64,000 bases of DNA from Dokdonella immobilis (GCF_900115085.1 NZ_FOVF01000014.1:1-64000); one strand, 5' to 3'; positions 1 through 64,000 are shown, counted from the stretch's first letter. Notes: generated from the sequence alone by a model not told the origin. A program made the numbers and translations.

Positions 1-274
1 GCCAGCGTGCCGCCGCCATACCGACGGGCACCTGTACCTGCAAGCCATTGGGCAAGTGCACCTCGATTGCCTCAATGACCGACTCCGGTTCGCCAACCAG
101 GATGGGCACGACCGCGGGCGACGACGGCATCATTGGCTGCCTCCTCAGGATGCGCCGCCAATAGCCAAAACTTGGCAAACTCAAGGCGTGCCGACGGCAA
201 TACGCCGCCTGAGTCAGGCCACCGCTCTTCCATGCCGCCATGTGGCTCGACCAAAACTCCGAATTGCTGACCAT
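1..274 (-). CDS. tnpA: IS66 family accessory protein TnpA (partial)
   Basis: The first 91 codons of the small IS66 accessory protein TnpA (OrfA), which works with TnpB and the TnpC transposase in this family. The visible protein starts MVSNSEFWSSHMAAWKSGGL and continues TQAAYCRRHALSLPSFGYWR, the helix-turn-helix arrangement typical of IS66 OrfA. It ends with the family's C-terminal pattern around IEVHLPNGLQVQVP. The start is the ATG at 274-272. The 3' end lies beyond the window. TnpA is the first gene of these elements, so the rest of the transposition operon should lie to the left. Whether the element is intact cannot be judged here. Confidence 0.85.
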   Translation of the reverse strand, partial: MVSNSEFWSSHMAAWKSGGLTQAAYCRRHALSLPSFGYWRRILRRQPMMPSSPAVVPILVGEPESVIEAIEVHLPNGLQVQVPVGMAAARW

Positions 275-353
275 CGCTGCGCTCCATTGAATACGGGCGC
301 GCATCGAAGCAAATCGGAGCGATGACTTACAGGTGTCGTAGGCAGGCGCTTAC
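1..353 (-). mobile_element. IS66-family insertion sequence, one end only
   Basis: One end of an IS66-family element, reading out of the window to the left. On the minus strand its last bases are GTAAGCGCCTGCCTACGACA (353 down to 334), and GTAAGCG is the usual terminus of IS66-family inverted repeats. A tnpA reading frame begins 79 bp inside this end, as is normal for the family. The element ends inside a membrane-protein gene whose reading frame continues to the right. IS66 elements usually duplicate 8 bp of target, so 354-361 (CAAACAAG) is the candidate duplication, but the other end lies outside the window and this cannot be confirmed. Confidence 0.85.
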
Positions 354-1470
354 CAAACAAGGGGCGAATCTCGGCAAGGTCGCCACAACTCGGCCTGAGC
401 CGATTGAATGGGACTCCGAAGAGACGGCCCCGGAAAGCATTCGCCTGTTCGAGCGACACCCAGCCGAGGAACCGATCGCATTCGAATACTATCGGGCGCA
501 ATTCGGACTGCAGCAAATCGTCTATTCCTATCTGAGCCGGACGCTCGGTTTGACGACGTTGGCACAACTGCAGACGATTCCGGCGATCCTGACAGCCCTC
601 GTTCTCGCTGGCCTGTTTTTCACCTACCTGCAGCTCTACAACCGGCTGTTTGCAGTTCTCTTCCTGTTGTCACTGGCCTGCGCGCCGTACTTCCTGAGCA
701 TGGCAAGGAATCTGTACTGGAATCCCTACTTGATGCTGGCGCCAGCGCTGGCCGCAGCTTTCCTCTACCAGGCCAGGACGCGGACCGGGCAGGGGCTGCT
801 TCTGGGTTTGATCGGCCTATTGATGATGCTCAAATGCCTTTCCAGCTACGAGTACCTGACCTCGGTCACCCTGTTGGCATGCTCCGTACTTCTCGTGGCG
901 CCGATGTTCGGCGACCCCGAAGCGAGACCTAGATGGAAGCTGGCGGCGGCCGTATTCGCTGTTTGCGTTGTCGGCTTCGTCGCCGCCTTTCTGATTCACG
1001 CCTCGGTCCGCGGCGATACGTTACTGGCCGGTATCAGGAACATCTACGTCGAAGACATTGCGCGGCGGACGTTTGGGGACCCGAACTCATTCGCCGGAGA
1101 AACGGGGGAGTCCCTGCGGGCCTCTGTCTGGGATGTCCTGAAGATCTACTTCTTTGAGTATCCCGGTAGACGCACCATGATCGTTCCCGGCAAGGTGTTT
1201 CTCGGTCTGTTTGCGCTGTCGATAGCGGGGATAGGTTACAAATTCTTGACTCGGCATCCGCTGGCTCGTCGCGACGCCTACACGTTTGTTGTGTTCCTCT
1301 TGGTGCCGTTGTCCTGGTTCATCTTGGCCAAGGGCCACTCTTTCACGCAGACGCACATCAACTTCGTGCTTTGGTACGTCGGGTTCATGCCGGCCCTCCT
1401 GTTTGTAGCATGGAGCGCAGTTGCAAGTGGACTGGCTGCGATCATGAACCGGCGGAATCAGGCGTTCTGA
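322..1470 (+). pseudogene. Multi-pass membrane protein, 5' end replaced by IS66
   Basis: A 382-codon frame encoding about nine hydrophobic segments, including LQTIPAILTALVLAGLFFTY and LLLGLIGLLMMLKCLSSYEY. The layout, long hydrophilic loops between helices, resembles polytopic sugar-transfer (GT-C-like) or polysaccharide-assembly proteins, but I do not recognise the family. The first 11 codons (MTYRCRRQALT) come from the IS66 terminal repeat, and native sequence begins at 354. The first surviving native residues, before the first helix, include a soluble stretch (RPEPIEWDSEETAPESIRLF), so an N-terminal part, probably with at least one helix, is missing. The gene is therefore treated as disrupted. 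Its 3' end overlaps the convergent GT2 gene by 13 bp. Any product would depend on a start inside the element. Confidence 0.65.
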
Positions 1471-2357
1471 TGTCGGGCGTCGCGCAAACGACGCCTCAGG
1501 TCGCCCGCTCGATTGCGTATGAACCGGTAGGGAAAACCCAGCCAAGCCGAAGCGGGTAGTCCGGGCAGTTTGCACGTTGCCGGATACCGCTCCGACATGC
1601 GCTTGGCCCATTCGGACTGAATTGCATACTGGGTCGGATTCATGAGAGCAGGCCTAAGTGCTGTCGCCATCATGATCTGGATCCGCTTCCGTTTGAGGGA
1701 TAGTTCGTTGTCGCCATCCTTCTGTCGGTGATGGACAATTTCGGCCTCGCGATTGTACTGATAGGCGTAGCCAAAGTGCTCCGCTCTTGCAAAGAACTCC
1801 TGGCCAATGAATCCGTAGATTTTCAATCGCTCACTGAACAGGCCCAGATCGACTAGATCGCGCTTATACGCGCAGATATTGCACTCGGTAATAGCCGCCT
1901 TGGGCCACTCCCGACGAATACGGCTGAAAGCAAGCGGCTCACAATCCGGTAAACGATCGAGCTCACGCATCTTCTCGACTTGCCTGGAATCCAATGTGGA
2001 TGCAGGAGTCCTCGGCCCGCCGGTGATAGTCCGCGAACGGACGGATCGTTTCAGCGCAGCAACATAGCCGGGACACGGAAAGCAATCATCGTCGAGGATG
2101 GCTATAGCTTCATTGTCGGCCTCAAGTATGCCCATGTTCCGAGCCATGGCCAGGCCATAGGATTCGCAATGGGTGTTGACCCACTTGAGCGAATAGGAGG
2201 TCTCGATGCCCTGCAACATCTGCTCGGTGTTGTCTGTGGATCCATCCACGGCCACCACAACCTGAAAGTTCTGGTCGCTTTGGGCGTTAAGTCGTTCCAG
2301 CAGGACCTTAAGAACTGTCACCCGGTTGTAAGTCGTGATGACAATGGTCAATGACAT
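1458..2357 (-). CDS. Family 2 glycosyltransferase
   Basis: A 299-residue GT-A-fold glycosyltransferase that probably adds one sugar to the growing lipid-linked polysaccharide repeat on the cytoplasmic side of the membrane. The N terminus, LTIVITTYNR, is the classic GT2 opening. The motif DGSTDNT (about residues 38-44) and the triple aspartate in ILDDDCFPCPGY (about 92-94) are the nucleotide- and metal-binding sites. There is no transmembrane segment. The gene is the last in the minus-strand cluster and is related to the decayed copy at 7.6-8.47 kb, sharing the TGGPR, REL-RL, WPK and YGF-FF-RAE segments. Donor and acceptor sugars cannot be read from the sequence. Confidence 0.9.
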   Translation of the reverse strand: MSLTIVITTYNRVTVLKVLLERLNAQSDQNFQVVVAVDGSTDNTEQMLQGIETSYSLKWVNTHCESYGLAMARNMGILEADNEAIAILDDDCFPCPGYVAALKRSVRSRTITGGPRTPASTLDSRQVEKMRELDRLPDCEPLAFSRIRREWPKAAITECNICAYKRDLVDLGLFSERLKIYGFIGQEFFARAEHFGYAYQYNREAEIVHHRQKDGDNELSLKRKRIQIMMATALRPALMNPTQYAIQSEWAKRMSERYPATCKLPGLPASAWLGFPYRFIRNRAGDLRRRLRDARHQNA

Positions 2358-2595
2358 GGTTGAAAGAACTCTGTGGTGGTCGCAGCTGCAGTATCTACGA
2401 ATATGACTAAACCCGCGATAGTATGACGCTTATGCCAGTTGACGTATGCTTCAACAAGTTGCGCAAGGTCGATTCTGGGCGTCGCGGACAATCCTGAGAC
2501 AGCAATCAATTTCCAGTGTCCCGTGGTGAATGCGGTTGCTAGCACATGGTCAACTAATCGATACGGTAAGAGTTCTGTCTCGAACCTCGATGTGG

Positions 2596-3660
2596 CTATT
2601 CAAGAATGATGTTTCTATAGGGCAACCAAGCATACACATTGCTCGCGAAGTTCAGCCACACGAACAGGACCAATGCACAGTAGAAAAGGACCAGGGTGAC
2701 CCAAAGCTTTTTCTGGCGGCCCCCAAGTACACCAGGTAGGTAGGAATAGACGACCAATTGAAGAGGGAGCAGATAGAGTCCAAGGCGATCGAGCGCAGCC
2801 GAGCTCCCTGGCGAAACGAAATACGCTCCCATCAGCAGCAGCGATAGATAGGATATCCAACGCCACAAGCTTGTCGATTCAGGCGACATGTGGAAACTGC
2901 GGTTCAATAGCAAGAACAACACAGCCGCGAGAGAATTCATGCCCAGGCGAATGAATGCGCCTTGAGATTCATACCCGCGCTCAAAGTACTGCGTGTACAA
3001 ATAGGACGCTTCTCGCTCCAGAAAGGCGAGGTAGGCAATGACTCCGATTACACCGATCCAGAAGGCTATCCAAACCCGCTTCCTTGTCGCAGTCAGCGCG
3101 GCAATGGGCAGTAGCAACATAGCCGAACGATGAAATAGCGTTGCAGTGACCACCCAGCCGGCAAATCGAGGCGCTGCCTTTCTCTCCAGGGCCAACAAGC
3201 CGAGCATGGAAAACCCCAATGCCATGCCTTGGCGTGAATAGCCCATTGCCACCACGATCACGAGATACGGAACGGCCACTGCCGATGCCAGCCATGGCTT
3301 GGGCAATCGACGACAGAATGCGATCAAGCCCGCCGAGAATATCAAGGCGGCGACCGTGTTCACGCCATAGATTTCCCACCCTAGCGAAAGGCTCAGAGCA
3401 TTGAGCAACTTGTAGCCGGGATCGCTCTGCATGACCAAAGACGACCAACTCTCACCACGCGCTTCTTCCAGATGGCCGAGGTAGTTGTACCAATCGCCGC
3501 CCACTTGGTATCGCAGACCAATAATTACGACCAACACAATTCCGAATACGATCCAGGGCGGCGTCAGTTTGACGGGATATCTCGGGTCTTTCGGTCCGCG
3601 GTCGCGACCTAGCAGCGCTGCTATCGCCGGAAACATGAACAAAAACCAATAGGTCAGCAT
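2596..3660 (-). CDS. EpsG-family polysaccharide polymerase-like membrane protein
   Basis: A 354-residue polytopic inner-membrane protein of the EpsG type, thought to act like a Wzy polymerase joining repeat units at the periplasmic face. It has about ten hydrophobic helices. The hallmark is the GLRYQVGGDWYNY segment after the second helix (about residues 49-61), which matches the EpsG-family pattern R-x-x-x-GGDW-x-x-Y. It is the only evident polymerase candidate in the minus-strand part of the locus; an O-antigen-ligase-type protein at 23.3 kb is a second candidate for the whole region. A 238 bp gap separates it from the GT2 gene downstream, while the GT4 upstream ends 15 bp before its start. 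Confidence 0.85.
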   Translation of the reverse strand: MLTYWFLFMFPAIAALLGRDRGPKDPRYPVKLTPPWIVFGIVLVVIIGLRYQVGGDWYNYLGHLEEARGESWSSLVMQSDPGYKLLNALSLSLGWEIYGVNTVAALIFSAGLIAFCRRLPKPWLASAVAVPYLVIVVAMGYSRQGMALGFSMLGLLALERKAAPRFAGWVVTATLFHRSAMLLLPIAALTATRKRVWIAFWIGVIGVIAYLAFLEREASYLYTQYFERGYESQGAFIRLGMNSLAAVLFLLLNRSFHMSPESTSLWRWISYLSLLLMGAYFVSPGSSAALDRLGLYLLPLQLVVYSYLPGVLGGRQKKLWVTLVLFYCALVLFVWLNFASNVYAWLPYRNIILE

Positions 3661-3675
3661 GGTTGGCCTGTATCG

Positions 3676-4722
3676 TTATGGGCCGACAAGCCGAAGGCAT
3701 TCGGCTATCACGGCTTCTCGGTAGATGGGTCTGCCGTGCCAGTAATGAACAGCTTTGCGACGCAATTCTGCGTAGGCCGCTGGCTCGTCCAGCAAGCGCA
3801 AGATGGATGTCGCGGTCCGCTCATCGGAGTCGACAATGACTGCGTTCTCGTTGTCCAGGCAATACCGTCCTATTTCGCCTACTGGCGTAACCACAGGAAC
3901 AAGCCCCAGCTGCATGCCTTCGACCACCGACATTGCCATTCCTTCGTATGCACTGGTTTGCAGATAGAAAAAATGGTCAGTGGCAAGCTCACGGATGCCC
4001 TCAAAACTCATTTCGCCCATAAATCGGACTGCAGCGGTCAAGCCCAATTCGCTGCAAAGTGCCTGAAGGGATGACTTTTCGCCGGCGTCAGGGCCAATTA
4101 TCGTGAATCGGCCGCTGGGGCGAGCTTGCCAGATGCGATGAAATAGCCGGATGGCCCGTTCCAGATTCTTCTGGGGAGCCAACCGCCCCCAAAATATGAA
4201 TTGCGGTGTCGGCGGAACCATTGTGTCCACAGCGCGCGCCGGGGCGATTCGACGAGTCATAAACGGAATAATGGTCACCTGTCGACGAAGCGTATTCCGA
4301 AAGCGCAGCTCCACCGAAGCTTCCGAATCGGCCCAGACCGCGCTACTCAGAGCCATGGCCCAGCGGGTGAACAGGTAGTCAAGCCAGTGGGCGTCGACGG
4401 AGTTGTGGATCAGCACTACCAGTTTGATTCGGGAGCGGAACGTCCGGACCAGAATGCCGACGATGCACGAGCGCCAAAGCGAGACGATAAGAAGATCGGG
4501 TTTGCTTTTGAGAATTGCGCGAACTGCGGCGAGGAATGCCAGCGGGTTCCACGTACGCAACCGTTGTCGACTGGTTCGCACGGATGGGAACAGGAAGCGG
4601 ACCTGGAAGTCGAGAGGGCCGCTTTCGCTGTCGGCCATTGACCGGGCCGCAGATTCGGCACCGCCAATGCCATCGTAAGGCAAGAGATGGATTACCCGGC
4701 GCACAGGCGTCCCAGAATGCAC
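3676..4722 (-). CDS. Family 4 glycosyltransferase
   Basis: A 348-residue GT-B glycosyltransferase. The N-terminal Rossmann domain opens with RVIHLLPYDGIGGAESAARS, whose GGAE glycine loop is typical of GT4 enzymes. The C-terminal domain has FIFWGRLAPQKNLERAIRLF (the GRL-x-x-QKN donor-binding strand) and YLQTSAYEGMAMSVVEGMQL, the E-x7-E nucleotide-sugar motif. It probably transfers a hexose to the lipid-linked oligosaccharide. The ATG at 4722 gives a 31 bp overlap with the upstream GT4 gene. A GTG at codon 7 would still overlap, so tight translational coupling is likely either way. Sugar specificity is unknown. Confidence 0.9.
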   Translation of the reverse strand: MHSGTPVRRVIHLLPYDGIGGAESAARSMADSESGPLDFQVRFLFPSVRTSRQRLRTWNPLAFLAAVRAILKSKPDLLIVSLWRSCIVGILVRTFRSRIKLVVLIHNSVDAHWLDYLFTRWAMALSSAVWADSEASVELRFRNTLRRQVTIIPFMTRRIAPARAVDTMVPPTPQFIFWGRLAPQKNLERAIRLFHRIWQARPSGRFTIIGPDAGEKSSLQALCSELGLTAAVRFMGEMSFEGIRELATDHFFYLQTSAYEGMAMSVVEGMQLGLVPVVTPVGEIGRYCLDNENAVIVDSDERTATSILRLLDEPAAYAELRRKAVHYWHGRPIYREAVIAECLRLVGP

Positions 4723-5798
4723 TGATACTTCTCAAACATCGCGAGCTGGCCATACTCTGAAACCGCCAATGCCCGTGCTCGTGTGCGCAGTCCTGAAGCC
4801 AGGTCAGGGTCATCAATGAGTTGCCTTATGGCTCTGGCAAAAGCCTCGGGTGTCTGAGCGACCGGCAGACCGACACCGCCACCAGAACCAAGCAAATTGT
4901 CGATGCCAGCGACGTCGGAGCCCACGACAGGCAAACCCATCGCCAGGGCCTGGATCATAGAGGTGCTCAGAGTCTCCCCTGACGAGGCATGCGCGTATAT
5001 ATCGAGGCCCCTGAACCATTCCTGCAGCGCGGCTTCGCCGAGATAACCCACGAACGACACCACCTCATCAAGCTGCAGCGCGCTGACGCGCGTGCGCAAA
5101 TCTTGCAGGGTTTCCCCCACGCCGGCCAGGCTCAGCTGCCAGGCATCATTCCCGTCTTCGGCGCACAGAATCGCCATTGCATCGATCAGCAGGTCCTGTC
5201 GCTTGATCTCGGTCATGCGAGAAGCCATCCCGACTACACGCCTGGAGTTGAGTGATCCCACGGATCCACTTGGACTATAGACATCTGTGTCGATGCCATT
5301 CGAGATCACATGTACCTTGCTCTCGCGCCAGTGGCCACCCAGTCCCCGTTGCAGTTGAGCCCGGTACTCGGGTGTCAATACCACCACAGAGTCCGCGTAC
5401 CGCATCAACAATCGCGAGATCCACCATTCACTGGCGCGTTTAAGTGCATTGGCCTGATGCTCAATCGCCAGAATGGGAATCCCGTGTCGATGAGCGTACA
5501 GCGCACAGGGCAGAATTGCCTTTACGCTGTGCAGAACAATCGCATCCGGGCGAGAGCGTTCAAGCGCGCGATAGAGCGCTGGCCAGGCTAGCCAGGCGCG
5601 ACGAGGCTTGGTCCCGACATGCTGGAAGGTGATTCCGTTCGCAGTACACATGGCTCGGTATTCCGGGAGGACCGGTTCGACACCAAAAAAGATCAGGCTC
5701 GGCGCCCATGCATTTGCTGCCCGGGATGCTGCGGCGAGCGAAAAGGCCACGCTGCCATGTCCACCCAAGCCGGAATAGAGGATTTGAGTGACCATCAT
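4692..5798 (-). CDS. Family 4 glycosyltransferase
   Basis: A 368-residue GT4 enzyme. The start was set at the ATG at 5798, whose ATGA overlaps the stop of the upstream GT2. A frame open further upstream lacks any GT4-like sequence before this point. The protein opens MMVTQILYSGLGGHGSVAFS, with a glycine loop. It carries VGMASRMTEIKRQDLLIDAM in the donor-binding domain and HASSGETLSTSMIQALAMGL, whose E-x7-Q is a slight departure from the usual E-x7-E. The two Rossmann domains cover roughly residues 1-170 and 180-360. It belongs to the same run of coupled sugar transferases. Substrate unknown. Confidence 0.88.
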   Translation of the reverse strand: MMVTQILYSGLGGHGSVAFSLAAASRAANAWAPSLIFFGVEPVLPEYRAMCTANGITFQHVGTKPRRAWLAWPALYRALERSRPDAIVLHSVKAILPCALYAHRHGIPILAIEHQANALKRASEWWISRLLMRYADSVVVLTPEYRAQLQRGLGGHWRESKVHVISNGIDTDVYSPSGSVGSLNSRRVVGMASRMTEIKRQDLLIDAMAILCAEDGNDAWQLSLAGVGETLQDLRTRVSALQLDEVVSFVGYLGEAALQEWFRGLDIYAHASSGETLSTSMIQALAMGLPVVGSDVAGIDNLLGSGGGVGLPVAQTPEAFARAIRQLIDDPDLASGLRTRARALAVSEYGQLAMFEKYQCILGRLCAG

Positions 5799-6799
5799 AG
5801 CGTTGAGGCAATCTCTCGAGTCGCGCTGATCAGCATATCCTTGATGACGCTTGGAACTTTGCCGGAGGTCGCATAACCCCCATCGCGCCACAACGCCGAG
5901 ATCTCTGGAAAACGCCGATAGCGCGGCAGCGTGCGAATCGCGCACCGTCTCGCCAGATGTCGAGCTCGAGCCTCAGTACTGGCGAGGGTGCAAGTGGCAT
6001 GTTCTCTCCCCACCAGCTTTATGAATTCCTCCTGCCGTTCGGACATTCGCTGGGAAGCTGTGGCCAGGAAATTCTGCTCGTCGGCCAGCCCGCCCGAGTG
6101 AGTGGCCTTGCGAACGAGTCCTTGCGCGCGCTCAATTAGCCCTTGGATAAAATTTGGTTGCTCAAGTCGATTGACGAAAAAATCGGATGCATTGTCACCA
6201 TGTCGACGATACAGCTGGAGGCAATCATCCAGCCGTGACGTCTGGTGCAGCAAGTCAGCAGTTTGCACAAGCCAATTGTCATGTGCTCGCTGACTCGTTG
6301 GGATTGGCAGTAGGCAGGTCAAAAGACTTCGGCGGAATGCCGCGCAGCATCCCATGACCATCGCCTCGTCCGGCAAGCCAGCAGCTCGAATCTGGCCCCG
6401 CTTGGTAGTACCTGTGGGTACAAGCTCGCGGTCGGCCAACAATGCATCATTGATGAAGCAGGAGCTGTCAGGATTCCGCAGAGCCTCCTGCTCCAAAACT
6501 GCGATCTTCTCAGGCAGCCAGACATCATCCTGGTCGCTCAGCAAGACCAGGTCGCCTGTGCACAGCGACAGGGCTCGGTTGAAATTCTGGGCCACGCCTA
6601 GGCGCTGGTCGTTGATCTCAAGCCGAACCGGAAAAGGGCATGTAAGCGCGAAGGCGCGAACTATGTCGGGCGTGGCGTCGGTGGACAGGTCATCGGCCAC
6701 GACCAACTCATCTGGTTGCCGAGTTTGGCTAAGAAGGCTCTCTAGCTGCGCAGGGAGGAAAGCTGCACCGTTGAAAGTCGCCATGGCGATGGAAACCAT
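5795..6799 (-). CDS. Family 2 glycosyltransferase
   Basis: A 334-residue GT2 enzyme starting at the ATG at 6799, which overlaps the TGA of the upstream DUF616 gene (TGATG). The start MVSIAMATFNGAAFLPAQLE is the standard GT2 N terminus. VADDLSTDAT (about residues 33-42) is the nucleotide-binding loop and LLSDQDDVWLPEKI (about 86-99) holds the DxD-like metal site plus the DDVW sequence common in rhamnosyl- and related transferases. The C-terminal 120 residues are polar and basic with no membrane helix. Rhamnose transfer is one possibility, but the motif alone does not settle it. Confidence 0.88.
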   Translation of the reverse strand: MVSIAMATFNGAAFLPAQLESLLSQTRQPDELVVADDLSTDATPDIVRAFALTCPFPVRLEINDQRLGVAQNFNRALSLCTGDLVLLSDQDDVWLPEKIAVLEQEALRNPDSSCFINDALLADRELVPTGTTKRGQIRAAGLPDEAMVMGCCAAFRRSLLTCLLPIPTSQRAHDNWLVQTADLLHQTSRLDDCLQLYRRHGDNASDFFVNRLEQPNFIQGLIERAQGLVRKATHSGGLADEQNFLATASQRMSERQEEFIKLVGREHATCTLASTEARARHLARRCAIRTLPRYRRFPEISALWRDGGYATSGKVPSVIKDMLISATREIASTL

Positions 6800-7599
6800 C
6801 ACCGAATCTGCCCCTTCCGCGCCCGAAAATACCGTTGTATGCGCCACTTTGCGTGCCACGCCGCTAGAAGACCCAGATAAAAGCGGCTGTCGTAGGAACG
6901 CGCGCGCGTATGCGCATAGCGTGCCGAGACATCCAGAGCAGCAAAATGCGGGTAAACGCCGAAATAAGGGTTCTCATCACGAAAGCTTCCGGGGTTCCAG
7001 TGGTGAGGCAAGCCTGTCTTCCACAACACATACGGGAGACTGATCTGGTCGCGCGTGCCATAGCGACTATACAAGTTCCACCACAACTCCATCGCCGAGT
7101 CCAATTCGGGATGGGCGTGATTCTTGAGCAGCACCGTAGCCTCCACTAGACCTTGTCGGTCTGGAAAGCCTTCCGACAAGTAAGTGTTTAGTTCCTCTTC
7201 GATACGGCGCGCATCATCGACCTTGCCCATCTTGATGCAGGTCGCAACTTCGGACCTCACGCAATCTCTCTTCGAATGACGATAGAGTCCCACTGCCGTA
7301 CCCGTCTGAAGAAACTTCGATAAGAGCCGGGAGCTGGGCCCGAGAATGCGAACGTTTCCGTCAACATAAATGCCAGCATCGTAGCCGGTCAAAATTCGAT
7401 GACCAAGCATCTTATAGAAGCGATTTGCGATACGCGCGCTTGAAAATTGGCTGTTATCTACCAAATGCGGGCGCCAACCGCGCACATTCAAAGCGGGGTC
7501 ATCAGTTATTGCGACATAGTCGATAGACGGATCCATCTCGACGGGTGGATAGATCCGGTCGTATCCGCCAAAAACACAGGTATAAACCAGCAGCTGCAC
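6799..7599 (-). CDS. DUF616 (TOD1/MUCI70-type) glycosyltransferase domain protein
   Basis: A 266-residue protein matching the DUF616 glycosyltransferase-like family. Visible family features are an N-terminal YTCVFGGYDRIYPP, then DYVAITDDP, then NRFYKMLGH, and GYDAGIYVDGNVRI, where YVDGN stands in the place of the D-x-D metal motif. Family members are predicted GT-A-like enzymes in bacterial capsule and LPS clusters. The gene overlaps the following GT2 by one base and starts just after the decayed GT2 remnant. No membrane segment is seen. The function is taken from the family and the cluster context only. Confidence 0.8.
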   Translation of the reverse strand: MQLLVYTCVFGGYDRIYPPVEMDPSIDYVAITDDPALNVRGWRPHLVDNSQFSSARIANRFYKMLGHRILTGYDAGIYVDGNVRILGPSSRLLSKFLQTGTAVGLYRHSKRDCVRSEVATCIKMGKVDDARRIEEELNTYLSEGFPDRQGLVEATVLLKNHAHPELDSAMELWWNLYSRYGTRDQISLPYVLWKTGLPHHWNPGSFRDENPYFGVYPHFAALDVSARYAHTRARSYDSRFYLGLLAAWHAKWRIQRYFRARKGQIR

Positions 7600-7600
7600 T

Positions 7601-8470
7601 CTAGTGGTTTCCGGTAACTGTGCTGAGCGGCCTCGCCACGGCGAATTTCTCCAGCACGAAAGGAATGGCCGCTGGGACGTTCGAGGGGAAAGATGAAAAT
7701 CGGAGAGCCATCGCCTTCGGTTGCGTTCTCACCCAGTGTAGGTGCATTCCGCCGTGCATTGAAGTCATTGAGCCGTGAAGAATCAGGCGAGTGGTTTGGA
7801 CGCCACCCCGATTACGTTGGCCACAAAGATCGTTGTCTTCCGCGATTCTGGAGTGATGTGCCCAAGAGATCGCTATCTTGAATTGATATCTAACGTTCGG
7901 GTATTCAGCGCGCCTAAAAAACGCATGTTCCCTGAAGCCGTAACGCTTTAGGCGTGCGCCAAGCAGGAGCAATCCAATGAAGTCCTTTCCCTGCATATGT
8001 TTGCTGCTCTCAATCGGAAAGGGCTTTGGCCAGTCCCTACGCAACGGCGAAATGGGCGGAGGCGTAGGTCGAAGAAGGCGCGCAAGTTCGCGCTTTTCCC
8101 ATACCATTCGCGCCTTCCACTTGCTGGCTGCATGGCGCGGATCTCCGGTGACCAAGCCCGCAGCTGCTTTTATGATTCGTCACAAAAAAGACACAGAAAA
8201 ATGCTTCTTCGTCAAGCATGCAGCCGTCAAACCGGTTGAGAAAATCATGTCCCCGTTGCGTGCTCTCCCCAGTGCATGACCCGAAAGGTTTATATGAATC
8301 CGCCGGAGCCCGAATCACGGAGCCAACCTGCGCAGTACGTCCTCTAGGTTGTCGGTGGGGCCATCGAAGGCCACGATGACCTCGAAGGCCTTGTTAGTTT
8401 GCAGTCATTGCCTGTCCAGCGGTAGCGCTACCCTGCGCGCTCGGTTGCAAGTTGTAGGCAACCATACGCT
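7601..8470 (-). pseudogene. Decayed family 2 glycosyltransferase
   Basis: The remains of a GT2 gene spread over several minus-strand frames. Near 8320-8405 the translation includes NKAFEVIVAFDGPTDN, the GT2 nucleotide-binding region. Around 8100-8160 comes TGDPRHAAS, then REL-RLL, RDWPK and LKRYGFREHAFFRRAEY, which line up in order with the intact GT2 at 1458-2357 (TGGPR, REL-RL, REWPK, LKIYGF-FF-RAEH). Frameshifts separate the N-terminal parts, and a stop sits just before the NKAFEV stretch. The 3' two thirds stay open for 184 codons (7601-8155), so decay is recent or partial. It sits between two intact operon genes. Confidence 0.8.
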
Positions 8471-8473
8471 GGC

Positions 8474-9625
8474 TCATGTCTCAGCAATCTGGGGCTGGCA
8501 AATATAATCGCATATAGGTTGCATCTTGTTTTGCCAAGTGAGGTTGCGCTCGGCATAAGTGCGCATATCTGTTCCGAATTTCGGGTTATCGCTAACCAGT
8601 TTTTCATAAAAGCGCTGTACTGCAGCGATATCAAGCGGCTCCTCGGAGGCTGGAGCGTGGAATACAAATGGCAGGTTGCCTGCAAAGTCTGGATCCTTGA
8701 ATCCAAGCACGAATGGCAAGCCGCGCGCACAGTACTCACGAGCCTTGATAGTCGACGAGTCCATCATTACTCGATGTATTCCAAGGCTTGAAATCCCAAT
8801 ATGCGTAAGCGCAACGATGCCCTCAAGCTCCTGTCCGCTTTGAGGCCCCCAGAACCTTACGAATTTCTCTACGCCCTCAGCTGCCGCCAACTCTTGGAGG
8901 CTCATGCTTTCCGCACCACTCCCGACTACATCGAAGAAAACGTGGTGCTTGCCACCATTCTCGTAGTACCGGGAAAGACCGGTAATGACGCGATCATATC
9001 CATGCCACCTGGACAGGTTTGCCAAGCCGAGAAGGCGCAATCCAGCGCTCCGATCGCGATTAGCGCTGAGAGGCCAGCGCGCTGGATCGACACCATTGTC
9101 GGTTCGAATTGTCGGAACGCGGAAAATGCTTGTCTGATGAGAGAACGTAACAATTCTGTCCACCAATCGCCAAAGCATTCCTCGAAATAGGCGGTCTACA
9201 GTTTGCTTGGCTTTCTCGCGAAGGGTCTGAGATTCATTGTCGTACGGAAAGCTCGGAATTTCGATCAAAATCTTGATGCTTGGATCTGAGCGCCTCACAC
9301 GCCAAAGCATCCAAAGCATTAGCGGCGAGCAACCTTGGTAGCGGAGATAGATGTATTCCACCACTCCTAGCAAGCGTGGAACCGCTAGATAGAAAAAAAG
9401 ATAATATGTTAGGCGTCGGCGGAGCGCGCCGTAGCCAAAATGCTTGGCGACTTGCTCGTCCAGCAATATGGAGGCGCCAACTGGGTAAATCAGTCGTACA
9501 GGTCCGCCCAGCTCCTTTGCAAGTGCAACTCTCTGTCCTCGGATCTTCTCCGCTACGCCCTTCAGGTGCGGCTGGCTCAGATCCAGACGCGCTACGTAGG
9601 CACCTCTAATTGGTCGATCACTCAT
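8474..9625 (-). CDS. Family 4 glycosyltransferase
   Basis: A 383-residue GT4-like enzyme. The C-terminal half shows RLLGLANLSRWHGYDRVITG, the usual donor-binding strand, and IGISSLGIHRVMMDSSTIKA followed by REYCARGLPFVLG, which replaces the normal E-x7-E region by S-x-IKAREY. This variant is common in capsule GT4 proteins. The N-terminal half is poorly conserved and has a hydrophobic stretch around RRRLTYYLFFYLAVPRLLGV that may dock on the membrane. Its ATG overlaps the TGA of the ABC exporter gene by 4 bp, so the two are co-translated. Substrate unknown. Confidence 0.82.
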   Translation of the reverse strand: MSDRPIRGAYVARLDLSQPHLKGVAEKIRGQRVALAKELGGPVRLIYPVGASILLDEQVAKHFGYGALRRRLTYYLFFYLAVPRLLGVVEYIYLRYQGCSPLMLWMLWRVRRSDPSIKILIEIPSFPYDNESQTLREKAKQTVDRLFRGMLWRLVDRIVTFSHQTSIFRVPTIRTDNGVDPARWPLSANRDRSAGLRLLGLANLSRWHGYDRVITGLSRYYENGGKHHVFFDVVGSGAESMSLQELAAAEGVEKFVRFWGPQSGQELEGIVALTHIGISSLGIHRVMMDSSTIKAREYCARGLPFVLGFKDPDFAGNLPFVFHAPASEEPLDIAAVQRFYEKLVSDNPKFGTDMRTYAERNLTWQNKMQPICDYICQPQIAET

Positions 9626-11451
9626 GTATGCGGTGCGATTTGTAGGGAGTCAAAGACTGCTTGCCTTTCAGTGAGCAGCAACTGATAACTCGTAGTCTGT
9701 TGGATTCGGCCCTTAGCAAGATGTACGATTCGGTCGCAGTTTCTCAGCGTCGTCAATCGGTGCGCGATCATAATCATGGTCATGTCGCCCGCCATTTCGC
9801 CCAGTCCGCTCATGACCCGGTCCTCGGTGGCGTCATCGAGTGCGCTGGTCGCTTCGTCCAGCACGAGGACATCGACGCCCTTGTACAGGGCCCGGGCGAT
9901 ACCAATTCGCTGCCGCTGCCCGCCCGACAGACGCACGCCGCGTTCGCCTACCGGAGTCTGGTAGCCCTCGGCCAGTGAACACACGTGGTCGTGAATCTGC
10001 GCAATTCGGGATACCGCTTCGAGCCGGGCTTGATCGATCTTGTTTGGCGGAGTGCCGAAAGCAATGTTCTCGGCCACGCTGGCATCGCTCAGGAAGATCG
10101 ATTGCGGCACGTGGGCGATATGCTTTTGCCAGGCGGCCGCATTGGCTGGCGTTACCTTGACGCCATCGACGCTGAAGTGGCCCGATGTCGGCGACAGCAG
10201 TCCCATCAGCAGATCCACGAGCGTGCTCTTGCCGCTGCCGGTCACGCCGACGATGCCGATCTTCTCGCCGCGGCGTATGCGCAGGTTGATATCGTGCAGA
10301 ACCGGGGTTGGCGCGGTGGTCGCCTCGTATTGGAAGACCACCTGCTGCATGCAGATCTCGTTTCGGAATGGAATGGCGTCGAGATCCGGCTGCGGCAGCG
10401 GCTCGTATTCGAGCAGGTCGAGCACGTCATTCACCGAGGCCTGTCCGCTGAGCGCGGCGCTCCAGCCGGCATAGACCTGCTGGAACAGCGGCATCAGCTT
10501 TGCCGCGCCGACGGCGAGGATGCCGAGCGTCGGCAGGATGGTGTTGAAGTCGCGCCCGGTGCCGCTGAAGTAAACGGCGAATCCAACGAGCAACAACATG
10601 CCGATCGCTTCGATGGCCACCCGTGGGAACGTGCTGGTGAACTGGCTGCTGGCCTGGGCGCGGCGAAGGCGCTGTTCGATGCGCGAGAAGCGGCGCGAAT
10701 AGATTGGCTGGGCGCGGTCGAGGATCACATCGCGGATACCGCCAAGGCCTTCCTGGATGGCCTGGATACGCTGGTCGTTGGTCAGGGCGATGGCACTGCC
10801 GTTCTCGCGAAGGCGCTTGCGTACGCGCGCCGCAATCAGGAAATAACAGGCGCCAAAAGTGAAGGCGCCGGCGAGTGCTACGCCCGGGTTGATGGCCACG
10901 AGCAGCAGCACGATGGCCATGGCCACCACCAACGCGGTCGCTCCGGTCAGCAAGGGCTGCACGTAGCTGACGATCAGTTTCTGGACCTTGTTGATCGAGC
11001 CGATGATGACACTGGTGTTGTGGCTGACATGGAAACTGTAGGGGCGCTGCAAGGTGCGGGCATAGAGGCTTTCCCCGATCTCGGCGCCGAGACCGTTGGC
11101 GTAGCGGATGCTCGCCGAGAGCATCAGCAGGCGGGCCGCGGCGGCCAGCACAACCAGTCCTGCGAATACCGCGCTGACGGCCAGCGGCAACTGCGCCAAT
11201 GTCAGCCCGGTCGCAGCCATCAACCGGCCCACGATCCGCATCTTCGCGGTCGCCTCGGGGTTGGCCAGGACAGAGATGAAAGGCAACACCGCGCCGATCG
11301 AGAGCAATTCGGCTATGGCGCCGAGCAGCATGAGGCCCAGCAGCAGGACGAGCTGACGTTTACGGCGCGGCGAGAGCTGGCGCAGGAACCGGCCCAGGCT
11401 GGCGCGCAGTTCGCCCGAGGTTCGAGTGCTGGATTCCTTGCCTGTCAACAT
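9622..11451 (-). CDS. ABC exporter/flippase with fused membrane and ATPase domains
   Basis: A 609-residue half-transporter of the MsbA/PglK type, likely to flip a lipid-linked oligosaccharide across the inner membrane or to export a lipid. Six helices fill roughly residues 25-315. The ATPase domain has Walker A GVTGSGKST, the signature LSGGQRQR, Walker B VLVLDEATSALD and the switch histidine in MIAHR. The start is the ATG at 11451, after which the helix-rich region begins. Codons open further upstream show no homology-like sequence. It is the first gene of the minus-strand cluster, and no Wzx-type flippase is seen, which fits a PglK-like role. Confidence 0.88.
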   Translation of the reverse strand: MLTGKESSTRTSGELRASLGRFLRQLSPRRKRQLVLLLGLMLLGAIAELLSIGAVLPFISVLANPEATAKMRIVGRLMAATGLTLAQLPLAVSAVFAGLVVLAAAARLLMLSASIRYANGLGAEIGESLYARTLQRPYSFHVSHNTSVIIGSINKVQKLIVSYVQPLLTGATALVVAMAIVLLLVAINPGVALAGAFTFGACYFLIAARVRKRLRENGSAIALTNDQRIQAIQEGLGGIRDVILDRAQPIYSRRFSRIEQRLRRAQASSQFTSTFPRVAIEAIGMLLLVGFAVYFSGTGRDFNTILPTLGILAVGAAKLMPLFQQVYAGWSAALSGQASVNDVLDLLEYEPLPQPDLDAIPFRNEICMQQVVFQYEATTAPTPVLHDINLRIRRGEKIGIVGVTGSGKSTLVDLLMGLLSPTSGHFSVDGVKVTPANAAAWQKHIAHVPQSIFLSDASVAENIAFGTPPNKIDQARLEAVSRIAQIHDHVCSLAEGYQTPVGERGVRLSGGQRQRIGIARALYKGVDVLVLDEATSALDDATEDRVMSGLGEMAGDMTMIMIAHRLTTLRNCDRIVHLAKGRIQQTTSYQLLLTERQAVFDSLQIAPHT

Positions 11452-11658
11452 GCGCCTTGACGATTCCCCTGGAACGCGATGGTACGATCTGCGCCGGTTT
11501 CGAGGCGACTTTGCCACTGTACCAAACCGCTGTGCGGGCATGGTCCGTGCGGCACGCGGTCCCCGTCAGGCAGCGGGTTGGGCCGCCCGGTGTCGGTCGA
11601 GCGGGCCAAGTCGCGCGGCGACGCACAGAGGTGAACTCCACCGGATCTGGAATGCAAC

Positions 11659-11826
11659 GTGGTCAGGATCGTCCTCTTCGCCAATACCGAGTGGTACCTC
11701 TACAACTTCCGGCGTTTGCTGGCGCTGGCCTTGGATCAGGCCGTGCCTTGCCGCGAAACAATGGCGTCGCCAACACTCATGCCGGAATGGCGAGCTTGCG
11801 CGGATGGCATGCCCAATCCTGCGTGA
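11659..11826 (+). pseudogene. Truncated duplicate of the GT4 gene 5' end
   Basis: A 55-residue frame starting at GTG 11659. Its first 24 codons encode VRIVLFANTEWYLYNFRRLL-ALAL, nearly identical to the start of the intact GT4 at 13162. After about 11733 the homology stops abruptly and the frame ends at a TGA. The DNA 11667-11733 matches 13167-13233 with only 3 mismatches in 67 bp, at an offset of exactly 1500 bp. It therefore appears to be a leftover 5' end separated from the functional gene when the XRE/AbiEii cassette arrived. Confidence 0.8.
11667..11733 (+). repeat. Direct repeat, left copy (partner at 13167-13233)
   Basis: A 67 bp direct repeat flanking the toxin-antitoxin module. The first 44 bp are identical in both copies, and 3 mismatches fall in the last 23 bp. 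The copies lie exactly 1500 bp apart and both encode the first residues of a GT4 protein. Confidence 0.9.
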
Positions 11827-11877
11827 CCGCGAGGCGGATTTGGCAGGGCGGACGCGCCTCCCGGCATATCCGAAATG

Positions 11878-11925
11878 TGTTTCCTATTATTGACATTGTC
11901 GGTGTAATGTCTAACATAAGAAACA
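11878..11925 (+). promoter_or_regulatory. Promoter and palindromic operator of the XRE/AbiEii operon
   Basis: An AT-rich island in GC-rich surroundings. A -35 box TTGACA (11890-11895) and a -10 box TAACAT (11912-11917) are 16 bp apart. The whole promoter lies inside an imperfect 48 bp palindrome. Its outer arms are TGTTTC (11878-11883) and GAAACA (11920-11925), and its inner arms are GACATT and AATGTC. This is the expected layout for autorepression by the XRE antitoxin that begins 31 bp downstream. Binding is inferred. Confidence 0.75.
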
Positions 11926-11955
11926 CTTTTCGACTGAATTGCCAGCGTGCGCCCA

Positions 11956-12447
11956 ATGGCGAAGCAACCGTCCCACCCCATGCTCGAGGCGCAGGCAAAG
12001 CGCTTCGGAACTGCACTGCGCGCTCGCCGCAAGCAGTTGGGTATCAACATGACGGCAGCCTCGGAAGCCGCAGGCATTTCCCGCGTGACCTGGCACCGGT
12101 TGGAGAAAGGCGAGACGACCGTCGCCTGGGGCTCTGTGCTGGCGGCAGCTGCCGTGCTGGACATGGCGTTCGTGATCGGCGACGACGGCACTGCCGAGGT
12201 GGAAACCCCTCGCTCGCCGGACCCGAATGCCTGGGTTCCGCTTCAGATCCGCTTGGCCGAGTACGCTGGGTTACGAGGACTGGCCTGGCAACTCCGGGAA
12301 GGACTTGAATGGCTCAGCCCTCGCGAGGCCTGGGAGATCTACGAGCGCAACGGACGGCACCTTGATACCGCCCAACTCTCGACGCACGAGCAAGCCCTGA
12401 TCACATCGTTGCGTCGACTGTTCGATCGCACGGCGGATCATGTTTGA
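11956..12447 (+). CDS. XRE-family transcriptional regulator, putative antitoxin
   Basis: A 163-residue DNA-binding protein with an XRE helix-turn-helix at about residues 20-70: FGTALRARRKQLGINMTAAS then AAGISRVTWHRLEKGE. The rest is a helical region with no enzyme motif. Its ATG at 11956 follows an in-frame GTG at 11947. It overlaps the AbiEii-type toxin gene by 8 bp, and a palindromic promoter lies immediately upstream. In this family the XRE partner represses its own operon and counters the nucleotidyltransferase toxin. That role is inferred from the arrangement. Confidence 0.85.
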   Translation: MAKQPSHPMLEAQAKRFGTALRARRKQLGINMTAASEAAGISRVTWHRLEKGETTVAWGSVLAAAAVLDMAFVIGDDGTAEVETPRSPDPNAWVPLQIRLAEYAGLRGLAWQLREGLEWLSPREAWEIYERNGRHLDTAQLSTHEQALITSLRRLFDRTADHV

Positions 12448-13165
12448 TCGTCCGCACCATCAGCGAATCGCCAGCGTGCTGTCGAGCCTGGATGGCGAGC
12501 TACTGCGAACCTTCCAGTGTTGGTTCGGAGGGGGTACCGCGATTGCACTGATGTTCGGGGAGTACAGGGAATCGGTTGATATCGACTTCCTGGTGTCCGA
12601 CGCGGCCGGTTACCGCGAATTGCGTCAGCGTCTTCGTGGCGCGCGGGATCTGTCGGCGCTCACCCGGGCCGATGTCCGACCGATAGATTGCGAGCGCGAT
12701 ATGCGCGCCGATCAATATGGCATACGCACCGTGCTTGATGTGCAAGGAACGCCGATCAAGTTCGAAATCGTGCGTGAAGCCCGCATCGCGTTCGAGGCGT
12801 CGCGACGCACGCAACGGGTATGTGGCATTTCGACGTTGTCGCGCCAGGATCTTGCCGCCTGCAAATTACTGGCAAACGCCGATCGCTGGCGTGACGACAG
12901 TGTCTTCGCGCGCGATGTCATCGACCTGGCCATGCTGGATTTGCCGCCGCGAGCGCTGAGGCCGGCCCTGGTCAAGGCCATCGCTTCGTACGGCGTGAGT
13001 GTTGTCGCCGACTTGCAATTGGCGTTGGCGTCATTGCGTGAACGACCGGAGCGGCTGCATCGGTGCCTACAGGCGCTTTCCATCACGCTGCCTGCCGCCG
13101 CCCTGCAGCAGAAACTGAGGTCGCTGGCGCGCCGCGTTGCGTCCGCGGCGGAGGGGATGGTTTGA
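12440..13165 (+). CDS. AbiEii/AbiGii-type nucleotidyltransferase toxin
   Basis: A 241-residue member of the AbiEii nucleotidyltransferase family, toxins of type IV-like toxin-antitoxin pairs that can also give phage abortive infection. The catalytic block is at residues 29-51: FGGGTAIALMFGEYRESVDI followed by DF, that is GG-x-T-x-AL with the R-x-S-x-DIDF metal-binding motif. A later KFEIVREA (about 111) and LSRQDLAACKLLANADR (about 133) match the family's second conserved block with its lysine. The toxin stop TGA overlaps the TTG start of the next glycosyltransferase, so the two may be translationally coupled. Confidence 0.85.
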   Translation: MFDRPHHQRIASVLSSLDGELLRTFQCWFGGGTAIALMFGEYRESVDIDFLVSDAAGYRELRQRLRGARDLSALTRADVRPIDCERDMRADQYGIRTVLDVQGTPIKFEIVREARIAFEASRRTQRVCGISTLSRQDLAACKLLANADRWRDDSVFARDVIDLAMLDLPPRALRPALVKAIASYGVSVVADLQLALASLRERPERLHRCLQALSITLPAAALQQKLRSLARRVASAAEGMV

Positions 13166-14298
13166 AGATCGTCCTCTTCGCCAATACCGAGTGGTACCTC
13201 TACAACTTCCGCCGATCGCTGGCGCTGGCCTTGCGCGATGCCGGTTACGAGGTGCTGCTGATTTCGCCGCCGGGGCCGTATGGCGAGAAGTTGCGCGCGC
13301 TGGGGCTCCGCTGGGTGCCGGTGCCGATGGTTCGGCGCAGCCTCAACCCGCTGCGTGAGCTGCACCTGCTGTGGCACCTGTGGCGGTTGTTCCGGCGCGA
13401 GCGGCCGGCCCTCGTGCATGGTTTTACGATCAAGTGCGCGGTGTATGGCTCGCTGGCTGCGCGTATGGCCGGGGTGCCGGCGCGGATCAATGCCGTCGCC
13501 GGCATGGGTTATGTGTTCAGCAGCGCGGATCTGAAGGCGCGCCTCTTGCGACCGCTGGTGCGTGCGCTGTTGCGGCTGACCCTGGGCGGCGCGAATGCGC
13601 GCCTGATCCTGCAGAACCCCGATGATGTTGCCCTGTTCGAACAGGCGGGTCTGGTGGACGGGGCGAATGTGCGCCTGATCGCCGGTTCCGGGGTTGATTG
13701 CATGCGGTTCAAGGCGCGTCCGGCAGCGCGCGAATCGAACGGGCCGCCGAAGGTACTGCTGGCCTCGCGCCTGCTCTGGGACAAGGGCATTGCCGAGTTT
13801 GTCGCGGCCGCGAGGATCCTGCGCGCCGAGGGCAGGGGGGGCGCGTTCCTGCTGGCCGGTGATCCGGATCCGGGCAATCCGGCGGCCGTGCCTTTGGCCA
13901 CGGTGCAGGGCTGGGTCGATGAGGGCGTGTTGCAGTGGTTGGGGCATGTCGATGACATGCCGGCCTTGTTCGCCAGTGTCGATATGGTCGTGCTGCCGAG
14001 CTATCGCGAGGGATTGCCGAAGGGGCTGATCGAGGCCGCTGCCTGCGCCTTGCCGCTGGTGACCACGGATGTGCCGGGCTGCCGTGAAGTCGTGACCGAT
14101 GGGGTCGATGGCTTGCGGGTGCCGGTGCGGGATGCCGATGCGCTGGCGCGGGCGATTGCGCGGCTGATTGATGATCCGGAGCTTGCGACTCGGCTGGGTC
14201 AGGCGGCGCGTGCCAAGGCGCTTGAGCGCTTCGACGAGCGGCTTGTGGTGGCGCGCACGATTGCGGTCTATCGGGAATTGCTGGGGGCGGGGTCTTGA
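13162..14298 (+). CDS. Family 4 glycosyltransferase
   Basis: A 378-residue GT4 enzyme. The start is TTG 13162: the sequence MKIVLFANTEWYLYNFRRSL begins there, and nothing before it looks like a glycosyltransferase. Conserved parts are KVLLASRLLWDKGIAEFVAA (donor-binding strand with DKG), GHVDDMPALF, and LPSYREGLPKGLIEAAACAL, the E-x7-E motif. It resembles GT4 enzymes such as PglA that add HexNAc to undecaprenyl-linked sugars; the specific substrate is uncertain. The start is shared with the toxin stop and the end with VanZ (both TTGA overlaps), so it may now be transcribed from the toxin-antitoxin promoter. Confidence 0.88.
   Translation: MKIVLFANTEWYLYNFRRSLALALRDAGYEVLLISPPGPYGEKLRALGLRWVPVPMVRRSLNPLRELHLLWHLWRLFRRERPALVHGFTIKCAVYGSLAARMAGVPARINAVAGMGYVFSSADLKARLLRPLVRALLRLTLGGANARLILQNPDDVALFEQAGLVDGANVRLIAGSGVDCMRFKARPAARESNGPPKVLLASRLLWDKGIAEFVAAARILRAEGRGGAFLLAGDPDPGNPAAVPLATVQGWVDEGVLQWLGHVDDMPALFASVDMVVLPSYREGLPKGLIEAAACALPLVTTDVPGCREVVTDGVDGLRVPVRDADALARAIARLIDDPELATRLGQAARAKALERFDERLVVARTIAVYRELLGAGS
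13167..13233 (+). repeat. Direct repeat, right copy (partner at 11667-11733)
   Basis: The second copy of the 67 bp repeat, lying within codons 2-24 of the intact GT4 gene. See the left copy for the comparison. Confidence 0.9.
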
Positions 14299-14708
14299 AG
14301 CGCTTGCGTTGGGTGGTGCTTGGCTTGAGCGTGGTCGGCCTGGTTGTGGTGGTGATGCTGACCTCGGCGGAGATGGCCGAGATCCGGCGCGGCTTTCCGT
14401 TGTTGAGCCGCTCGATGAGCAGGCTGGAGAGGGTTTGGCCGGTTGGGCCTGATCTTGAGCATGTGGTGCTGTTCGCCGGTTTGGGTTTCCTCTGGCGTGT
14501 GCTGATGCTGCGGACGCGGTGGTGGGTTCTTTTTCTGGCGCTGGTCGCGCTGGCCCTGATCACCGAGGTGATGCAGTACATGACGGTTGGGCGCACGCCG
14601 CGCTGGACTGATGCGCGCGATGACGTGGTGGGTGCCGCGCTGGGCATGCTGCTGGCTGTGCCGGTCGTTGTGTTGTTGCGGCGGGTGCGGGGCAAAGCCC
14701 GGGCTTGA
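14295..14708 (+). CDS. VanZ-like membrane protein
   Basis: A 137-residue inner-membrane protein with four predicted helices (about residues 5-24, 53-69, 76-93 and 111-130). It has the VanZ-family pattern: an acidic residue and histidine in DLEHVVLFAGLGFL (about 52-65), E-x-x-Q in ITEVMQYMTVGRTPRWTDAR (about 91-110), and DVVGAALG. The family is named for teicoplanin resistance, but most members sit in cell-envelope or polysaccharide clusters with an unknown role. Translation starts at TTG 14295, overlapping the GT4 stop by 4 bp. It closes this short operon, with only repeats downstream. Confidence 0.85.
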   Translation: MKRLRWVVLGLSVVGLVVVVMLTSAEMAEIRRGFPLLSRSMSRLERVWPVGPDLEHVVLFAGLGFLWRVLMLRTRWWVLFLALVALALITEVMQYMTVGRTPRWTDARDDVVGAALGMLLAVPVVVLLRRVRGKARA

Positions 14709-15408
14709 TGGGTGTGTTCCGAGGGCGTGGGGTTGCTGCTTCGCCCGTCCACCCTCACCAGCCTGTCGGCAGCCTCTCCCGCCAGCGGGAGAGGCATCTG
14801 AGTCGGACGACTTCGGGGGCTGTGGATCGGGATTGTTGGGGAACTGTCCTTCGACTTCGCTGCGCTACGCTCAGGACGAACGGAAGTGAGGAGCTCCTGT
14901 TGTTCCTTCTCCCGCTGGCGGGAGAAGGTCCCGGAGGGGGATGAGGGTGGGCTTTTGATCTTGGGAAATGGTCCTTCGACTTCGCTGCGTTACGCTCAGG
15001 ACGAACGGTGGGGGTGAGGGATTCTTGCTTTTCCTTCTCCCGCTGGCGGGAGACCAAACGGCAGGATTGCCGTTTTGCGCAGCGGAGCTGCCCGCGAGGG
15101 CGAGCGCCAGGGATGGTGCGAGTTCATGTGCCCGGAGGGCGGATGAGGGTGGGCTTTTGAACTTGGGATTGCCGCTCCGCTCGGCCACCCTCACCAGCCT
15201 GTCGGCAGCCTCTCCCGCCGGGGGGAGAGGCATTCCAGGTTGGGGTTGGTGGGAAATTGTCCTTCGACTTCGCTGCGCTACGCTCAGGACGAACGGTTAC
15301 GTCTCGTTGTCCGGCTTTGCTTCGCTGCGCGAACGGGGTGGTTGGGCTCGTTTCTATTTTTGGGGCGAATGAATAAGCTGATGGCGCTGTTTCATTCCGT
15401 GTGAGCTC
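14709..15408. repeat. Gene-free 700 bp of dispersed intergenic repeats
   Basis: No gene is supported here. The stretch is a mosaic of repeats that recur elsewhere in the window. One unit begins CACCCTCACCAGCCTGTCGG and carries a palindromic CTCCCGC-GCGGGAG core (14748-14795 and 15185-15231). A second is TTCTCCCGCTGGCGGGAGAA (about 14908-14930 and, with a variant end, 15035-15053). A third starts CCTTCGACTTCGCTGCG and ends CTCAGGACGAACGG (about 14848-14883, 14972-15007 and 15260-15296). Related copies lie at 22.2, 26.7-27.1 and 36.7 kb. Confidence 0.85.
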
Positions 15409-16206
15409 ATGATCGATCTGCATTGCCATATGCTGCCCGGCATCGATGACGGGGCCGTCGATCTCAAGATGGCCCTCGAGATGGCGCGTATTGCGGTGGC
15501 GGATGGGGTGCATACGGTGGCTTGTACGCCGCATATCTATCCGGGGTTGTACGAGAACAACGCGATGGGGATCCGTCGTGGCGTGGCCGAGCTGCAGGGG
15601 CGGCTCGATGCGCGGGGTATCAAGTTGCGTTTGCTTGCCGGTGCCGATGTGCATCTGGAGCCTGGCTTGTGCGAGTCGATCCGGCGTGGGCGAGTGCCGA
15701 CCCTGGCCGGGACGCGTTATCTGTTGCTCGAGCCGCCGCACCATGTCGCGCCGCCGCGTTTCGAGGAATCGGTGTTCGAGCTGCGGGCTGCGGGCTATGT
15801 GCCGGTCATTACCCATCCCGAGCGCCTGACCTGGATCGAGCAGCATTACGAGATGTTCAAGCGCCTGGCCGAGAACGGAGTGTGGATGCAGTTGACGGCA
15901 GGCAGCGTGGCTGGCCATTTCGGCAAGCAGCCGCGCTATTGGTCGGAGCGCATGCTGGATGAAGGCCACGTGCATATCCTGGCCAGTGATGGCCATCATC
16001 CCGAACGACGGCCCCCGGTGCTCTCGGAAGGGCGCGAGGCGGCCGCGCGGCGGGTCGGTGAGCAGGAGGCCACGCACCTTGTGGTCACGCGTCCGCAGGG
16101 CATCATCGACAACCTGCCGCCGGAGAAGCTGCCGCCACCGCCGTTGCCGGCCTCGAAGGGCAAGTCGACAGGGAGTTTCTGGAAGCGCCTGATTGGGGCA
16201 CAATGA
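15409..16206 (+). CDS. CpsB/YwqE-type PHP tyrosine-protein phosphatase
   Basis: A 265-residue metal-dependent phosphatase of the PHP fold, expected to dephosphorylate the BY-kinase encoded two genes downstream and so control polysaccharide length or output. Metal-binding motifs are HCHMLPGIDDG (residues 4-14, HxH), CTPHIYPG (about 40-47), a histidine in ITHPERLTWIEQHYEMFKRL, and LASDGHHPERR near residue 193. The C terminus has a proline-rich tail. Bacteria with a Wza/Wzc system often use a low-molecular-weight Wzb phosphatase instead; here the PHP type takes that place. Its stop overlaps the start of the wza-like gene. Confidence 0.88.
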   Translation: MIDLHCHMLPGIDDGAVDLKMALEMARIAVADGVHTVACTPHIYPGLYENNAMGIRRGVAELQGRLDARGIKLRLLAGADVHLEPGLCESIRRGRVPTLAGTRYLLLEPPHHVAPPRFEESVFELRAAGYVPVITHPERLTWIEQHYEMFKRLAENGVWMQLTAGSVAGHFGKQPRYWSERMLDEGHVHILASDGHHPERRPPVLSEGREAAARRVGEQEATHLVVTRPQGIIDNLPPEKLPPPPLPASKGKSTGSFWKRLIGAQ

Positions 16207-16937
16207 AGCTCCAAGGATGCGGGTGCATGTGGATGAGTGGTTTTGTATTGCGAAGTCTGGCGGCCTGCTCACTGGCGCTGTTTCTGGCCGGGTGTGGCGG
16301 TGGGCCGGCGGTGCGCACGACGCCCTACGCCAATGCGCTGCCGCCGTCGGATACCACGACCTTGAATGGCGTCTACGAAGGCACGACCGACTACCGGGTC
16401 GGCCCGCAGGACCAGCTCGAGATCGCCGTGTTCGGCGTGCCCGACCTGACCCGAACGGTCAGGGTCAACTCGAACGGAGAGATCTCGCTGCCCCTGGTCG
16501 GTGGCATCGTGGCCGGCGGCAAGACCGTGCCGGAACTCGAACAACTGATCGCCGAGAGCCTGTCCAAGAATTACCTGCAGAATCCGCAGGTGACCGTGTT
16601 CGTCAAGGAATACGCCAGCCAGCGCATCACCCTGGAAGGTTCGTTCAAGCGGCCCGGCATCTATCCGCTGACCGGCAAGACCACGCTGCTGCAGGCCATG
16701 GCGATTGCCGGTGGTTTCGACCAGATGGCCGAGCCGAGCAAGGTGGTCGTGTTCCGCCAGGTCCAGGGCAAGAAGATGGCCGCGGCGTTCGACGTCCGCG
16801 CGATCCGGCGCGGCGATGCCGAGGATCCGCTGGTCTACGGAGACGATATCGTCGTCGTTGGCGATGCGGCCGGCAAATCGGCCTATCAGAATGTCATGAA
16901 GGCGCTGCCGTTGGTTGGGCTGTTCTTCCTGCTATAG
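16203..16937 (+). CDS. Wza-like polysaccharide export lipoprotein
   Basis: A 244-residue outer-membrane polysaccharide export protein. The start ATGA overlaps the phosphatase stop. A signal peptide ends in the lipobox LAGC with the modified cysteine at about residue 31. The Poly_export domain follows (YRVGPQDQLEIAVFGVPDLT, about 62-81, then VNSNGEISLPLVGGI). Next is an SLBB domain (ITLEGSFKRPGIYPL, about 143-157). It is shorter than E. coli Wza (379 residues) and has one clear SLBB repeat, and no C-terminal amphipathic helix stands out, so the outer-membrane channel may be of the short type. It works with the adjacent Wzc-like kinase. Confidence 0.9.
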   Translation: MKLQGCGCMWMSGFVLRSLAACSLALFLAGCGGGPAVRTTPYANALPPSDTTTLNGVYEGTTDYRVGPQDQLEIAVFGVPDLTRTVRVNSNGEISLPLVGGIVAGGKTVPELEQLIAESLSKNYLQNPQVTVFVKEYASQRITLEGSFKRPGIYPLTGKTTLLQAMAIAGGFDQMAEPSKVVVFRQVQGKKMAAAFDVRAIRRGDAEDPLVYGDDIVVVGDAAGKSAYQNVMKALPLVGLFFLL

Positions 16938-16972
16938 CGCGCATCACGGACGACGAAGGAAAGTGAGTCTCC

Positions 16973-19300
16973 ATGGCGCCTGACAAGTTTCCGATGAACG
17001 CAAACCCCAGCGGCAGCTCGCTGCCGGCAGCGAGACCCTCCGGGCGTGCGCTGCAGCAGCAGGCGTTCAGCGAATCCCGTGCAATCGTGGCGACGCCGGT
17101 GGATGGCGCCGACTCGGGCGATGACGACGGCATCGATCTGCTCGCCTACTGGCGCATGCTGGTCAAGCGGCGCTGGCTGATTGCCGGCATCGTGGCGGCG
17201 GTGGTGGCGATTGCCCTGATCAGCACCTTGCTCACGCCTCCCACGTATCGCGCCACCGTGGTCATGCAGATCGAAGCCCAGTCCATGCAGATCATGGACG
17301 TCCAGGGCATTACCCCGGTTGGCGGATACGATCGCGATTTCAACCAGACCCAGTACGAGCTGTTGAAGAGCCGCTCGCTGGCCGAGCGCGTCGTTGGCGA
17401 TCTGCACCTGGCCGATACCAACGTGCTCGAACGACTCGAGCCGCCGAGCTGGACCGACCGCCTGCGCAACCTGCTTAACCCGGGTTCGCGCCTGCAGGAA
17501 GCGCCGGTTGCGCCTGAGCCGGCTGCCGCCGAAGGGGCCGGTGCGGACGCTGTGGACCCGATACAGAAGCTGCGCGTGGCGACCGCCCAGGTGCAGAGCG
17601 GCGTGACCGTCAGCCCGGTCCGCGACTCGCATCTGGTGCGGGTCAGCTTCGATAGCCTGTCCCCGGCATTTGCCGCGCGCGTGGCCAACGCGCTGGCCGA
17701 CGGCTTCATCGCCTCGAGCATGGATCGCCAGTTCGGGGCTTCCTCGTATGCCAAGAAGTACCTCGAGGACCAGCTCGCCCAGCTCAAGTCTCAACTCGAG
17801 GATTCGGAGCGCGCTCTGGTCTCGTTCGCGCAGAAGGAGGACATCGTACCGGGCGCCGACGGAACCTCGCTGGTCGGCCAGAACCTGGTCAGCCTCAATG
17901 CCTCCCTGGCCGAGGCGCAGCAGCAGCGCATCCGCGCCGAGGCACGCTGGCGAGCGGCGAGCGGTGCCAGCGGCGCCACGCTGCCGGCCGAGATGTTCGT
18001 CGATTCGCCGGTGCGCATCCTGCAGCAGCAGCGCGCGACGCTGCAGGGGCAGTACCAGCAGAAGCTGCAGGTGTTCAAGCCCGACTATCCGGAAATGCTG
18101 GCGCTGAAGAGCCAGATCGACGAGGCGTCGAGGCAGATCGACGTCGAACTGAAGAACATGCGCGCCTCGGTCAAGGCCGAGTACGATTCGGCGCTGGCGC
18201 AGGAGAAGCTGCTGGTCGAGCAACTCGACAGCCTGCGCTCGCAAACGCTCGAAACGGATCGGCGCAGCATCCAGTACAACATCTTCAAGCGCGACGTCGA
18301 TACCAACCGCCAGCTCTACAACGCCCTGCTGCAGCGCTACAAGGAAGTGGGCATGGCCGGCGGGGCCAAGCCGAGCAATATCTCGATCATCGACCGCGCC
18401 GAGGTGCCGAAATCGCGCTTCAAACCGAGCCTTTCGCGCAACCTGATGATCGGCCTGGCGCTGGGCCTGCTGCTCGGGGTCATGCTCGCGCTGTTGCTCG
18501 AATACATCGACGATACGCTGAAGACGCCGCAGGACATCGAGCAGCATCTGAAACTGGTGGTGCTCGGCATCATCCCGAAGCTGGCCCGGCAGACCCCGCG
18601 CGAGGCGCTCAACGATCCGCGTTCGGCGTTCTCGGAAAGCTACCGCTCGGTGCGCACGGCCCTGCAGTTCTCGACCGACCGCGGCGTGCCGAAGGTGTTG
18701 CTGATCACCAGTCCGGCCGCTACCGAGGGCAAGTCGACCTCGGCGCTGACCCTGGCCAACAACTTCGTCCAGCTCGGCAAGCGCGTGCTGCTGATCGAGG
18801 GCGACCTGCGCAACCCGTCGCTGGCCAAGGCCATGGGTCTGCCCCGCGGTCCCGGTTTGAGCAGCCTGCTGTCGGGCGCGAAATCCCTCGCGCAATCGGT
18901 GACTCATACGGACAACCAGAAGCTCGACGTGATCCTGTCCGGGCCCCTGCCGCCGAGCCCGACCGAGCTGCTGGCCGGTTCGCGCCTGGTTTCGTTGTTG
19001 CTGATCGCGGCGCAGAAGTACGACCAGATCATCATCGACGGTCCGCCCGTGCTCGGCATTGCCGATGCGCCGATCCTGGCCAATGCCGCGGTCGGAACCC
19101 TGCTGATCGTGCAGTCCGGCTCCTCGCGGATCAGCTCGGCGCAGGCCGCCATCAAGCGTCTGCGCGTGACCCACGCGCGCCTGATCGGCTGCCTGCTGAC
19201 CCAGTACGACGCCAAGGCCAGCGGCTATGGCTACGAGTACGAGGGCTATTACGCCTATGGCGGCTCGACCAAGCTGCTCGAACGCAAGGCGCGTAGATGA
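16973..19300 (+). CDS. Wzc-like polysaccharide co-polymerase and tyrosine autokinase
   Basis: A 775-residue inner-membrane BY-kinase that controls chain length and export of the polysaccharide. The Wzz domain is flanked by two helices, at about residues 62-82 and 486-506. Between them lie long coiled-coil stretches (about 255-450). The kinase domain has Walker A SPAATEGKST (about 578-587), Walker A' VLLIEGDLRNP (about 605-615) and Walker B IIIDGPP (about 686). The C terminus has a tyrosine cluster, YGYEYEGYYAYGG (about 752-764), the autophosphorylation tail. It follows wza by 35 bp and its stop overlaps the J-domain gene. Confidence 0.92.
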   Translation: MAPDKFPMNANPSGSSLPAARPSGRALQQQAFSESRAIVATPVDGADSGDDDGIDLLAYWRMLVKRRWLIAGIVAAVVAIALISTLLTPPTYRATVVMQIEAQSMQIMDVQGITPVGGYDRDFNQTQYELLKSRSLAERVVGDLHLADTNVLERLEPPSWTDRLRNLLNPGSRLQEAPVAPEPAAAEGAGADAVDPIQKLRVATAQVQSGVTVSPVRDSHLVRVSFDSLSPAFAARVANALADGFIASSMDRQFGASSYAKKYLEDQLAQLKSQLEDSERALVSFAQKEDIVPGADGTSLVGQNLVSLNASLAEAQQQRIRAEARWRAASGASGATLPAEMFVDSPVRILQQQRATLQGQYQQKLQVFKPDYPEMLALKSQIDEASRQIDVELKNMRASVKAEYDSALAQEKLLVEQLDSLRSQTLETDRRSIQYNIFKRDVDTNRQLYNALLQRYKEVGMAGGAKPSNISIIDRAEVPKSRFKPSLSRNLMIGLALGLLLGVMLALLLEYIDDTLKTPQDIEQHLKLVVLGIIPKLARQTPREALNDPRSAFSESYRSVRTALQFSTDRGVPKVLLITSPAATEGKSTSALTLANNFVQLGKRVLLIEGDLRNPSLAKAMGLPRGPGLSSLLSGAKSLAQSVTHTDNQKLDVILSGPLPPSPTELLAGSRLVSLLLIAAQKYDQIIIDGPPVLGIADAPILANAAVGTLLIVQSGSSRISSAQAAIKRLRVTHARLIGCLLTQYDAKASGYGYEYEGYYAYGGSTKLLERKARR

Positions 19301-20889
19301 GCACCGATGCGCTGGAACTGGCGATGGCCTTGCACCAGGCGCCGATCCAGCGCTTCGCCCTGCGCGATCGCCCGTTGCCCGAGAACATGGGGCTGGCCTT
19401 GCAGATCGCCTCGGCGACCCAGCCACAACTGGAAAATGCCGCGGCGCTGTTCTCGGAGCCGGAAGAGACCGTTCTCGAGGCGGTCCGCTTCTACCTGCAC
19501 CAGGTCCTGTTCGAGCCCGGCACGGATGCGTACCGGGTCCTCGGCCTTTCCCCTGCCGCGGAAAGCAAGCAGATCCGTCAGCACTACATCCTGTTGCAGC
19601 GCTGGCTGCATCCGGACCGGCGTGGCGAGGATTGGGAGGCAGTGTTCGCGACCAAGGTCAACTGGGCCTGGCAACAACTGCGCAACCCGAAGGCGCGCGA
19701 AGCCTACGACGGCAGCCGTGGGCCGGAGTTGCCCGCAAGCGTTGAGGATTTGCCCGATGTCGGGGCCATGCCGCTGCCTGCCTGGAGCGCCGAGCCGGTT
19801 CGTCGAACCACCCGCCATTGGCTGCGAGGGATCACGATTGGCGGCTTGCTGCTGTTTTGCGCCGGCCTTTTCTATCTCGCGGTCACGCGCGATGACTATC
19901 TGGAGTCGGACGCGCAGGCCCTGCATATCAGCGAACCGGTTGCACCACCGCAAGCCACCTCGATGGGTGTCGCTGCGGGTGGCGGTGCGACCAACGCAGG
20001 CGACTCGATATTCACGGCGCGCCCGGATTCGGGGAGCACGGAGAGTGGCGAGACACGACCCTCGGACGGCGATCGTGGCGAACACCCGATCGACCGCGCA
20101 GAGACCGCCCTCGTCGAACCGGGCCCGCACACCGAATTGCCGCAGGCGACCGAAACCGATCCGGGCAATTCCAGCACACCCGCGGCATTAACCCGGCCGC
20201 CGCGCGCGGATCGGCCCGTGGCCGTGGAAGCCGATCCGGCGCAGGCAGGTCGCGTTGCCCACGCTTCCGGCGATTCATCGGCCATCGGCCAGGCGTCGGC
20301 CTATCCGCGATCGAGCCGGCGCGGCAATCAGCTTCGCGAAGGGTCGACGATGCTTGCCCACTCCGGCTCGGTTTCCTCCGCTAACGAGGAAGTCGCTGTC
20401 GTGCCGGCGAGTGATCCGGTGGATGAGGCAACGGCGCCGGCGTCGTCGCCGGAAATGGTCACGGATGCCGAGGGCGCGCGCGATGCCTTGGCCTCGACGG
20501 ACGCACCGCCGGGCCCGTCCTCGGTGGCGGCCGCGCCCAGTGAGGATGCGGTCGAGCGATTCGAGATGGCGCGCGAGCGCCTGCGGAGCATGGTCAGCTA
20601 CCTTCGCAGCAAGACGGCCGAGCTGCCGCAATGGAGCGACATGCCCGGTCAACTCACGGCCGAACGCGAGCGCAAGGCGCTGCACGCGCGAAATGGCCAT
20701 GTGGACATCGATCGATTCGCCCTGGATCCGCCGACCTGGCGGATGTCGGATGCGGCCGTCGCGCTCGAGGCGACTTACCACGTCGATGCCGACAGGAAGG
20801 TCGCCGAAAAGGGGCGGTTCTACCTCGACATGGCCTGGCGCGACGGCGACTGGAAGATCACCCGGATGAAGATGCTGCCAACGCCATGA
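19297..20889 (+). CDS. Membrane-anchored J-domain protein
   Basis: A 530-residue protein that starts within the wzc stop (ATGA). A J domain spans about residues 77-145: AYRVLGLSPAAESKQIRQHY, then LHPDRRG with the HPD that stimulates DnaK ATPase, then FATKVNWAWQQLRNPKAREA. A single helix follows (about 173-195, ITIGGLLLFCAGLFYLAV). Next is some 230 residues rich in Pro, Ala, Ser and Thr, probably disordered and periplasmic. A C-terminal domain (about 420-530) contains AVALEATYHVDADRKV and FYLDMAWRDGDWKITRMKML, resembling an NTF2-like or DUF4440-type fold. A J domain tied to an exopolysaccharide kinase operon suggests chaperone-assisted assembly, but this is inference. Confidence 0.82.
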   Translation: MSTDALELAMALHQAPIQRFALRDRPLPENMGLALQIASATQPQLENAAALFSEPEETVLEAVRFYLHQVLFEPGTDAYRVLGLSPAAESKQIRQHYILLQRWLHPDRRGEDWEAVFATKVNWAWQQLRNPKAREAYDGSRGPELPASVEDLPDVGAMPLPAWSAEPVRRTTRHWLRGITIGGLLLFCAGLFYLAVTRDDYLESDAQALHISEPVAPPQATSMGVAAGGGATNAGDSIFTARPDSGSTESGETRPSDGDRGEHPIDRAETALVEPGPHTELPQATETDPGNSSTPAALTRPPRADRPVAVEADPAQAGRVAHASGDSSAIGQASAYPRSSRRGNQLREGSTMLAHSGSVSSANEEVAVVPASDPVDEATAPASSPEMVTDAEGARDALASTDAPPGPSSVAAAPSEDAVERFEMARERLRSMVSYLRSKTAELPQWSDMPGQLTAERERKALHARNGHVDIDRFALDPPTWRMSDAAVALEATYHVDADRKVAEKGRFYLDMAWRDGDWKITRMKMLPTP

Positions 20890-22109
20890 GACGGGTCGCC
20901 ACCGGCGCGGCCTGGGCGATCGCGTTGACGCTTGCCGCCGTGGCCTGCTGGCGCATCGTTGTCACGGGCATCTCGGACCGGCTCGCATCCGATAAGCCGC
21001 AGCGGGCACTCGACTGGGATCCGGCCAATCCGGTGGCGTTGGCCGCCCTGGCCCAACAGCAACTGGATCGGAAGGAATGGGCCGCCGCGCGGGCGTCGGC
21101 CTTGCGGCTTCTGCATGCCGAGCCGCTCTCTCCGGAGGGATTCGTCATCCTGAGCAAGGTGGCTGTTGCCGAAGGCGACATGGAGCAGACCGAGACGCTT
21201 TCCAGTATCGCCCTGCGGCGCGCGCCGCACGCGCTCGGGCCGCCGGCGTGGCTGCTCGGCCAGCAACTGGAGCAGGGCGACTATGCGCAGGCGCTCGATC
21301 TGGTCGATCGCATCTGGCGCATCGCGCCGGGGATGCAGGCCAGGATCCATCCCGTGCTGATGGCGCTGGCCGAGAAGCCGGCGTTCGCCGATGCGCTGGC
21401 CGAACGATTGACCTTGAAGCCGGTATGGCGGGCCAGCCTGATCAATTCGATGATGATCAAGGGCAGCCCGGAGGCCATCGAGCATGTGTTCTCCGCGCTG
21501 CAACGACGCGATGCGCTGGATGCGGGGGAAATGGGGCAGTGGATCGACCGGCTGGCGAAGGATGGCGCGTGGGGCGAAGCGTATGCGCGCTGGGCAGGAG
21601 AATTGCCATTGTCCGAAATGAATACCTTGCGCAGCGTCTACAACGGCGGCTTCGAGAGCGAGCCCAGCGGGACAGGCTTCGATTGGCGCATCGGCAAATC
21701 CGTCGATGTCATCATCGATCGCGAGAGCCTGGCGGGGGCGGACGGATCGGCGGCGCTGCGGCTGCGCTTCCTGGGGCGCAGGACCGAACGCATTCCGCTG
21801 CACCAATGGTTGCTGCTGGCTCCCGGCGAATACCGGTTGCGCTTCCGGGCCCGCGCGCAGGACGTACGCAGCGATCGCGGCCTGCAGTGGACCGTGCGCT
21901 GCCTGGATGGTCGAACTGAGCTGGCGACGGCCGATGCCGTGAGCGGAACCTTCGACTGGACCGAACGGGCGGTCGACCTTGTGGTTCCGGAGCGTGATTG
22001 CCGGGTGCAGGATCTCGAATTGCGCAATGCCGGGTCGAAGGGTTCAGGCAAGATCGTCTTCGGCACGCTCTGGTTCGACGATATCTCTATTGATCGGATC
22101 AACCGATAA
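20886..22109 (+). CDS. TPR-containing protein with C-terminal carbohydrate-binding-like domain
   Basis: A 407-residue protein beginning at ATG 20886, which overlaps the J-domain stop. An N-terminal hydrophobic segment (GAAWAIALTLAAVACWRIVV) anchors it in the inner membrane or acts as a signal. Helical TPR-like repeats cover about residues 35-240 (for example NPVALAALAQQQLDRKEWAA). The last 160 residues form a beta-rich domain: VYNGGFESEPSGTGFDWRIG, where NGGFE-x-x-x-x-GF-W is typical of carbohydrate-binding jelly rolls, then FDWTERAVDLVVPERDC. It probably scaffolds polysaccharide assembly. No enzyme motif is visible. Confidence 0.78.
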   Translation: MRRVATGAAWAIALTLAAVACWRIVVTGISDRLASDKPQRALDWDPANPVALAALAQQQLDRKEWAAARASALRLLHAEPLSPEGFVILSKVAVAEGDMEQTETLSSIALRRAPHALGPPAWLLGQQLEQGDYAQALDLVDRIWRIAPGMQARIHPVLMALAEKPAFADALAERLTLKPVWRASLINSMMIKGSPEAIEHVFSALQRRDALDAGEMGQWIDRLAKDGAWGEAYARWAGELPLSEMNTLRSVYNGGFESEPSGTGFDWRIGKSVDVIIDRESLAGADGSAALRLRFLGRRTERIPLHQWLLLAPGEYRLRFRARAQDVRSDRGLQWTVRCLDGRTELATADAVSGTFDWTERAVDLVVPERDCRVQDLELRNAGSKGSGKIVFGTLWFDDISIDRINR

Positions 22110-22644
22110 GTTCGATTCGCGAGCCACCCTGGACAATGCATGTCCGATTCCCGATGCCACTCGATCAGGAGGACCCGCAAGAGCACCCCCTCATCCCCCC
22201 TGCGAGGATTTCTCCCGCCAGCGGAAGAAGGGAAACCGCGCAAGCTCGCCCGATGAAACGCCTTGCCCGCTGGCGGGAGAGGCTGCCGACAGGCTGGCGA
22301 GGGTGGTCGGGCGAAGCGGCAATTCCACGCGTGCGATGCAAGTACATTGGGGTAAGCGCAGCACACCCCAGCGCCCCTGATAGGATCGGCGGCGCATGAG
22401 CCCCTCGACGTTGGGGTTCGCTCGCGCTCACCGCCAACTTACATTCCGCACTTACCCGGGGTTCGAGAGTCGATTCAATTCGGGGCGCTGAACCGGATTG
22501 CCTGGAGGGCTCGTCGGCTGCGGTGGCGCGACACGGGAGTTGGGGGTGGGTTGGCTGGGCTTCGGACTTCTGGGCTGAGCGTTTGCCTTGACACAGGGCG
22601 TGATCTAGACTAGCCGCGACTGGAATTGGCGCAGGAGCATTGCA
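22110..22644. repeat. Gene-free stretch with dispersed repeats
   Basis: A 535 bp interval. The first half holds diverged copies of the window's intergenic repeats: about 22205-22232 (TTTCTCCCGCCAGCGGAAG) and 22262-22310 (GCTGGCGGGAGAGGCTGCCG followed by ACAGGCTGGCGAGGGTGG). I see no supported gene. The segment 22560-22644 just before the next gene probably carries its promoter: TTGACA occurs at about 22587 and TAGACT at about 22607. Confidence 0.7.
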
Positions 22645-23124
22645 ATGAACCCCTTGGTGATCCGCTCGTTGGTACTGGGCATCGCCGTCATGGGCGTTTC
22701 CATGCCACTGCACGCCCAGATGATGGCGCCGGAGCCGGCTTCGTCGCCGAGCGCCGAGACGCCGGTTGCGAACACGGTCGCCGAAGTACGTACCGATGGC
22801 GGAGTCGTCATGGTCAGCAATGGCGGTCCGTTCCAGACCGCGGTTCCTGGCCAACGGGTCGACGCCAAGGCCCGTCTCATGGTGTCCAAGGAAAGCGCTG
22901 CAACGGTCATCTACGATGATGGCTGCAAGCAGACGTACGACAAGCCGGGCGTCTACCCGATCAACGAGACCTGCGTGCTGCCGCCACCGCCAGTGGCCGC
23001 CGCGGGCAGCAGCGCGGGCGCGCCGAAGTGGCTCATCGGCACCGGCGTTGCGATCGGCCTGTATGCCATCGTCGACAGCCTCAACGACAACGACAACAAC
23101 GACCAGTTGCCGGTCAGCCGCTGA
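22645..23124 (+). CDS. Small secreted or membrane-anchored protein of unknown function
   Basis: A 159-residue protein that I do not recognise. It has a signal peptide (residues 1-25, cleaved after LHAQ). A short beta-rich core follows: VRTDGGVVMVSNGGPFQTAV, then GQRVDAKARLMV and ATVIYDDGCKQTYDKPGVY. This is reminiscent of the FecR/SH3-like iron-dicitrate-sensor fold but much shorter. Two cysteines (YDDGC and NETCVL) could form a disulfide. Near the C terminus a single helix (WLIGTGVAIGLYAIV) precedes an Asp/Asn-rich tail. It lies between the TPR protein and the O-antigen-ligase-type gene, so a part in polysaccharide assembly is possible. Confidence 0.7.
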   Translation: MNPLVIRSLVLGIAVMGVSMPLHAQMMAPEPASSPSAETPVANTVAEVRTDGGVVMVSNGGPFQTAVPGQRVDAKARLMVSKESAATVIYDDGCKQTYDKPGVYPINETCVLPPPPVAAAGSSAGAPKWLIGTGVAIGLYAIVDSLNDNDNNDQLPVSR

Positions 23125-23325
23125 GCCGGCGCAGCGCTGGCACGCTGCATGCGCCGTCTGCAACCCACGAAGGCCTGGCGTGAACGCCGGGCCTCTTTCA
23201 TGAGTGCGATGCGCGGCCACGTGCGGGGATTGCCGTGACTCTGGTGCGCGGCGACGCCCGCGCCGTGCGTGGGTTCGATTCAATGACGTCGGCTGCGCGA
23301 ACCCTTGTGGAGCGAGTCTCCAAAC

Positions 23326-24735
23326 ATGGTGGCTGATGGCGGAGCGGTGCGTGGCGAGCGTGCGCTGGCGATGTCCGGCGCGTTGCTGCTGCTGGTCTGC
23401 TTCTGCAGCGGCGGCAACTCCGCACAAGGGAATTGGGGGACGACGATATCGGGGTTGCTCGCGGTGCCGCTGCTGGTCGTTGCGGCTCATCGGAGCGGCG
23501 CGTTCGCACGCAGGGGCCTGGTCCGCTGGGGCGCCCTGGTCGCGGCTGCGATCGGTCTGCTTCCGTTGTTGCAGTTGTTGCCGATTCCGGACTGGTTGTG
23601 GAACCTTCCGCTGGCGCGGCGACCCTTGCTGCAGGATCTCGAAGCGGCCGGTATCGTTGCGCCCGATCGTCGCTGGTCGCTGACCCCCGGCGCCACCGAG
23701 CGCGATCTATGGTTCCTGCTGCCGGGTCTCGCGCTGTTTTTCTGCGCGCTCGCGGTGCGTCGCAGCGCCTGGCGTCCCATGCTCTGGTTGGTGGTAGGCC
23801 TGGCCTTGGCCAACCTCCTGTTCGCGGCGGCGCAGTTCGCTGCCGGCAAGGACAGCATCCTCAACCCGTATCCGGATTTCGCGCCGGCCTGGGGTGGCAT
23901 TTTCGCCAACACCAATCACCAGGCTGATCTGCTCGTGATCGGCCTGATGCTGGCCCTGATGTTTCTGGCGCATGCCTGGCGGCGCTCTCGCGAGACCGGC
24001 CATTTTGGCGTCGCGTTCGTCGTGCCGGCCACGCTCGCGCTGATGTTTGTCGCGGCCTTGCCGGTGGTCGGGTCGCGAGCGGGTGTCATCGTGGCGATGA
24101 TCATGCTGATGGGCGTGACCCTCGGTTCGGGACTGGCCAGGCTGCGCGCCATCCGAGAAAGCCGCACGCTGCAGATCGGCGCGCTGCTCAGCGTGGTCGT
24201 CTTCGTCATTGGTTTGCAGGCTGCGGTGGGCTGGTTGCGGATCGATGCAGGCGATCCGACCGTCAAGTACCCGCGCTCGAGGATGTTGATCGAAACGCTG
24301 CGCGTGGGTGCCGAACACGCCCCGCTCGGTGCAGGGGTCGGCGGCTTCATGCCGGCCTACCAGCAAGGGGCGCGCAACGAGGGGCTGATGAATGTCTACG
24401 TCAACAACGCCCACAACGATTACGCGCAATGGTGGCTCGAGGCCGGTATCGCCGGCATCGCGATTACCCTGCTCGCCCTCGGCGTGCTGGTTTCGACGCT
24501 GATCCGCCTGCTGCGTCTTCCGCCCGGCTCGGGCACGCGCAGCTCCGGGTTGGCGGCGATGATGGGGATCGGTGTGATCGTGCTGCATTCCATGGTGGAC
24601 TATCCGCTGCGCACCCAGGCCCTGATGGCGATATTCGCGGTGCTGGCCGGCATTGCGGTGGCCGCGGCCAGTGCCGAGCCGGTATCGCCTCGACGCCGCG
24701 GCAGGCGTCGTCTCGGCGCAAGCCCGGCGGAGTAA
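23326..24735 (+). CDS. O-antigen ligase/polymerase family membrane protein
   Basis: A 469-residue polytopic protein with about eleven helices and the Wzy_C/O-antigen-ligase family loop. The key periplasmic region near residues 330-372 reads GAGVGGFMPAYQQ, then NVYVNNAHNDYAQWWLEAGI, where the HND-Y sequence is the conserved ligase/polymerase motif. It may polymerise the exopolysaccharide repeat or ligate glycans to a carrier. ATG 23326 is preferred. An in-frame TTG at 23305 would add 7 residues. The C-terminal tail is Arg-rich and cytoplasmic. It closes the plus-strand export operon. Confidence 0.85.
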   Translation: MVADGGAVRGERALAMSGALLLLVCFCSGGNSAQGNWGTTISGLLAVPLLVVAAHRSGAFARRGLVRWGALVAAAIGLLPLLQLLPIPDWLWNLPLARRPLLQDLEAAGIVAPDRRWSLTPGATERDLWFLLPGLALFFCALAVRRSAWRPMLWLVVGLALANLLFAAAQFAAGKDSILNPYPDFAPAWGGIFANTNHQADLLVIGLMLALMFLAHAWRRSRETGHFGVAFVVPATLALMFVAALPVVGSRAGVIVAMIMLMGVTLGSGLARLRAIRESRTLQIGALLSVVVFVIGLQAAVGWLRIDAGDPTVKYPRSRMLIETLRVGAEHAPLGAGVGGFMPAYQQGARNEGLMNVYVNNAHNDYAQWWLEAGIAGIAITLLALGVLVSTLIRLLRLPPGSGTRSSGLAAMMGIGVIVLHSMVDYPLRTQALMAIFAVLAGIAVAAASAEPVSPRRRGRRRLGASPAE

Positions 24736-25119
24736 GTGCGGCACGTTGGCGACATGTTCGCCGAAGATCGACGATCTTGTCCCGGAAGGGGCGTGACTTT
24801 GGGCGACTGCCACGGCTGGTCCAGGCACCCGCTGTCGTTGCTGCATCGAGCCAGGAACACGCGCGGTCGCCAACAGTCCCATCGGCCCATGCCTGCGCAG
24901 GGCGCAGCAATGGACCGGGTGCCTGGGCGTCGCGGGCCTCCTTTTCGCCGGCGGTGACGGTTTGTCGAAGCAGGGTGCAAGATGTGTTGCCTTGCTGCGG
25001 CCAATGCCCCTGTGGAAGAATCGCATCAAATGGCGGATTCATGGGGCGACCGGCTGCAAGTGGGCGCTCCACCCGGTTCGGGCTGAATGCGTTCCATTGA
25101 AGTTTCCGGGAGTTTTCGC
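24736..25119. other. Gene-free stretch, nothing recognised
   Basis: A 384 bp interval between the ligase-type gene and rppH. A short perfect palindrome, AAGATCGACGATCTT (about 24764-24778), lies near the start but has no T-run, so it is not called a terminator. Short open frames here have no recognisable features. The ribosome binding site of rppH is at the right end. Confidence 0.5.
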
Positions 25120-25662
25120 GTGATCGATCCTGATGGCTACCGCCCCAACGTTGGCATCGTCCTGATCCGGGATGACGGTCGCGTGTTCTGGGCGCGTCGG
25201 GTCAATCGCGACGGCTGGCAGTTTCCCCAGGGCGGCATGCGCACCGACGAGACGCCGCTGGAGGCCATGTACCGCGAGCTCGAGGAGGAGACCGGCCTGC
25301 AGCCCGAGCATGTCGAAGTGCTGGGCGCCACGCCCGGCTGGCTGCGCTACCGCCTGCCGAATCGCTACGTGCGCCACCATGTGCGACCGACCTGCGTCGG
25401 CCAGAAGCAGGTCTGGTTCCTGCTGCGCTTCACGGGCGAGGAGGCGCATTTCCGCCTTGATGCCAACGAAAAGCCCGAGTTCGACCTCTGGCGCTGGGTC
25501 GATTTCTGGTACCCGAGCGAACATGTGGTCTCGTTCAAGCGCCGCGTCTATGAGCAGGCCCTCAAGCATCTGCTGCCGATGGCCGAAGCGCTGTGCCAGA
25601 CCCCGCTGCGCAACACCTACCGCGACGACCCGGCCGCCGCCGAGCCGGCATTTTCGCGTTGA
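25120..25662 (+). CDS. rppH: RNA pyrophosphohydrolase
   Basis: A 180-residue Nudix hydrolase that removes pyrophosphate from the 5' end of mRNA and so triggers RNase E decay. The N terminus, [14 protein letters not shown], matches RppH closely, and [17 protein letters not shown] (within the GX5EX7REUXEEXGU Nudix box, about residues 38-60), GWLRYRLP and [11 protein letters not shown] are all diagnostic. Translation is placed at GTG 25120, with CGGGAG about 8 bp upstream, because the family begins exactly at the IDPDGY region. An ATG 33 bp upstream would add unrelated residues. Confidence 0.93.
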
Positions 25663-25686
25663 GCTGAACGGGTTTCGCTTCGGTAG

Positions 25687-25715
25687 TTGACAATCATTCG
25701 TATTTGCAATTGAAT
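25687..25715 (+). promoter_or_regulatory. Possible Fur-controlled promoter of bfd
   Basis: A TTGACA -35 box (25687-25692) is followed after 17 bp by TTGAAT (25710-25715). GACAATCATTCGTATTTGC (25689-25707) covers the -35 box and matches 11 of 19 positions of the E. coli Fur consensus. Control of bfd by Fur is well known in other bacteria. The match here is moderate. Confidence 0.5.
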
Positions 25716-25742
25716 AGAGCCAGTCCCAACAGGGTTCTGGTC

Positions 25743-25946
25743 ATGTACGTGTGTGTCTGCAATGGCATTACCGATCACGCGATCCGCGAGGCCGCGGCGC
25801 GCGGTGTCGACACCCTGGAAGAACTGACCATGCGCACCGGCCTTGGCAGCGGCTGCGGCAGTTGTACCGACGTCGCCCGCGAAATCCTTGCCGAAGCCCG
25901 CCCGCGCGTCCGCGAGTTTCCGTTGCCGCTGGCCGTCGCGGCCTGA
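25743..25946 (+). CDS. bfd: Bacterioferritin-associated ferredoxin
   Basis: A 67-residue [2Fe-2S] ferredoxin that reduces the iron core of bacterioferritin so that iron can be released. It starts MYVCVCNGITDHAIREAAAR and ends its conserved part with GLGSGCGSCTDVAREIL. The four cluster cysteines are those in CVC and CGSC. The ATG at 25743 is the family's normal start; an upstream in-frame ATG adds 13 unrelated residues. Bacterioferritin follows 138 bp downstream, and a Fur-like site precedes it. Confidence 0.93.
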   Translation: MYVCVCNGITDHAIREAAARGVDTLEELTMRTGLGSGCGSCTDVAREILAEARPRVREFPLPLAVAA

Positions 25947-26084
25947 GCGTTCGCCGTTGCATCCCTGATGGCACGCAAAAATGCGTGCGATTCGCGTTCC
26001 TGCCGGCGATGCCGGCACGCGTTATAGTCGCGGCCCGAGCCGCCTCGCGGCGTCCGCCCGCCCCCTCGAACGGAGAACGCGCCC

Positions 26085-26555
26085 ATGAAAGGCGATGCCA
26101 AGGTCATCGAGCACCTGAACAAGGCGCTGCTCAACGAGCTGACCGCGATCAACCAGTATTTCCTGCACTCGCGCATGTACCGCAACTGGGGCTACGGCGA
26201 GCTGGCCGAGCACGAGTACAAGGAATCGATCGACGAGATGAAGCACGCCGATCGCCTGATCGAGCGCATCCTGTTCCTCGACGGTCTGCCGAACCTGCAG
26301 AAGCTCGGTAAACTGATGATCGGCGAGAAGCCGAGCGAAGCGCTCGCCTGCGACCTCAAGCTCGAAAAGATGGCGGTACCGGACCTCAAGGAGGCGATCG
26401 TCTACTGCGAGAGCAGCGGCGATTTCGTCAGCCGCAAGTTGTTCGTCGACATCCTCGAGTCCGAGGAAGAGCACATCGACTGGCTGGAAACGCAACTCGG
26501 CCTGATCGACCAACTCGGTGAGATCAACTACCTGCAGACCAAGATCGGCAGCTGA
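26085..26555 (+). CDS. bfr: Bacterioferritin
   Basis: A 156-residue iron-storage protein forming a 24-subunit shell with haem at the subunit interfaces. Ferroxidase ligands are visible: E18 ([11 protein letters not shown]), E51 and H54 (IDEMKHADR), E94 (KEAIVYCES), and E127 with H130 ([11 protein letters not shown]). The haem ligand Met52 lies in DEMKH. Length and sequence agree with E. coli Bfr (158 residues), starting [20 protein letters not shown]. It is next to bfd, its electron donor, and a Shine-Dalgarno-like GGAG lies about 12 bp upstream of the ATG. Confidence 0.95.
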
Positions 26556-27198
26556 GCGATCGGCGCCGCTGGCGCGCCGCATGTAGTCCTATCCCGTTCG
26601 TGGTGAGCTCGTCGAAGCCTGATCGCGAATGCTCCACTGGATCGGGATGCTGAGGTCGTCCATTGACGGACTCGGAGTCTTTCCCCGCCGGTGATGCGGG
26701 GAGGTGTGGATTTCCCGCGGGTCGCCGTTCTTCCTTCGACTTCGCTGCGCTGCGCCCAGAGCCTGCCCCGGACTACGATCCGGGGACGAACGGGGGGTGA
26801 GGACCTCTTGTTGTTCCTTCTCCCGCTGGCGGGAGACCAACGCGGCAGGATTGCCGTTTTGCGCAGCGGAGCTGCCCGCGAGTTCAAGTCCCGAAGGGGG
26901 ATGAGGGTGGGCTTTTGATCTTGGGGAATTGCCCTTCGACTTCGCTGCGCTAAGCTCAGGACGAACGGGGGTGAGGAGCTCTTGTTGTTCCTTCCCCCGC
27001 TGGCGGGGGAAGGTGCCCGGAGGGGGGATGAGGGTGGGCTTTTGATCTTGGGGAATTGCCCTTCGACTTCGCTGCGCTACGCTCAGGACGAACGGGGGTT
27101 TTTCGGCCCCTGCACTTTTCGAGTGGCTTGAAGCCTGCCCGGGACTACGATCCAGGGACGAGCGGATTTCTTGCGCACGAGCATCCGCGCGGATTGTT
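26556..27198. repeat. Gene-free 640 bp of dispersed repeats
   Basis: A gap between convergent bfr and the sensor kinase gene. It contains three copies of the CTTCGACTTCGCTGCGCT unit ending ACGAACGG (about 26732, 26934 and 27060). The 26732 copy is expanded by an inserted segment containing CCCCGGACTACGATCCGGGG. CTCCCGCTGGCGGGAG cores occur near 26820 and, as the variant CCCCCGCTGGCGGGGG, near 26995. The phrase GATGAGGGTGGGCTTTTGAT recurs at about 26900 and 27028, each time next to the core. No gene is supported. Confidence 0.8.
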
Positions 27199-29601
27199 TC
27201 AGGTCAGGCCAAGGCTGGCGTAGGCGCGAACGACGCGCTGGTATTCGTTGTTGGCGCGCGTGGGCAGGGAGCCGAGTTCGTCGCTGCGTTTGGCGCGGGC
27301 GTCGATCTCGGCGCGCTTGGCGAGTTCGGCCAGGGGGAGGGCGCCGAGATTCGCGCTTGAGGACTTCAGCGAGTGGGTGATCTCGGCGATGGCTTCGTGG
27401 TCGGTCATGTCGACGGCCTCGCGCAGGCGCTCGAGCAGCTTCGGCGTGTCCTCGAAATAGACGTGCACGAGTCCGGCGAATCCTTCGCCCATGACTTCGA
27501 GCAGTTCCTGCACGACGGCCTGGTCGATGGCCGGTGGCATGTTTGCCGTGGCCGGGGTTGGCGCGGGCGCATCGGCGGGCGGTCGGGGTGGCGGCGCAGG
27601 TTGTGCCTGGGTCGGCTGGATAGTGATCTGTGCGGCTGCCGGCGTCGCTGCCGGCCTCGACCTTTCGCCGACCGCATCCGGCAGCCAGCGCGCGATGGTT
27701 GCCTCGAGCAAGCCGCGATCGAGCGGCTTGGTCAGGTAGTCGTCCATGCCGGCGTCCAGGCATTTCTCGCGATCGCCGACCATGGCATTCGCGGTCATGG
27801 CGATGATCGGCAACCGGGGCAGGCCTTGCCGGCGCTCGTCCTCGCGCCGCGTGCGCGCAGCCGTATAGCCGTCCATCACCGGCATCTGGCAATCCATCAG
27901 GACCAGGTCATAGGTCGTACGCCCGATCTTGTCCAGGGCGGCGCGGCCGTCGCCGACCATGTCGGCCTCGATGCCGAGCAGCGACAGCAGGCGCAGGGCG
28001 ACCCGGGCATTGACCGGATTGTCCTCGACCAGCAAGGCGCGACCGTGCAGCTTGCGTGTCGGCAGGGTAGTGGGCTGCTCGAAGGTCGGGTCCGGCGCGC
28101 TGGCCAGCATCGGCACATCGTGCTTGACCTCGGCGTGGCCGACGCCGAGCAGGCGATTCAGCGTCTCGCGCAATTCGCGCTCGTCGAAGTTGTCCGACAG
28201 CGCGGTCAGCCGCTCGTCGCTGCGCAGGTCCTGGACGCCCTCATCGTGGCCGGCGACGAGGATGCGCAGGCCATCCAGCGATGGATCGCGTCGGATGTTG
28301 CGGATCAGGGCCACCGTGGCCGCGCCGACCGAGGCGACATCCACGATCAATACTTCGTACTGCCAGCGTTCGTCCTTGCCCGATGCGGCGCGCAGCTTGC
28401 TCAGCGCGTCGACCGCCAGGTTGCTCTGCAGGTGGGTCATGCCGATCTGCTGGACCAGCGCGCCGGTGCGGCGCAGGAAGGCGTCGTCGCTGCTCAGCAG
28501 CAGGGCGCGCACGCCGGCCAGGTCGGTGCGCCCGCGCAGGTCGCCGATGGCCTTCTGCAGCGGCACGTTGAACCAGAACACCGAACCGCGATCGAGTTCC
28601 GAGCGTACGCCGATCTTGCCCTGCATCAGGTCGACCAGGCGCTTGCAGATGACCAGGCCGAGGCCGGTGCCGCCGTAAACGCGCGTGGTCGAGGCATCCG
28701 CCTGGGAAAACGGCTGGAACAGCTTGGCCGCGGCTTCGGGCGAGAGGCCGATACCGGTGTCGCGCACGGCGAAGGTCACTTCGTGGTGGCTGCGCGATTC
28801 GCCGCGTTTGCTGATCTGGATGGTGACGCTGCCGCGCTCGGTGAACTTGATCGCATTGCTGACCAGGTTGGTCAGGACCTGGCGCAGGCGCACCGGATCG
28901 CCGCGCACGGCGAGGCGCACGGCCGGATCGATGACCACGCCGAGGCGCAGGCCCTTGGCCGTCGCGCTGCCTTCCATCAGGGTCGCAACCGAGTCGACCA
29001 GGTCTTTCAGGTTGACGCCGACGCATTCGAGTTCGAGCTTGCTCGCCTCGAGCTTTGAATAGTCGAGGATGTCATCGACGATGCGCAGCAGCTCCAGTGC
29101 CGACTGGTGCGCGGTCGCCAGGTAGTCGCGCTGGTCGGGGCGCAGCGGCGTCGAGCGCATCAGTTCGAGCAGCGGCACGATGCCGTTCAGCGGCGTGCGG
29201 ATCTCGTGGCTCATGGTGGCGAGGAACTCGCCCTTGGCCATCGTCGCGGCTTCGGCCTCCTGGCGGGCGGCGACCAGTTCGCTCTGCATGGCGCGCAGCG
29301 ATTCGAGCTCGCGCAGGATCGCCGCCGGTACTTCCGGCTCGGCGCGTGCCGTGGCGGCCGCGAATGGCAGCACTTCGGGACGGCGACGGGAGAGGACCAG
29401 CGCGACCAGGGCCGCGCCGGCGATGATGGCCGAGGCAATGGCGAGGCCGCCGAGCAGAAGGGTGAGCGGCAGCGCCGGCCGCAGGATCAGGGCGAGGCTG
29501 GTCGCCAGCGCGGCCAGGGCCACTGCTGCAATCAGCCATAGTGGCCAGCGGCTCGCGGGAATCTGTGCTGAAACGGGGCCGACAGGGGCGGATCGCTGCA
29601 T
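27199..29601 (-). CDS. Hybrid sensor histidine kinase with Hpt domain
   Basis: An 800-residue membrane phosphorelay kinase. Two helices lie at about residues 19-40 and 45-70, with almost no periplasmic loop. The HisKA domain has the phospho-acceptor His132 (MSHEIRTPLNG) and the ATPase domain has N249 (SNAIKF), DTGIGL (281-286) and GTGLGL (311-316). A pseudo-receiver at about 363-487 lacks the acidic pocket. A true receiver (519-640) has Asp570 in LVLMDCQMP and Lys625 in DYLTKP. After a Pro/Ala linker an Hpt domain carries His743 (ITHSLKSSSANLG). ATG 29601 is chosen because the first helix follows at once. The gene starts 8 bp after the stop of the response-regulator gene, which points to co-transcription. 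Confidence 0.9.
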   Translation of the reverse strand: MQRSAPVGPVSAQIPASRWPLWLIAAVALAALATSLALILRPALPLTLLLGGLAIASAIIAGAALVALVLSRRRPEVLPFAAATARAEPEVPAAILRELESLRAMQSELVAARQEAEAATMAKGEFLATMSHEIRTPLNGIVPLLELMRSTPLRPDQRDYLATAHQSALELLRIVDDILDYSKLEASKLELECVGVNLKDLVDSVATLMEGSATAKGLRLGVVIDPAVRLAVRGDPVRLRQVLTNLVSNAIKFTERGSVTIQISKRGESRSHHEVTFAVRDTGIGLSPEAAAKLFQPFSQADASTTRVYGGTGLGLVICKRLVDLMQGKIGVRSELDRGSVFWFNVPLQKAIGDLRGRTDLAGVRALLLSSDDAFLRRTGALVQQIGMTHLQSNLAVDALSKLRAASGKDERWQYEVLIVDVASVGAATVALIRNIRRDPSLDGLRILVAGHDEGVQDLRSDERLTALSDNFDERELRETLNRLLGVGHAEVKHDVPMLASAPDPTFEQPTTLPTRKLHGRALLVEDNPVNARVALRLLSLLGIEADMVGDGRAALDKIGRTTYDLVLMDCQMPVMDGYTAARTRREDERRQGLPRLPIIAMTANAMVGDREKCLDAGMDDYLTKPLDRGLLEATIARWLPDAVGERSRPAATPAAAQITIQPTQAQPAPPPRPPADAPAPTPATANMPPAIDQAVVQELLEVMGEGFAGLVHVYFEDTPKLLERLREAVDMTDHEAIAEITHSLKSSSANLGALPLAELAKRAEIDARAKRSDELGSLPTRANNEYQRVVRAYASLGLT

Positions 29602-29609
29602 CGCTTGGC

Positions 29610-32327
29610 TCAGCCGCTGGACGTCTGGAAATCGTAGTTGGTTTCGCGCGTGGCCTGCTGGACGAAGTTGCCCTGGATCAGGTCGATGCCGCTGGCCCAG
29701 AGCGAAGCGGCGACGCGCGCCTCTTCGACCCGCGGCGCGATGACCCGGCGTCCGCTGTCGTGGCACAGCTTGACCAGTTCGCGCAGTTCGTTGCGCAGGC
29801 CCTCGTCGGCATCGCTGGTGTAGCGTGGCGCCAGCTTGACGTAGTCGACCGGCAGGTTGAGCAGCATCGCGGTGCCCTGCGCACCGGCCTCGAGGCCGGA
29901 CAGGGTCAGGCTGACCCCCAGTTCCTTCATGGACAGCGCAAACGCCGCATGTTCGGGCAAGGCCTCGGCGGCATCGGTCATGCGCATCTCGAGGGAGATA
30001 TGCGAGGCCGGCACGCGGTGGGACTCGAGCGCGCTGCGCATCCACTCGACCAGACCCGGGTCGCGCACGCTGCGCGCCGATTGGCTGACGAACAGGCGCA
30101 GGTTGCGGCCGTCGCGAAGATGGCTGGCGATGGTGCCGAGGCAGCTGTCGAGCATCCAGCGATCGACCTCGACGATCAACCCGGCCGCTTCCGCCGCTGG
30201 CACCAGTTCGCTGGCGGCATAGACCCGATCGCCCACGGTGGGCAGGCGCAACAGCGCCTGGAACTGCTCTTCCTCTTCCCCGTGCAGCGAAACGATCGGC
30301 TGGAAGACGACCCGGAAACTCGACTTGTCGAGGGCCACGCGTATCGCCTCGATGACCGCGCTCTGCGCGCTTTCGTCGATGCCGGCCTCGACCACGACCA
30401 CGCCGGTGCCATCGGGTGCCGCCGCCTCGAGCTGGGCGCGTTCGGCTGCGTCGATCATGGCCTTGGCGTCGCCCGCGGCGACCGCGAACGGGCAGATGCC
30501 GATGACCACGCCGAGCGTGCGCGGCGCCCTCGGTGTGCCGAATGCGGTGGTGGCGACGGCCTGGCGAAGCTGCTCGGCCTGCTCGCGCAGCGCGCCCACG
30601 GATCGATCCGGGTTGAGCAGCAGGAAGCTGCTGTCGCCGCAGCGGGCGAGCATGTCGTTGCCGCCGAGCCGTTCGCTGACCAGTGCGGTCAGGCGATCCA
30701 TGAGCTGGCGGAATTCGGAGCGGCCGATGCTGTCGCGCAGGCTGCCCGCGTGCACGAGTTCGATGAACATGAGCCCGCCATCGCGCGTCGCGGCATCCTC
30801 CATGGCCAGCATCTCGGTGAGGCGACGGGCCAATTGCGCGGAGTCGTGCACGCCCTTGGCCGCCTCGCGGATCGCCGGCTTGCGCTTGCGCTCGAGCATG
30901 CGCGCGCGGCGCACGCGGCTGGTCACCGCGGTGATCAGGTGGCGCGGCGCGATCGGCTTGGTCAGGAAGTCGTCGCCGCCGGCGCTGAGTGCCTCGAAAT
31001 GCTTGTCGGTGTCGCCTTCACCGGAGAGGAAGACGATCGGCGTCGACAGATAGGCTTCGCGCTCGCGGATCAGTGCGGTCAGCTCCATGCCGTCGCAGAC
31101 CGGCATGTTGAGATCCATCAGGATCAGGTCGGGCCTGAACTCGTCGAGCTTGTCGAGCACGGCCGAGGCTTCGTTCACGGCCAGGGCCTGCATGCCGTTC
31201 TTGCGCAGGATCGATTCGGCGAACAAGGCCTGCGATCGATCGTCCTCGACGATCATGATGCGGAACGGGTCGGCGTTTTCCGCTGCATTCAGTTCGCGCA
31301 GCCTGCCCAGCACTTCCTCGGCATTCGCCGGTTGCACGATGAAGGCATCGCAGCCGGCGCGCATCGCCCGCAGGCGCGCCGCCAGGTCGGACTTCTGTTC
31401 GCTCAGGGCGATCAGCAGCACGCGCTGGCCGACGCGCGCGCGCGCGGCCCTGACCAGGGCGCCGACCTCCTCGATCGCCTCCTGGAAAATGCCGTCGAGG
31501 ACGACAAGCGACGGCGCCGAGCGACTCAGCAGGTCCTTGAGTTCCTCGAGGCTTGCGGGCAGGTCGAGCTCGTAGCCCTGGGCACGCAGCTGAAGGTCGA
31601 CCTCTGCAGCCATCGCGCTGCCGTCCGCCATGTGGCAGGCACGCCGATGCGTGGCCTCGGACGCCACCTCGCCGGAATCGCTGCCGCCGGCAACGATTGG
31701 TCCGTTGGCGACGGCCGCGCTTGGCGGCGCAGACGGCGGGTTCGCGGCGGGCGGCGTGGTCGCGGCCGGCGACGGGATCGTGACGGGTTCGGGCGTGCTG
31801 ACCGGGCGCGGCGCAGCAGGCGCGGCGTCCGCTTCGGGCGGGGCGGCGTGCGCAGTCGCGCTGCGCCGGGCCGCCGCCAGCGTGCTGAAGCGTTTCCAGT
31901 AGTCGGCGGGCGGCCGCACCAGCAGCGGAAATCCGTTGGTTTCGGCCGCCGCATAGCCGAACAGTCGGGCCTCTTCGGCCGGCTGCGCGATGCCCGTGGA
32001 GGTCGACTCGCCGCCGCCGAGTCTGGCCAGGTGGCGCTGGATCTCGATCAGGGCCTCGGCATCGGGAATGCTGGGCGGATCGAGCAGGGTCCACAGGGAC
32101 TCGGCCAGATCCTCGAGGCGATTCGCCGTCGTCGCGTTGCCGAGCAGGTGGCAGGTGCTGGCCAGCGCCTCGGCGTCTTCAGCCAGCAACAGGGCCGTGT
32201 TGATGTCCCAGTCGCCCTGGCACAGGTGCTTGCCGCGCTGGCACAGATCGCCCGTCCGCATCGGGATCTGGGTGGCGTAGGCGACCCGCGAGCGCGGCCG
32301 CCGGGCAATGGATTCCCTAACCTGCAT
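29610..32327 (-). CDS. Response regulator with degenerate GGDEF and EAL domains
   Basis: A 905-residue multi-domain protein without membrane helices. After a helical N terminus and a Pro/Ala linker (about 160-215) come a weak receiver-like domain (about 242-348) and a true receiver (355-475, phospho-Asp405 in LILMDLNMP, Lys457 in FLTKP). The GGDEF-like domain (about 490-650) has ARCGDSS in place of RxGGDEF. The EAL-like domain (about 660-895) has FQALLRL for EALLR, SGLEAG for DDFG and PRVEE for EGVE. Neither synthesis nor hydrolysis of c-di-GMP is likely, so it is probably a c-di-GMP receptor or scaffold, in the manner of FimX. It is coupled with the hybrid kinase downstream, its likely partner. 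Confidence 0.88.
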   Translation of the reverse strand: MQVRESIARRPRSRVAYATQIPMRTGDLCQRGKHLCQGDWDINTALLLAEDAEALASTCHLLGNATTANRLEDLAESLWTLLDPPSIPDAEALIEIQRHLARLGGGESTSTGIAQPAEEARLFGYAAAETNGFPLLVRPPADYWKRFSTLAAARRSATAHAAPPEADAAPAAPRPVSTPEPVTIPSPAATTPPAANPPSAPPSAAVANGPIVAGGSDSGEVASEATHRRACHMADGSAMAAEVDLQLRAQGYELDLPASLEELKDLLSRSAPSLVVLDGIFQEAIEEVGALVRAARARVGQRVLLIALSEQKSDLAARLRAMRAGCDAFIVQPANAEEVLGRLRELNAAENADPFRIMIVEDDRSQALFAESILRKNGMQALAVNEASAVLDKLDEFRPDLILMDLNMPVCDGMELTALIREREAYLSTPIVFLSGEGDTDKHFEALSAGGDDFLTKPIAPRHLITAVTSRVRRARMLERKRKPAIREAAKGVHDSAQLARRLTEMLAMEDAATRDGGLMFIELVHAGSLRDSIGRSEFRQLMDRLTALVSERLGGNDMLARCGDSSFLLLNPDRSVGALREQAEQLRQAVATTAFGTPRAPRTLGVVIGICPFAVAAGDAKAMIDAAERAQLEAAAPDGTGVVVVEAGIDESAQSAVIEAIRVALDKSSFRVVFQPIVSLHGEEEEQFQALLRLPTVGDRVYAASELVPAAEAAGLIVEVDRWMLDSCLGTIASHLRDGRNLRLFVSQSARSVRDPGLVEWMRSALESHRVPASHISLEMRMTDAAEALPEHAAFALSMKELGVSLTLSGLEAGAQGTAMLLNLPVDYVKLAPRYTSDADEGLRNELRELVKLCHDSGRRVIAPRVEEARVAASLWASGIDLIQGNFVQQATRETNYDFQTSSG

Positions 32328-32402
32328 GGGTCCCCCCGTGGAACCTGGCCCGACTATACCAGTGCATTGGGGAGGCCCTGAACACGTGGTGCAACCGTCG
32401 CA

Positions 32403-32834
32403 TCAGAACGGCTTGACCACGACCAGCACGACGATCGCGATCAGCAGCAGCGCCGGGATCTCGTTGAACAGGCGCAGCCAGCGGCTCGAGCGTGTGTTCC
32501 GGTCGGCGGCAAAGCGCCGGACCATGACGACCAGCATCGCGTGGTAGCCGACCAGGCAGGCCACCAGCAGCATCTTGCAATGGAACCAGAGGCCGCTGGT
32601 CAGCAGCGCCGGCGCATGCCGCAGCCACCAGACCATCAGGGCGATGCCGAAGGCCAGGGCCAGCGCTCCGCCGACGTGGGTGATCATGAGCAGGCGGCGC
32701 TGCATGATCTTGAGGCGCTCGCGGACCACCGCTTCGCTGGCTTCCACGTGATAGACGAACAGGCGGGGCAGATAGAACAGACCGGCGAACCAGGTCACCA
32801 CGAAAATCACGTGAAACGCCTTCAGCCAGAGCAT
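32403..32834 (-). CDS. hemJ: Protoporphyrinogen IX oxidase HemJ
   Basis: A 143-residue membrane protein with four helices that catalyses the penultimate step of haem synthesis, protoporphyrinogen IX to protoporphyrin IX. The start, MLWLKAFHVIFVVTWFAGLF followed by YLPRLFVYH, is the HemJ signature with the conserved haem-ligand histidine at residue 8. The second conserved block, LWFHCKMLLVACLVGYH, carries the catalytically important lysine. It stands alone between the c-di-GMP-type regulator and a divergent DUF6776 gene. Confidence 0.9.
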   Translation of the reverse strand: MLWLKAFHVIFVVTWFAGLFYLPRLFVYHVEASEAVVRERLKIMQRRLLMITHVGGALALAFGIALMVWWLRHAPALLTSGLWFHCKMLLVACLVGYHAMLVVMVRRFAADRNTRSSRWLRLFNEIPALLLIAIVVLVVVKPF

Positions 32835-32953
32835 GTTTGTCGTCTGCGCGTTAACATGCCGGCAGTATAACTGCGCTTGACGCCGCTCCGCGGGGCTGGC
32901 TATAAGCGCAATCCCATTTCCTTTCCGTGTTTTGCCAGGATCGCCCGATTCCG

Positions 32954-33670
32954 ATGGCTCCGCCGCGCTTCGTCATTCGCCAGGTCAACCCGACGCGCTC
33001 GCGCTGGGTCTGGCTGTTCGCGGCCCTGATCTGGCTCGGTTCGCTGACCGTCGCCGTGGTCGTGACCGGTCTGGTGCTGGTGCCGCGCGAGCCGAGCGAA
33101 GCGGCGCGAGCAGCGGTCGACGATCTCGATACCAATGCGCTGAAGATGCGCATCGCCGTGCTCGAGCGCTCCGAACAGGTGGCCAAGGCGGCGCTCGGCG
33201 ACCTGCAGCGCACCCTGCGCGACCGCGAGGAGGAAATCGCCGGCGTACGGGCCGACCTGGCCTTCTACGGACGCCTGGTCGGCGGAGCCAAGCGCGAGGG
33301 GCTGGCCGTGCATGCGCTGTCGCTGAAGCCGGTGCCCGACTCGCGGGCGTGGAATTTTTCCGCGACCCTGACCCAGAATTTCAAGCGTGGCCCGGAGACG
33401 CACGGTCGGCTGACGCTCGAGGTTTCCGGCATCGCCGATGGCAAACTGGTCACGTACGACTGGAAAGCGCTGACCCAGCAGTCCGGAAATCCCGGAATCG
33501 AGTATGCGTTCAAGTATTTCCAGCAGGTTAACGGCACCATCATGCTGCCGGAAGGCTTCGAGCCCAACCGCGTGCGCGCAATCGCGGACGGCGATGGCAA
33601 TCGAAGCGAGCAGGAATTCTCATGGGACGACGCGGCGAAAGCCGAGGAGACAGACGATGTTCGGCAGTGA
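32954..33670 (+). CDS. DUF6776-family membrane protein
   Basis: A 238-residue protein with one N-terminal helix (about residues 16-42, WVWLFAALIWLGSLTVAVVV). A coiled coil follows (about 55-100), then a beta-rich domain, LEVSGIADGKLVTYDWKAL, and FKYFQQVNGTIMLPEGFEPN near the C terminus. This matches the DUF6776 family of gammaproteobacterial envelope proteins, which has no established role. It overlaps the bactofilin gene by 14 bp, and this pairing is common in the group, so it may help place or anchor the bactofilin filament. ATG 32954 was preferred over an upstream in-frame ATG. Confidence 0.75.
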   Translation: MAPPRFVIRQVNPTRSRWVWLFAALIWLGSLTVAVVVTGLVLVPREPSEAARAAVDDLDTNALKMRIAVLERSEQVAKAALGDLQRTLRDREEEIAGVRADLAFYGRLVGGAKREGLAVHALSLKPVPDSRAWNFSATLTQNFKRGPETHGRLTLEVSGIADGKLVTYDWKALTQQSGNPGIEYAFKYFQQVNGTIMLPEGFEPNRVRAIADGDGNRSEQEFSWDDAAKAEETDDVRQ

Positions 33671-34121
33671 CAAGCGAGGGAACCGTTCAATGGCCGCGAT
33701 CACGACCCTGGTGGCCGAGGGAACGACGATCCGCGGCGACATCGAATTCAGCGGTGGCCTGCACATGGATGGCTCCGTCGAAGGGTCGATCAGCGCGCAG
33801 GGCGACAAGGCCGTGCTGACCCTGAGCGAAAAGGGCCGGGTGCACGGCGAGATTCGCGCCCCGAATGCGGTCATCAATGGCCAGGTCAAGGGCGACATCA
33901 TCGTTTCCGAGCGCCTGGAACTGGCCGCCAATGCGCGCATCGACGGCAACGTCTACTACAAGGTGCTGGAGATGGCCGCCGGCGCCCAGCTCAACGGCAA
34001 GATGATCTACCAGGCCGAGCCCCAGCGGCAGCTGAGCGGTCCGAAAGCCGCGGAAACGGACGAGACGGACCCTCCGGCCACGGGCAAGGATTCCCGGGTC
34101 AAGTCGACGCAGGCGGCCTGA
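33657..34121 (+). CDS. Bactofilin
   Basis: A 154-residue polymer-forming cytoskeletal protein. The bactofilin (DUF583) core is a right-handed beta helix, seen as six-residue repeats from about residue 20 to 120: TLVAEGTTIRGDIEFSGGLH, then MDGSVEGSI, then VHGEIRAPNAVINGQVKGDI, then RLELAANARIDGNVYYKVLE. The ends are short and polar, as usual in the family. ATG 33657 was chosen, preceded by GAGGAGAC, since upstream codons belong to the other frame of DUF6776. The filament likely localises cell-wall or envelope machinery. It lies 118 bp upstream of erpA. Confidence 0.9.
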   Translation: MFGSDKRGNRSMAAITTLVAEGTTIRGDIEFSGGLHMDGSVEGSISAQGDKAVLTLSEKGRVHGEIRAPNAVINGQVKGDIIVSERLELAANARIDGNVYYKVLEMAAGAQLNGKMIYQAEPQRQLSGPKAAETDETDPPATGKDSRVKSTQAA

Positions 34122-34239
34122 TGCCGACTTCGCCCGGTCACGTGGCGCCCCGTGCCGTGGCTGCGGCGCTTGAATCCTGCGCAACCGCCTCGATCTGCAA
34201 GGGTCAGATGATCGTGTCAATTTCAGCCTGGCCTTGCGC

Positions 34240-34608
34240 ATGAACAGCGACTCCGTCCCGACCTATCTCGACAGCGCCGACGCGCCGATGGTGTTCACCG
34301 CGGCTGCGGCGGGCAAGGTCACCGAACTGATTGCCGAGGAAGGCAATCCCGAGCTCAAGCTGCGTGTATACATCAGCGGCGGCGGCTGTTCGGGCTTCCA
34401 GTACGGCTTCACCTTCGACGAAGAGCGCGCCGAGGACGACCTGGCCATCGAGCGCGATGGCGTGGTCCTGCTGGTCGATCCGCTCAGCCTGCAGTACCTG
34501 GCCGGAGCCGAGATCGACTACTCCGAGTCGCTGACCGGCGCCCAGTTCGTCATCCGCAACCCGAACGCGAAGACGACCTGCGGATGCGGATCATCGTTCG
34601 CCGTCTGA
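34240..34608 (+). CDS. erpA: Iron-sulfur cluster insertion protein ErpA
   Basis: A 122-residue A-type carrier that delivers Fe-S clusters to target enzymes such as IspG and IspH. The three cluster cysteines are visible: one in [11 protein letters not shown] (about residue 47) and two in [11 protein letters not shown] at the C terminus. ATG 34240 is used, since the family starts shortly before FTAAAAGKV. The conserved [20 protein letters not shown] block identifies the HesB/IscA family and the length fits ErpA. Confidence 0.92.
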
Positions 34609-34693
34609 GCATTGCGCCTGCGGGCATTCGCGACGGCGCGTGGCATCGCGGCCGGCATCGTCGGCGACTGCGCGAGCGCGGGCCGGGCACCCC

Positions 34694-35659
34694 ATGAGCG
34701 CCGACCAGCGCAGCCGCCGAAACGTCTTCGCCGGCCTGGCCCTGGACCGCTGCAGCGAACGTCGGCTCGATCACGCGTGGTTCGAGAGCCAACTGGGCCA
34801 CGCCGGCGCACGCTTCCTCGTGCTCGATACCGACGGCAAGGCCCTGGTCGACGCGGGTGCGAGCGCCTTGCGCTTCCTCGACGGCGGCGAACGTGCTGAC
34901 CTGCTGGCCGCGGTCCGGCCTTCACTGCTCGGCCTGGATGCGCAGCACACACCCTACTTCCTGCTCAGCGCCGAAGCCGGCGAGGCCGCCACGCTGGCCA
35001 CGAACTTCAGCTCGCGCTATCTCGACCTGCGCCGCGCCGGACTCGGCCTGCCGGCATTCGAAGCCGGCCTGTTCGCCTATGCGCGTGGCCTGGCGCACTG
35101 GCAATCGCGCACGCGCTGGTGCAGCGCCTGCGGCAGCGAACTGAGCCTCGAATGGGCCGGACATCGCGCCCGCTGCACCAACCCAGCCTGTGGCATCGAA
35201 CATTTCCCGCGGACCGATCCGGCCATCATCGTCATCGTCACCTGGCGCGATGCCTGCCTGCTCGGTCGACAGGCGAGTTGGCCCGCGGGCCGCTATTCGA
35301 CCCTGGCCGGATTCGTCGAACCGGGTGAAACCCTCGAGGACGCCGTGCGCCGCGAGGTCTTCGAGGAAGCCGGCGTGCGCGTGGTCGATTGCGATTACCA
35401 CTCCTCGCAACCCTGGCCGTTTCCGTCATCGCTGATGCTCGGATTCACCGCGCGCGCGGACGATCCGAGCATCGCCGTCGGCGACGAGATCGACGAGGCG
35501 CGCTGGTTCGAAGTCGATGAATTCGTCGCCGATCTCGAAGCGGGACGGCTCGGCCTGCCGCCGCCGTTGTCGGTGTCCTATCGCCTGATCGAGCATTGGC
35601 TCAGGCAGGCCGGCGGTCTTGAGCTCAGCGAACTGAAGGCGCCGGCGACCTGGGCCTGA
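34694..35659 (+). CDS. nudC: NAD(+)/NADH pyrophosphatase NudC
   Basis: A 321-residue Nudix enzyme that hydrolyses NADH to NMNH and AMP and removes NAD caps from RNA. A zinc ribbon (about residues 146-170) has CSACG and RARCTNPAC. The Nudix box is GFVEPGETLEDAVRREVFEE (about 214-233), followed by the SQPWPFPSSLMLGF sequence that is diagnostic of NudC. ATG 34694 is taken as the start, giving a length normal for this group (E. coli NudC has 257). The N-terminal 130 residues form the dimerisation part and are divergent. Confidence 0.9.
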   Translation: MSADQRSRRNVFAGLALDRCSERRLDHAWFESQLGHAGARFLVLDTDGKALVDAGASALRFLDGGERADLLAAVRPSLLGLDAQHTPYFLLSAEAGEAATLATNFSSRYLDLRRAGLGLPAFEAGLFAYARGLAHWQSRTRWCSACGSELSLEWAGHRARCTNPACGIEHFPRTDPAIIVIVTWRDACLLGRQASWPAGRYSTLAGFVEPGETLEDAVRREVFEEAGVRVVDCDYHSSQPWPFPSSLMLGFTARADDPSIAVGDEIDEARWFEVDEFVADLEAGRLGLPPPLSVSYRLIEHWLRQAGGLELSELKAPATWA

Positions 35660-35717
35660 CTGGACGCGGAAGCTGCGCGGGCTACAATCCTGACCACGAA
35701 CGCCAACGCCGGATCCC

Positions 35718-36599
35718 ATGGCCACGACCCTGATCGCGATTCTCATCGTGCTGCTGTCAACGCATGCATTGCCGGATCTGGCCCGCTTTCGGAACTTTTC
35801 CTGGCTGCGTGACTGGCTGCAGCCGGTCGATGGGAGAGCGGCAGGCGACGTGCGCGTGCGCACCTTGCTGGTGGCCGCATCGCTGGTCGTCCTGACCGGC
35901 CTGATCCAGGCCGCCCTGCATCGACACTGGTTCGGTTTGCTCGAACTGGCCTTCATGGTCGTCGTGCTGTTCATGTGCTGGGGGCCGCGCGATCTCGATG
36001 CCGACATCGAAGCGGTGCTCAAGGCGCCGGACAGCGCACGGCGCCGTGAGGCGGCCCAGTTCCTCGGTGACGGCGTCAGCCAGGAATCGATCCCGTTCAA
36101 TGCCGCGGGCCTGATCGAGGCCAGTTTCGCCGCCGCCCTTTCGCGCCGCTTCGGCGTGCTGTTCTGGTTCGCCGTGCTCGGCCCGGTCGGCGCCCTGGCC
36201 TATCGGCTCGTGCAGCAACTGGCGCGCTCGCCGGCCTTCGCCGAAGCGATCGGCGATTCGCGCATGCGTTTCGAACGCGCCGCCCTGATCATGGATTGGG
36301 CGCCGGCCCACCTGCTTGCCTGGTCGCTGGCCCTGGTTTCGGATTTCGATGCCATCGTCAGTGCGTGGCGCGACTACCACCACGCCCACGGCCAGGGCTA
36401 TTTCACGCTCGATCTCGGCTTCCTGGCGGTGATCGCACGGGCTGGTATCGATGCCGATGTCGCCGCCGGTGACGGCGGCGAAGAAAGCGTCGGCGACCCG
36501 CTCGCCGAACTGGCCGATACCCAGATTGTCCTGCGCCGCGTGCTGTATGTCTGGTTGGCCGTGATCGCGGTCATCGTGCTCGGCGGCTGGGCGACCTGA
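35718..36599 (+). CDS. ampE: AmpE-like inner-membrane protein
   Basis: A 293-residue polytopic protein of the AmpE type, an inner-membrane protein first described in ampicillinase (AmpC) regulation. It resembles CbiB/CobD-like membrane proteins in fold. Typical features are FRNFSWLRDWLQ after the first helix, FMCWGPRDLDADIEAV (about 91-106), and FWFAVLGPVGALAYRLVQQL (about 150-169). No ampD or ampC is visible in this window, so the regulatory role remains an inference from the family. Confidence 0.85.
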   Translation: MATTLIAILIVLLSTHALPDLARFRNFSWLRDWLQPVDGRAAGDVRVRTLLVAASLVVLTGLIQAALHRHWFGLLELAFMVVVLFMCWGPRDLDADIEAVLKAPDSARRREAAQFLGDGVSQESIPFNAAGLIEASFAAALSRRFGVLFWFAVLGPVGALAYRLVQQLARSPAFAEAIGDSRMRFERAALIMDWAPAHLLAWSLALVSDFDAIVSAWRDYHHAHGQGYFTLDLGFLAVIARAGIDADVAAGDGGEESVGDPLAELADTQIVLRRVLYVWLAVIAVIVLGGWAT

Positions 36600-36942
36600 T
36601 GATTGGCCCCCTGGAAAGTATCAGCGCAATTCGACTCCGGCCCAAGGGAGAAGGAACGATCGGAGAGGCTGCAGCGTGAAGCGCCTCTCCCGCTGGCGGG
36701 AGAGGCTGCCGACAGGCTGGTGAGGGTGGGCGGCAGAGCACGCTTTGGACCCTTCTCCCGCCGGGAGAAGTTGGCGCGCAGCGCCGGATGTGGGTACTCC
36801 GTGGCGTCGACATCGCGCCTCGCACGGACCCTCATCCGCCTTCGGCACCTACTCCCAGGGGGAGAAGGAAAGGCACGCTGCAGAGCGCGCTTTGGGCCCT
36901 TCCCCCGCCGGGAGAAGGAAAGGCGCGTCGCAATGAGCCGCC
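36600..36942. repeat. Gene-free stretch with dispersed repeats
   Basis: A 343 bp gap between convergent ampE and the transporter/acyltransferase gene. A repeat with the CTCTCCCGCTGGCGGGAGAG core, followed by GCTGCCGACAGGCTGGTGAG, sits at 36684-36727, the reverse orientation of the copies at 14748 and 15185. Around 36750-36930 related partial units recur (CTTCTCCCGCCGGGAGAAG at about 36752 and GGGAGAAGGAAAGGC at about 36861 and 36911). No gene is supported. Confidence 0.8.
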
Positions 36943-38826
36943 TCAGGCCCAGGCGCCGCGCAGCTCGCGCACGCGCTGCTCGAGCGTAGCGGCGCTGGCT
37001 TCGGTCGGTGCGACCGGTTCGCCGACGGCGAGCACGATGCGCGACCAGAACCGCCGCGGCAGGCGCATGCGCCCCGGCGCACTGTCGCGACGGCTGAAGA
37101 TGCTGCCCCACAGGCCCCGGATCGCGAGCGGGATGACCGGCACCGCGCGCTGCGCGAGGATGCGCTCGACGCCGGGCCGGAAGGTCGCGATCTCGCCATC
37201 CGCGGTCAGGCCGCCCTCCGGGAAGATGCAGACGATCTCGCCTTCGGCCAGGGCGCGGTCGATTTCGGCGAAGGCCTTTTCGAGCAGGCCCGGATCCTCC
37301 TTGGCCGAGGCGATCGGAATGGCCTTGGCGGTGCGGAAGATGAAGCGCATCACCGGGATGTTGAAGATCTTGTAGTACATGACGAAGCGCGAGGGCCGGC
37401 GCACGCTGCCGGCGACGATCAGCGCGTCCATGTAGCTGACGTGGTTGCAGACGAGCAGGGCAGGCCCATGCTCGGGAATGCGGTCGAGCCCTTCGGTGCG
37501 GATCCGGTACAGCGTGTTGATCAGGATCCACGAAAGGAACCGCATGAGGAACTCGGGGACCAGCGTGTAGATGTAGATGGCCACGGCGGCATTCAGCACG
37601 GCCACGGCCAGGAAGATCTGCGGAATCGAAAAGCCGAGCGCGGTCAGGCCCAGGCCGAGGCCGGCCGACACCACCATGAACAATGCATTGAGGATGTTGT
37701 TGCCGGCGATCACGCGCGAGAGTTCGCTGCGGTCGGTGCGGCTCTGCACGAGGGCGAACAGCGGCACGATGAAGAGGCCGGCGAAGAGGCCGATCAGGAG
37801 CAGGTCGATGACGATGCGCGGGCTGCCAGCGGCGCCGAGGAAGCCCATCACGGTCAGGCCGTGGGCGCTGGCCGCGACGGGGCGCGCGAAGAACAGGTCG
37901 ACCGCGAAAACGGTCATGCCGATCGAGCCGAACGGCACCAGGCCGATCTCGACCTTGTGGCCGGACAGGCGTTCGCAGAGCAGTGAGCCGATGCCGACAC
38001 CGACCGAGAACAGGGCCAGGGTCAGGTTGAGCACGCCTTCGCCGCCGCCGAGGAAGGTCTGCGTGTAGGCCGGCAGCTGGGCCGTGAACACGGTGCCGAA
38101 AAACCAGAACCACGAGATGCCGAGGATGGCGTTGAAGATGGTGCGGTCCTTGACCACGTAGCGCAGCACGCGCAGCGTTTCGCTGGCCGGATTCCAGTTG
38201 AACTTGAGGTCCGGCGCGGTGGCCGGCGCCGGAGGGATCGCGCGGCTTACCAGGTAGCCGATCACGGCCACGCCGACGACGAGGATCGAAGCCGCGGTGG
38301 TACCGAAATCGCCGAGCGCCATCAGCGAACCGCCGGCCATCATGCCGATCAGCACGGCCATCGAGGTACCCATCTCGACCAGGCCATTGCCGCCGACCAG
38401 TTCGTCGATATGCAGCGCCTGCGGCAGGATCGCGTATTTGATCGGGCCGAAAACGGTCGAATGCAGGCCCATCAGGAACAGCACGACGAACAGAAGCCAG
38501 ACCTGGTGGGCGTGGAACGCATAAACCGCCATCAGCATCGCCGCGATCTCGAACAGCTTGACGTAGCGGATCAGGCGGGTCTTTTCGAACTTCTCGGCGA
38601 TCTGTCCGGCCGTCGCCGAGAACAGGAAGAACGGCAGGATGAACACGGCCGGCGCGATCATTGCGTAGAAGCTGACCGCCTCGATGGCCAGGCCGAGATG
38701 GAAGCCGATCAATACGACCATGCCCTGGCGAAAGGCGTTGTCGTTGAAGGCGCCGAGTGCCTGGGTCGTGAAGAACGGCGCAAAGCGCCGCTTGCCGAGC
38801 AGGGTGAACTGGCTGTGTTCGGACAT
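36943..38826 (-). CDS. Fused lysophospholipid transporter (MFS) and acyltransferase
   Basis: A 627-residue fusion. Residues 1 to about 405 are an MFS carrier of the LplT type with some 12 helices, starting FTTQALGAFNDNAFRQGMVV. The C-terminal part (about 425-625) is a PlsC-type acyltransferase with the HX4D catalytic motif in CNHVSYMDALIVAG and the substrate motif FPEGGLTADGE. In E. coli LplT imports lysophospholipids and Aas re-acylates them; here transporter and acyltransferase are one protein, without the acyl-CoA/ACP synthetase part of Aas. It faces ampE with no partner gene nearby. It should act in phospholipid repair. Confidence 0.88.
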   Translation of the reverse strand: MSEHSQFTLLGKRRFAPFFTTQALGAFNDNAFRQGMVVLIGFHLGLAIEAVSFYAMIAPAVFILPFFLFSATAGQIAEKFEKTRLIRYVKLFEIAAMLMAVYAFHAHQVWLLFVVLFLMGLHSTVFGPIKYAILPQALHIDELVGGNGLVEMGTSMAVLIGMMAGGSLMALGDFGTTAASILVVGVAVIGYLVSRAIPPAPATAPDLKFNWNPASETLRVLRYVVKDRTIFNAILGISWFWFFGTVFTAQLPAYTQTFLGGGEGVLNLTLALFSVGVGIGSLLCERLSGHKVEIGLVPFGSIGMTVFAVDLFFARPVAASAHGLTVMGFLGAAGSPRIVIDLLLIGLFAGLFIVPLFALVQSRTDRSELSRVIAGNNILNALFMVVSAGLGLGLTALGFSIPQIFLAVAVLNAAVAIYIYTLVPEFLMRFLSWILINTLYRIRTEGLDRIPEHGPALLVCNHVSYMDALIVAGSVRRPSRFVMYYKIFNIPVMRFIFRTAKAIPIASAKEDPGLLEKAFAEIDRALAEGEIVCIFPEGGLTADGEIATFRPGVERILAQRAVPVIPLAIRGLWGSIFSRRDSAPGRMRLPRRFWSRIVLAVGEPVAPTEASAATLEQRVRELRGAWA

Positions 38827-39041
38827 GGGCGCGGATGGCTGTGCGGGGACGGTGCCGGCAATTTAGCAGAGGCGCGCGGCAGGGCAATGCCGGGAATGCG
38901 GAACCCGTGCGGGATTGGCCCGGCGGTCGGGTGTATCTTCGCTCGCGTGCAGGGCGGGAACCGGACGCGCGTCGAAGGGTGGCCGCACCGGTTTGCCAGC
39001 CTGGCGCGCTTCGTCCACGATGAACCGGGGAGGGTTCAAGC

Positions 39042-39548
39042 ATGGCGGAAAACGACCGACAGCATCTGCCGCGAACCGCGGCGGCAAGTCGATGGCGCTA
39101 TCGCGTGGGGCGCGAGCGTGGCGCGATCGGTCGTTTTGCCGACGCCCTCGAGCACGACCTGGTCGCGGCCGGGGTCGCCGAATCGGTGCGCCAGACCCTG
39201 GCCACCGTGCTCGATGAGCTGCTGGCCAACGTCCTCATGCACGCCCAGTCCGCGCGTGGCCCCGTGCATGTGCATCTGCGCCGGCGCAAGGATGACCTGA
39301 TCGTGCGGCTTCGCTACTGCGCAACGGCATTCGATCCGACAGCGATCGCGGCGGCGCAGATGCCGGCCTCACTGGCCGCCGCCACACCGGGCGGTGTCGG
39401 CATCGCCATGGTCCGCGCGATGACGCGCGAATTCGTCTACGCGTTCCGACGCGGCGAAAACCACCTGCGCGTGCGTGTGGCGCTCCAGACAGCGGGAATA
39501 GGGAATGGGGAGCGCGGGAATGGGGAATGGGGAATAGGGAATCGTTAA
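39042..39548 (+). CDS. Anti-sigma-factor-type ATP-binding protein
   Basis: A 168-residue protein of the HATPase_c_2 (RsbW/SpoIIAB-like) family. The Bergerat N box is VLDELLANVLMHA (about residues 46-58, with E48 and N52). A later loop (GGVGIAMVRAM, about 117-127) forms the G-x-G site. Members act as serine kinases on anti-anti-sigma partners. ATG 39042 follows a good ribosome binding site, GGGGAGGG. The last 19 codons (GIGNGERGNGEWGIGNR and flanks) are read through a GGGAATGGGGA repeat array and are probably not part of the fold. No partner gene is adjacent, so the target is unknown. Confidence 0.78.
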   Translation: MAENDRQHLPRTAAASRWRYRVGRERGAIGRFADALEHDLVAAGVAESVRQTLATVLDELLANVLMHAQSARGPVHVHLRRRKDDLIVRLRYCATAFDPTAIAAAQMPASLAAATPGGVGIAMVRAMTREFVYAFRRGENHLRVRVALQTAGIGNGERGNGEWGIGNR

Positions 39549-39638
39549 AGGCAAGGGCAAGAGCTACAGCAAGAGCAAGCGCAAAAGGCAAAAGCGAAGA
39601 GCGCTCCGCTTGAACCATTCCCCATTCCCTATTCCCGA
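39493..39638. repeat. Paired heptad array at the purD 3' end
   Basis: The left arm (39493-39543) is a run of GGGAATA, GGGAATGG and related heptads. The right arm (39615-39638) carries the reverse complement, CATTCCCCATTCCCTATTCC. Between them lies a purine-rich stretch of AAGGCAAG and AAGAGCAAG units. The arms are complementary, so a transcript could form a long hairpin. The 3' end of the anti-sigma gene lies in the left arm and the purD stop codon in the right arm. Confidence 0.85.
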
Positions 39639-40909
39639 CTGAGCGCTCGGTGGCCAATGTCGCGCCGGTGGAAGGCGCCTTCGAAGCGCAGCCTGGCCAG
39701 GGCCGCGTAGGCGCGTTCGCGGGCGGCGCCGATGTCGCTGCCGAGGGCGCAGACGGTGAGGACGCGTCCGCCGGCCGTGACCACCTGGCCGTCGCGCTCG
39801 CGCGTGCCGGCATGGAAGACCTTGGTGTCCTTGCCGAAGTCGGTGTCGAGGCCGTCGATCGGATCGCCGCTGCGGACCTTGCCCGGGTATCCGTGCGCGG
39901 CCATGACCACGCCGATCGCCGGACGCGGGTCCCATTGCACGTGCATGCCCTTGAGCCGGCCGGCCAGCGCCGATTCGATCAGTTCGACCAGATCGGACTG
40001 CAGGCGCAGCATGATCGGCTGTGTTTCCGGATCGCCGAAGCGCACGTTGAATTCGATGACCTTCGGCGCGCCGTGACGGTCGATCATCAGGCCGGCGTAG
40101 AGGAAGCCGATGAATGGCGCACCTTCGGCGGCCATGCCGGCCAGGGTCGGCCGGATCACCTCGTCCATGATGCGACGATCGACTTCGGGCGTGACCACCG
40201 GCGCAGGCGAATAGGCGCCCATGCCGCCGGTGTTCGGTCCGGTATCGGCCTCGCCGACGCGCTTGTGATCCTGGCTGGTCGCCATTGGCAGTGCGTTCTG
40301 GCCGTCGGAGATGACGATGTAGCTGGCCTCCTCGCCCTCGAGGAATTCCTCGATGACCACGCGCGCCGAGGCATCGCCGAGCGAGTGCGCCCCGAGCATG
40401 TCGTGCAGCGCCTGCTCGGCATCACCGAGGGTCAATGCAACGACCACGCCCTTGCCGGCGGCAAGCCCGTCGGCCTTGATGACGATCGGTGCGCCGTGCT
40501 TGCGCACGTAGGCCAGGGCCGGTTCGAGATCGGTGAACACGGCATGCCGCGCGGTCGGAATGTTGTGGCGGGCGAGGAAGGCCTTGGCGTAGGCCTTCGA
40601 TCCTTCCAGCTGCGCCGCGATGCGACGCGGCCCGAAGCAGGCGAGGCCGGCGGCACGGAACCGGTCGACGACGCCGAGCACGAGCGGAATCTCCGGACCG
40701 ACCACGGTCAGGTCGATCTTCTCGCGCCGCGCCAGCGCGAGCAGTCCGTCGATGTCGTTGACCGCCACATCGGCATTGCGCATGCGCGGCTCGTGCGCGG
40801 TGCCGGCATTGCCCGGTGCCACGACGACTTCGGTGACGCGCCTGGACTGGGCCAGTTTCCAGGCCAGCGCATGCTCGCGCCCACCGGAGCCCACAACCAT
40901 GATTTTCAT
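39629..40909 (-). CDS. purD: Phosphoribosylamine-glycine ligase
   Basis: A 426-residue ATP-grasp enzyme that joins glycine to phosphoribosylamine in the second step of purine synthesis. The start MKIMVVGSGGREHALAWKLA with the GGREHA nucleotide loop is diagnostic. VIKADGLAAGKGVVVA (about residues 139-154) and VEFNVRFGDPETQ (about 284) are the ATP-grasp core. The stop codon lies in the heptad array. It is followed by purH in the same direction. Its length is normal for the family. Confidence 0.95.
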   Translation of the reverse strand: MKIMVVGSGGREHALAWKLAQSRRVTEVVVAPGNAGTAHEPRMRNADVAVNDIDGLLALARREKIDLTVVGPEIPLVLGVVDRFRAAGLACFGPRRIAAQLEGSKAYAKAFLARHNIPTARHAVFTDLEPALAYVRKHGAPIVIKADGLAAGKGVVVALTLGDAEQALHDMLGAHSLGDASARVVIEEFLEGEEASYIVISDGQNALPMATSQDHKRVGEADTGPNTGGMGAYSPAPVVTPEVDRRIMDEVIRPTLAGMAAEGAPFIGFLYAGLMIDRHGAPKVIEFNVRFGDPETQPIMLRLQSDLVELIESALAGRLKGMHVQWDPRPAIGVVMAAHGYPGKVRSGDPIDGLDTDFGKDTKVFHAGTRERDGQVVTAGGRVLTVCALGSDIGAARERAYAALARLRFEGAFHRRDIGHRALSRE

Positions 40910-40914
40910 GGTTG

Positions 40915-41085
40915 CGGGATTCGGGATTTGGGATTCGGGATTCGAAAGAGCACGGGCGTCATGTCACTCGTTGTCATAGGGGCAGTGTCAGTGTGCTGTG
41001 ATGGGTCGGCGTGAGATCAGAGCCGGCGATGGCCACAAACTCTGGCATGACCCATCGAATCCCGAATCCCCAATCCCGAATCCCG
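40915..41085. repeat. Paired heptad array between purH and purD
   Basis: The left arm (40915-40945) is GGGATTCGGGATTTGGGATT and continuing heptads; the right arm (41054-41085) is the matching GAATCCCGAATCCCCAATCC run. The arms are inverted copies with about 110 bp between them. A second complementary pair, GATGGGTC (near 41000) and GACCCATC (41049-41056), lies inside. The element sits in the purH-purD intergenic region and could fold into a large hairpin when transcribed. Confidence 0.85.
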
Positions 41086-41101
41086 GCACTAGCGCGCCGC
41101 G

Positions 41102-42679
41102 CTAGTGCCTGAAATGCCTCACCCCGGTGAACACCATGGCCATGTCGTGTTCGTCGGCGGCGACGATCACTTCGTTGTCGCGCATCGAACCGCCGGGCTG
41201 GATGACCGCGCGGATGCCGGCCTGGGCGGCCATGTCGATGCCGTCGCGGAACGGAAAGAAGGCATCCGAGGCCATCACGCTGCCGGGGACGCTGAGCCCG
41301 GCTTCCTCGGCCTTGATCGCGGCGATGCGGGCGCTGATCACGCGGCTCATCTGGCCGGCGCCGATGCCGATGGTGCGGCTCTCGCGGGCATAGACGATGG
41401 CATTGGATTTCACGTACATCGATACGTGCCAGGCGAACAGCAGGTCGCGCAGTTCGTCGGCGTTCGGCACGCGCCTGGAGACGACCTTGAGGTCAGTCAG
41501 CATCAGGGTGTCGCGATCCGCGTCCTGGGCCAGCATGCCGCCGGCGATGCGCTTGTAGTCGACCGACTGGCCCGATTGTTCCGGCCAGTCGCCGGTGGCC
41601 AGCAGGCGCACATTCGGCTTCTTCGCGAAAGCGGCCAGTGCGGCATCTTCGACGCCCGGCGCAATCACGACTTCGACGAACTGGCGCTCGAGGATCAGTG
41701 CGGCCGTCTCTGCGTCGAGCCGGTGGTTGAAGGCGATGATGCCGCCGAAGGCCGACACCGGATCGCAGGCGTAGGCGTGCTCGTAGGCCTCGCGCACGCT
41801 GGCGCCGAGGGCGACGCCGCATGGATTGGCGTGCTTGACGATGACGCAGGCCGGCGTGCGCTGGAACGCCTTGACGCACTCGAGCGCGGCATCGGCGTCG
41901 GCGAGGTTGTTGTAGGACAGTTCCTTGCCGGCCAGTACCTGGGCCGTGGCAATGGTGCCGCGCGGCGCATTGCGTTCGACGTACAGCGCTGCGGCCTGAT
42001 GCGGATTCTCGCCGTAACGGAGGATGCGCTTGCGCTCGTAGGCGAGGTGCAGGTTCGGCGGGAACGGCTCGCTGTTCTCGCCCTGGGTTCGGGCGCCGAG
42101 CCAGCTGGCGACGCGGCCGTCGTAGGTGGCGGTATGGGCGTAGGCCTTGGCCGCGAGGCGCCGACGCAACTCGATCGGGGTGCCGCCATGGGCCAGCGCA
42201 TCGAGCACTTCGGCATAGTCGGCCGGATCGCACAGCACGATCACGTGTTCGTGGTTCTTGGCCGCCGCGCGCAGCATGGCCGGGCCGCCGATATCGATGT
42301 TCTCGATGGCCTCCTCGAGGCTGCAATCAGGACGTGCCGTGACCGTGTCGAAGGGATAGAGGTTGACCACGAGCAGATCGATCGCGGCAATACCGTGTTC
42401 GGCCATGACCGCGTCGTCGGTGCCGCGGCGGCCGAGCAGGCCGCCATGCACGAGCGGGTGCAGGGTCTTGACGCGGCCGTCCATGATCTCCGGGAAACCG
42501 GTCAGGGCGCTGACCTCGGTCACCGGCAGGTGCGCACCACGCAGGGTCTGCGCGGTACCGCCGGTGGAAACGAGGCTGATGCCCAGCGCATCGAGGCCGC
42601 GAGCGAGGTCGCAGAGGCCGGACTTGTCGGACACGCTGAGCAGCGCGCGGCGGGCGGGGGCAAGCGGAGTTTCGAACAT
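41102..42679 (-). CDS. purH: Bifunctional AICAR transformylase/IMP cyclohydrolase
   Basis: A 525-residue enzyme for the last two steps of purine synthesis. The N-terminal IMP cyclohydrolase domain (about 1-200) starts [20 protein letters not shown], with [12 protein letters not shown] following. The AICAR transformylase domain (about 200-525) contains [37 protein letters not shown] and the C-terminal IQPGGSMRD. The gene precedes purD, with an inverted heptad array between them. Fis is encoded 62 bp upstream. Confidence 0.96.
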
Positions 42680-42741
42680 CGGTCAGCCGGAGGCGGTCTT
42701 GCAATCGCGCAGTATAGCGGCGCAGGGGGCGCGGAAGTCGC

Positions 42742-43020
42742 TCAACTGAGGCCGTACTGCTGGAGCTTCTTGCGCAGGGTCGCGCGATTGATGCCGAGCG
42801 CGGCGGCGGCGCGGCTCTGGTTGCCGCCATACCAGTCCATGACTTCCCGCAGCAGCGGCTGCTCGACTTCGCCGAGCACGAGCGCATGCAGTCCCTCGGT
42901 TGGCTGCGACTCGACATCGCTCAGATAGCGCCGGACGGCGCGTGCGACGCATTCGCGCAAGGCGGGTTGCAAGGCGGAATCGTGCGCGGCGTCAACGCGC
43001 AACGGAGAAACGGCATTCAC
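42742..43020 (-). CDS. fis: DNA-binding protein Fis
   Basis: A 92-residue nucleoid-associated factor for DNA inversion stimulation. The C-terminal helix-turn-helix is unmistakable: YGGNQSRAAAALGINRATLR followed by KKLQQYGLS. The region VEQPLLREVMDW upstream of it corresponds to the Fis dimer helices. Start at GTG 43020 gives the usual length; longer in-frame starts would add residues not typical of Fis. Fis is followed by purH in Xanthomonas-type genomes, which agrees with this order. Confidence 0.88.
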   Translation of the reverse strand: MNAVSPLRVDAAHDSALQPALRECVARAVRRYLSDVESQPTEGLHALVLGEVEQPLLREVMDWYGGNQSRAAAALGINRATLRKKLQQYGLS

Positions 43021-43183
43021 GGAAATCGGGCCCCCGAGGCTTGTTCTTGTCGTGACGGCGCCACGTGAACTCCTGATTTCGCGTGGCGGGTCGTGGATAG
43101 TAGCGCCACGCGAGGCGCTTGATAAGTGCTGTTTGTCGTTTCCGGTGAATTCGGTAACCGAACGGAACGGATTCGCCGGGCTT

Positions 43184-43978
43184 CTATTCGAACTTGAATT
43201 CGAACGCGACCGCGCTCTTGCCCGGATCGGCGACCTCGAACACGAGCGGCGCCTTGGCCTCGGGAGCGAGGCCCCGGGCCAGCGCGCGCGGGTCGCTGAT
43301 GTACTCGCCGGGCAGGAAGCGGCGCATCGCAATGCGTTGTTCGTCGAGATCGGACAGGGTGATTTCGACGACTGGAAACGGTTGGGCGAAGTCTGCGGCG
43401 TTCTGCAGGGTGGCCGATATGATCAGCGCGCCCGGCACCGACGGGTGCGGCCGGATGTCGCGCGAGGCTAGTTGCAGCAGATCATCATCGCGACGCAGCG
43501 GCAGCCGGCAGCCGAGGGTTGCGCAGGCGCTCTCGACCCACGGCCGCAGGCTCGAATCGTTGATCCACAGATCGCGTTCGGCCCAGGCGATTTCCCCGCC
43601 CAGCAACAGGGTCAGGACCAGGCTGCCGACGATCCAGCGACCATTGTGCTGCGGCCGGTGGTGGCGCCGATGGCGGGTGAATTGCGGTGGGCCCGAAGCG
43701 CGCTCGTGCGCCCGCGGGCGATCCTGCGGGTCGAAATTCAGCGACCCCTGCGGACCCCGGTTGGGGCGAAACACCGGTAGGCCGAGTTGCGGCGGCGTGG
43801 CCTGTTCGGCATGGCGTTCAAGCTTGCCGATCGGTTCGGCCGGCAACTGCTCGCTCAGCGTCGGCAGGGCATCGAAGACGGCATTGCAGTGCGAGCACCG
43901 AACGGCCGCATGCGCGGCGGCCAACTCGGCGCTGCCGAGCTTGAACACGGTCAGGCATTCGGGGCATTGGGTGTACAT
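43184..43978 (-). CDS. Zinc-ribbon and DUF3426 domain membrane protein
   Basis: A 264-residue protein with an N-terminal zinc ribbon (MYTQCPECLTVFKLGSAELA, with CxxC pairs at 5-8 and 28-31: CSHCNAVFD) of the MJ0042 type. A Pro/Arg-rich linker follows, then a helix (WIVGSLVLTLLLGGEIAWA, about 114-132), and then the DUF3426 domain (about 145-262), which includes LIISATLQNAADFAQPFPVV and RRFLPGEYI. The family is periplasmic with unknown function. It is conserved in place between prmA and fis in this lineage. Confidence 0.85.
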   Translation of the reverse strand: MYTQCPECLTVFKLGSAELAAAHAAVRCSHCNAVFDALPTLSEQLPAEPIGKLERHAEQATPPQLGLPVFRPNRGPQGSLNFDPQDRPRAHERASGPPQFTRHRRHHRPQHNGRWIVGSLVLTLLLGGEIAWAERDLWINDSSLRPWVESACATLGCRLPLRRDDDLLQLASRDIRPHPSVPGALIISATLQNAADFAQPFPVVEITLSDLDEQRIAMRRFLPGEYISDPRALARGLAPEAKAPLVFEVADPGKSAVAFEFKFE

Positions 43979-44055
43979 GTCTGGATTCTAGCGGCTGGCG
44001 CGCATCGACGGAGCGACTGGCGTCTCGATCCGGCCGATGGTTTCGCGCGCTTCGC

Positions 44056-44955
44056 TCAGCGCCGGCGCCGACCCTCGATGCGGACCCAGTCCTCGCGAAT
44101 GCTGACTTTGAGGTCCTCGAACCATTCCGCATAGCGCTCCAGCAGTTCGGGTTCCTGACCCTTGAGGATGCCGGACAGGGCCATGCGGCCCGCGGGCCTG
44201 ACCCGGTCGGCGAAGCGTGGTGCGAGTTCATGCAGCGGTCCGGCCAGGATGTTGGCGACGAGGTAATCGGCAGGCGTGCCGGGTTCGGCGTCGGGCAGGA
44301 ACAGCGCGAGCCGATCACCGACGCCGTTGCGCCGGGCATTGTCGCGGCTGGCCTCGAGTGCCTGCGGATCGTTGTCGACAGCGATGACGTTGCGGGCGCC
44401 GAGCAGGGCCGCGGCGATGGCCAGCACGCCCGAGCCGCAGCCGTAATCGATCACGCTGGCACCGTCGAGGTCCGCGGCGTCGAGCCACTCCAGGCACAGG
44501 GCCGTGGTCGGGTGGGTGCCGGTACCGAAGGCCAGGCCCGGATCAAGGCGGACCACGATCGCATCGCCATCGGCCGGCGGTTCGACATTCCACGGATAGA
44601 TCCAGAGACGCCTGCCGAACTGCATCGGCCGGAACTGATCCATCCAGGCCCGGGTCCAGTCCTGGTCGGCGACGTCGCGAAACTGGATCTGGTCCGGTTC
44701 GAGTTCCGGCAGCAATTCGCCGAGTACGTGGATCAGTCCGCTGCGATCGGTGCCGGCTTCGAACAGCGCGGACAGGACCACCTGCGACCAAAGGGGTGTC
44801 TCGCCCACGGCGGGTTCGAGGATGGCTTGCTCGTCGCTGGTGTCGGCATCGGCATCGAGCAGGGTCACCGACAGGGCGCCGACATCCTCGAGCGCAGCCT
44901 CGACGCTTTCCTGCTGGTCCGAGCGAAGGGTCAGGGAGAGTTCAAGCCAGCTCAT
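44056..44955 (-). CDS. prmA: Ribosomal protein L11 methyltransferase
   Basis: A 299-residue SAM-dependent methyltransferase that trimethylates L11 on lysines and the N terminus. ATG 44955 gives MSWLELSLTLRSDQQESVEA, the standard start of PrmA. The SAM site is DYGCGSGVLAIAAALLGARN (about residues 166-185) and the later VANILAGPL supplies the NPP-like motif. The C-terminal LSGILKGQEPELLE helix is also typical. It lies between accC and the DUF3426 gene. Confidence 0.93.
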   Translation of the reverse strand: MSWLELSLTLRSDQQESVEAALEDVGALSVTLLDADADTSDEQAILEPAVGETPLWSQVVLSALFEAGTDRSGLIHVLGELLPELEPDQIQFRDVADQDWTRAWMDQFRPMQFGRRLWIYPWNVEPPADGDAIVVRLDPGLAFGTGTHPTTALCLEWLDAADLDGASVIDYGCGSGVLAIAAALLGARNVIAVDNDPQALEASRDNARRNGVGDRLALFLPDAEPGTPADYLVANILAGPLHELAPRFADRVRPAGRMALSGILKGQEPELLERYAEWFEDLKVSIREDWVRIEGRRRR

Positions 44956-45092
44956 TGCGGGAAGGGATCTCGGTCTGGAAGGAGCAGGGCGCGGTGATAC
45001 GCGCACCGGCATGGTTGGGCCACTGGACAATCACTGCGGGCGACAGGTCCGCGGAGCGCCCACGAATGCGCAGCTCTGCGGGCCCCGGCGCA

Positions 45093-46453
<1,361 letters not shown>

Positions 46454-46460
<7 letters not shown>

Positions 46461-46864
46461 GGGGGCGGGGATTCGGGATTCGGGATTTGGGATTCGGAAA
46501 GGCGCGCGTCGATCGGACGCTTCTCCAGCGCGTGCATCAATGCATTCATGCGGGCAAATGTCCTGTGCAGGAGTTCTTGTGTTGCTGCGGAGGGGGTAGC
46601 AAATCCAAGACGGAGTGCGATGTTGAGTTGGGTGTCGAGTTCGGAGAGGGAGCCGCGCGCGATGGCAAGGAATCGAAGGTAGTCGGGGGTCGACCGCCGA
46701 GCTGCGCCCTCAGCGATGTTGGAGGGAATACTGACTGCAGCGCGACGCATTTGACTGACGAGCCCGAATCTCTCGGCCTCTGGAAAGGAGCCCGTCATCT
46801 GATAGACGGCAACTACCAGCGACATGGAGTCTTGCCAGACGTCCAGCCGTTCATGAGGTCGCAT
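46454..46864 (-). CDS. Four-helix bundle protein (S23/TIGR02436 family)
   Basis: A 136-residue protein of the four-helix-bundle family that includes the 23S rRNA intervening-sequence proteins and the Avd accessory proteins of diversity-generating retroelements. The core reads [20 protein letters not shown] (about residues 6-25), then [20 protein letters not shown] and [13 protein letters not shown], then [20 protein letters not shown]. It is the only gene seen between accB and accC, and inverted heptad arrays flank it on both sides. Its C-terminal codons run into the array and its stop overlaps the accC start. The role is unknown. ATG 46864 is preferred over an earlier start inside the array. 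Confidence 0.8.
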
Positions 46865-46900
46865 TTGCGAATCCCGAATCACGAATCCCGAATCCCCGCC
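46463..46900. repeat. Paired heptad array around the four-helix bundle gene
   Basis: The left arm (46466-46497) is GGGATTCGGGATTCGGGATT and continuing heptads. The right arm (46867-46900) is the complementary GAATCCCGAATCACGAATCC run. The arms are inverted and 370 bp apart. They lie exactly at the two ends of the four-helix bundle gene. Confidence 0.85.
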
Positions 46901-46902
46901 CT

Positions 46903-47391
46903 TCAGCCAATCACAAACAAAGGCTCATCGAATTCGACTGGATGGCCGCTTTCGGCGAGCACGGCGAGGACGGTGCCGGATACTTCGGCTTCGATCTGGT
47001 TGAACATCTTCATGGCTTCGATGATGCCGAGGGTATCTCCGGCCTTGACCTTCTGGCCGACGCTGACGAATGGCGGTGCGTCCGGGTTCGCCGACGCATA
47101 GAAGGTACCGACCATTGGCGAGCGCACGGTGGTGCCGGGCGGCAGGTCCTTCGACGGCGAAGAGGCCGCTGCTTCCGGTGCGCTGGGCGCCGGACTCGCC
47201 GCGACCGGCGCCGCGGCCTGCACGGCGGCCGGACCGGCCGACGGCGGCGCCGTGCAGGTCGGCGCCATGTTCTTCGGATACCGCGACAGGCGGACGATTT
47301 CCTCGCCCTCCTTGATCTCGAGTTCGGCGAGGTTCGATTCCTCGAGCAGATCGATGAGCTTCTTGATCTTGCGCAAATCCATGGGTGTCAC
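46903..47391 (-). CDS. accB: Acetyl-CoA carboxylase, biotin carboxyl carrier protein
   Basis: A 162-residue biotin carrier. The N-terminal helix [20 protein letters not shown] is typical. A long Ala/Pro linker covers about residues 45-80. The biotinyl domain ends with the [17 protein letters not shown] block, whose lysine in AMKM (about 128) carries biotin. The gene is normally followed at once by accC; here a four-helix bundle gene and its repeats lie between. It is followed in the transcription direction by that gene. Confidence 0.95.
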
Positions 47392-47442
47392 CTGTGCTGT
47401 GGACCGGGGCCACGCGGGACCCGGGCCGGTGGGAATCCGTAG

Positions 47443-47886
47443 TCAGTTCGTGGCGAGCCGGCGCAGGATGAATTCGAGCGCCATGCGGTAGCTGTCGGCG
47501 CCGAAGCCGGCGACGACGCCGTGTGCGATATCGGAGAAATACGAGTGCTGGCGAAACGCCTCGCGCGCGTGCACGTTGGACAGGTGCACCTCGACGAAGG
47601 GAATCGCCACGGCCGCCAGCGCATCGCGCAGGGCCACGCTGGTGTGCGTGTAGCCGCCCGGATTGATCGCGATCCAGGCGATCCCCTCTTCGCGCGCCTG
47701 CTGTACGCGGTCGATCAGGGCATGCTCGGCGTTGGACTGGAACGTGGCCAGTTGCTGCCCGGCCGCCTCGGCCAGGCCGACCAGGGAGGCATCGATATCG
47801 GCCAGCGTGGCATACCCGTAGACCTCCGGCTCGCGCGTGCCGAGCAGGTTGAGGTTGGGTCCATGCAGGACGAGGATCTTGGCCAA
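47443..47886 (-). CDS. aroQ: Type II 3-dehydroquinate dehydratase
   Basis: A 147-residue enzyme of the shikimate pathway converting 3-dehydroquinate to 3-dehydroshikimate. The start [20 protein letters not shown], with the lid and active-site tyrosine in YGYATL, is diagnostic. [30 protein letters not shown] and the catalytic histidine in [13 protein letters not shown] (about residues 94-106) complete the family. It lies 51 bp upstream of accB. Confidence 0.95.
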
Positions 47887-48085
47887 GAACGCCCCCGGAA
47901 CGGCCGCCGATCGGCCGGTTCAAACAGCGCCGTAGTGTCATCGAACCGGCCGGTTCTGTCCAGTTCGGCGACGTTGGGCGAAATTCGAGGTCGCGAACGA
48001 GTCTGCAGGTGCGCTGCAGGGGCGGGCCCGAGCCCCCCTGTCGGATTCCTGTCCCCGGGATCGGCTCCTGGCGCCCGGCGTCCCG

Positions 48086-49126
48086 TCAGAACGTGGCGCA
48101 GTCGATGACGAAGCGGTAGCGCACGTCGCCCTTGATCATGCGTTCGTAGGCTTCGTTGATCTTCTCGACCGGGATCAGCTCGATGTCCGAGGCGACGCCG
48201 TGTTCGGCGCAGAAGTCGAGCATTTCCTGGGTTTCGCGGATGCCGCCGATCAGCGAGCCGGCCAGGCGCCGGCGGCCCATGATCAGCGGACCGGCCGAGA
48301 GCGGGACCGGCTGGTCGGGCAGGCCGACCAGGATCATCGTGCCGTCGCGGCGCAGCAGGCCGAGGTAGGCGTTGTAGTCGTGCGGCGCGGACACGGTGTC
48401 GAGGACGAAGTCGAAGGAGCCGGCCCGGGTCTTGAACACGGTCGGGTCCGAGGTCGCGGCAAAATCATCGGCGCCGAGCGCGAGCGCATCGTCGCGCTTC
48501 GACGGCGAGGTGCTCAGCACGGTGACCCTGGCGCCCATCGCGCGGGCGATCTTGACGGCCATGTGGCCGAGGCCGCCGAGGCCGACCACGGCGACCGAGT
48601 CGCCGGCCTCGACCCCGTAATGGCGCATCGGCGAGTAGACCGTGATGCCGGCGCAGAGCAGCGGCGCGGCGCGATCGAGCGGGATGCTTGGCGGGATGCG
48701 CAGCACGTAGTTCTCGTCGGCGACGATGCGTGTCGAATAGCCGCCATGGGTCGGCGTGCGCGTGCCGCGTTCGAAGCTGTTGTAGGTGCCGGTCATGCCT
48801 TTCTGGCAATACTGTTCCTCGCCCTCGCGGCAGGACGCGCATTCGCGGCACGAATCGACGAAACAGCCGACCCCGACCGTGTCGCCGACCTTGTATTTCG
48901 TCACCGCATCGCCGACTGCGCTGACCTCACCGACGATCTCGTGGCCGGGCACCATCGGGAAGATGCCGCCGCCCCATTCGGCGCGGGCCTGGTGGATGTC
49001 GGAATGGCAGACGCCGCAGTAGCGGATGTCGATCTGCACGTCGTGCGGCTTCGGCGCGCGGCGTTCGATGGTCCAGGGAGCCAGTGGAGCTTTGGCAGTG
49101 GCGGCGGCGTAGGCGGGAGTCGACAT
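48086..49126 (-). CDS. NAD(P)-dependent zinc alcohol dehydrogenase
   Basis: A 346-residue medium-chain dehydrogenase of the cinnamyl-alcohol/YahK type. The catalytic zinc site is [10 protein letters not shown] with GHEIVGEV. The structural zinc loop has [15 protein letters not shown] (about residues 97-111). The nucleotide fold is [20 protein letters not shown] (about 178-197), and the sequence is typical of NADP-using members such as yeast Adh6. ATG 49126 was chosen; upstream codons are not homologous. It probably reduces broad aldehydes. It stands alone between aroQ and tlpA. Confidence 0.88.
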
Positions 49127-49259
49127 GGCGGGAAGTCCTGTGACGATGGCGTGCAAGGGAGCTGAGGAAGGCCGGGTCGGGCGCCGCAAGCGGCGGAGCC
49201 GAGCATGGCCGGCATGTGCGGATCAGGGGAACAGGCGCTGCGCTTCGAGCGACGCCTGC

Positions 49260-49820
49260 CTACAGGTACGGTGCAATCCAGTCATCGAGCGCCTGTTCGC
49301 TGAAGTTGCCCATGCGCGTCGCCAGGATACGGCCGTCGCGGCCGATCAGCGCCGTGTACGGCAGCACGCTCTGGGTATTGCCCAGTGTCAGCGACACATC
49401 GGGCGGCTCGTCCGGGGAATTGATCAGGATCGGATAGGACACGGGGTTCTGCTCGAGGAACGCGAGCGCCACTGGCGCCTCCTCGGCGGCCACGCCGATC
49501 ACTTCGACGCCGCGCGCCGCGTAGCGCGTGCGGGCGCGGTCGAGCATCGGCATTTCCTCGCGGCAGGGTCCGCACCAGCTGGCCCAGAAATTGAGCACGA
49601 CGAGCCTGCCGTTCCACTCCGACAGGCTGCGCGGCTTGCCGTCGCGATCCGGCAGGCGGATGGCACCGGCAGCGTCGCCGATCGCCAGCGCCGCACTGTG
49701 CGTGCTCGGCATGGCCGGCAGCGGGGCCGGCGCCGGGCGCAGCAGGGCGCTCAGCCCGAGGCCGAGGCCGGCGCTGGCCATGGCCAGCAGGATGATCAGC
49801 AGGTTGGTTCGATTGAACAT
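49260..49820 (-). CDS. TlpA-family disulfide reductase
   Basis: A 186-residue periplasmic thioredoxin-like protein anchored by an N-terminal helix (LLIILLAMASAGLGLGLSAL). The thioredoxin fold begins near residue 45, with the redox motif WCGPC in VLNFWASWCGPCREEMPMLD (about 80-90). The cis-proline lies in LPYTALIGRDGRI. It probably receives electrons from DsbD, whose gene is just upstream (53 bp), and reduces periplasmic partners such as cytochrome c maturation proteins. The partner is not identified. Confidence 0.9.
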   Translation of the reverse strand: MFNRTNLLIILLAMASAGLGLGLSALLRPAPAPLPAMPSTHSAALAIGDAAGAIRLPDRDGKPRSLSEWNGRLVVLNFWASWCGPCREEMPMLDRARTRYAARGVEVIGVAAEEAPVALAFLEQNPVSYPILINSPDEPPDVSLTLGNTQSVLPYTALIGRDGRILATRMGNFSEQALDDWIAPYL

Positions 49821-49873
49821 GCGCGAGCGGGCTCAGTACCGGGATTGCAGGGGCACGGGAACGTCGGTGCCGG

Positions 49874-52099
49874 TCAGGGCGATGGGGTGGCCAGGGCAGC
49901 CTCGACGGCGCTTTCGGTGAGAACCGTCGGCAGCACCGTGCCGTTGCCCTCGCTGCCGTGGAAGACCACGTACAACGGTACACCGACCGCGCCGTGCTGT
50001 TGCAGGAAGGCGGTGATCTCGGGGTCGACGTTGGTCCAGTCGCCCTTCATGTAGACGGCATTGGCACGGCTCAGCGCGGCTTCGAAGTTCGTCGTGCCGA
50101 GCACGCGCTTTTCGTTGGCCTTGCAGGTCACGCACCAGTCGGCGGTCATGTTGACGAACACCGTGCGGCCTTCGGTGCGCAGCGCGGCGAGCTTGTCCGC
50201 GGAATAGGCGATCGCGGTTTCCGATGCATCGAGGGCCTTCGACGGCGGTTCGATGCGCGTGATCATCCAGACCGGCACCAGCGATGCGAGCAGCAGGATC
50301 ACCGCCATCACGCGCGAGGCGATTCCACCCTTCCAGCGCCCACGCTCCATCGACCACAGGGCCAGGGCCAGGATCACCGCGCCGAACAGGACGAGACCGA
50401 TCGCATCGACGCCGCGTTGCTTGCCGAGCACCCAGACCAGCCAGACGCCGGTCAGGTACATCGGATAGGCCAGCACCTGCTTGAGCGTCTCCATCCATGC
50501 GCCCGGCTTCGGCAGGCGCGAGGCCAGCGCCGGCACGAAGCCGACCAGCAGGAACGGCAGGGCCAGGCCGAGGCCGAGGGCGAGGAAGATCAGCAGGGCG
50601 ACGATCGAGGAGGAGGCGAAGGCGAAGGCCAGGGCCGGACCCATGAACGGTGCCGTGCATGGGCTGGCGACCACGCAGGCGAGGACGCCGGTGAAGAAGT
50701 CGCCGGCCGGCCCCGAGCGCGAGGCGAGGCCCTGGCCGGTACCGGCCAGGCTGGCGCCGATCGTGAACACGCCCGACAGGCTCAGGCCCACCGCCAGCAG
50801 CACGTAAACGAGGATCGCGACGAAGGCCGGCTGCTGCAGCTGGAAGCCCCAGCCCAGGGCCTGACCGGCGGCACGCAGGGCGATCACGAGCAGGCCGATC
50901 GCGGCGAACGAGGTCAGTACGCCGGTGGTGTACCAGAGCGCGTGGCTGCGGGCCTTGTGCAGGCTCTCGCCACTCTGGGCCAGGCCGATGACCTTGAACG
51001 AGAGCACCGGCAGCACGCACGGCATCAGGTTGAGGATGATGCCGCCGAGCAGGGCGAACAGCAGCGCGGCGACGATGCCGATCGCGGTCGCCTTCGGCGG
51101 CTGGGTGCGCAGTGCGTTGTCGGCCAGGCCACCGGTTGCGGCCTCGGCGGCCGGCGCCGGCGCGGCGACGAAGGTCTTCGCCGCATCGGCAAGCTGGTCG
51201 GCGCTGGCCGCTTCGAGATCGACCGATACCGTGCGCTGCATGACCGGATAGCAGATGCCGTTTTCCTTGCAGCCCTGGTACTCGCCGAGCAGCTGGATGG
51301 TCTGGGCCTGTCCGTCCGGACGTTTCAGGGCGATCGGCAGCTCGACCTGGTTGTAGTAGACGACGACCGTGCCGAAGTGCTCGTCGGTGTGGTCGACGCC
51401 GGGTGGCCACTGCGGCGCGCCGAGTTCGACGCCGCTGGCATCGGCCACCTGCACGCTGCTCTTGTCGCGATAGAGGTAATAGCCCTTCGGCATGGTCCAG
51501 CGGGCCAGGATCTCGGTCGGGCTCATCTCGATCGCCTCGAACACGAAGGCCTGCTCGGGTGGCAACGCTTCCTCTTCATCGAGCGGGTTGAGCGCGCCGC
51601 CGAGGACGCTGCCGGCCGCCAGCTTCTCGGCCAGTGCGCTCGGCGCGCCAGCCGTGTCCGCGACCGGTTCGGTCAGCGAGAGCCGGGTCGGATGCGGCGG
51701 GTAGCAGATCTTCGGGTCGATCTCGTGGCAACCCTGCACGGTGACCGTGAGTTCGACCGGGCCGCCACCCGCATCGGTCCGGCGGTAGGGCAGCCTGGCT
51801 TCGATCGCGTCGTGGTAGATCTCGACGTCACCGAAGAACTCGTCGTGCTTTTCGAGACCCTTGGGCAGATCCAGCGCGCCGAGCTCGAGTCCGGCCTGGC
51901 TGGTCTTGGCGTTGATCCGGCCCTTGTACAGGTAGTAGTCCTTCGCGATCTGCCAATGCAGGGCGATCTGGCCCGGGGCGACGATTTCGGCATTCAGCAC
52001 GTAGGCCTGTTCGACCGGCAGCAGGCCGTCCTGTTCCTGGGCGTGCGCGGCAGTGGCGAAAGCGAGCAGGGCCAGGGCACTGGCGAGGAAGTAACGCAT
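49874..52099 (-). CDS. dsbD: Thiol:disulfide interchange protein DsbD with duplicated N-terminal domain
   Basis: A 741-residue inner-membrane electron conduit moving reductant from cytoplasmic thioredoxin to the periplasm. A signal peptide (1-20) is followed by two tandem DsbD-alpha domains, at about residues 24-145 and 178-296. Each has DYYLY/GYYLY near its start and its own cysteine pair (C124/C132 and C277/C283). An eight-helix core follows (about 335-610, with cysteines in LNLMPCVLPVLSFKV and CVVASPCTAPFMG). A C-terminal thioredoxin domain has WCVTC. E. coli DsbD has one alpha domain and about 565 residues, so the duplication explains the extra length. The start is ATG 52099, at the signal peptide. 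Confidence 0.9.
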   Translation of the reverse strand: MRYFLASALALLAFATAAHAQEQDGLLPVEQAYVLNAEIVAPGQIALHWQIAKDYYLYKGRINAKTSQAGLELGALDLPKGLEKHDEFFGDVEIYHDAIEARLPYRRTDAGGGPVELTVTVQGCHEIDPKICYPPHPTRLSLTEPVADTAGAPSALAEKLAAGSVLGGALNPLDEEEALPPEQAFVFEAIEMSPTEILARWTMPKGYYLYRDKSSVQVADASGVELGAPQWPPGVDHTDEHFGTVVVYYNQVELPIALKRPDGQAQTIQLLGEYQGCKENGICYPVMQRTVSVDLEAASADQLADAAKTFVAAPAPAAEAATGGLADNALRTQPPKATAIGIVAALLFALLGGIILNLMPCVLPVLSFKVIGLAQSGESLHKARSHALWYTTGVLTSFAAIGLLVIALRAAGQALGWGFQLQQPAFVAILVYVLLAVGLSLSGVFTIGASLAGTGQGLASRSGPAGDFFTGVLACVVASPCTAPFMGPALAFAFASSSIVALLIFLALGLGLALPFLLVGFVPALASRLPKPGAWMETLKQVLAYPMYLTGVWLVWVLGKQRGVDAIGLVLFGAVILALALWSMERGRWKGGIASRVMAVILLLASLVPVWMITRIEPPSKALDASETAIAYSADKLAALRTEGRTVFVNMTADWCVTCKANEKRVLGTTNFEAALSRANAVYMKGDWTNVDPEITAFLQQHGAVGVPLYVVFHGSEGNGTVLPTVLTESAVEAALATPSP

Positions 52100-52155
52100 C
52101 AAGGGACGGCTCCGGTGGCTGGGGCGATGCGGTCGCTGGCGAGGCAGGCAGCGCA

Positions 52156-52476
52156 TCAGGACGTGCCGACCTGGTGCGCGACCCATTCTGCGTACGGCGC
52201 ATGGGCAACGCTGACATCGACCGCAATTATCTCGGGCAGTTCATACGGATGCAGTTCGAGCAGGCGCGCGGCCAGGGCCGGATACCCTTCGGCGGTGGTC
52301 TTGATCAGCATCAGCACCTCCTCGTCGGTATGCGTCTCGCCGCGCCAGCGGAAGGTCGAGCGTATGCCCGGCAGCACCGACACGCAGGCGGCCAGGCGTT
52401 CCTCGACCAGGGTCCTGGCGATGGCCGCGGCGCTGCCGTCGGCGGCGCAGCTGCAATGTACGATCAGTACGGACAT
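52156..52476 (-). CDS. cutA: Divalent-cation tolerance protein CutA
   Basis: A 106-residue trimeric cytoplasmic protein linked with copper tolerance in E. coli. The conserved RTLVEERLAACVSVLPGIRS (about residues 21-40) and FRWRGETHTDEEVLMLIKTT are diagnostic, as is the ELPEIIAVDVSVAHAPYAEW C-terminal segment. It precedes dsbD in the same orientation, an arrangement also known in E. coli (cutA-dsbD). Confidence 0.93.
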   Translation of the reverse strand: MSVLIVHCSCAADGSAAAIARTLVEERLAACVSVLPGIRSTFRWRGETHTDEEVLMLIKTTAEGYPALAARLLELHPYELPEIIAVDVSVAHAPYAEWVAHQVGTS

Positions 52477-52506
52477 GTCGGTAGCCGGTCCGGGAAGGCA
52501 AGTTGC

Positions 52507-52582
52507 ATTGTAGGAGCGTCTTCAGGCGCGATGCTCTCTACGAGCTATCCAAAAGCATTGCGCCTGAAGGCGCTCCTGCAAC
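52507..52582. repeat. Paired REP-type palindromic element
   Basis: The left half TGTAGGAGCGTCTTCAGGCG and the right half CGCCTGAAGGCGCTCCTGCA are inverted copies about 27 bp apart, 52509 to 52581. GTAGGAGCG...CTTCAG is the standard REP core of Pseudomonas and Xanthomonas-type genomes, and the head-to-head pair is a REPIN-like unit. It lies in the 248 bp gap between the endonuclease and cutA genes. Confidence 0.8.
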
Positions 52583-52724
52583 CTCAACAGCGCAGCTTAC
52601 CGCGCATCAGACAAATCCCGCATACAGGAACGCCCCGCACGCAAGGAACCAACCGGCAAGCCGCGGAATTCCTTTCACCGGCCATGGGTCGGAGTGCGCT
52701 GCGCGAACCCCGACTGAAATTCCA

Positions 52725-54977
52725 TCAATGCATGGTAGGCGGAGCCGCCGTATCGAATCCGTTGACGAAAATCAGGTCATTGCCCAGCGGTTCGCAGGTG
52801 GCCGGATTCGAGGACTGGAACAGGGCTTGGGTCGCCCATTCGGGATGGTCGATGAACGGGTTGCGGTTGCCCTGGAAGGTCTGGATCACGTCGTTGCGGG
52901 CAAGTTCTTCGGCATCCGGCGGATCGGCCGCGTGCCAGGCCAGCAGGTCGCTGAGCAGGCCCATGTAGGCCGGCACGTTGTAATTCGAGCTGCCGACGAT
53001 CAGCGAGCGATTGTCGGTCAGTTCGAGGTTCGGCTCGGCCTGGCCGCTGGTCGGGTCGGTGCCGCCCTCGTAGCGGATCGCCATGTACATGACCGCACGC
53101 GCGACGTCGCCCTTGCGATGGTTCCAGGTCTCGAAGGTGTTGTTGTTGACCCAGTTCGAGTTGCCCGGATAGACGCCGCTGCCGCCGCCGAAGCCGAAGT
53201 TGGCCTCGGTCGTGCGCTCGCCGCAGCTGGCCGCGACCGGACAGTTGCCGTAGGGACTGTTGCCGCGGTCGGCGTTCCATTGCGTATCGGACAGATACAG
53301 CATGTGGGTGTCCGTATAGGGCGCATTCGGCAGGCCGAGGTTGCCGGTCTGGCTCGGGAAGCCGAGCGAGTTCGGCCAGGTGTGCTCGCGGTTGTAGGTG
53401 ACGCCGCTGCCGGTGCCGGCGCGATCGCTGATCGCCGTGTACAGGCGGTTCTTGTAGACGTCGAGGATCTGGTTCGGATTGCCCGGTGCGGCCTGTGCCG
53501 TCTCGAGGATCGTCCAGGTGTTCGTGCCCGACCCGCTGTACGGATAGGCGGTATGGCCGCGGATGGTCAGGTGCAGCGTGCAGCGCAATTGTTCGGCGCT
53601 GCTCGTATTGACCTGGCCGTAATAGCCGCTGGTCGAGCCATCGCCGACCGTGAAATGCACGGCCAGCGACTGCTCCATGGCGATATCGCCGGCGTTGCGC
53701 ACGTGCTCGGCGATGATCGTGAACGTGCACTGGCCATTGGCCGGCAGCAGGCTGTCCGGGGTCAGCGTGCGCTGGGCGCCGCTGCCGCTCTCGGCGAGGC
53801 CGATCGGGGCGCTGTCGCAGGCCAACTCGAACGCGCCCGGCGTGGTCGTGACCGCTTCGCTGAAGCTGACCCGCACGTCACTGGCCAGCGGCACGTGGGT
53901 CGCGTTGTCGGCGGGTTGGGTCGAGATCACGCTCGGTGCGGGCAGGCTGCCGGGATCGAAGGTGGTGAACTCGACCACCGTGTCGGCGGCCATCGCATCG
54001 GGCGTGCCGTCCTGGTCGAGGACGCCCGTGGCGAGGATCGTCCAGGTGCAGACCTCGTTCGCGGCAAAGCCCGGAGACGGGGTCAGCGTGTAGCTGGTTG
54101 GACCGCCCGTCTGTGTTGCCGTGTGCGAACCGGAATCGGCGCAACTGATCGAGTACCACGGTTCCGTCACCGTCACCGCTTCGCTGAAGCTCACCACCAG
54201 GGTCGAGGCCAGCGGCACGTCGACGGCATTGTTCCCCGGCGTCGTCGAAAGCACGGTTGGCGGCACGTCGGCTGGCGGGTCGCCGGCCACGCTGAAACCG
54301 ATGTCGTCGATGGCCAGGCCGTCATCGGCGCCGCTGGCATTGGTGTCGACCCAGCGCACCCAGAGGCTCGCGCCGGCAGCGAGGTTGATGCCGGTGATCG
54401 AATCGCTTCTCTCGCTCCGGTTCGCGGCCAGGTTCCCGTCCAGGGCCCCGGTCGAACCGGTCGTCGTCGGTGAGCTGAAGTCGAGCGTCGACACCGGAAC
54501 CCAGGTTGCTGCGGCGTCGGTGAGCGAGGTCGCGTCGAGGCTGTACTGGAACAAGAGGGTGTCACTGCGGCCGGTTGTACCCAGTCGCCACTGCTCGCCG
54601 GTGTAGGAAACCGCAATCTCGCCGAGGGCGATGCCCGTGTCGTTGCGCAGCTGCGCACCGATCGTCGGCGTCACCGAGCCCGACAGCAGCGAACCGAAGG
54701 CGCGCTCATTGTTGCCGTTGGCGCCGAAGCTGTAGGTGTCACCGGAGTTGACCGCGCCATTGCTGGCCGTGTAGCTCGTATTGGCGTTGCTGCCCGATTC
54801 GGCCAGGTACCAGCCATCGGGCAGGGTCGAACTGGAGCCGGTGACGGCCAACGTATCGAAGTCCTGCACGGGCGCGGTGCCGCCGACCAGCGGCACGAAC
54901 TGGGCCAGCGCGGCCGGCGCCAGCGCAAACAGGAAAAGCGAAGCCAGGACGCGCGTGGCGCCAGAACGTGGATGCAT
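52725..54977 (-). CDS. Secreted endonuclease I with Ig-like domains
   Basis: A 750-residue extracellular nuclease. A signal peptide ends near residue 24 (APAALAQF). A beta-rich N-terminal part (about 25-240) precedes two Big_5-type Ig repeats, each starting P[15 protein letters not shown] or [12 protein letters not shown] and containing VSFSEAV. The catalytic domain (about 470-720) has [20 protein letters not shown] and [11 protein letters not shown], where the RxHTWP motif and the downstream [20 protein letters not shown] are endonuclease I family features. The C terminus ends [21 protein letters not shown] 54977 gives a good signal peptide. Confidence 0.85.
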
Positions 54978-55338
54978 CGGAAAACCCCAGGAACAGCGCG
55001 TCATGCGACGCCAAGCCGCTCACTTTAGCCGGGAGCTTGTGACAAAAGGAAGTCGCTGTCCTCGCTCCGCGGCCCGCGTCGGCGGCTCGATGCCGGATCG
55101 GGAGCCGCGACCTTGCCCGGACGGATCCCGGGACCAGGGCTTGCCTGCCGCTTCACCGTTCCTGGCCGGCCCATTGAAACGGTTCAGCCCAGCCCCATGT
55201 TCCGGGCACGCCAACGCGCGGCCAACGCCTGAGGACTTCCGCAGGCGTTTTCTCGCGAGTAGAATTGGCACTCGTTCGGGCAGAGTGCTAACAGCCCGAC
55301 ATAAATTCAATTTAATCAACCCGTTAAAGGAATCCACC
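54978..55338. other. Intergenic region holding the groESL promoter
   Basis: A 361 bp gap between the divergent endonuclease and groES genes. Most of it has no recognisable gene. The promoter and CIRCE operator of groESL lie in the last 80 bp. Confidence 0.6.
55260..55291 (+). promoter_or_regulatory. CIRCE operator overlapping the groESL promoter
   Basis: TTGGCACTC (55265-55273), 9 bp, then GAGTGCTAA (55283-55291): one mismatch from the universal CIRCE sequence TTAGCACTC-N9-GAGTGCTAA bound by the heat-shock repressor HrcA. A likely -10 box, TAGAAT (55260-55265), abuts the left arm, so HrcA would cover the transcription start. The groES ATG is 48 bp after the operator. Confidence 0.92.
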
Positions 55339-57419
<2,081 letters not shown>

Positions 57420-57423
57420 GAAG

Positions 57424-57475
57424 ATTGGCCCCTCTCCCCGCGGGAGAGGGTGTCGCGAAGCGACGGGTGAGGGTT
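57424..57475. repeat. Short palindromic repeat downstream of groEL
   Basis: CCCTCTCCCCGCGGGAGAGG is followed by GTGTCGCGAAGCGAC: two adjacent small palindromes with a GGGTGAGGGTTCGGC tail. It resembles the dispersed repeats elsewhere in the window. The sequence between here and the terminator has no gene. Confidence 0.6.
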
Positions 57476-57524
57476 CGGCACTTGCCGAATGCCCGTCGTA
57501 TCGAGGAAGTGCTGTTCGACAAGA

Positions 57525-57555
57525 AGCCCCGCAGCAATGCGGGGCTTTTTCTTTT
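57525..57555 (+). terminator. Rho-independent terminator of groESL
   Basis: Stem AGCCCCGCA (57525-57533), loop GCAA, stem TGCGGGGCT (57538-57546), then TTTTCTTTT. Confidence 0.9.
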
Positions 57556-57723
57556 GCTGAACGTGCGATGCAGACGCAAACGCCTGCGACGCCGATGCGT
57601 TGCTGAATCTCGTGTTATGTCGGCGAGCAGGTGTTGGCGCAGGTTAAAGGCCGCTCGGCTAGTCTCCTTGCATCGCGGTGCCGTGCGCACCGCGGATCCG
57701 TTTCCAACCAAGGAGGACATGCC

Positions 57724-58287
57724 ATGAACACGAAGATCCAGGGCAAGAAGGTCGCCATCCTCGCCACCCACGGCTTCGAGGAAAGCGAGTTGACCAGTCC
57801 GCGCGACGCGCTCAAGGAGGCCGGTGCAACGGTCGAGATCGTATCGCCGGAATCCGGCGAGCTGCAGGCGTTCCGGCACCTCGAAAAAGGCGTCAAGGTC
57901 TCTGTCGACAAGCCATTAACCGGGGCGAAGGCGGAAGACTATGACGCGATCGTGCTGCCGGGCGGCCTGTTCAATCCCGACCAGTTGCGCGTGAATGCCG
58001 ACGCGCTGAAATTCGTCCAGGCCTTCGTCAAGGCCGGCAAGCCGGTCGCGGCGATCTGCCATGGACCGTGGATCCTCGCCGACGCCGGCGCATTGAAGGG
58101 CCGCAAGGTCACGTCGGTTCCGACCATCCGCAAGGACATCGAGAATGCCGGTGCGAGCTGGGTCGACGAGGCCGTCGTGGTCGACAACGGCATCGTCACG
58201 AGCCGCACGCCAAAGGATCTCGATGCCTTCAACGCGAAGCTGATCGAGGAGATCGCTGAAGGCCGGCACGAGCGTCGCGCGGCCTGA
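57724..58287 (+). CDS. DJ-1/PfpI family protein
   Basis: A 187-residue cytoplasmic protein of the PfpI/DJ-1 superfamily (general stress protein 18-like). The nucleophile elbow AAICHGPWILADAGALKGRK (about residues 114-133) has the reactive cysteine in ICHG, with an upstream glutamate in HGFEESELTSPRD. VLPGGLFNPDQLRV carries the second conserved loop. Members act as proteases, glyoxalases or chaperones; the exact activity is not determined. ATG 57724 is preceded by an AAGGAGG ribosome binding site 10 bp upstream. It has its own terminator. Confidence 0.88.
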   Translation: MNTKIQGKKVAILATHGFEESELTSPRDALKEAGATVEIVSPESGELQAFRHLEKGVKVSVDKPLTGAKAEDYDAIVLPGGLFNPDQLRVNADALKFVQAFVKAGKPVAAICHGPWILADAGALKGRKVTSVPTIRKDIENAGASWVDEAVVVDNGIVTSRTPKDLDAFNAKLIEEIAEGRHERRAA

Positions 58288-58311
58288 TCCTGATTTGTAC
58301 CCTGTCGCTGA

Positions 58312-58341
58312 AAAACGGCCGGGGCTTGCCCCGGCCGTTTT
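58312..58341. terminator. Bidirectional terminator
   Basis: A perfect inverted repeat AAAACGGCCGGGGC, loop TT, GCCCCGGCCGTTTT, with A and T runs at the outer ends. It lies between convergent genes and can serve both. Confidence 0.9.
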
Positions 58342-58345
58342 GCAC

Positions 58346-60055
58346 TCAGCGCACGCTCACCGCCTGGCGGGTAATCGCGGTGTTGTCGACGACGAAGACG
58401 ATGTCGTAGTCGCCGGCATCATCCGGTGCGCGCAGTGCTACGGTGTCGCCTTCCAGGGGCACGTCGGCGTAATTGAGATAGTCGAGCGTGTCGCGTTTGA
58501 CGAAGCCAATCCAGTGACTGTTGTGGCGCGGACCCTGGAAGCGCACGGTTACCTCCTGGCGCGGTGAAAGGCTGGCTGGTGCATCGAGCTTGGCGACGGC
58601 GGGCGTGATCGTGACCGGCTGCGAAGCGACGACCTTTTCGCGTTCGTTGAGGACGTAGCGCAATTCGTAGTCGCCCGCCTCGGTCGGCGCCATCAGCGTC
58701 GCCTCGGTCGTCGCGCCCTGCGGACGCACGTAATCGCGATAGCTGCCGGCATCGCTGCCGGCCGGGGCGAAGCCGATCCAGTGGCCCGAGCCCTCGGGGC
58801 CACTGGCCTTGATCCTGACCGTATCGCCGGCCATCGCGGTCGCCGGACCGCTGACGCTGGCCGCGCTGGCGACGACCTTGATCGCACGAGTCGCGATGAT
58901 TCGCTCGCGCTCGTTGAGCACGTAGCGCAACTCATATTCGCCCGGTTCGGACGGCGGCATCAATTCAATCTCGCTGACCGCGCCGGTCGGACGCGCGTAC
59001 TCCAGGTAGGCCGTGATCGGACTGCCCTTTGGCGCGAAACCGACCCAGTGGTTCTTGCCGACCGGACCGCGGGCCGTGATCTTGACCTTGCTGCCGGTCG
59101 GCACCGTCTCGGGGGCCTCGATGCTGGCTTCGGCATCGCCGACCTCGAGCACGACGCGGGCGAGTACGCTGGGCTTGCGGATCGGGCTGACATAGCGCAG
59201 CTCGACCGGGCCGGCCTCGGCCGGCGCGCGCAGGGTCACGCTGCCCTTGCCGTTGCCCTTGGTCTTCAGGCCAACCGTTTCGTAATCAAGATAGGCGCCG
59301 TCTTCCGAGCCGACCGGGGCGAAGGTCACGTAGTCGCCGCGGTCCTCGGGGCCGGTCCAGGCCACTTGCACCTCGTTGGTGATCGTCAGCGCGCCCTGGG
59401 CGGCCACCGTGGCCGAAGCCGGCGCGGGTGGCGGTTCGGTGCTGACGCTGACCGCGCCTTCGATCGCGGCGCCGAGTTCGTCGGCGTTGCGGGCGTTGAA
59501 GTAGCGACCGCCGGTATTCTCGGCCAGGCAGCGCAGTTGCGCCTGGTGCTTCGGATCGCTGACATCGAAGCCGACCACATGCGCGGTGAAATCGACGCCG
59601 CTCTTCTCGAGTTCAGCGCCGACGGCGCAGGGATCGAGGTTGCAGGTTTCCTCGCCGTCGGAGACGAGGATCACGGTGGCCTTGCGTTCGCTCGAGCGCA
59701 GGGTTTCCGCGGCATGCCTGACTGCCGCCGAGAGCGGCGTCATGCCTTTGGCATTGAGGCCGTTGACCGTGGCCAGGAAGGCGTTGCGATCGAGCGGGCC
59801 CGGTTCGATCAGGGTCTCGATATCGTTGCAATCGCCCTTGCGCCGGTGCCCGTAGGCGACCAGGCCCAGTGCATTCTCCGATTTCCAGTCGCCGAGCACC
59901 TCGGCCACTGTCTCGCGGGCGATCTCGACCTTGGTCTTGCCATTGATCTGGCCCCACATCGAGCCCGACGCATCGAGCACGAGCATCATGTTCTCGCCGG
60001 CCATCGACGAGGTCGCGAAAAACAGACTGAACAGCAATGGCAACGCAAAGCGCAT
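58346..60055 (-). CDS. Secreted von Willebrand A protein with four tandem repeats
   Basis: A 569-residue secreted protein. The signal peptide is about residues 1-19 (SSMA). The vWA domain (about 22-200) has the MIDAS motif DASGS in LVLDASGSMWG (27-33), then T106 and D133 in GMTPLSA and LVSDGEET. After a Pro/Ala linker four related repeats of about 85 residues follow (221-302, 311-395, 400-483, 490-568). Each has GP-x4-HW(I/V)GFAP-like and a GEYELRYVLN-like closing strand; the second and third are nearly alike. They look like Ig/FN3-type beta domains. Function is unknown; metal-dependent ligand binding is plausible. Confidence 0.85.
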   Translation of the reverse strand: MRFALPLLFSLFFATSSMAGENMMLVLDASGSMWGQINGKTKVEIARETVAEVLGDWKSENALGLVAYGHRRKGDCNDIETLIEPGPLDRNAFLATVNGLNAKGMTPLSAAVRHAAETLRSSERKATVILVSDGEETCNLDPCAVGAELEKSGVDFTAHVVGFDVSDPKHQAQLRCLAENTGGRYFNARNADELGAAIEGAVSVSTEPPPAPASATVAAQGALTITNEVQVAWTGPEDRGDYVTFAPVGSEDGAYLDYETVGLKTKGNGKGSVTLRAPAEAGPVELRYVSPIRKPSVLARVVLEVGDAEASIEAPETVPTGSKVKITARGPVGKNHWVGFAPKGSPITAYLEYARPTGAVSEIELMPPSEPGEYELRYVLNERERIIATRAIKVVASAASVSGPATAMAGDTVRIKASGPEGSGHWIGFAPAGSDAGSYRDYVRPQGATTEATLMAPTEAGDYELRYVLNEREKVVASQPVTITPAVAKLDAPASLSPRQEVTVRFQGPRHNSHWIGFVKRDTLDYLNYADVPLEGDTVALRAPDDAGDYDIVFVVDNTAITRQAVSVR

Positions 60056-60214
60056 GGGCTTCTCCCTTCCGGATCAGCCCGCATCATAGGAGCTGACGCG
60101 CGGAATCGGAACGTTGTACTTCACGCGTGGCTTGTGCACCGGTTCACATTCGGTGTCATTGTTCCAGCGCCGACCTCGTCGGCTGCTGACAGCGGACGCG
60201 TGGGCGCAGCAATT

Positions 60215-60715
60215 CTAGAAAATGCCGAGGGCGAGGCCTTCGGCGAGCAGGCTACCGAGTTCGCGCGCGCGGGCGAGGTCGGCATCGGGCAGGTGTTTCA
60301 CGGCGAGGATCGCCTCGCGCGTCTGCGCCGCGGTGTTGATGATGATGGCAGGGGCGACCCGACGCAGGCGCAGGCCGGTGGCGATGCGGTCGATCTGGCG
60401 AGTCGCGCCCTCGCCGTCGGACCCCGCACAGACGATCGAGGCATAGGCCTTGCCGTTGCAGCGCTCGAGCAGGTCGTAATAGCTACGGTCGAAGAATTCC
60501 TTCATCGCGCCGGACAGGCCGGCCAGGTTCTCGGGCGCGGCGAACACCAGGGCGTCCGCGGCCAGCACGTCGCTCGTCGAGGCCACCTCGGCACGCAGCG
60601 CGACGATATGAATCGCGGGATTCGGGGCGACAGCAGCGAGCACGGCGTCGACCATCTGCCCGGTCGCGCCGGTACGGCTGTGCCAGACGATCAGGAGGCG
60701 CTTTCCGGATGTCAT
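60215..60715 (-). CDS. Flavodoxin-like NAD(P)H oxidoreductase
   Basis: A 166-residue flavodoxin-fold protein. The FMN phosphate loop is VWHSRTGATGQMVDAV (about residues 10-25, with SRTGAT). AAPENLAGLSGAMKEFFDRS (about 59-78) and AGSDGEGA (about 97-104) are the remaining FMN-contact loops. It belongs to the WrbA/flavodoxin superfamily by appearance, but no subfamily is certain. It stands alone between the divergent vWA gene and the sigma-factor region. Confidence 0.8.
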   Translation of the reverse strand: MTSGKRLLIVWHSRTGATGQMVDAVLAAVAPNPAIHIVALRAEVASTSDVLAADALVFAAPENLAGLSGAMKEFFDRSYYDLLERCNGKAYASIVCAGSDGEGATRQIDRIATGLRLRRVAPAIIINTAAQTREAILAVKHLPDADLARARELGSLLAEGLALGIF

Positions 60716-61062
60716 GGGCCGATTCCGTCAGTGCCGCCGACCGACCACGAGGCAAGGCCTTGCCACTCGGGTCATGGCCTGGCCCCCGATCGTTCCGGAT
60801 CTCGTGGATGTCGACATCGCCATCGAAACTCCCTTGCCCCGGTACAGCCTAACTGCTCATGCGCCTCCCCGCCTCCATGTCCGCATCGCGGGCAACCGAA
60901 TCCTGGCCGATCCCGCCGCGAAAAGTCGCGACAGCGGCCCGCCTCGGGGCTATTCTCGCTTCGGCAATCAGACTTGCGGACGATCGCCGATTTGGCGAGC
61001 GATCCTGGATCGATCGAAGCCGCTGTCGGCGGTTGCGCAGAGGGCGCGGACGAGGGGATGGC
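60716..61062. other. Gene-free stretch, no element recognised
   Basis: A 347 bp interval upstream of the sigma factor gene. No convincing gene, repeat or terminator is seen. It probably carries the promoters for the sigma/kinase pair and the divergent flavodoxin. Confidence 0.5.
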
Positions 61063-61614
61063 GTGGCGGAAATCACCGAACTGATCGGCAAGGCGCGCGG
61101 CGGCGACCGGCAGGCTTCCGAACGCCTGTTTGCGACGCTCTATGACGAACTGCGGCGACTCGCCGCCGGCCAGTTGCGGGGCGACCCGGGCATGCGGGCG
61201 ACCTCGCTCGTGCACGAGGCCTACCTGAAGCTGGCCCATCACGGTGCGCTCGAGGTCAATGACCGCGGTCACTATTTCGCCGTGGCCGCGCGCATCATGC
61301 GCCAGATCGTCATCGACCATGTGCGTTCGCGCGCCGCCTTGCGCCGTGGCGGCAACGTGCAGATCGCACCGCTGACCACGACTGCGCTGCAGGCGGTCGC
61401 GCAGGATCGCGACGAAGAGGTCCTGGCCCTGGACGCTGCGCTCGGCAGCCTGGCCGAAATCGATCCGCAACTCGCGGGCCTTGTCGAAATGCGTTTCTAC
61501 GCCGGGCTCGAGCTTGGCGAAATCGCCGAGGTGCAGGAGCGGTCGGAGCGTTCGCTCAAGCGCGACTGGCGTCGGGCGCGCGCCTTCCTGCAAAGGCATC
61601 TGACCGCGGAGTAG
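61063..61614 (+). CDS. ECF-type RNA polymerase sigma factor (Sig-70_X6 family)
   Basis: A 183-residue ECF sigma factor matching the TIGR02999-type group linked with Ser/Thr kinases. Region 2 includes FATLYDELRRLAAGQLRG (about residues 20-37), ATSLVHEAYLKLAH (about 45-58) and FAVAARIMRQIVIDHVRSRA (about 71-90). Region 4 has LVEMRFYAGLELGEIAEVQE followed by RSERSLKRDWRRARAFL, the -35-binding helix-turn-helix. Translation starts at GTG 61063, preceded by GAGGGG. The kinase gene begins 5 bp after the stop, so the two are an operon. Confidence 0.88.
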   Translation: MAEITELIGKARGGDRQASERLFATLYDELRRLAAGQLRGDPGMRATSLVHEAYLKLAHHGALEVNDRGHYFAVAARIMRQIVIDHVRSRAALRRGGNVQIAPLTTTALQAVAQDRDEEVLALDAALGSLAEIDPQLAGLVEMRFYAGLELGEIAEVQERSERSLKRDWRRARAFLQRHLTAE

Positions 61615-61618
61615 GCCC

Positions 61619-64000
61619 ATGAGCACGGCAACCGAACGCTGGGCCGAGGTGGCTGCCCTGTTTGATGAACTGGCCGAGCTCGAGCACGCGGTGCGCGCGC
61701 AGCGGCTGGCCGCCCTGGACGAGAGCGATCCGGCGCTTGCGGCCGAGGTGCGCGCACTGCTGGCGGCCGACGATACGCCGAATCCGTTGCTCGATGGCGA
61801 GCTGGCCGGTGTCGTCGTCGGCATCCCGGGTGTCGAGTCGCCTGCCTCGGCGCCTGCCGGCAAGACCGGTCCATGGCGACTGCTGCGTCCGCTCGGCGAG
61901 GGCGGCATGGGCGTGGTCTGGCTGGCCGAGCGCATCGATGGTGCCTACGAGCAGCAGGTTGCGGTCAAGGTGCTCAAGCGTGGCATGGACACGCAGGCGA
62001 TCCTGCGGCGCTTTCTGCAGGAACGTCGCATTCTTGCCCGCCTTAACCACCCCAACATCGTGCGCCTGGTCGACGGCGGCATGGGCGAGGATGAACGCCC
62101 GTACTACGTCATGGACTATGTCGACGGCCAATCGATCACGCGCCACGCCGCCGACCATCACCTCGATGTCAGCGCCCGCATGCGCCTGCTGGCGAGGGTC
62201 GCCGATGCAGTCGCCTATGCCCACGCGCAGCTCGTCATTCACCGCGACCTGAAGCCTTCGAACGTGCTGGTCGATCATCAGGGTGAGCCGAGGGTGCTCG
62301 ATTTCGGCATCGCCAAGCTGATCGAGGAGAGTGGCGAGCAGACCCAGACCGGAACCGGCCTGCGCGTGATGTCGCCGGCCTACGCGGCGCCCGAGCAGAT
62401 CCTCGGCGAACCGATCGGCACGGCGACCGACGTCTACGCGCTCGGCCTCATGCTGTGCGAACTGCTGGTCGGGCAGCTGCCGCGCCAGCGGCGCGGCAGC
62501 ACGCCTGCGCAACTCGCGCTCGAAGCGAGCCAGGAGGTCACGGATCGAGCGAGCACGCTGGCAGCGCGATTGACCGGCGCCCAGCTGCAGGCCCTCTATG
62601 GCGAGACGGCCGATCCGCGGCAACTGTCCCGAATGTTGTCCGGCGATCTCGACCTGATCGTCGCCACGGCGCTGCAGCGCGAACCGGCGCGGCGTTATGC
62701 GACGGCTGCCGCCTTCGCCGACGACCTGCGTCGCTGGCTCGATGGCCGGCCGATAGCCGCGCGCGCGGATTCGCCCGGTTATCGACTGAAGAAGTTCATG
62801 CGCAGGCATCGGCTCGGCGTCGCCGCGTCGGTCATCGTCGCCTTTTCGCTGATCGGCGGGCTCGGCGTGGCGCTCTGGCAGGCCCAACTCGCGCGCGCCG
62901 AAGCGCAGCGTGCGGACCTCGAGCGCGGCAAGGCGGAACGCCAACTGGCCCGCAGCGAACGGGTCAAGGATTTCATCCTGACCCTGTTCCGCGAGCAGGA
63001 TCCGATCAGCCGCGCCAGTGCAACCGCGAGAACGCCGGTTGCATTGATCCGCGACGGCATTGCCCAGATCGACAGCAGCCTCGCCGGCGAGCCCGAATTG
63101 CGGGCGCAACTGCTCAAGGATCTCGGTGAAATCCAGATCAGCCTCGACGATCGCGAAGCGGCCCGCGCGACCCTCAAGCGCGCCTGGGAGCTGCAATCAT
63201 CGCTCAGCGGCGCGGACAGCATCGCCACCGCCGAGGTTCTTGCCGCCTACGGCGACGCGGTCTACGCAGTCGGCGATGTACCGGCCTCGGCCGCCCTGCT
63301 GCGCGATGCGCTGACCAAACTGCGTCAGGCTGGTGCCGGGAACCTGCCGCGCGCGGCACTCGCGGAGTCCTCGCTGGCCAACATCGAGCTGGTCGAGGGC
63401 AGCAATGCGGAAGCCGAGAAGCTCGCTCGCCACGGCGTCGAGGTCTTTCGCGAGACCTACGGAGCGGAGGATATTCGCGTTGCCAGCCGGCTCGGCGTGC
63501 TCGGCAAGGTGCAGCAGGAGGCGGGCAATTATCCGGATGCGTTGGCGAGCTACCGCGAGGCGCTTGCGATCGTTGCCCGCAACAACGGCGAAGACCACGT
63601 GCGCACGGCCATGCTGCGCACCAATGTAGGCGACATCCTGCGCGTCCAGCACAAGTACGATGAAGCGCGCGTCGAATACGAAACCGCGCTGCGCATCGAG
63701 CGCGCCCAGCTGCCGGACGATCATCTCTTCGTGGGTGGCACGCTGTTGCGGCTGGGCGACCTGCAGCGCCGCATGGGAAACCTGGAGGCAGCCGAAGCTT
63801 CGTTCGCGGAATCGATCGCGATCCTCGGCAAGACTCCTTCCGGACAATACGCGCAGGCCCTGCAGACCTACGGCACGCTGGCCCGGGCCCAGGGCCGTTT
63901 CGAACTCGCCGCGCAGCGCTATCGGAAATCGTTCGAGGCATTCCAGGCTGCGACCGGTGACAGCGTCTACACGTGGATCACGGCCTTGCTGGAGGTCAGC
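61619..64000 (+). CDS. Membrane Ser/Thr protein kinase with TPR tail (partial)
   Basis: 794 codons without the end. The N-terminal 80 residues form a small helical domain. The kinase domain (about 85-365) has LGEGGMGVVWLAERI, VAVKVLKRGMD with the catalytic lysine, the HRDLKPSNVLVD loop (about 215) and DFGIAKLIEE; the activation region is TGTGLRVMSPAYAAPEQILG. A helix (about residues 398-420, LGVAASVIVAFSLIGGLGVA) follows, then TPR-like repeats from about 440 to beyond the edge (for example YPDALASYREALAIVARNNG). The pair with an ECF sigma factor suggests the kinase senses an envelope or assembly signal and controls the sigma factor. The 3' end is outside the window. Confidence 0.88.
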   Translation, partial: MSTATERWAEVAALFDELAELEHAVRAQRLAALDESDPALAAEVRALLAADDTPNPLLDGELAGVVVGIPGVESPASAPAGKTGPWRLLRPLGEGGMGVVWLAERIDGAYEQQVAVKVLKRGMDTQAILRRFLQERRILARLNHPNIVRLVDGGMGEDERPYYVMDYVDGQSITRHAADHHLDVSARMRLLARVADAVAYAHAQLVIHRDLKPSNVLVDHQGEPRVLDFGIAKLIEESGEQTQTGTGLRVMSPAYAAPEQILGEPIGTATDVYALGLMLCELLVGQLPRQRRGSTPAQLALEASQEVTDRASTLAARLTGAQLQALYGETADPRQLSRMLSGDLDLIVATALQREPARRYATAAAFADDLRRWLDGRPIAARADSPGYRLKKFMRRHRLGVAASVIVAFSLIGGLGVALWQAQLARAEAQRADLERGKAERQLARSERVKDFILTLFREQDPISRASATARTPVALIRDGIAQIDSSLAGEPELRAQLLKDLGEIQISLDDREAARATLKRAWELQSSLSGADSIATAEVLAAYGDAVYAVGDVPASAALLRDALTKLRQAGAGNLPRAALAESSLANIELVEGSNAEAEKLARHGVEVFRETYGAEDIRVASRLGVLGKVQQEAGNYPDALASYREALAIVARNNGEDHVRTAMLRTNVGDILRVQHKYDEARVEYETALRIERAQLPDDHLFVGGTLLRLGDLQRRMGNLEAAEASFAESIAILGKTPSGQYAQALQTYGTLARAQGRFELAAQRYRKSFEAFQAATGDSVYTWITALLEVS

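Follow-up and report, generated by a model that had tools for sequence, protein, structure and literature searches.

Among the described J proteins with one membrane helix, ARC6/Ftn2, a division protein of plastids and cyanobacteria, combines a J-like domain, the helix and a folded far-side domain, which is the general layout of the protein described here. The tail-anchored class-C proteins DjlB and DjlC have a cytoplasmic J domain and one membrane helix; they partner HscC and are not known to have a conserved helical lead, a periplasmic domain or a polysaccharide locus. Canonical Wza-Wzc-Wzy systems encode Wza, a tyrosine-tailed Wzc, a phosphatase and a Wzy_C protein in one locus and operate without a J or TPR partner. 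One proposal for Wzc is a cycle in which a dephosphorylated octamer alternates with phosphorylated monomers (PMC8285477). In E. coli, the inner-membrane J protein DjlA, acting through DnaK, loosens the IgaA-RcsD complex of the inner membrane and so raises capsule synthesis (PMC11709261), and in Myxococcus, the Hsp70 homologues SglK and StkA control EPS (PMC4319316).

Here, we analyze a stretch of 64,000 nucleotides from Dokdonella immobilis (NZ_FOVF01000014.1:1-64000; hereafter, the window), in which the components of a canonical locus are accompanied by a J protein and a TPR protein (Table 1). Neither J proteins nor Wzc systems are new as such; the novelty lies in the constant pairing of the two and in the J-helix-NTF2 arrangement. 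The open-access literature yielded no paper that ties a J protein to Wzc (most subscription journals lie outside that coverage).

A J protein encoded in a polysaccharide export locus

The window encodes an OPX protein, a BY-kinase with Wzz, GNVR and AAA parts and a tyrosine-rich C-terminal tail (YGYEYEGYYAY), and a Wzy_C protein, that is, the hallmarks of an export locus, and the initial annotation of Wzc, Wza, CpsB and Wzy_C is sound by Pfam. The ATGA overlaps noted there are present as well: the J frame opens with the ATG at 19297 and Wzc ends at 19300, and the TPR frame opens with the ATG at 20886 and the J frame ends at 20889. Overlaps are limited to these two junctions, and the next, small ORF begins 535 bp past the TPR gene. 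The label 'TPR/carbohydrate-binding-type' stands in its first half; no carbohydrate-binding Pfam family was matched, and the C-terminal part of the protein, although conserved, is carbohydrate-binding-like by eye only. The FecR identity proposed for the 159-aa secreted protein was rejected, Pfam being blank for the window protein and three homologues.

Table 1 Genes of the export locus in the window and domains of the J protein
Feature	Position	Strand	Basis
CpsB/CapC-type PHP phosphatase (likely Wzc phosphatase)	15409..16206	+	Pfam CpsB_CapC E 3e-52
Wza-type OPX lipoprotein, short, 244 aa	16203..16937	+	Pfam Poly_export E 1e-25, SLBB
Wzc-type tyrosine autokinase	16973..19300	+	Pfam Wzz, GNVR, AAA_31; NCBIfam TIGR01007 E 1e-43
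J protein, 530 aa	19297..20889	+	
J protein: N-terminal helical extension, residues 1-75	19297..19521	+	conservation; model
J protein: J domain, residues 77-138	19525..19710	+	Pfam DnaJ E 2.3e-10
J protein: HPD motif, residues 105-107	19609-19617	+	within J domain
J protein: transmembrane helix, residues 178-196	19828..19884	+	mean hydropathy 2.1 over 19 residues
J protein: disordered spacer, ~residues 210-412, probably periplasmic	19924..20532	+	pLDDT mostly <55 (AlphaFold)
J protein: C-terminal NTF2-like domain, residues 415-530, probably periplasmic	20539..20886	+	pLDDT ~90
TPR protein, one N-terminal hydrophobic helix and conserved C-terminal domain	20886..22109	+	TPR_19 E 5e-6
Small secreted protein, 159 aa, no family match	22645..23124	+	homologues in several modules
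Wzy_C membrane protein (O-antigen ligase/polymerase type)	23305..24735	+	Pfam Wzy_C E 1.6e-10; start codon uncertain

As initially proposed, the J protein contains a J domain with an intact HPD, followed by one helix, a long disordered spacer and a C-terminal NTF2-like region, the latter three supported by hydropathy and the AlphaFold model. The J domain had been taken as N-terminal but is actually internal, being preceded by about 75 conserved residues, among which P16, R25, P28, A62, Q69 and F72 are invariant in eight homologues. This extension is modelled with high confidence as five helices, residues 1-145 folded alone reach a pLDDT of 93, and the structure match lists for this extension-bearing part are filled by J domains. 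The J domain itself superimposes on a DnaK-bound J domain (5nro_B) with an rmsd of 1.4 A over 62 residues (Z 9.7). The hydrophobic stretch, flanked by basic residues before and acidic ones after, is the only strong one in the protein and lies within a modelled helix spanning residues 168-208. The C-terminal domain belongs with the NTF2-like structures, many of which it matches with Z of 10-11.6 (VIA-align), and Pfam SnoaL_2 was matched in 10 of the 37 J-family members.

The HPD occupies the loop connecting helices II and III, the matches to NCBIfam DnaJ models are confined to the J part, and Pfam detects DnaJ only, with neither a zinc finger nor a DnaJ C-terminal domain. By these sequence features, the protein would be a class-C J-domain protein, for which stimulation of an Hsp70 ATPase is predicted. 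Among the known membrane J proteins, DjlA differs in that its J domain is C-terminal and follows a TerB domain, it acts on a regulator, it is not encoded with wzc and it lacks an NTF2-like domain; in the window protein, the helix comes after the J domain and Pfam shows no TerB match. The tail anchor of DjlB and DjlC is not seen either, the helix being internal with a tail of more than 300 residues, and one full-length Hsp70 was found in the genome. For ARC6, there is no Pfam match to an ARC6-type domain in the window J protein, and Foldseek gives a weak match (E 0.013) of the far-side domain 5d9r somewhere in the model.

In alphaproteobacteria, the protein is short, with about 170-255 residues. 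These forms comprise the extension and the J domain, some with a C-terminal helix, and lack the NTF2-like domain; they look similar to DjlB and DjlC with their J domain and one membrane helix. The extension and J domain thus form the shared core, and the periplasmic NTF2-like domain appears to be a lineage-specific gain or loss.

Conservation of the neighborhood and its link to one Wzc clade

A protein search of 60 relatives added seven homologues whose match extends past the J domain, and at all eight of these first loci, the window included, the J gene is directly 3' of wzc and is followed by the TPR gene, which is a conserved partner within the J modules. More homologues came from profile searches at the level of the order and the class, and the wza-wzc-J-TPR order is common to the order-level loci and several distant families. 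A collection scan, in which each species was represented by a single genome, returned 46 loci. Two of them are ordinary DnaJ and two begin at a contig end; wzc lies directly 5' of J in 42 of the 42 scorable loci, from Lysobacterales and Alphaproteobacteria, with most gaps below 20 bp. Some genomes were shared with the profile searches, and the counts are therefore kept separate. Carriers include Arenimonas, Luteimonas and Tahibacter and, among alphaproteobacteria, for example, Kaistia, Bosea and Aestuariivirga. Together with a divergence in step with Wzc (see below), this constancy strongly supports the claim that the J protein is built into the polysaccharide export operon.

In 200 genomes of the order, all scorable full-length J matches adjoin wzc. 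Seen from the kinase side, a J neighbor is present at 20 of the 113 Wzc-type loci that passed the kinase model, adjacency being scored by manual coordinate comparison and one of the 20 being partial, at a contig end; this is a lower bound for J-like partners because one family has a divergent, HPD-keeping J after wza-wzc-TPR. Divergent J proteins that keep the HPD were seen at three loci, after the TPR gene at L216 and L217 and apart from wzc at L215. With 93 of the 113 loci devoid of a full-length J neighbor, the idea that J is a partner of wzc in general was rejected, and both J and TPR are absent from the inspected E. coli-type and other short-Wza loci of the order.

In a maximum-likelihood tree of Wzc (56 rows; seven E. 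coli-type sequences were excluded because their match was too short), the J-linked Wzc and two J-less ones form a single clade, with 100/100 support, against nine J-less Wzc. The two exceptions, L211 and L235, carry a Wzc of the J clade without a J gene, so that J is dispensable there; at L211 (4491-7851), the TPR gene directly follows wzc with no J between, and the other is a second, J-less wzc of its genome. Distances between J proteins correlate with those between the cognate Wzc (r 0.78 over 36 modules, a value reached in 0 of 999 permutations), but other gene pairs of the module correlate as well, and the correlation therefore shows shared descent rather than contact. By these sequence comparisons, J accompanies one Wzc/TPR subtype almost constantly and is not tied to wzc generally. 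The initial annotation held that J neighbors both rare and random would speak against coupling; they are rare within the order, as counted above, and far from random, being confined to one Wzc clade. An unusual tyrosine tail was dismissed as the reason for the presence of J: the tail of every module Wzc is tyrosine-rich, yet so are those of ordinary Wzc.

These data bear on two of the possible explanations. Chance adjacency with no functional link can draw on a sole point, namely, that a minority of wzc loci carry J, and is refuted in practice by conservation: the adjacency extends across two classes, the junctions overlap or nearly so, the divergence is correlated and the module is also found on a conjugative plasmid, so that we give this explanation almost no weight. 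A role in biogenesis or quality control, with DnaK recruited while Wzc, Wzy or the TPR protein is being synthesized or inserted into the membrane and with J remaining outside the working machine, would fit the gene overlap, which suggests translational coupling to wzc, and the known ability of Hsp70 to guide membrane proteins (PMC8215388). Such a role would not require the conserved periplasmic NTF2-like domain, the majority of Wzc in this order do without J, and we consider it improbable.

The plasmid in question is a conjugative Bradyrhizobium plasmid that, by public annotation, carries the wza-wzc-J order (L274 5446-12377; NZ_CP094524.1), with a hypothetical protein in the place of the TPR gene and an O-antigen ligase also adjacent. 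At another locus (L125, genome G452, 5241-11166), the wzc and J frames are broken, which could reflect either decay of this module copy or sequencing errors.

The HPD motif and possible roles of DnaK

Of the 30 module J proteins found by profile and not by motif, 26 have the HPD, a count that is biased in favor of the motif, as the sequences behind the first profile all kept it. Among order-level members recovered by profile, the HPD is kept strictly and the arginine after it nearly so. The HPD is also kept in the alphaproteobacterial forms, but the pattern used in the collection scan itself selects HPD, and conservation in that scan was not counted. The equivalents of R22, D35 and R36 of DnaJ, of which R22 and R36 are DnaK contacts, are mostly kept, and the position of R27, another known DnaK contact, is non-basic in every member compared. 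The genome encodes one clear full-length DnaK, near a J-domain gene; a second full-length Hsp70 was not found in the genome, the sole other match to the Hsp70 family being weak and partial. Because the HPD and the next arginine are kept and one clear DnaK is available, involvement of DnaK with the J protein is plausible on sequence grounds. A further J-domain match (E 3e-7) lies on contig C55 of the same genome (L213 1433-4669) within a frame of 1,100 aa that is possibly spurious.

We suspect, giving it about an even chance, that the J protein is a dedicated class-C co-chaperone of one Wzc subtype that brings DnaK to loosen the Wzc assembly. The extension and J domain would reside in the cytoplasm, at the inner membrane beside the Wzc kinase, and in Gammaproteobacteria, the single helix and disordered tether would join this part to the periplasmic NTF2-like domain. 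The extension probably recognizes Wzc, or the Wza-Wzc-Wzy complex, and the HPD would bring DnaK to the cytoplasmic face of Wzc. There, DnaK would loosen the assembly, most likely the kinase octamer or the tyrosine-rich tail, which could help the assembly and disassembly cycle proposed to drive polymer synthesis and export. This proposal is modelled on the analogy with DjlA and on the octamer/monomer cycle of Wzc. Several observations count against it, namely, the single HPD-less clade described below, the non-basic R27 position and the J-less L211 and L235, and the canonical Wzc of E. coli cycles without a linked J protein.

DnaK is phosphorylated on tyrosine in B. subtilis and E. coli, which are not known to have such an operon J protein, and this counts against the view that J presents DnaK to Wzc as a kinase substrate and thereby ties polymer export to stress. 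Nothing in the analysis points to DnaK phosphorylation, and we deem this view very unlikely, its support coming from the phosphorylation of DnaK by the BY-kinase PtkA in Bacillus subtilis (PMC11194573) and from the phosphotyrosine carried by E. coli DnaK (PMC3681748).

The co-chaperone reading touches on the octamer/monomer cycling of Wzc during polymer synthesis: retention of J with one Wzc branch across two bacterial classes suggests possible active remodelling of the export machine by a chaperone, and if one Wzc clade has a J protein of its own, a contribution of Hsp70 to resetting that machine would become testable. Known J proteins would also gain a J/NTF2 architecture that spans the membrane.

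HPD-less modules and wider relatives

In four modules (L102, L264, L113 and L265), the HPD is lost with Wzc and TPR in place. These form one nested clade on the Wzc tree (98/98), inside HPD-keeping lineages, so that a single loss suffices to explain them. The clade has retained the operon position without the HPD, which shows that the conserved role is not bound to involve DnaK in every case. The HPD-less proteins differ in make-up: at L102 (8085-10601), a response-regulator receiver domain is inserted between the J-like domain and the membrane helix; the protein in the J position at L264 (8145-10673) is similar in length to that of L102; and at L113 (7418-9967), two tandem extension-plus-J-like domains, neither with an HPD, are encoded between wzc and the TPR gene.

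This clade keeps alive the main and strong rival to a co-chaperone, a DnaK-independent adaptor in which the J fold would serve for docking, in the manner of Pam16 or ARC6, with the HPD retained in some lineages only. Such an adaptor would use the periplasmic NTF2-like domain to link Wzc with the TPR protein and perhaps with the polymer path. Receiver and tandem J-like domains in modules that keep Wzc and TPR are compatible with this role, as are the wider HPD-less relatives, which preserve the J fold and C-terminal domain at OPX/YjbH loci or in XrtA-type ATPase fusions. However, a bare adaptor would not need the strict HPD and near-strict arginine of the order-level members, and the tree gives a single HPD loss nested inside HPD-keeping lineages; we regard the adaptor as a serious possibility, if clearly the less probable of the two. 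The natural HPD-less relatives offer a ready-made comparison. A more speculative extension, which we rate as rather unlikely, is a polysaccharide export machine driven by a chaperone, in which J is an inner-membrane-spanning subunit that couples ATP cycles of DnaK to turnover of the Wzc octamer and senses the growing polymer with its periplasmic domain, the derived clade having swapped the chaperone link for another input, such as the receiver domain or the tandem J-like domains.

The distant HPD-less relatives retain the J fold, the helix and the C-terminal domain. Some adjoin YjbH-like genes, identified as such by reading the sequence, and long OPX genes. In seven of these relatives (L103, L106, L108, L110, L111, L269 and L270), an ATPase of the XrtA/PEP-CTERM system type (TIGR03015) is fused before the J-like domain, helix and NTF2-like end, and some of the seven are among those next to YjbH-like and long OPX genes; the window J protein has no ATPase and keeps the HPD.

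Other features of the window were observed at and around the locus. The Wza protein is just 244 aa long and seems to lack the helical outer-membrane pore domain of classical Wza, which may make a separate beta-barrel necessary. Immediately upstream of the polysaccharide genes (11947-13165), an HTH_31 regulator gene overlaps that of an AbiEii-type nucleotidyltransferase (E 2.6e-22), forming an AbiE-like toxin-antitoxin pair. The GC content is 0.54-0.59 in positions 1-10000, compared to about 0.66 elsewhere in the window, which suggests recently acquired DNA.
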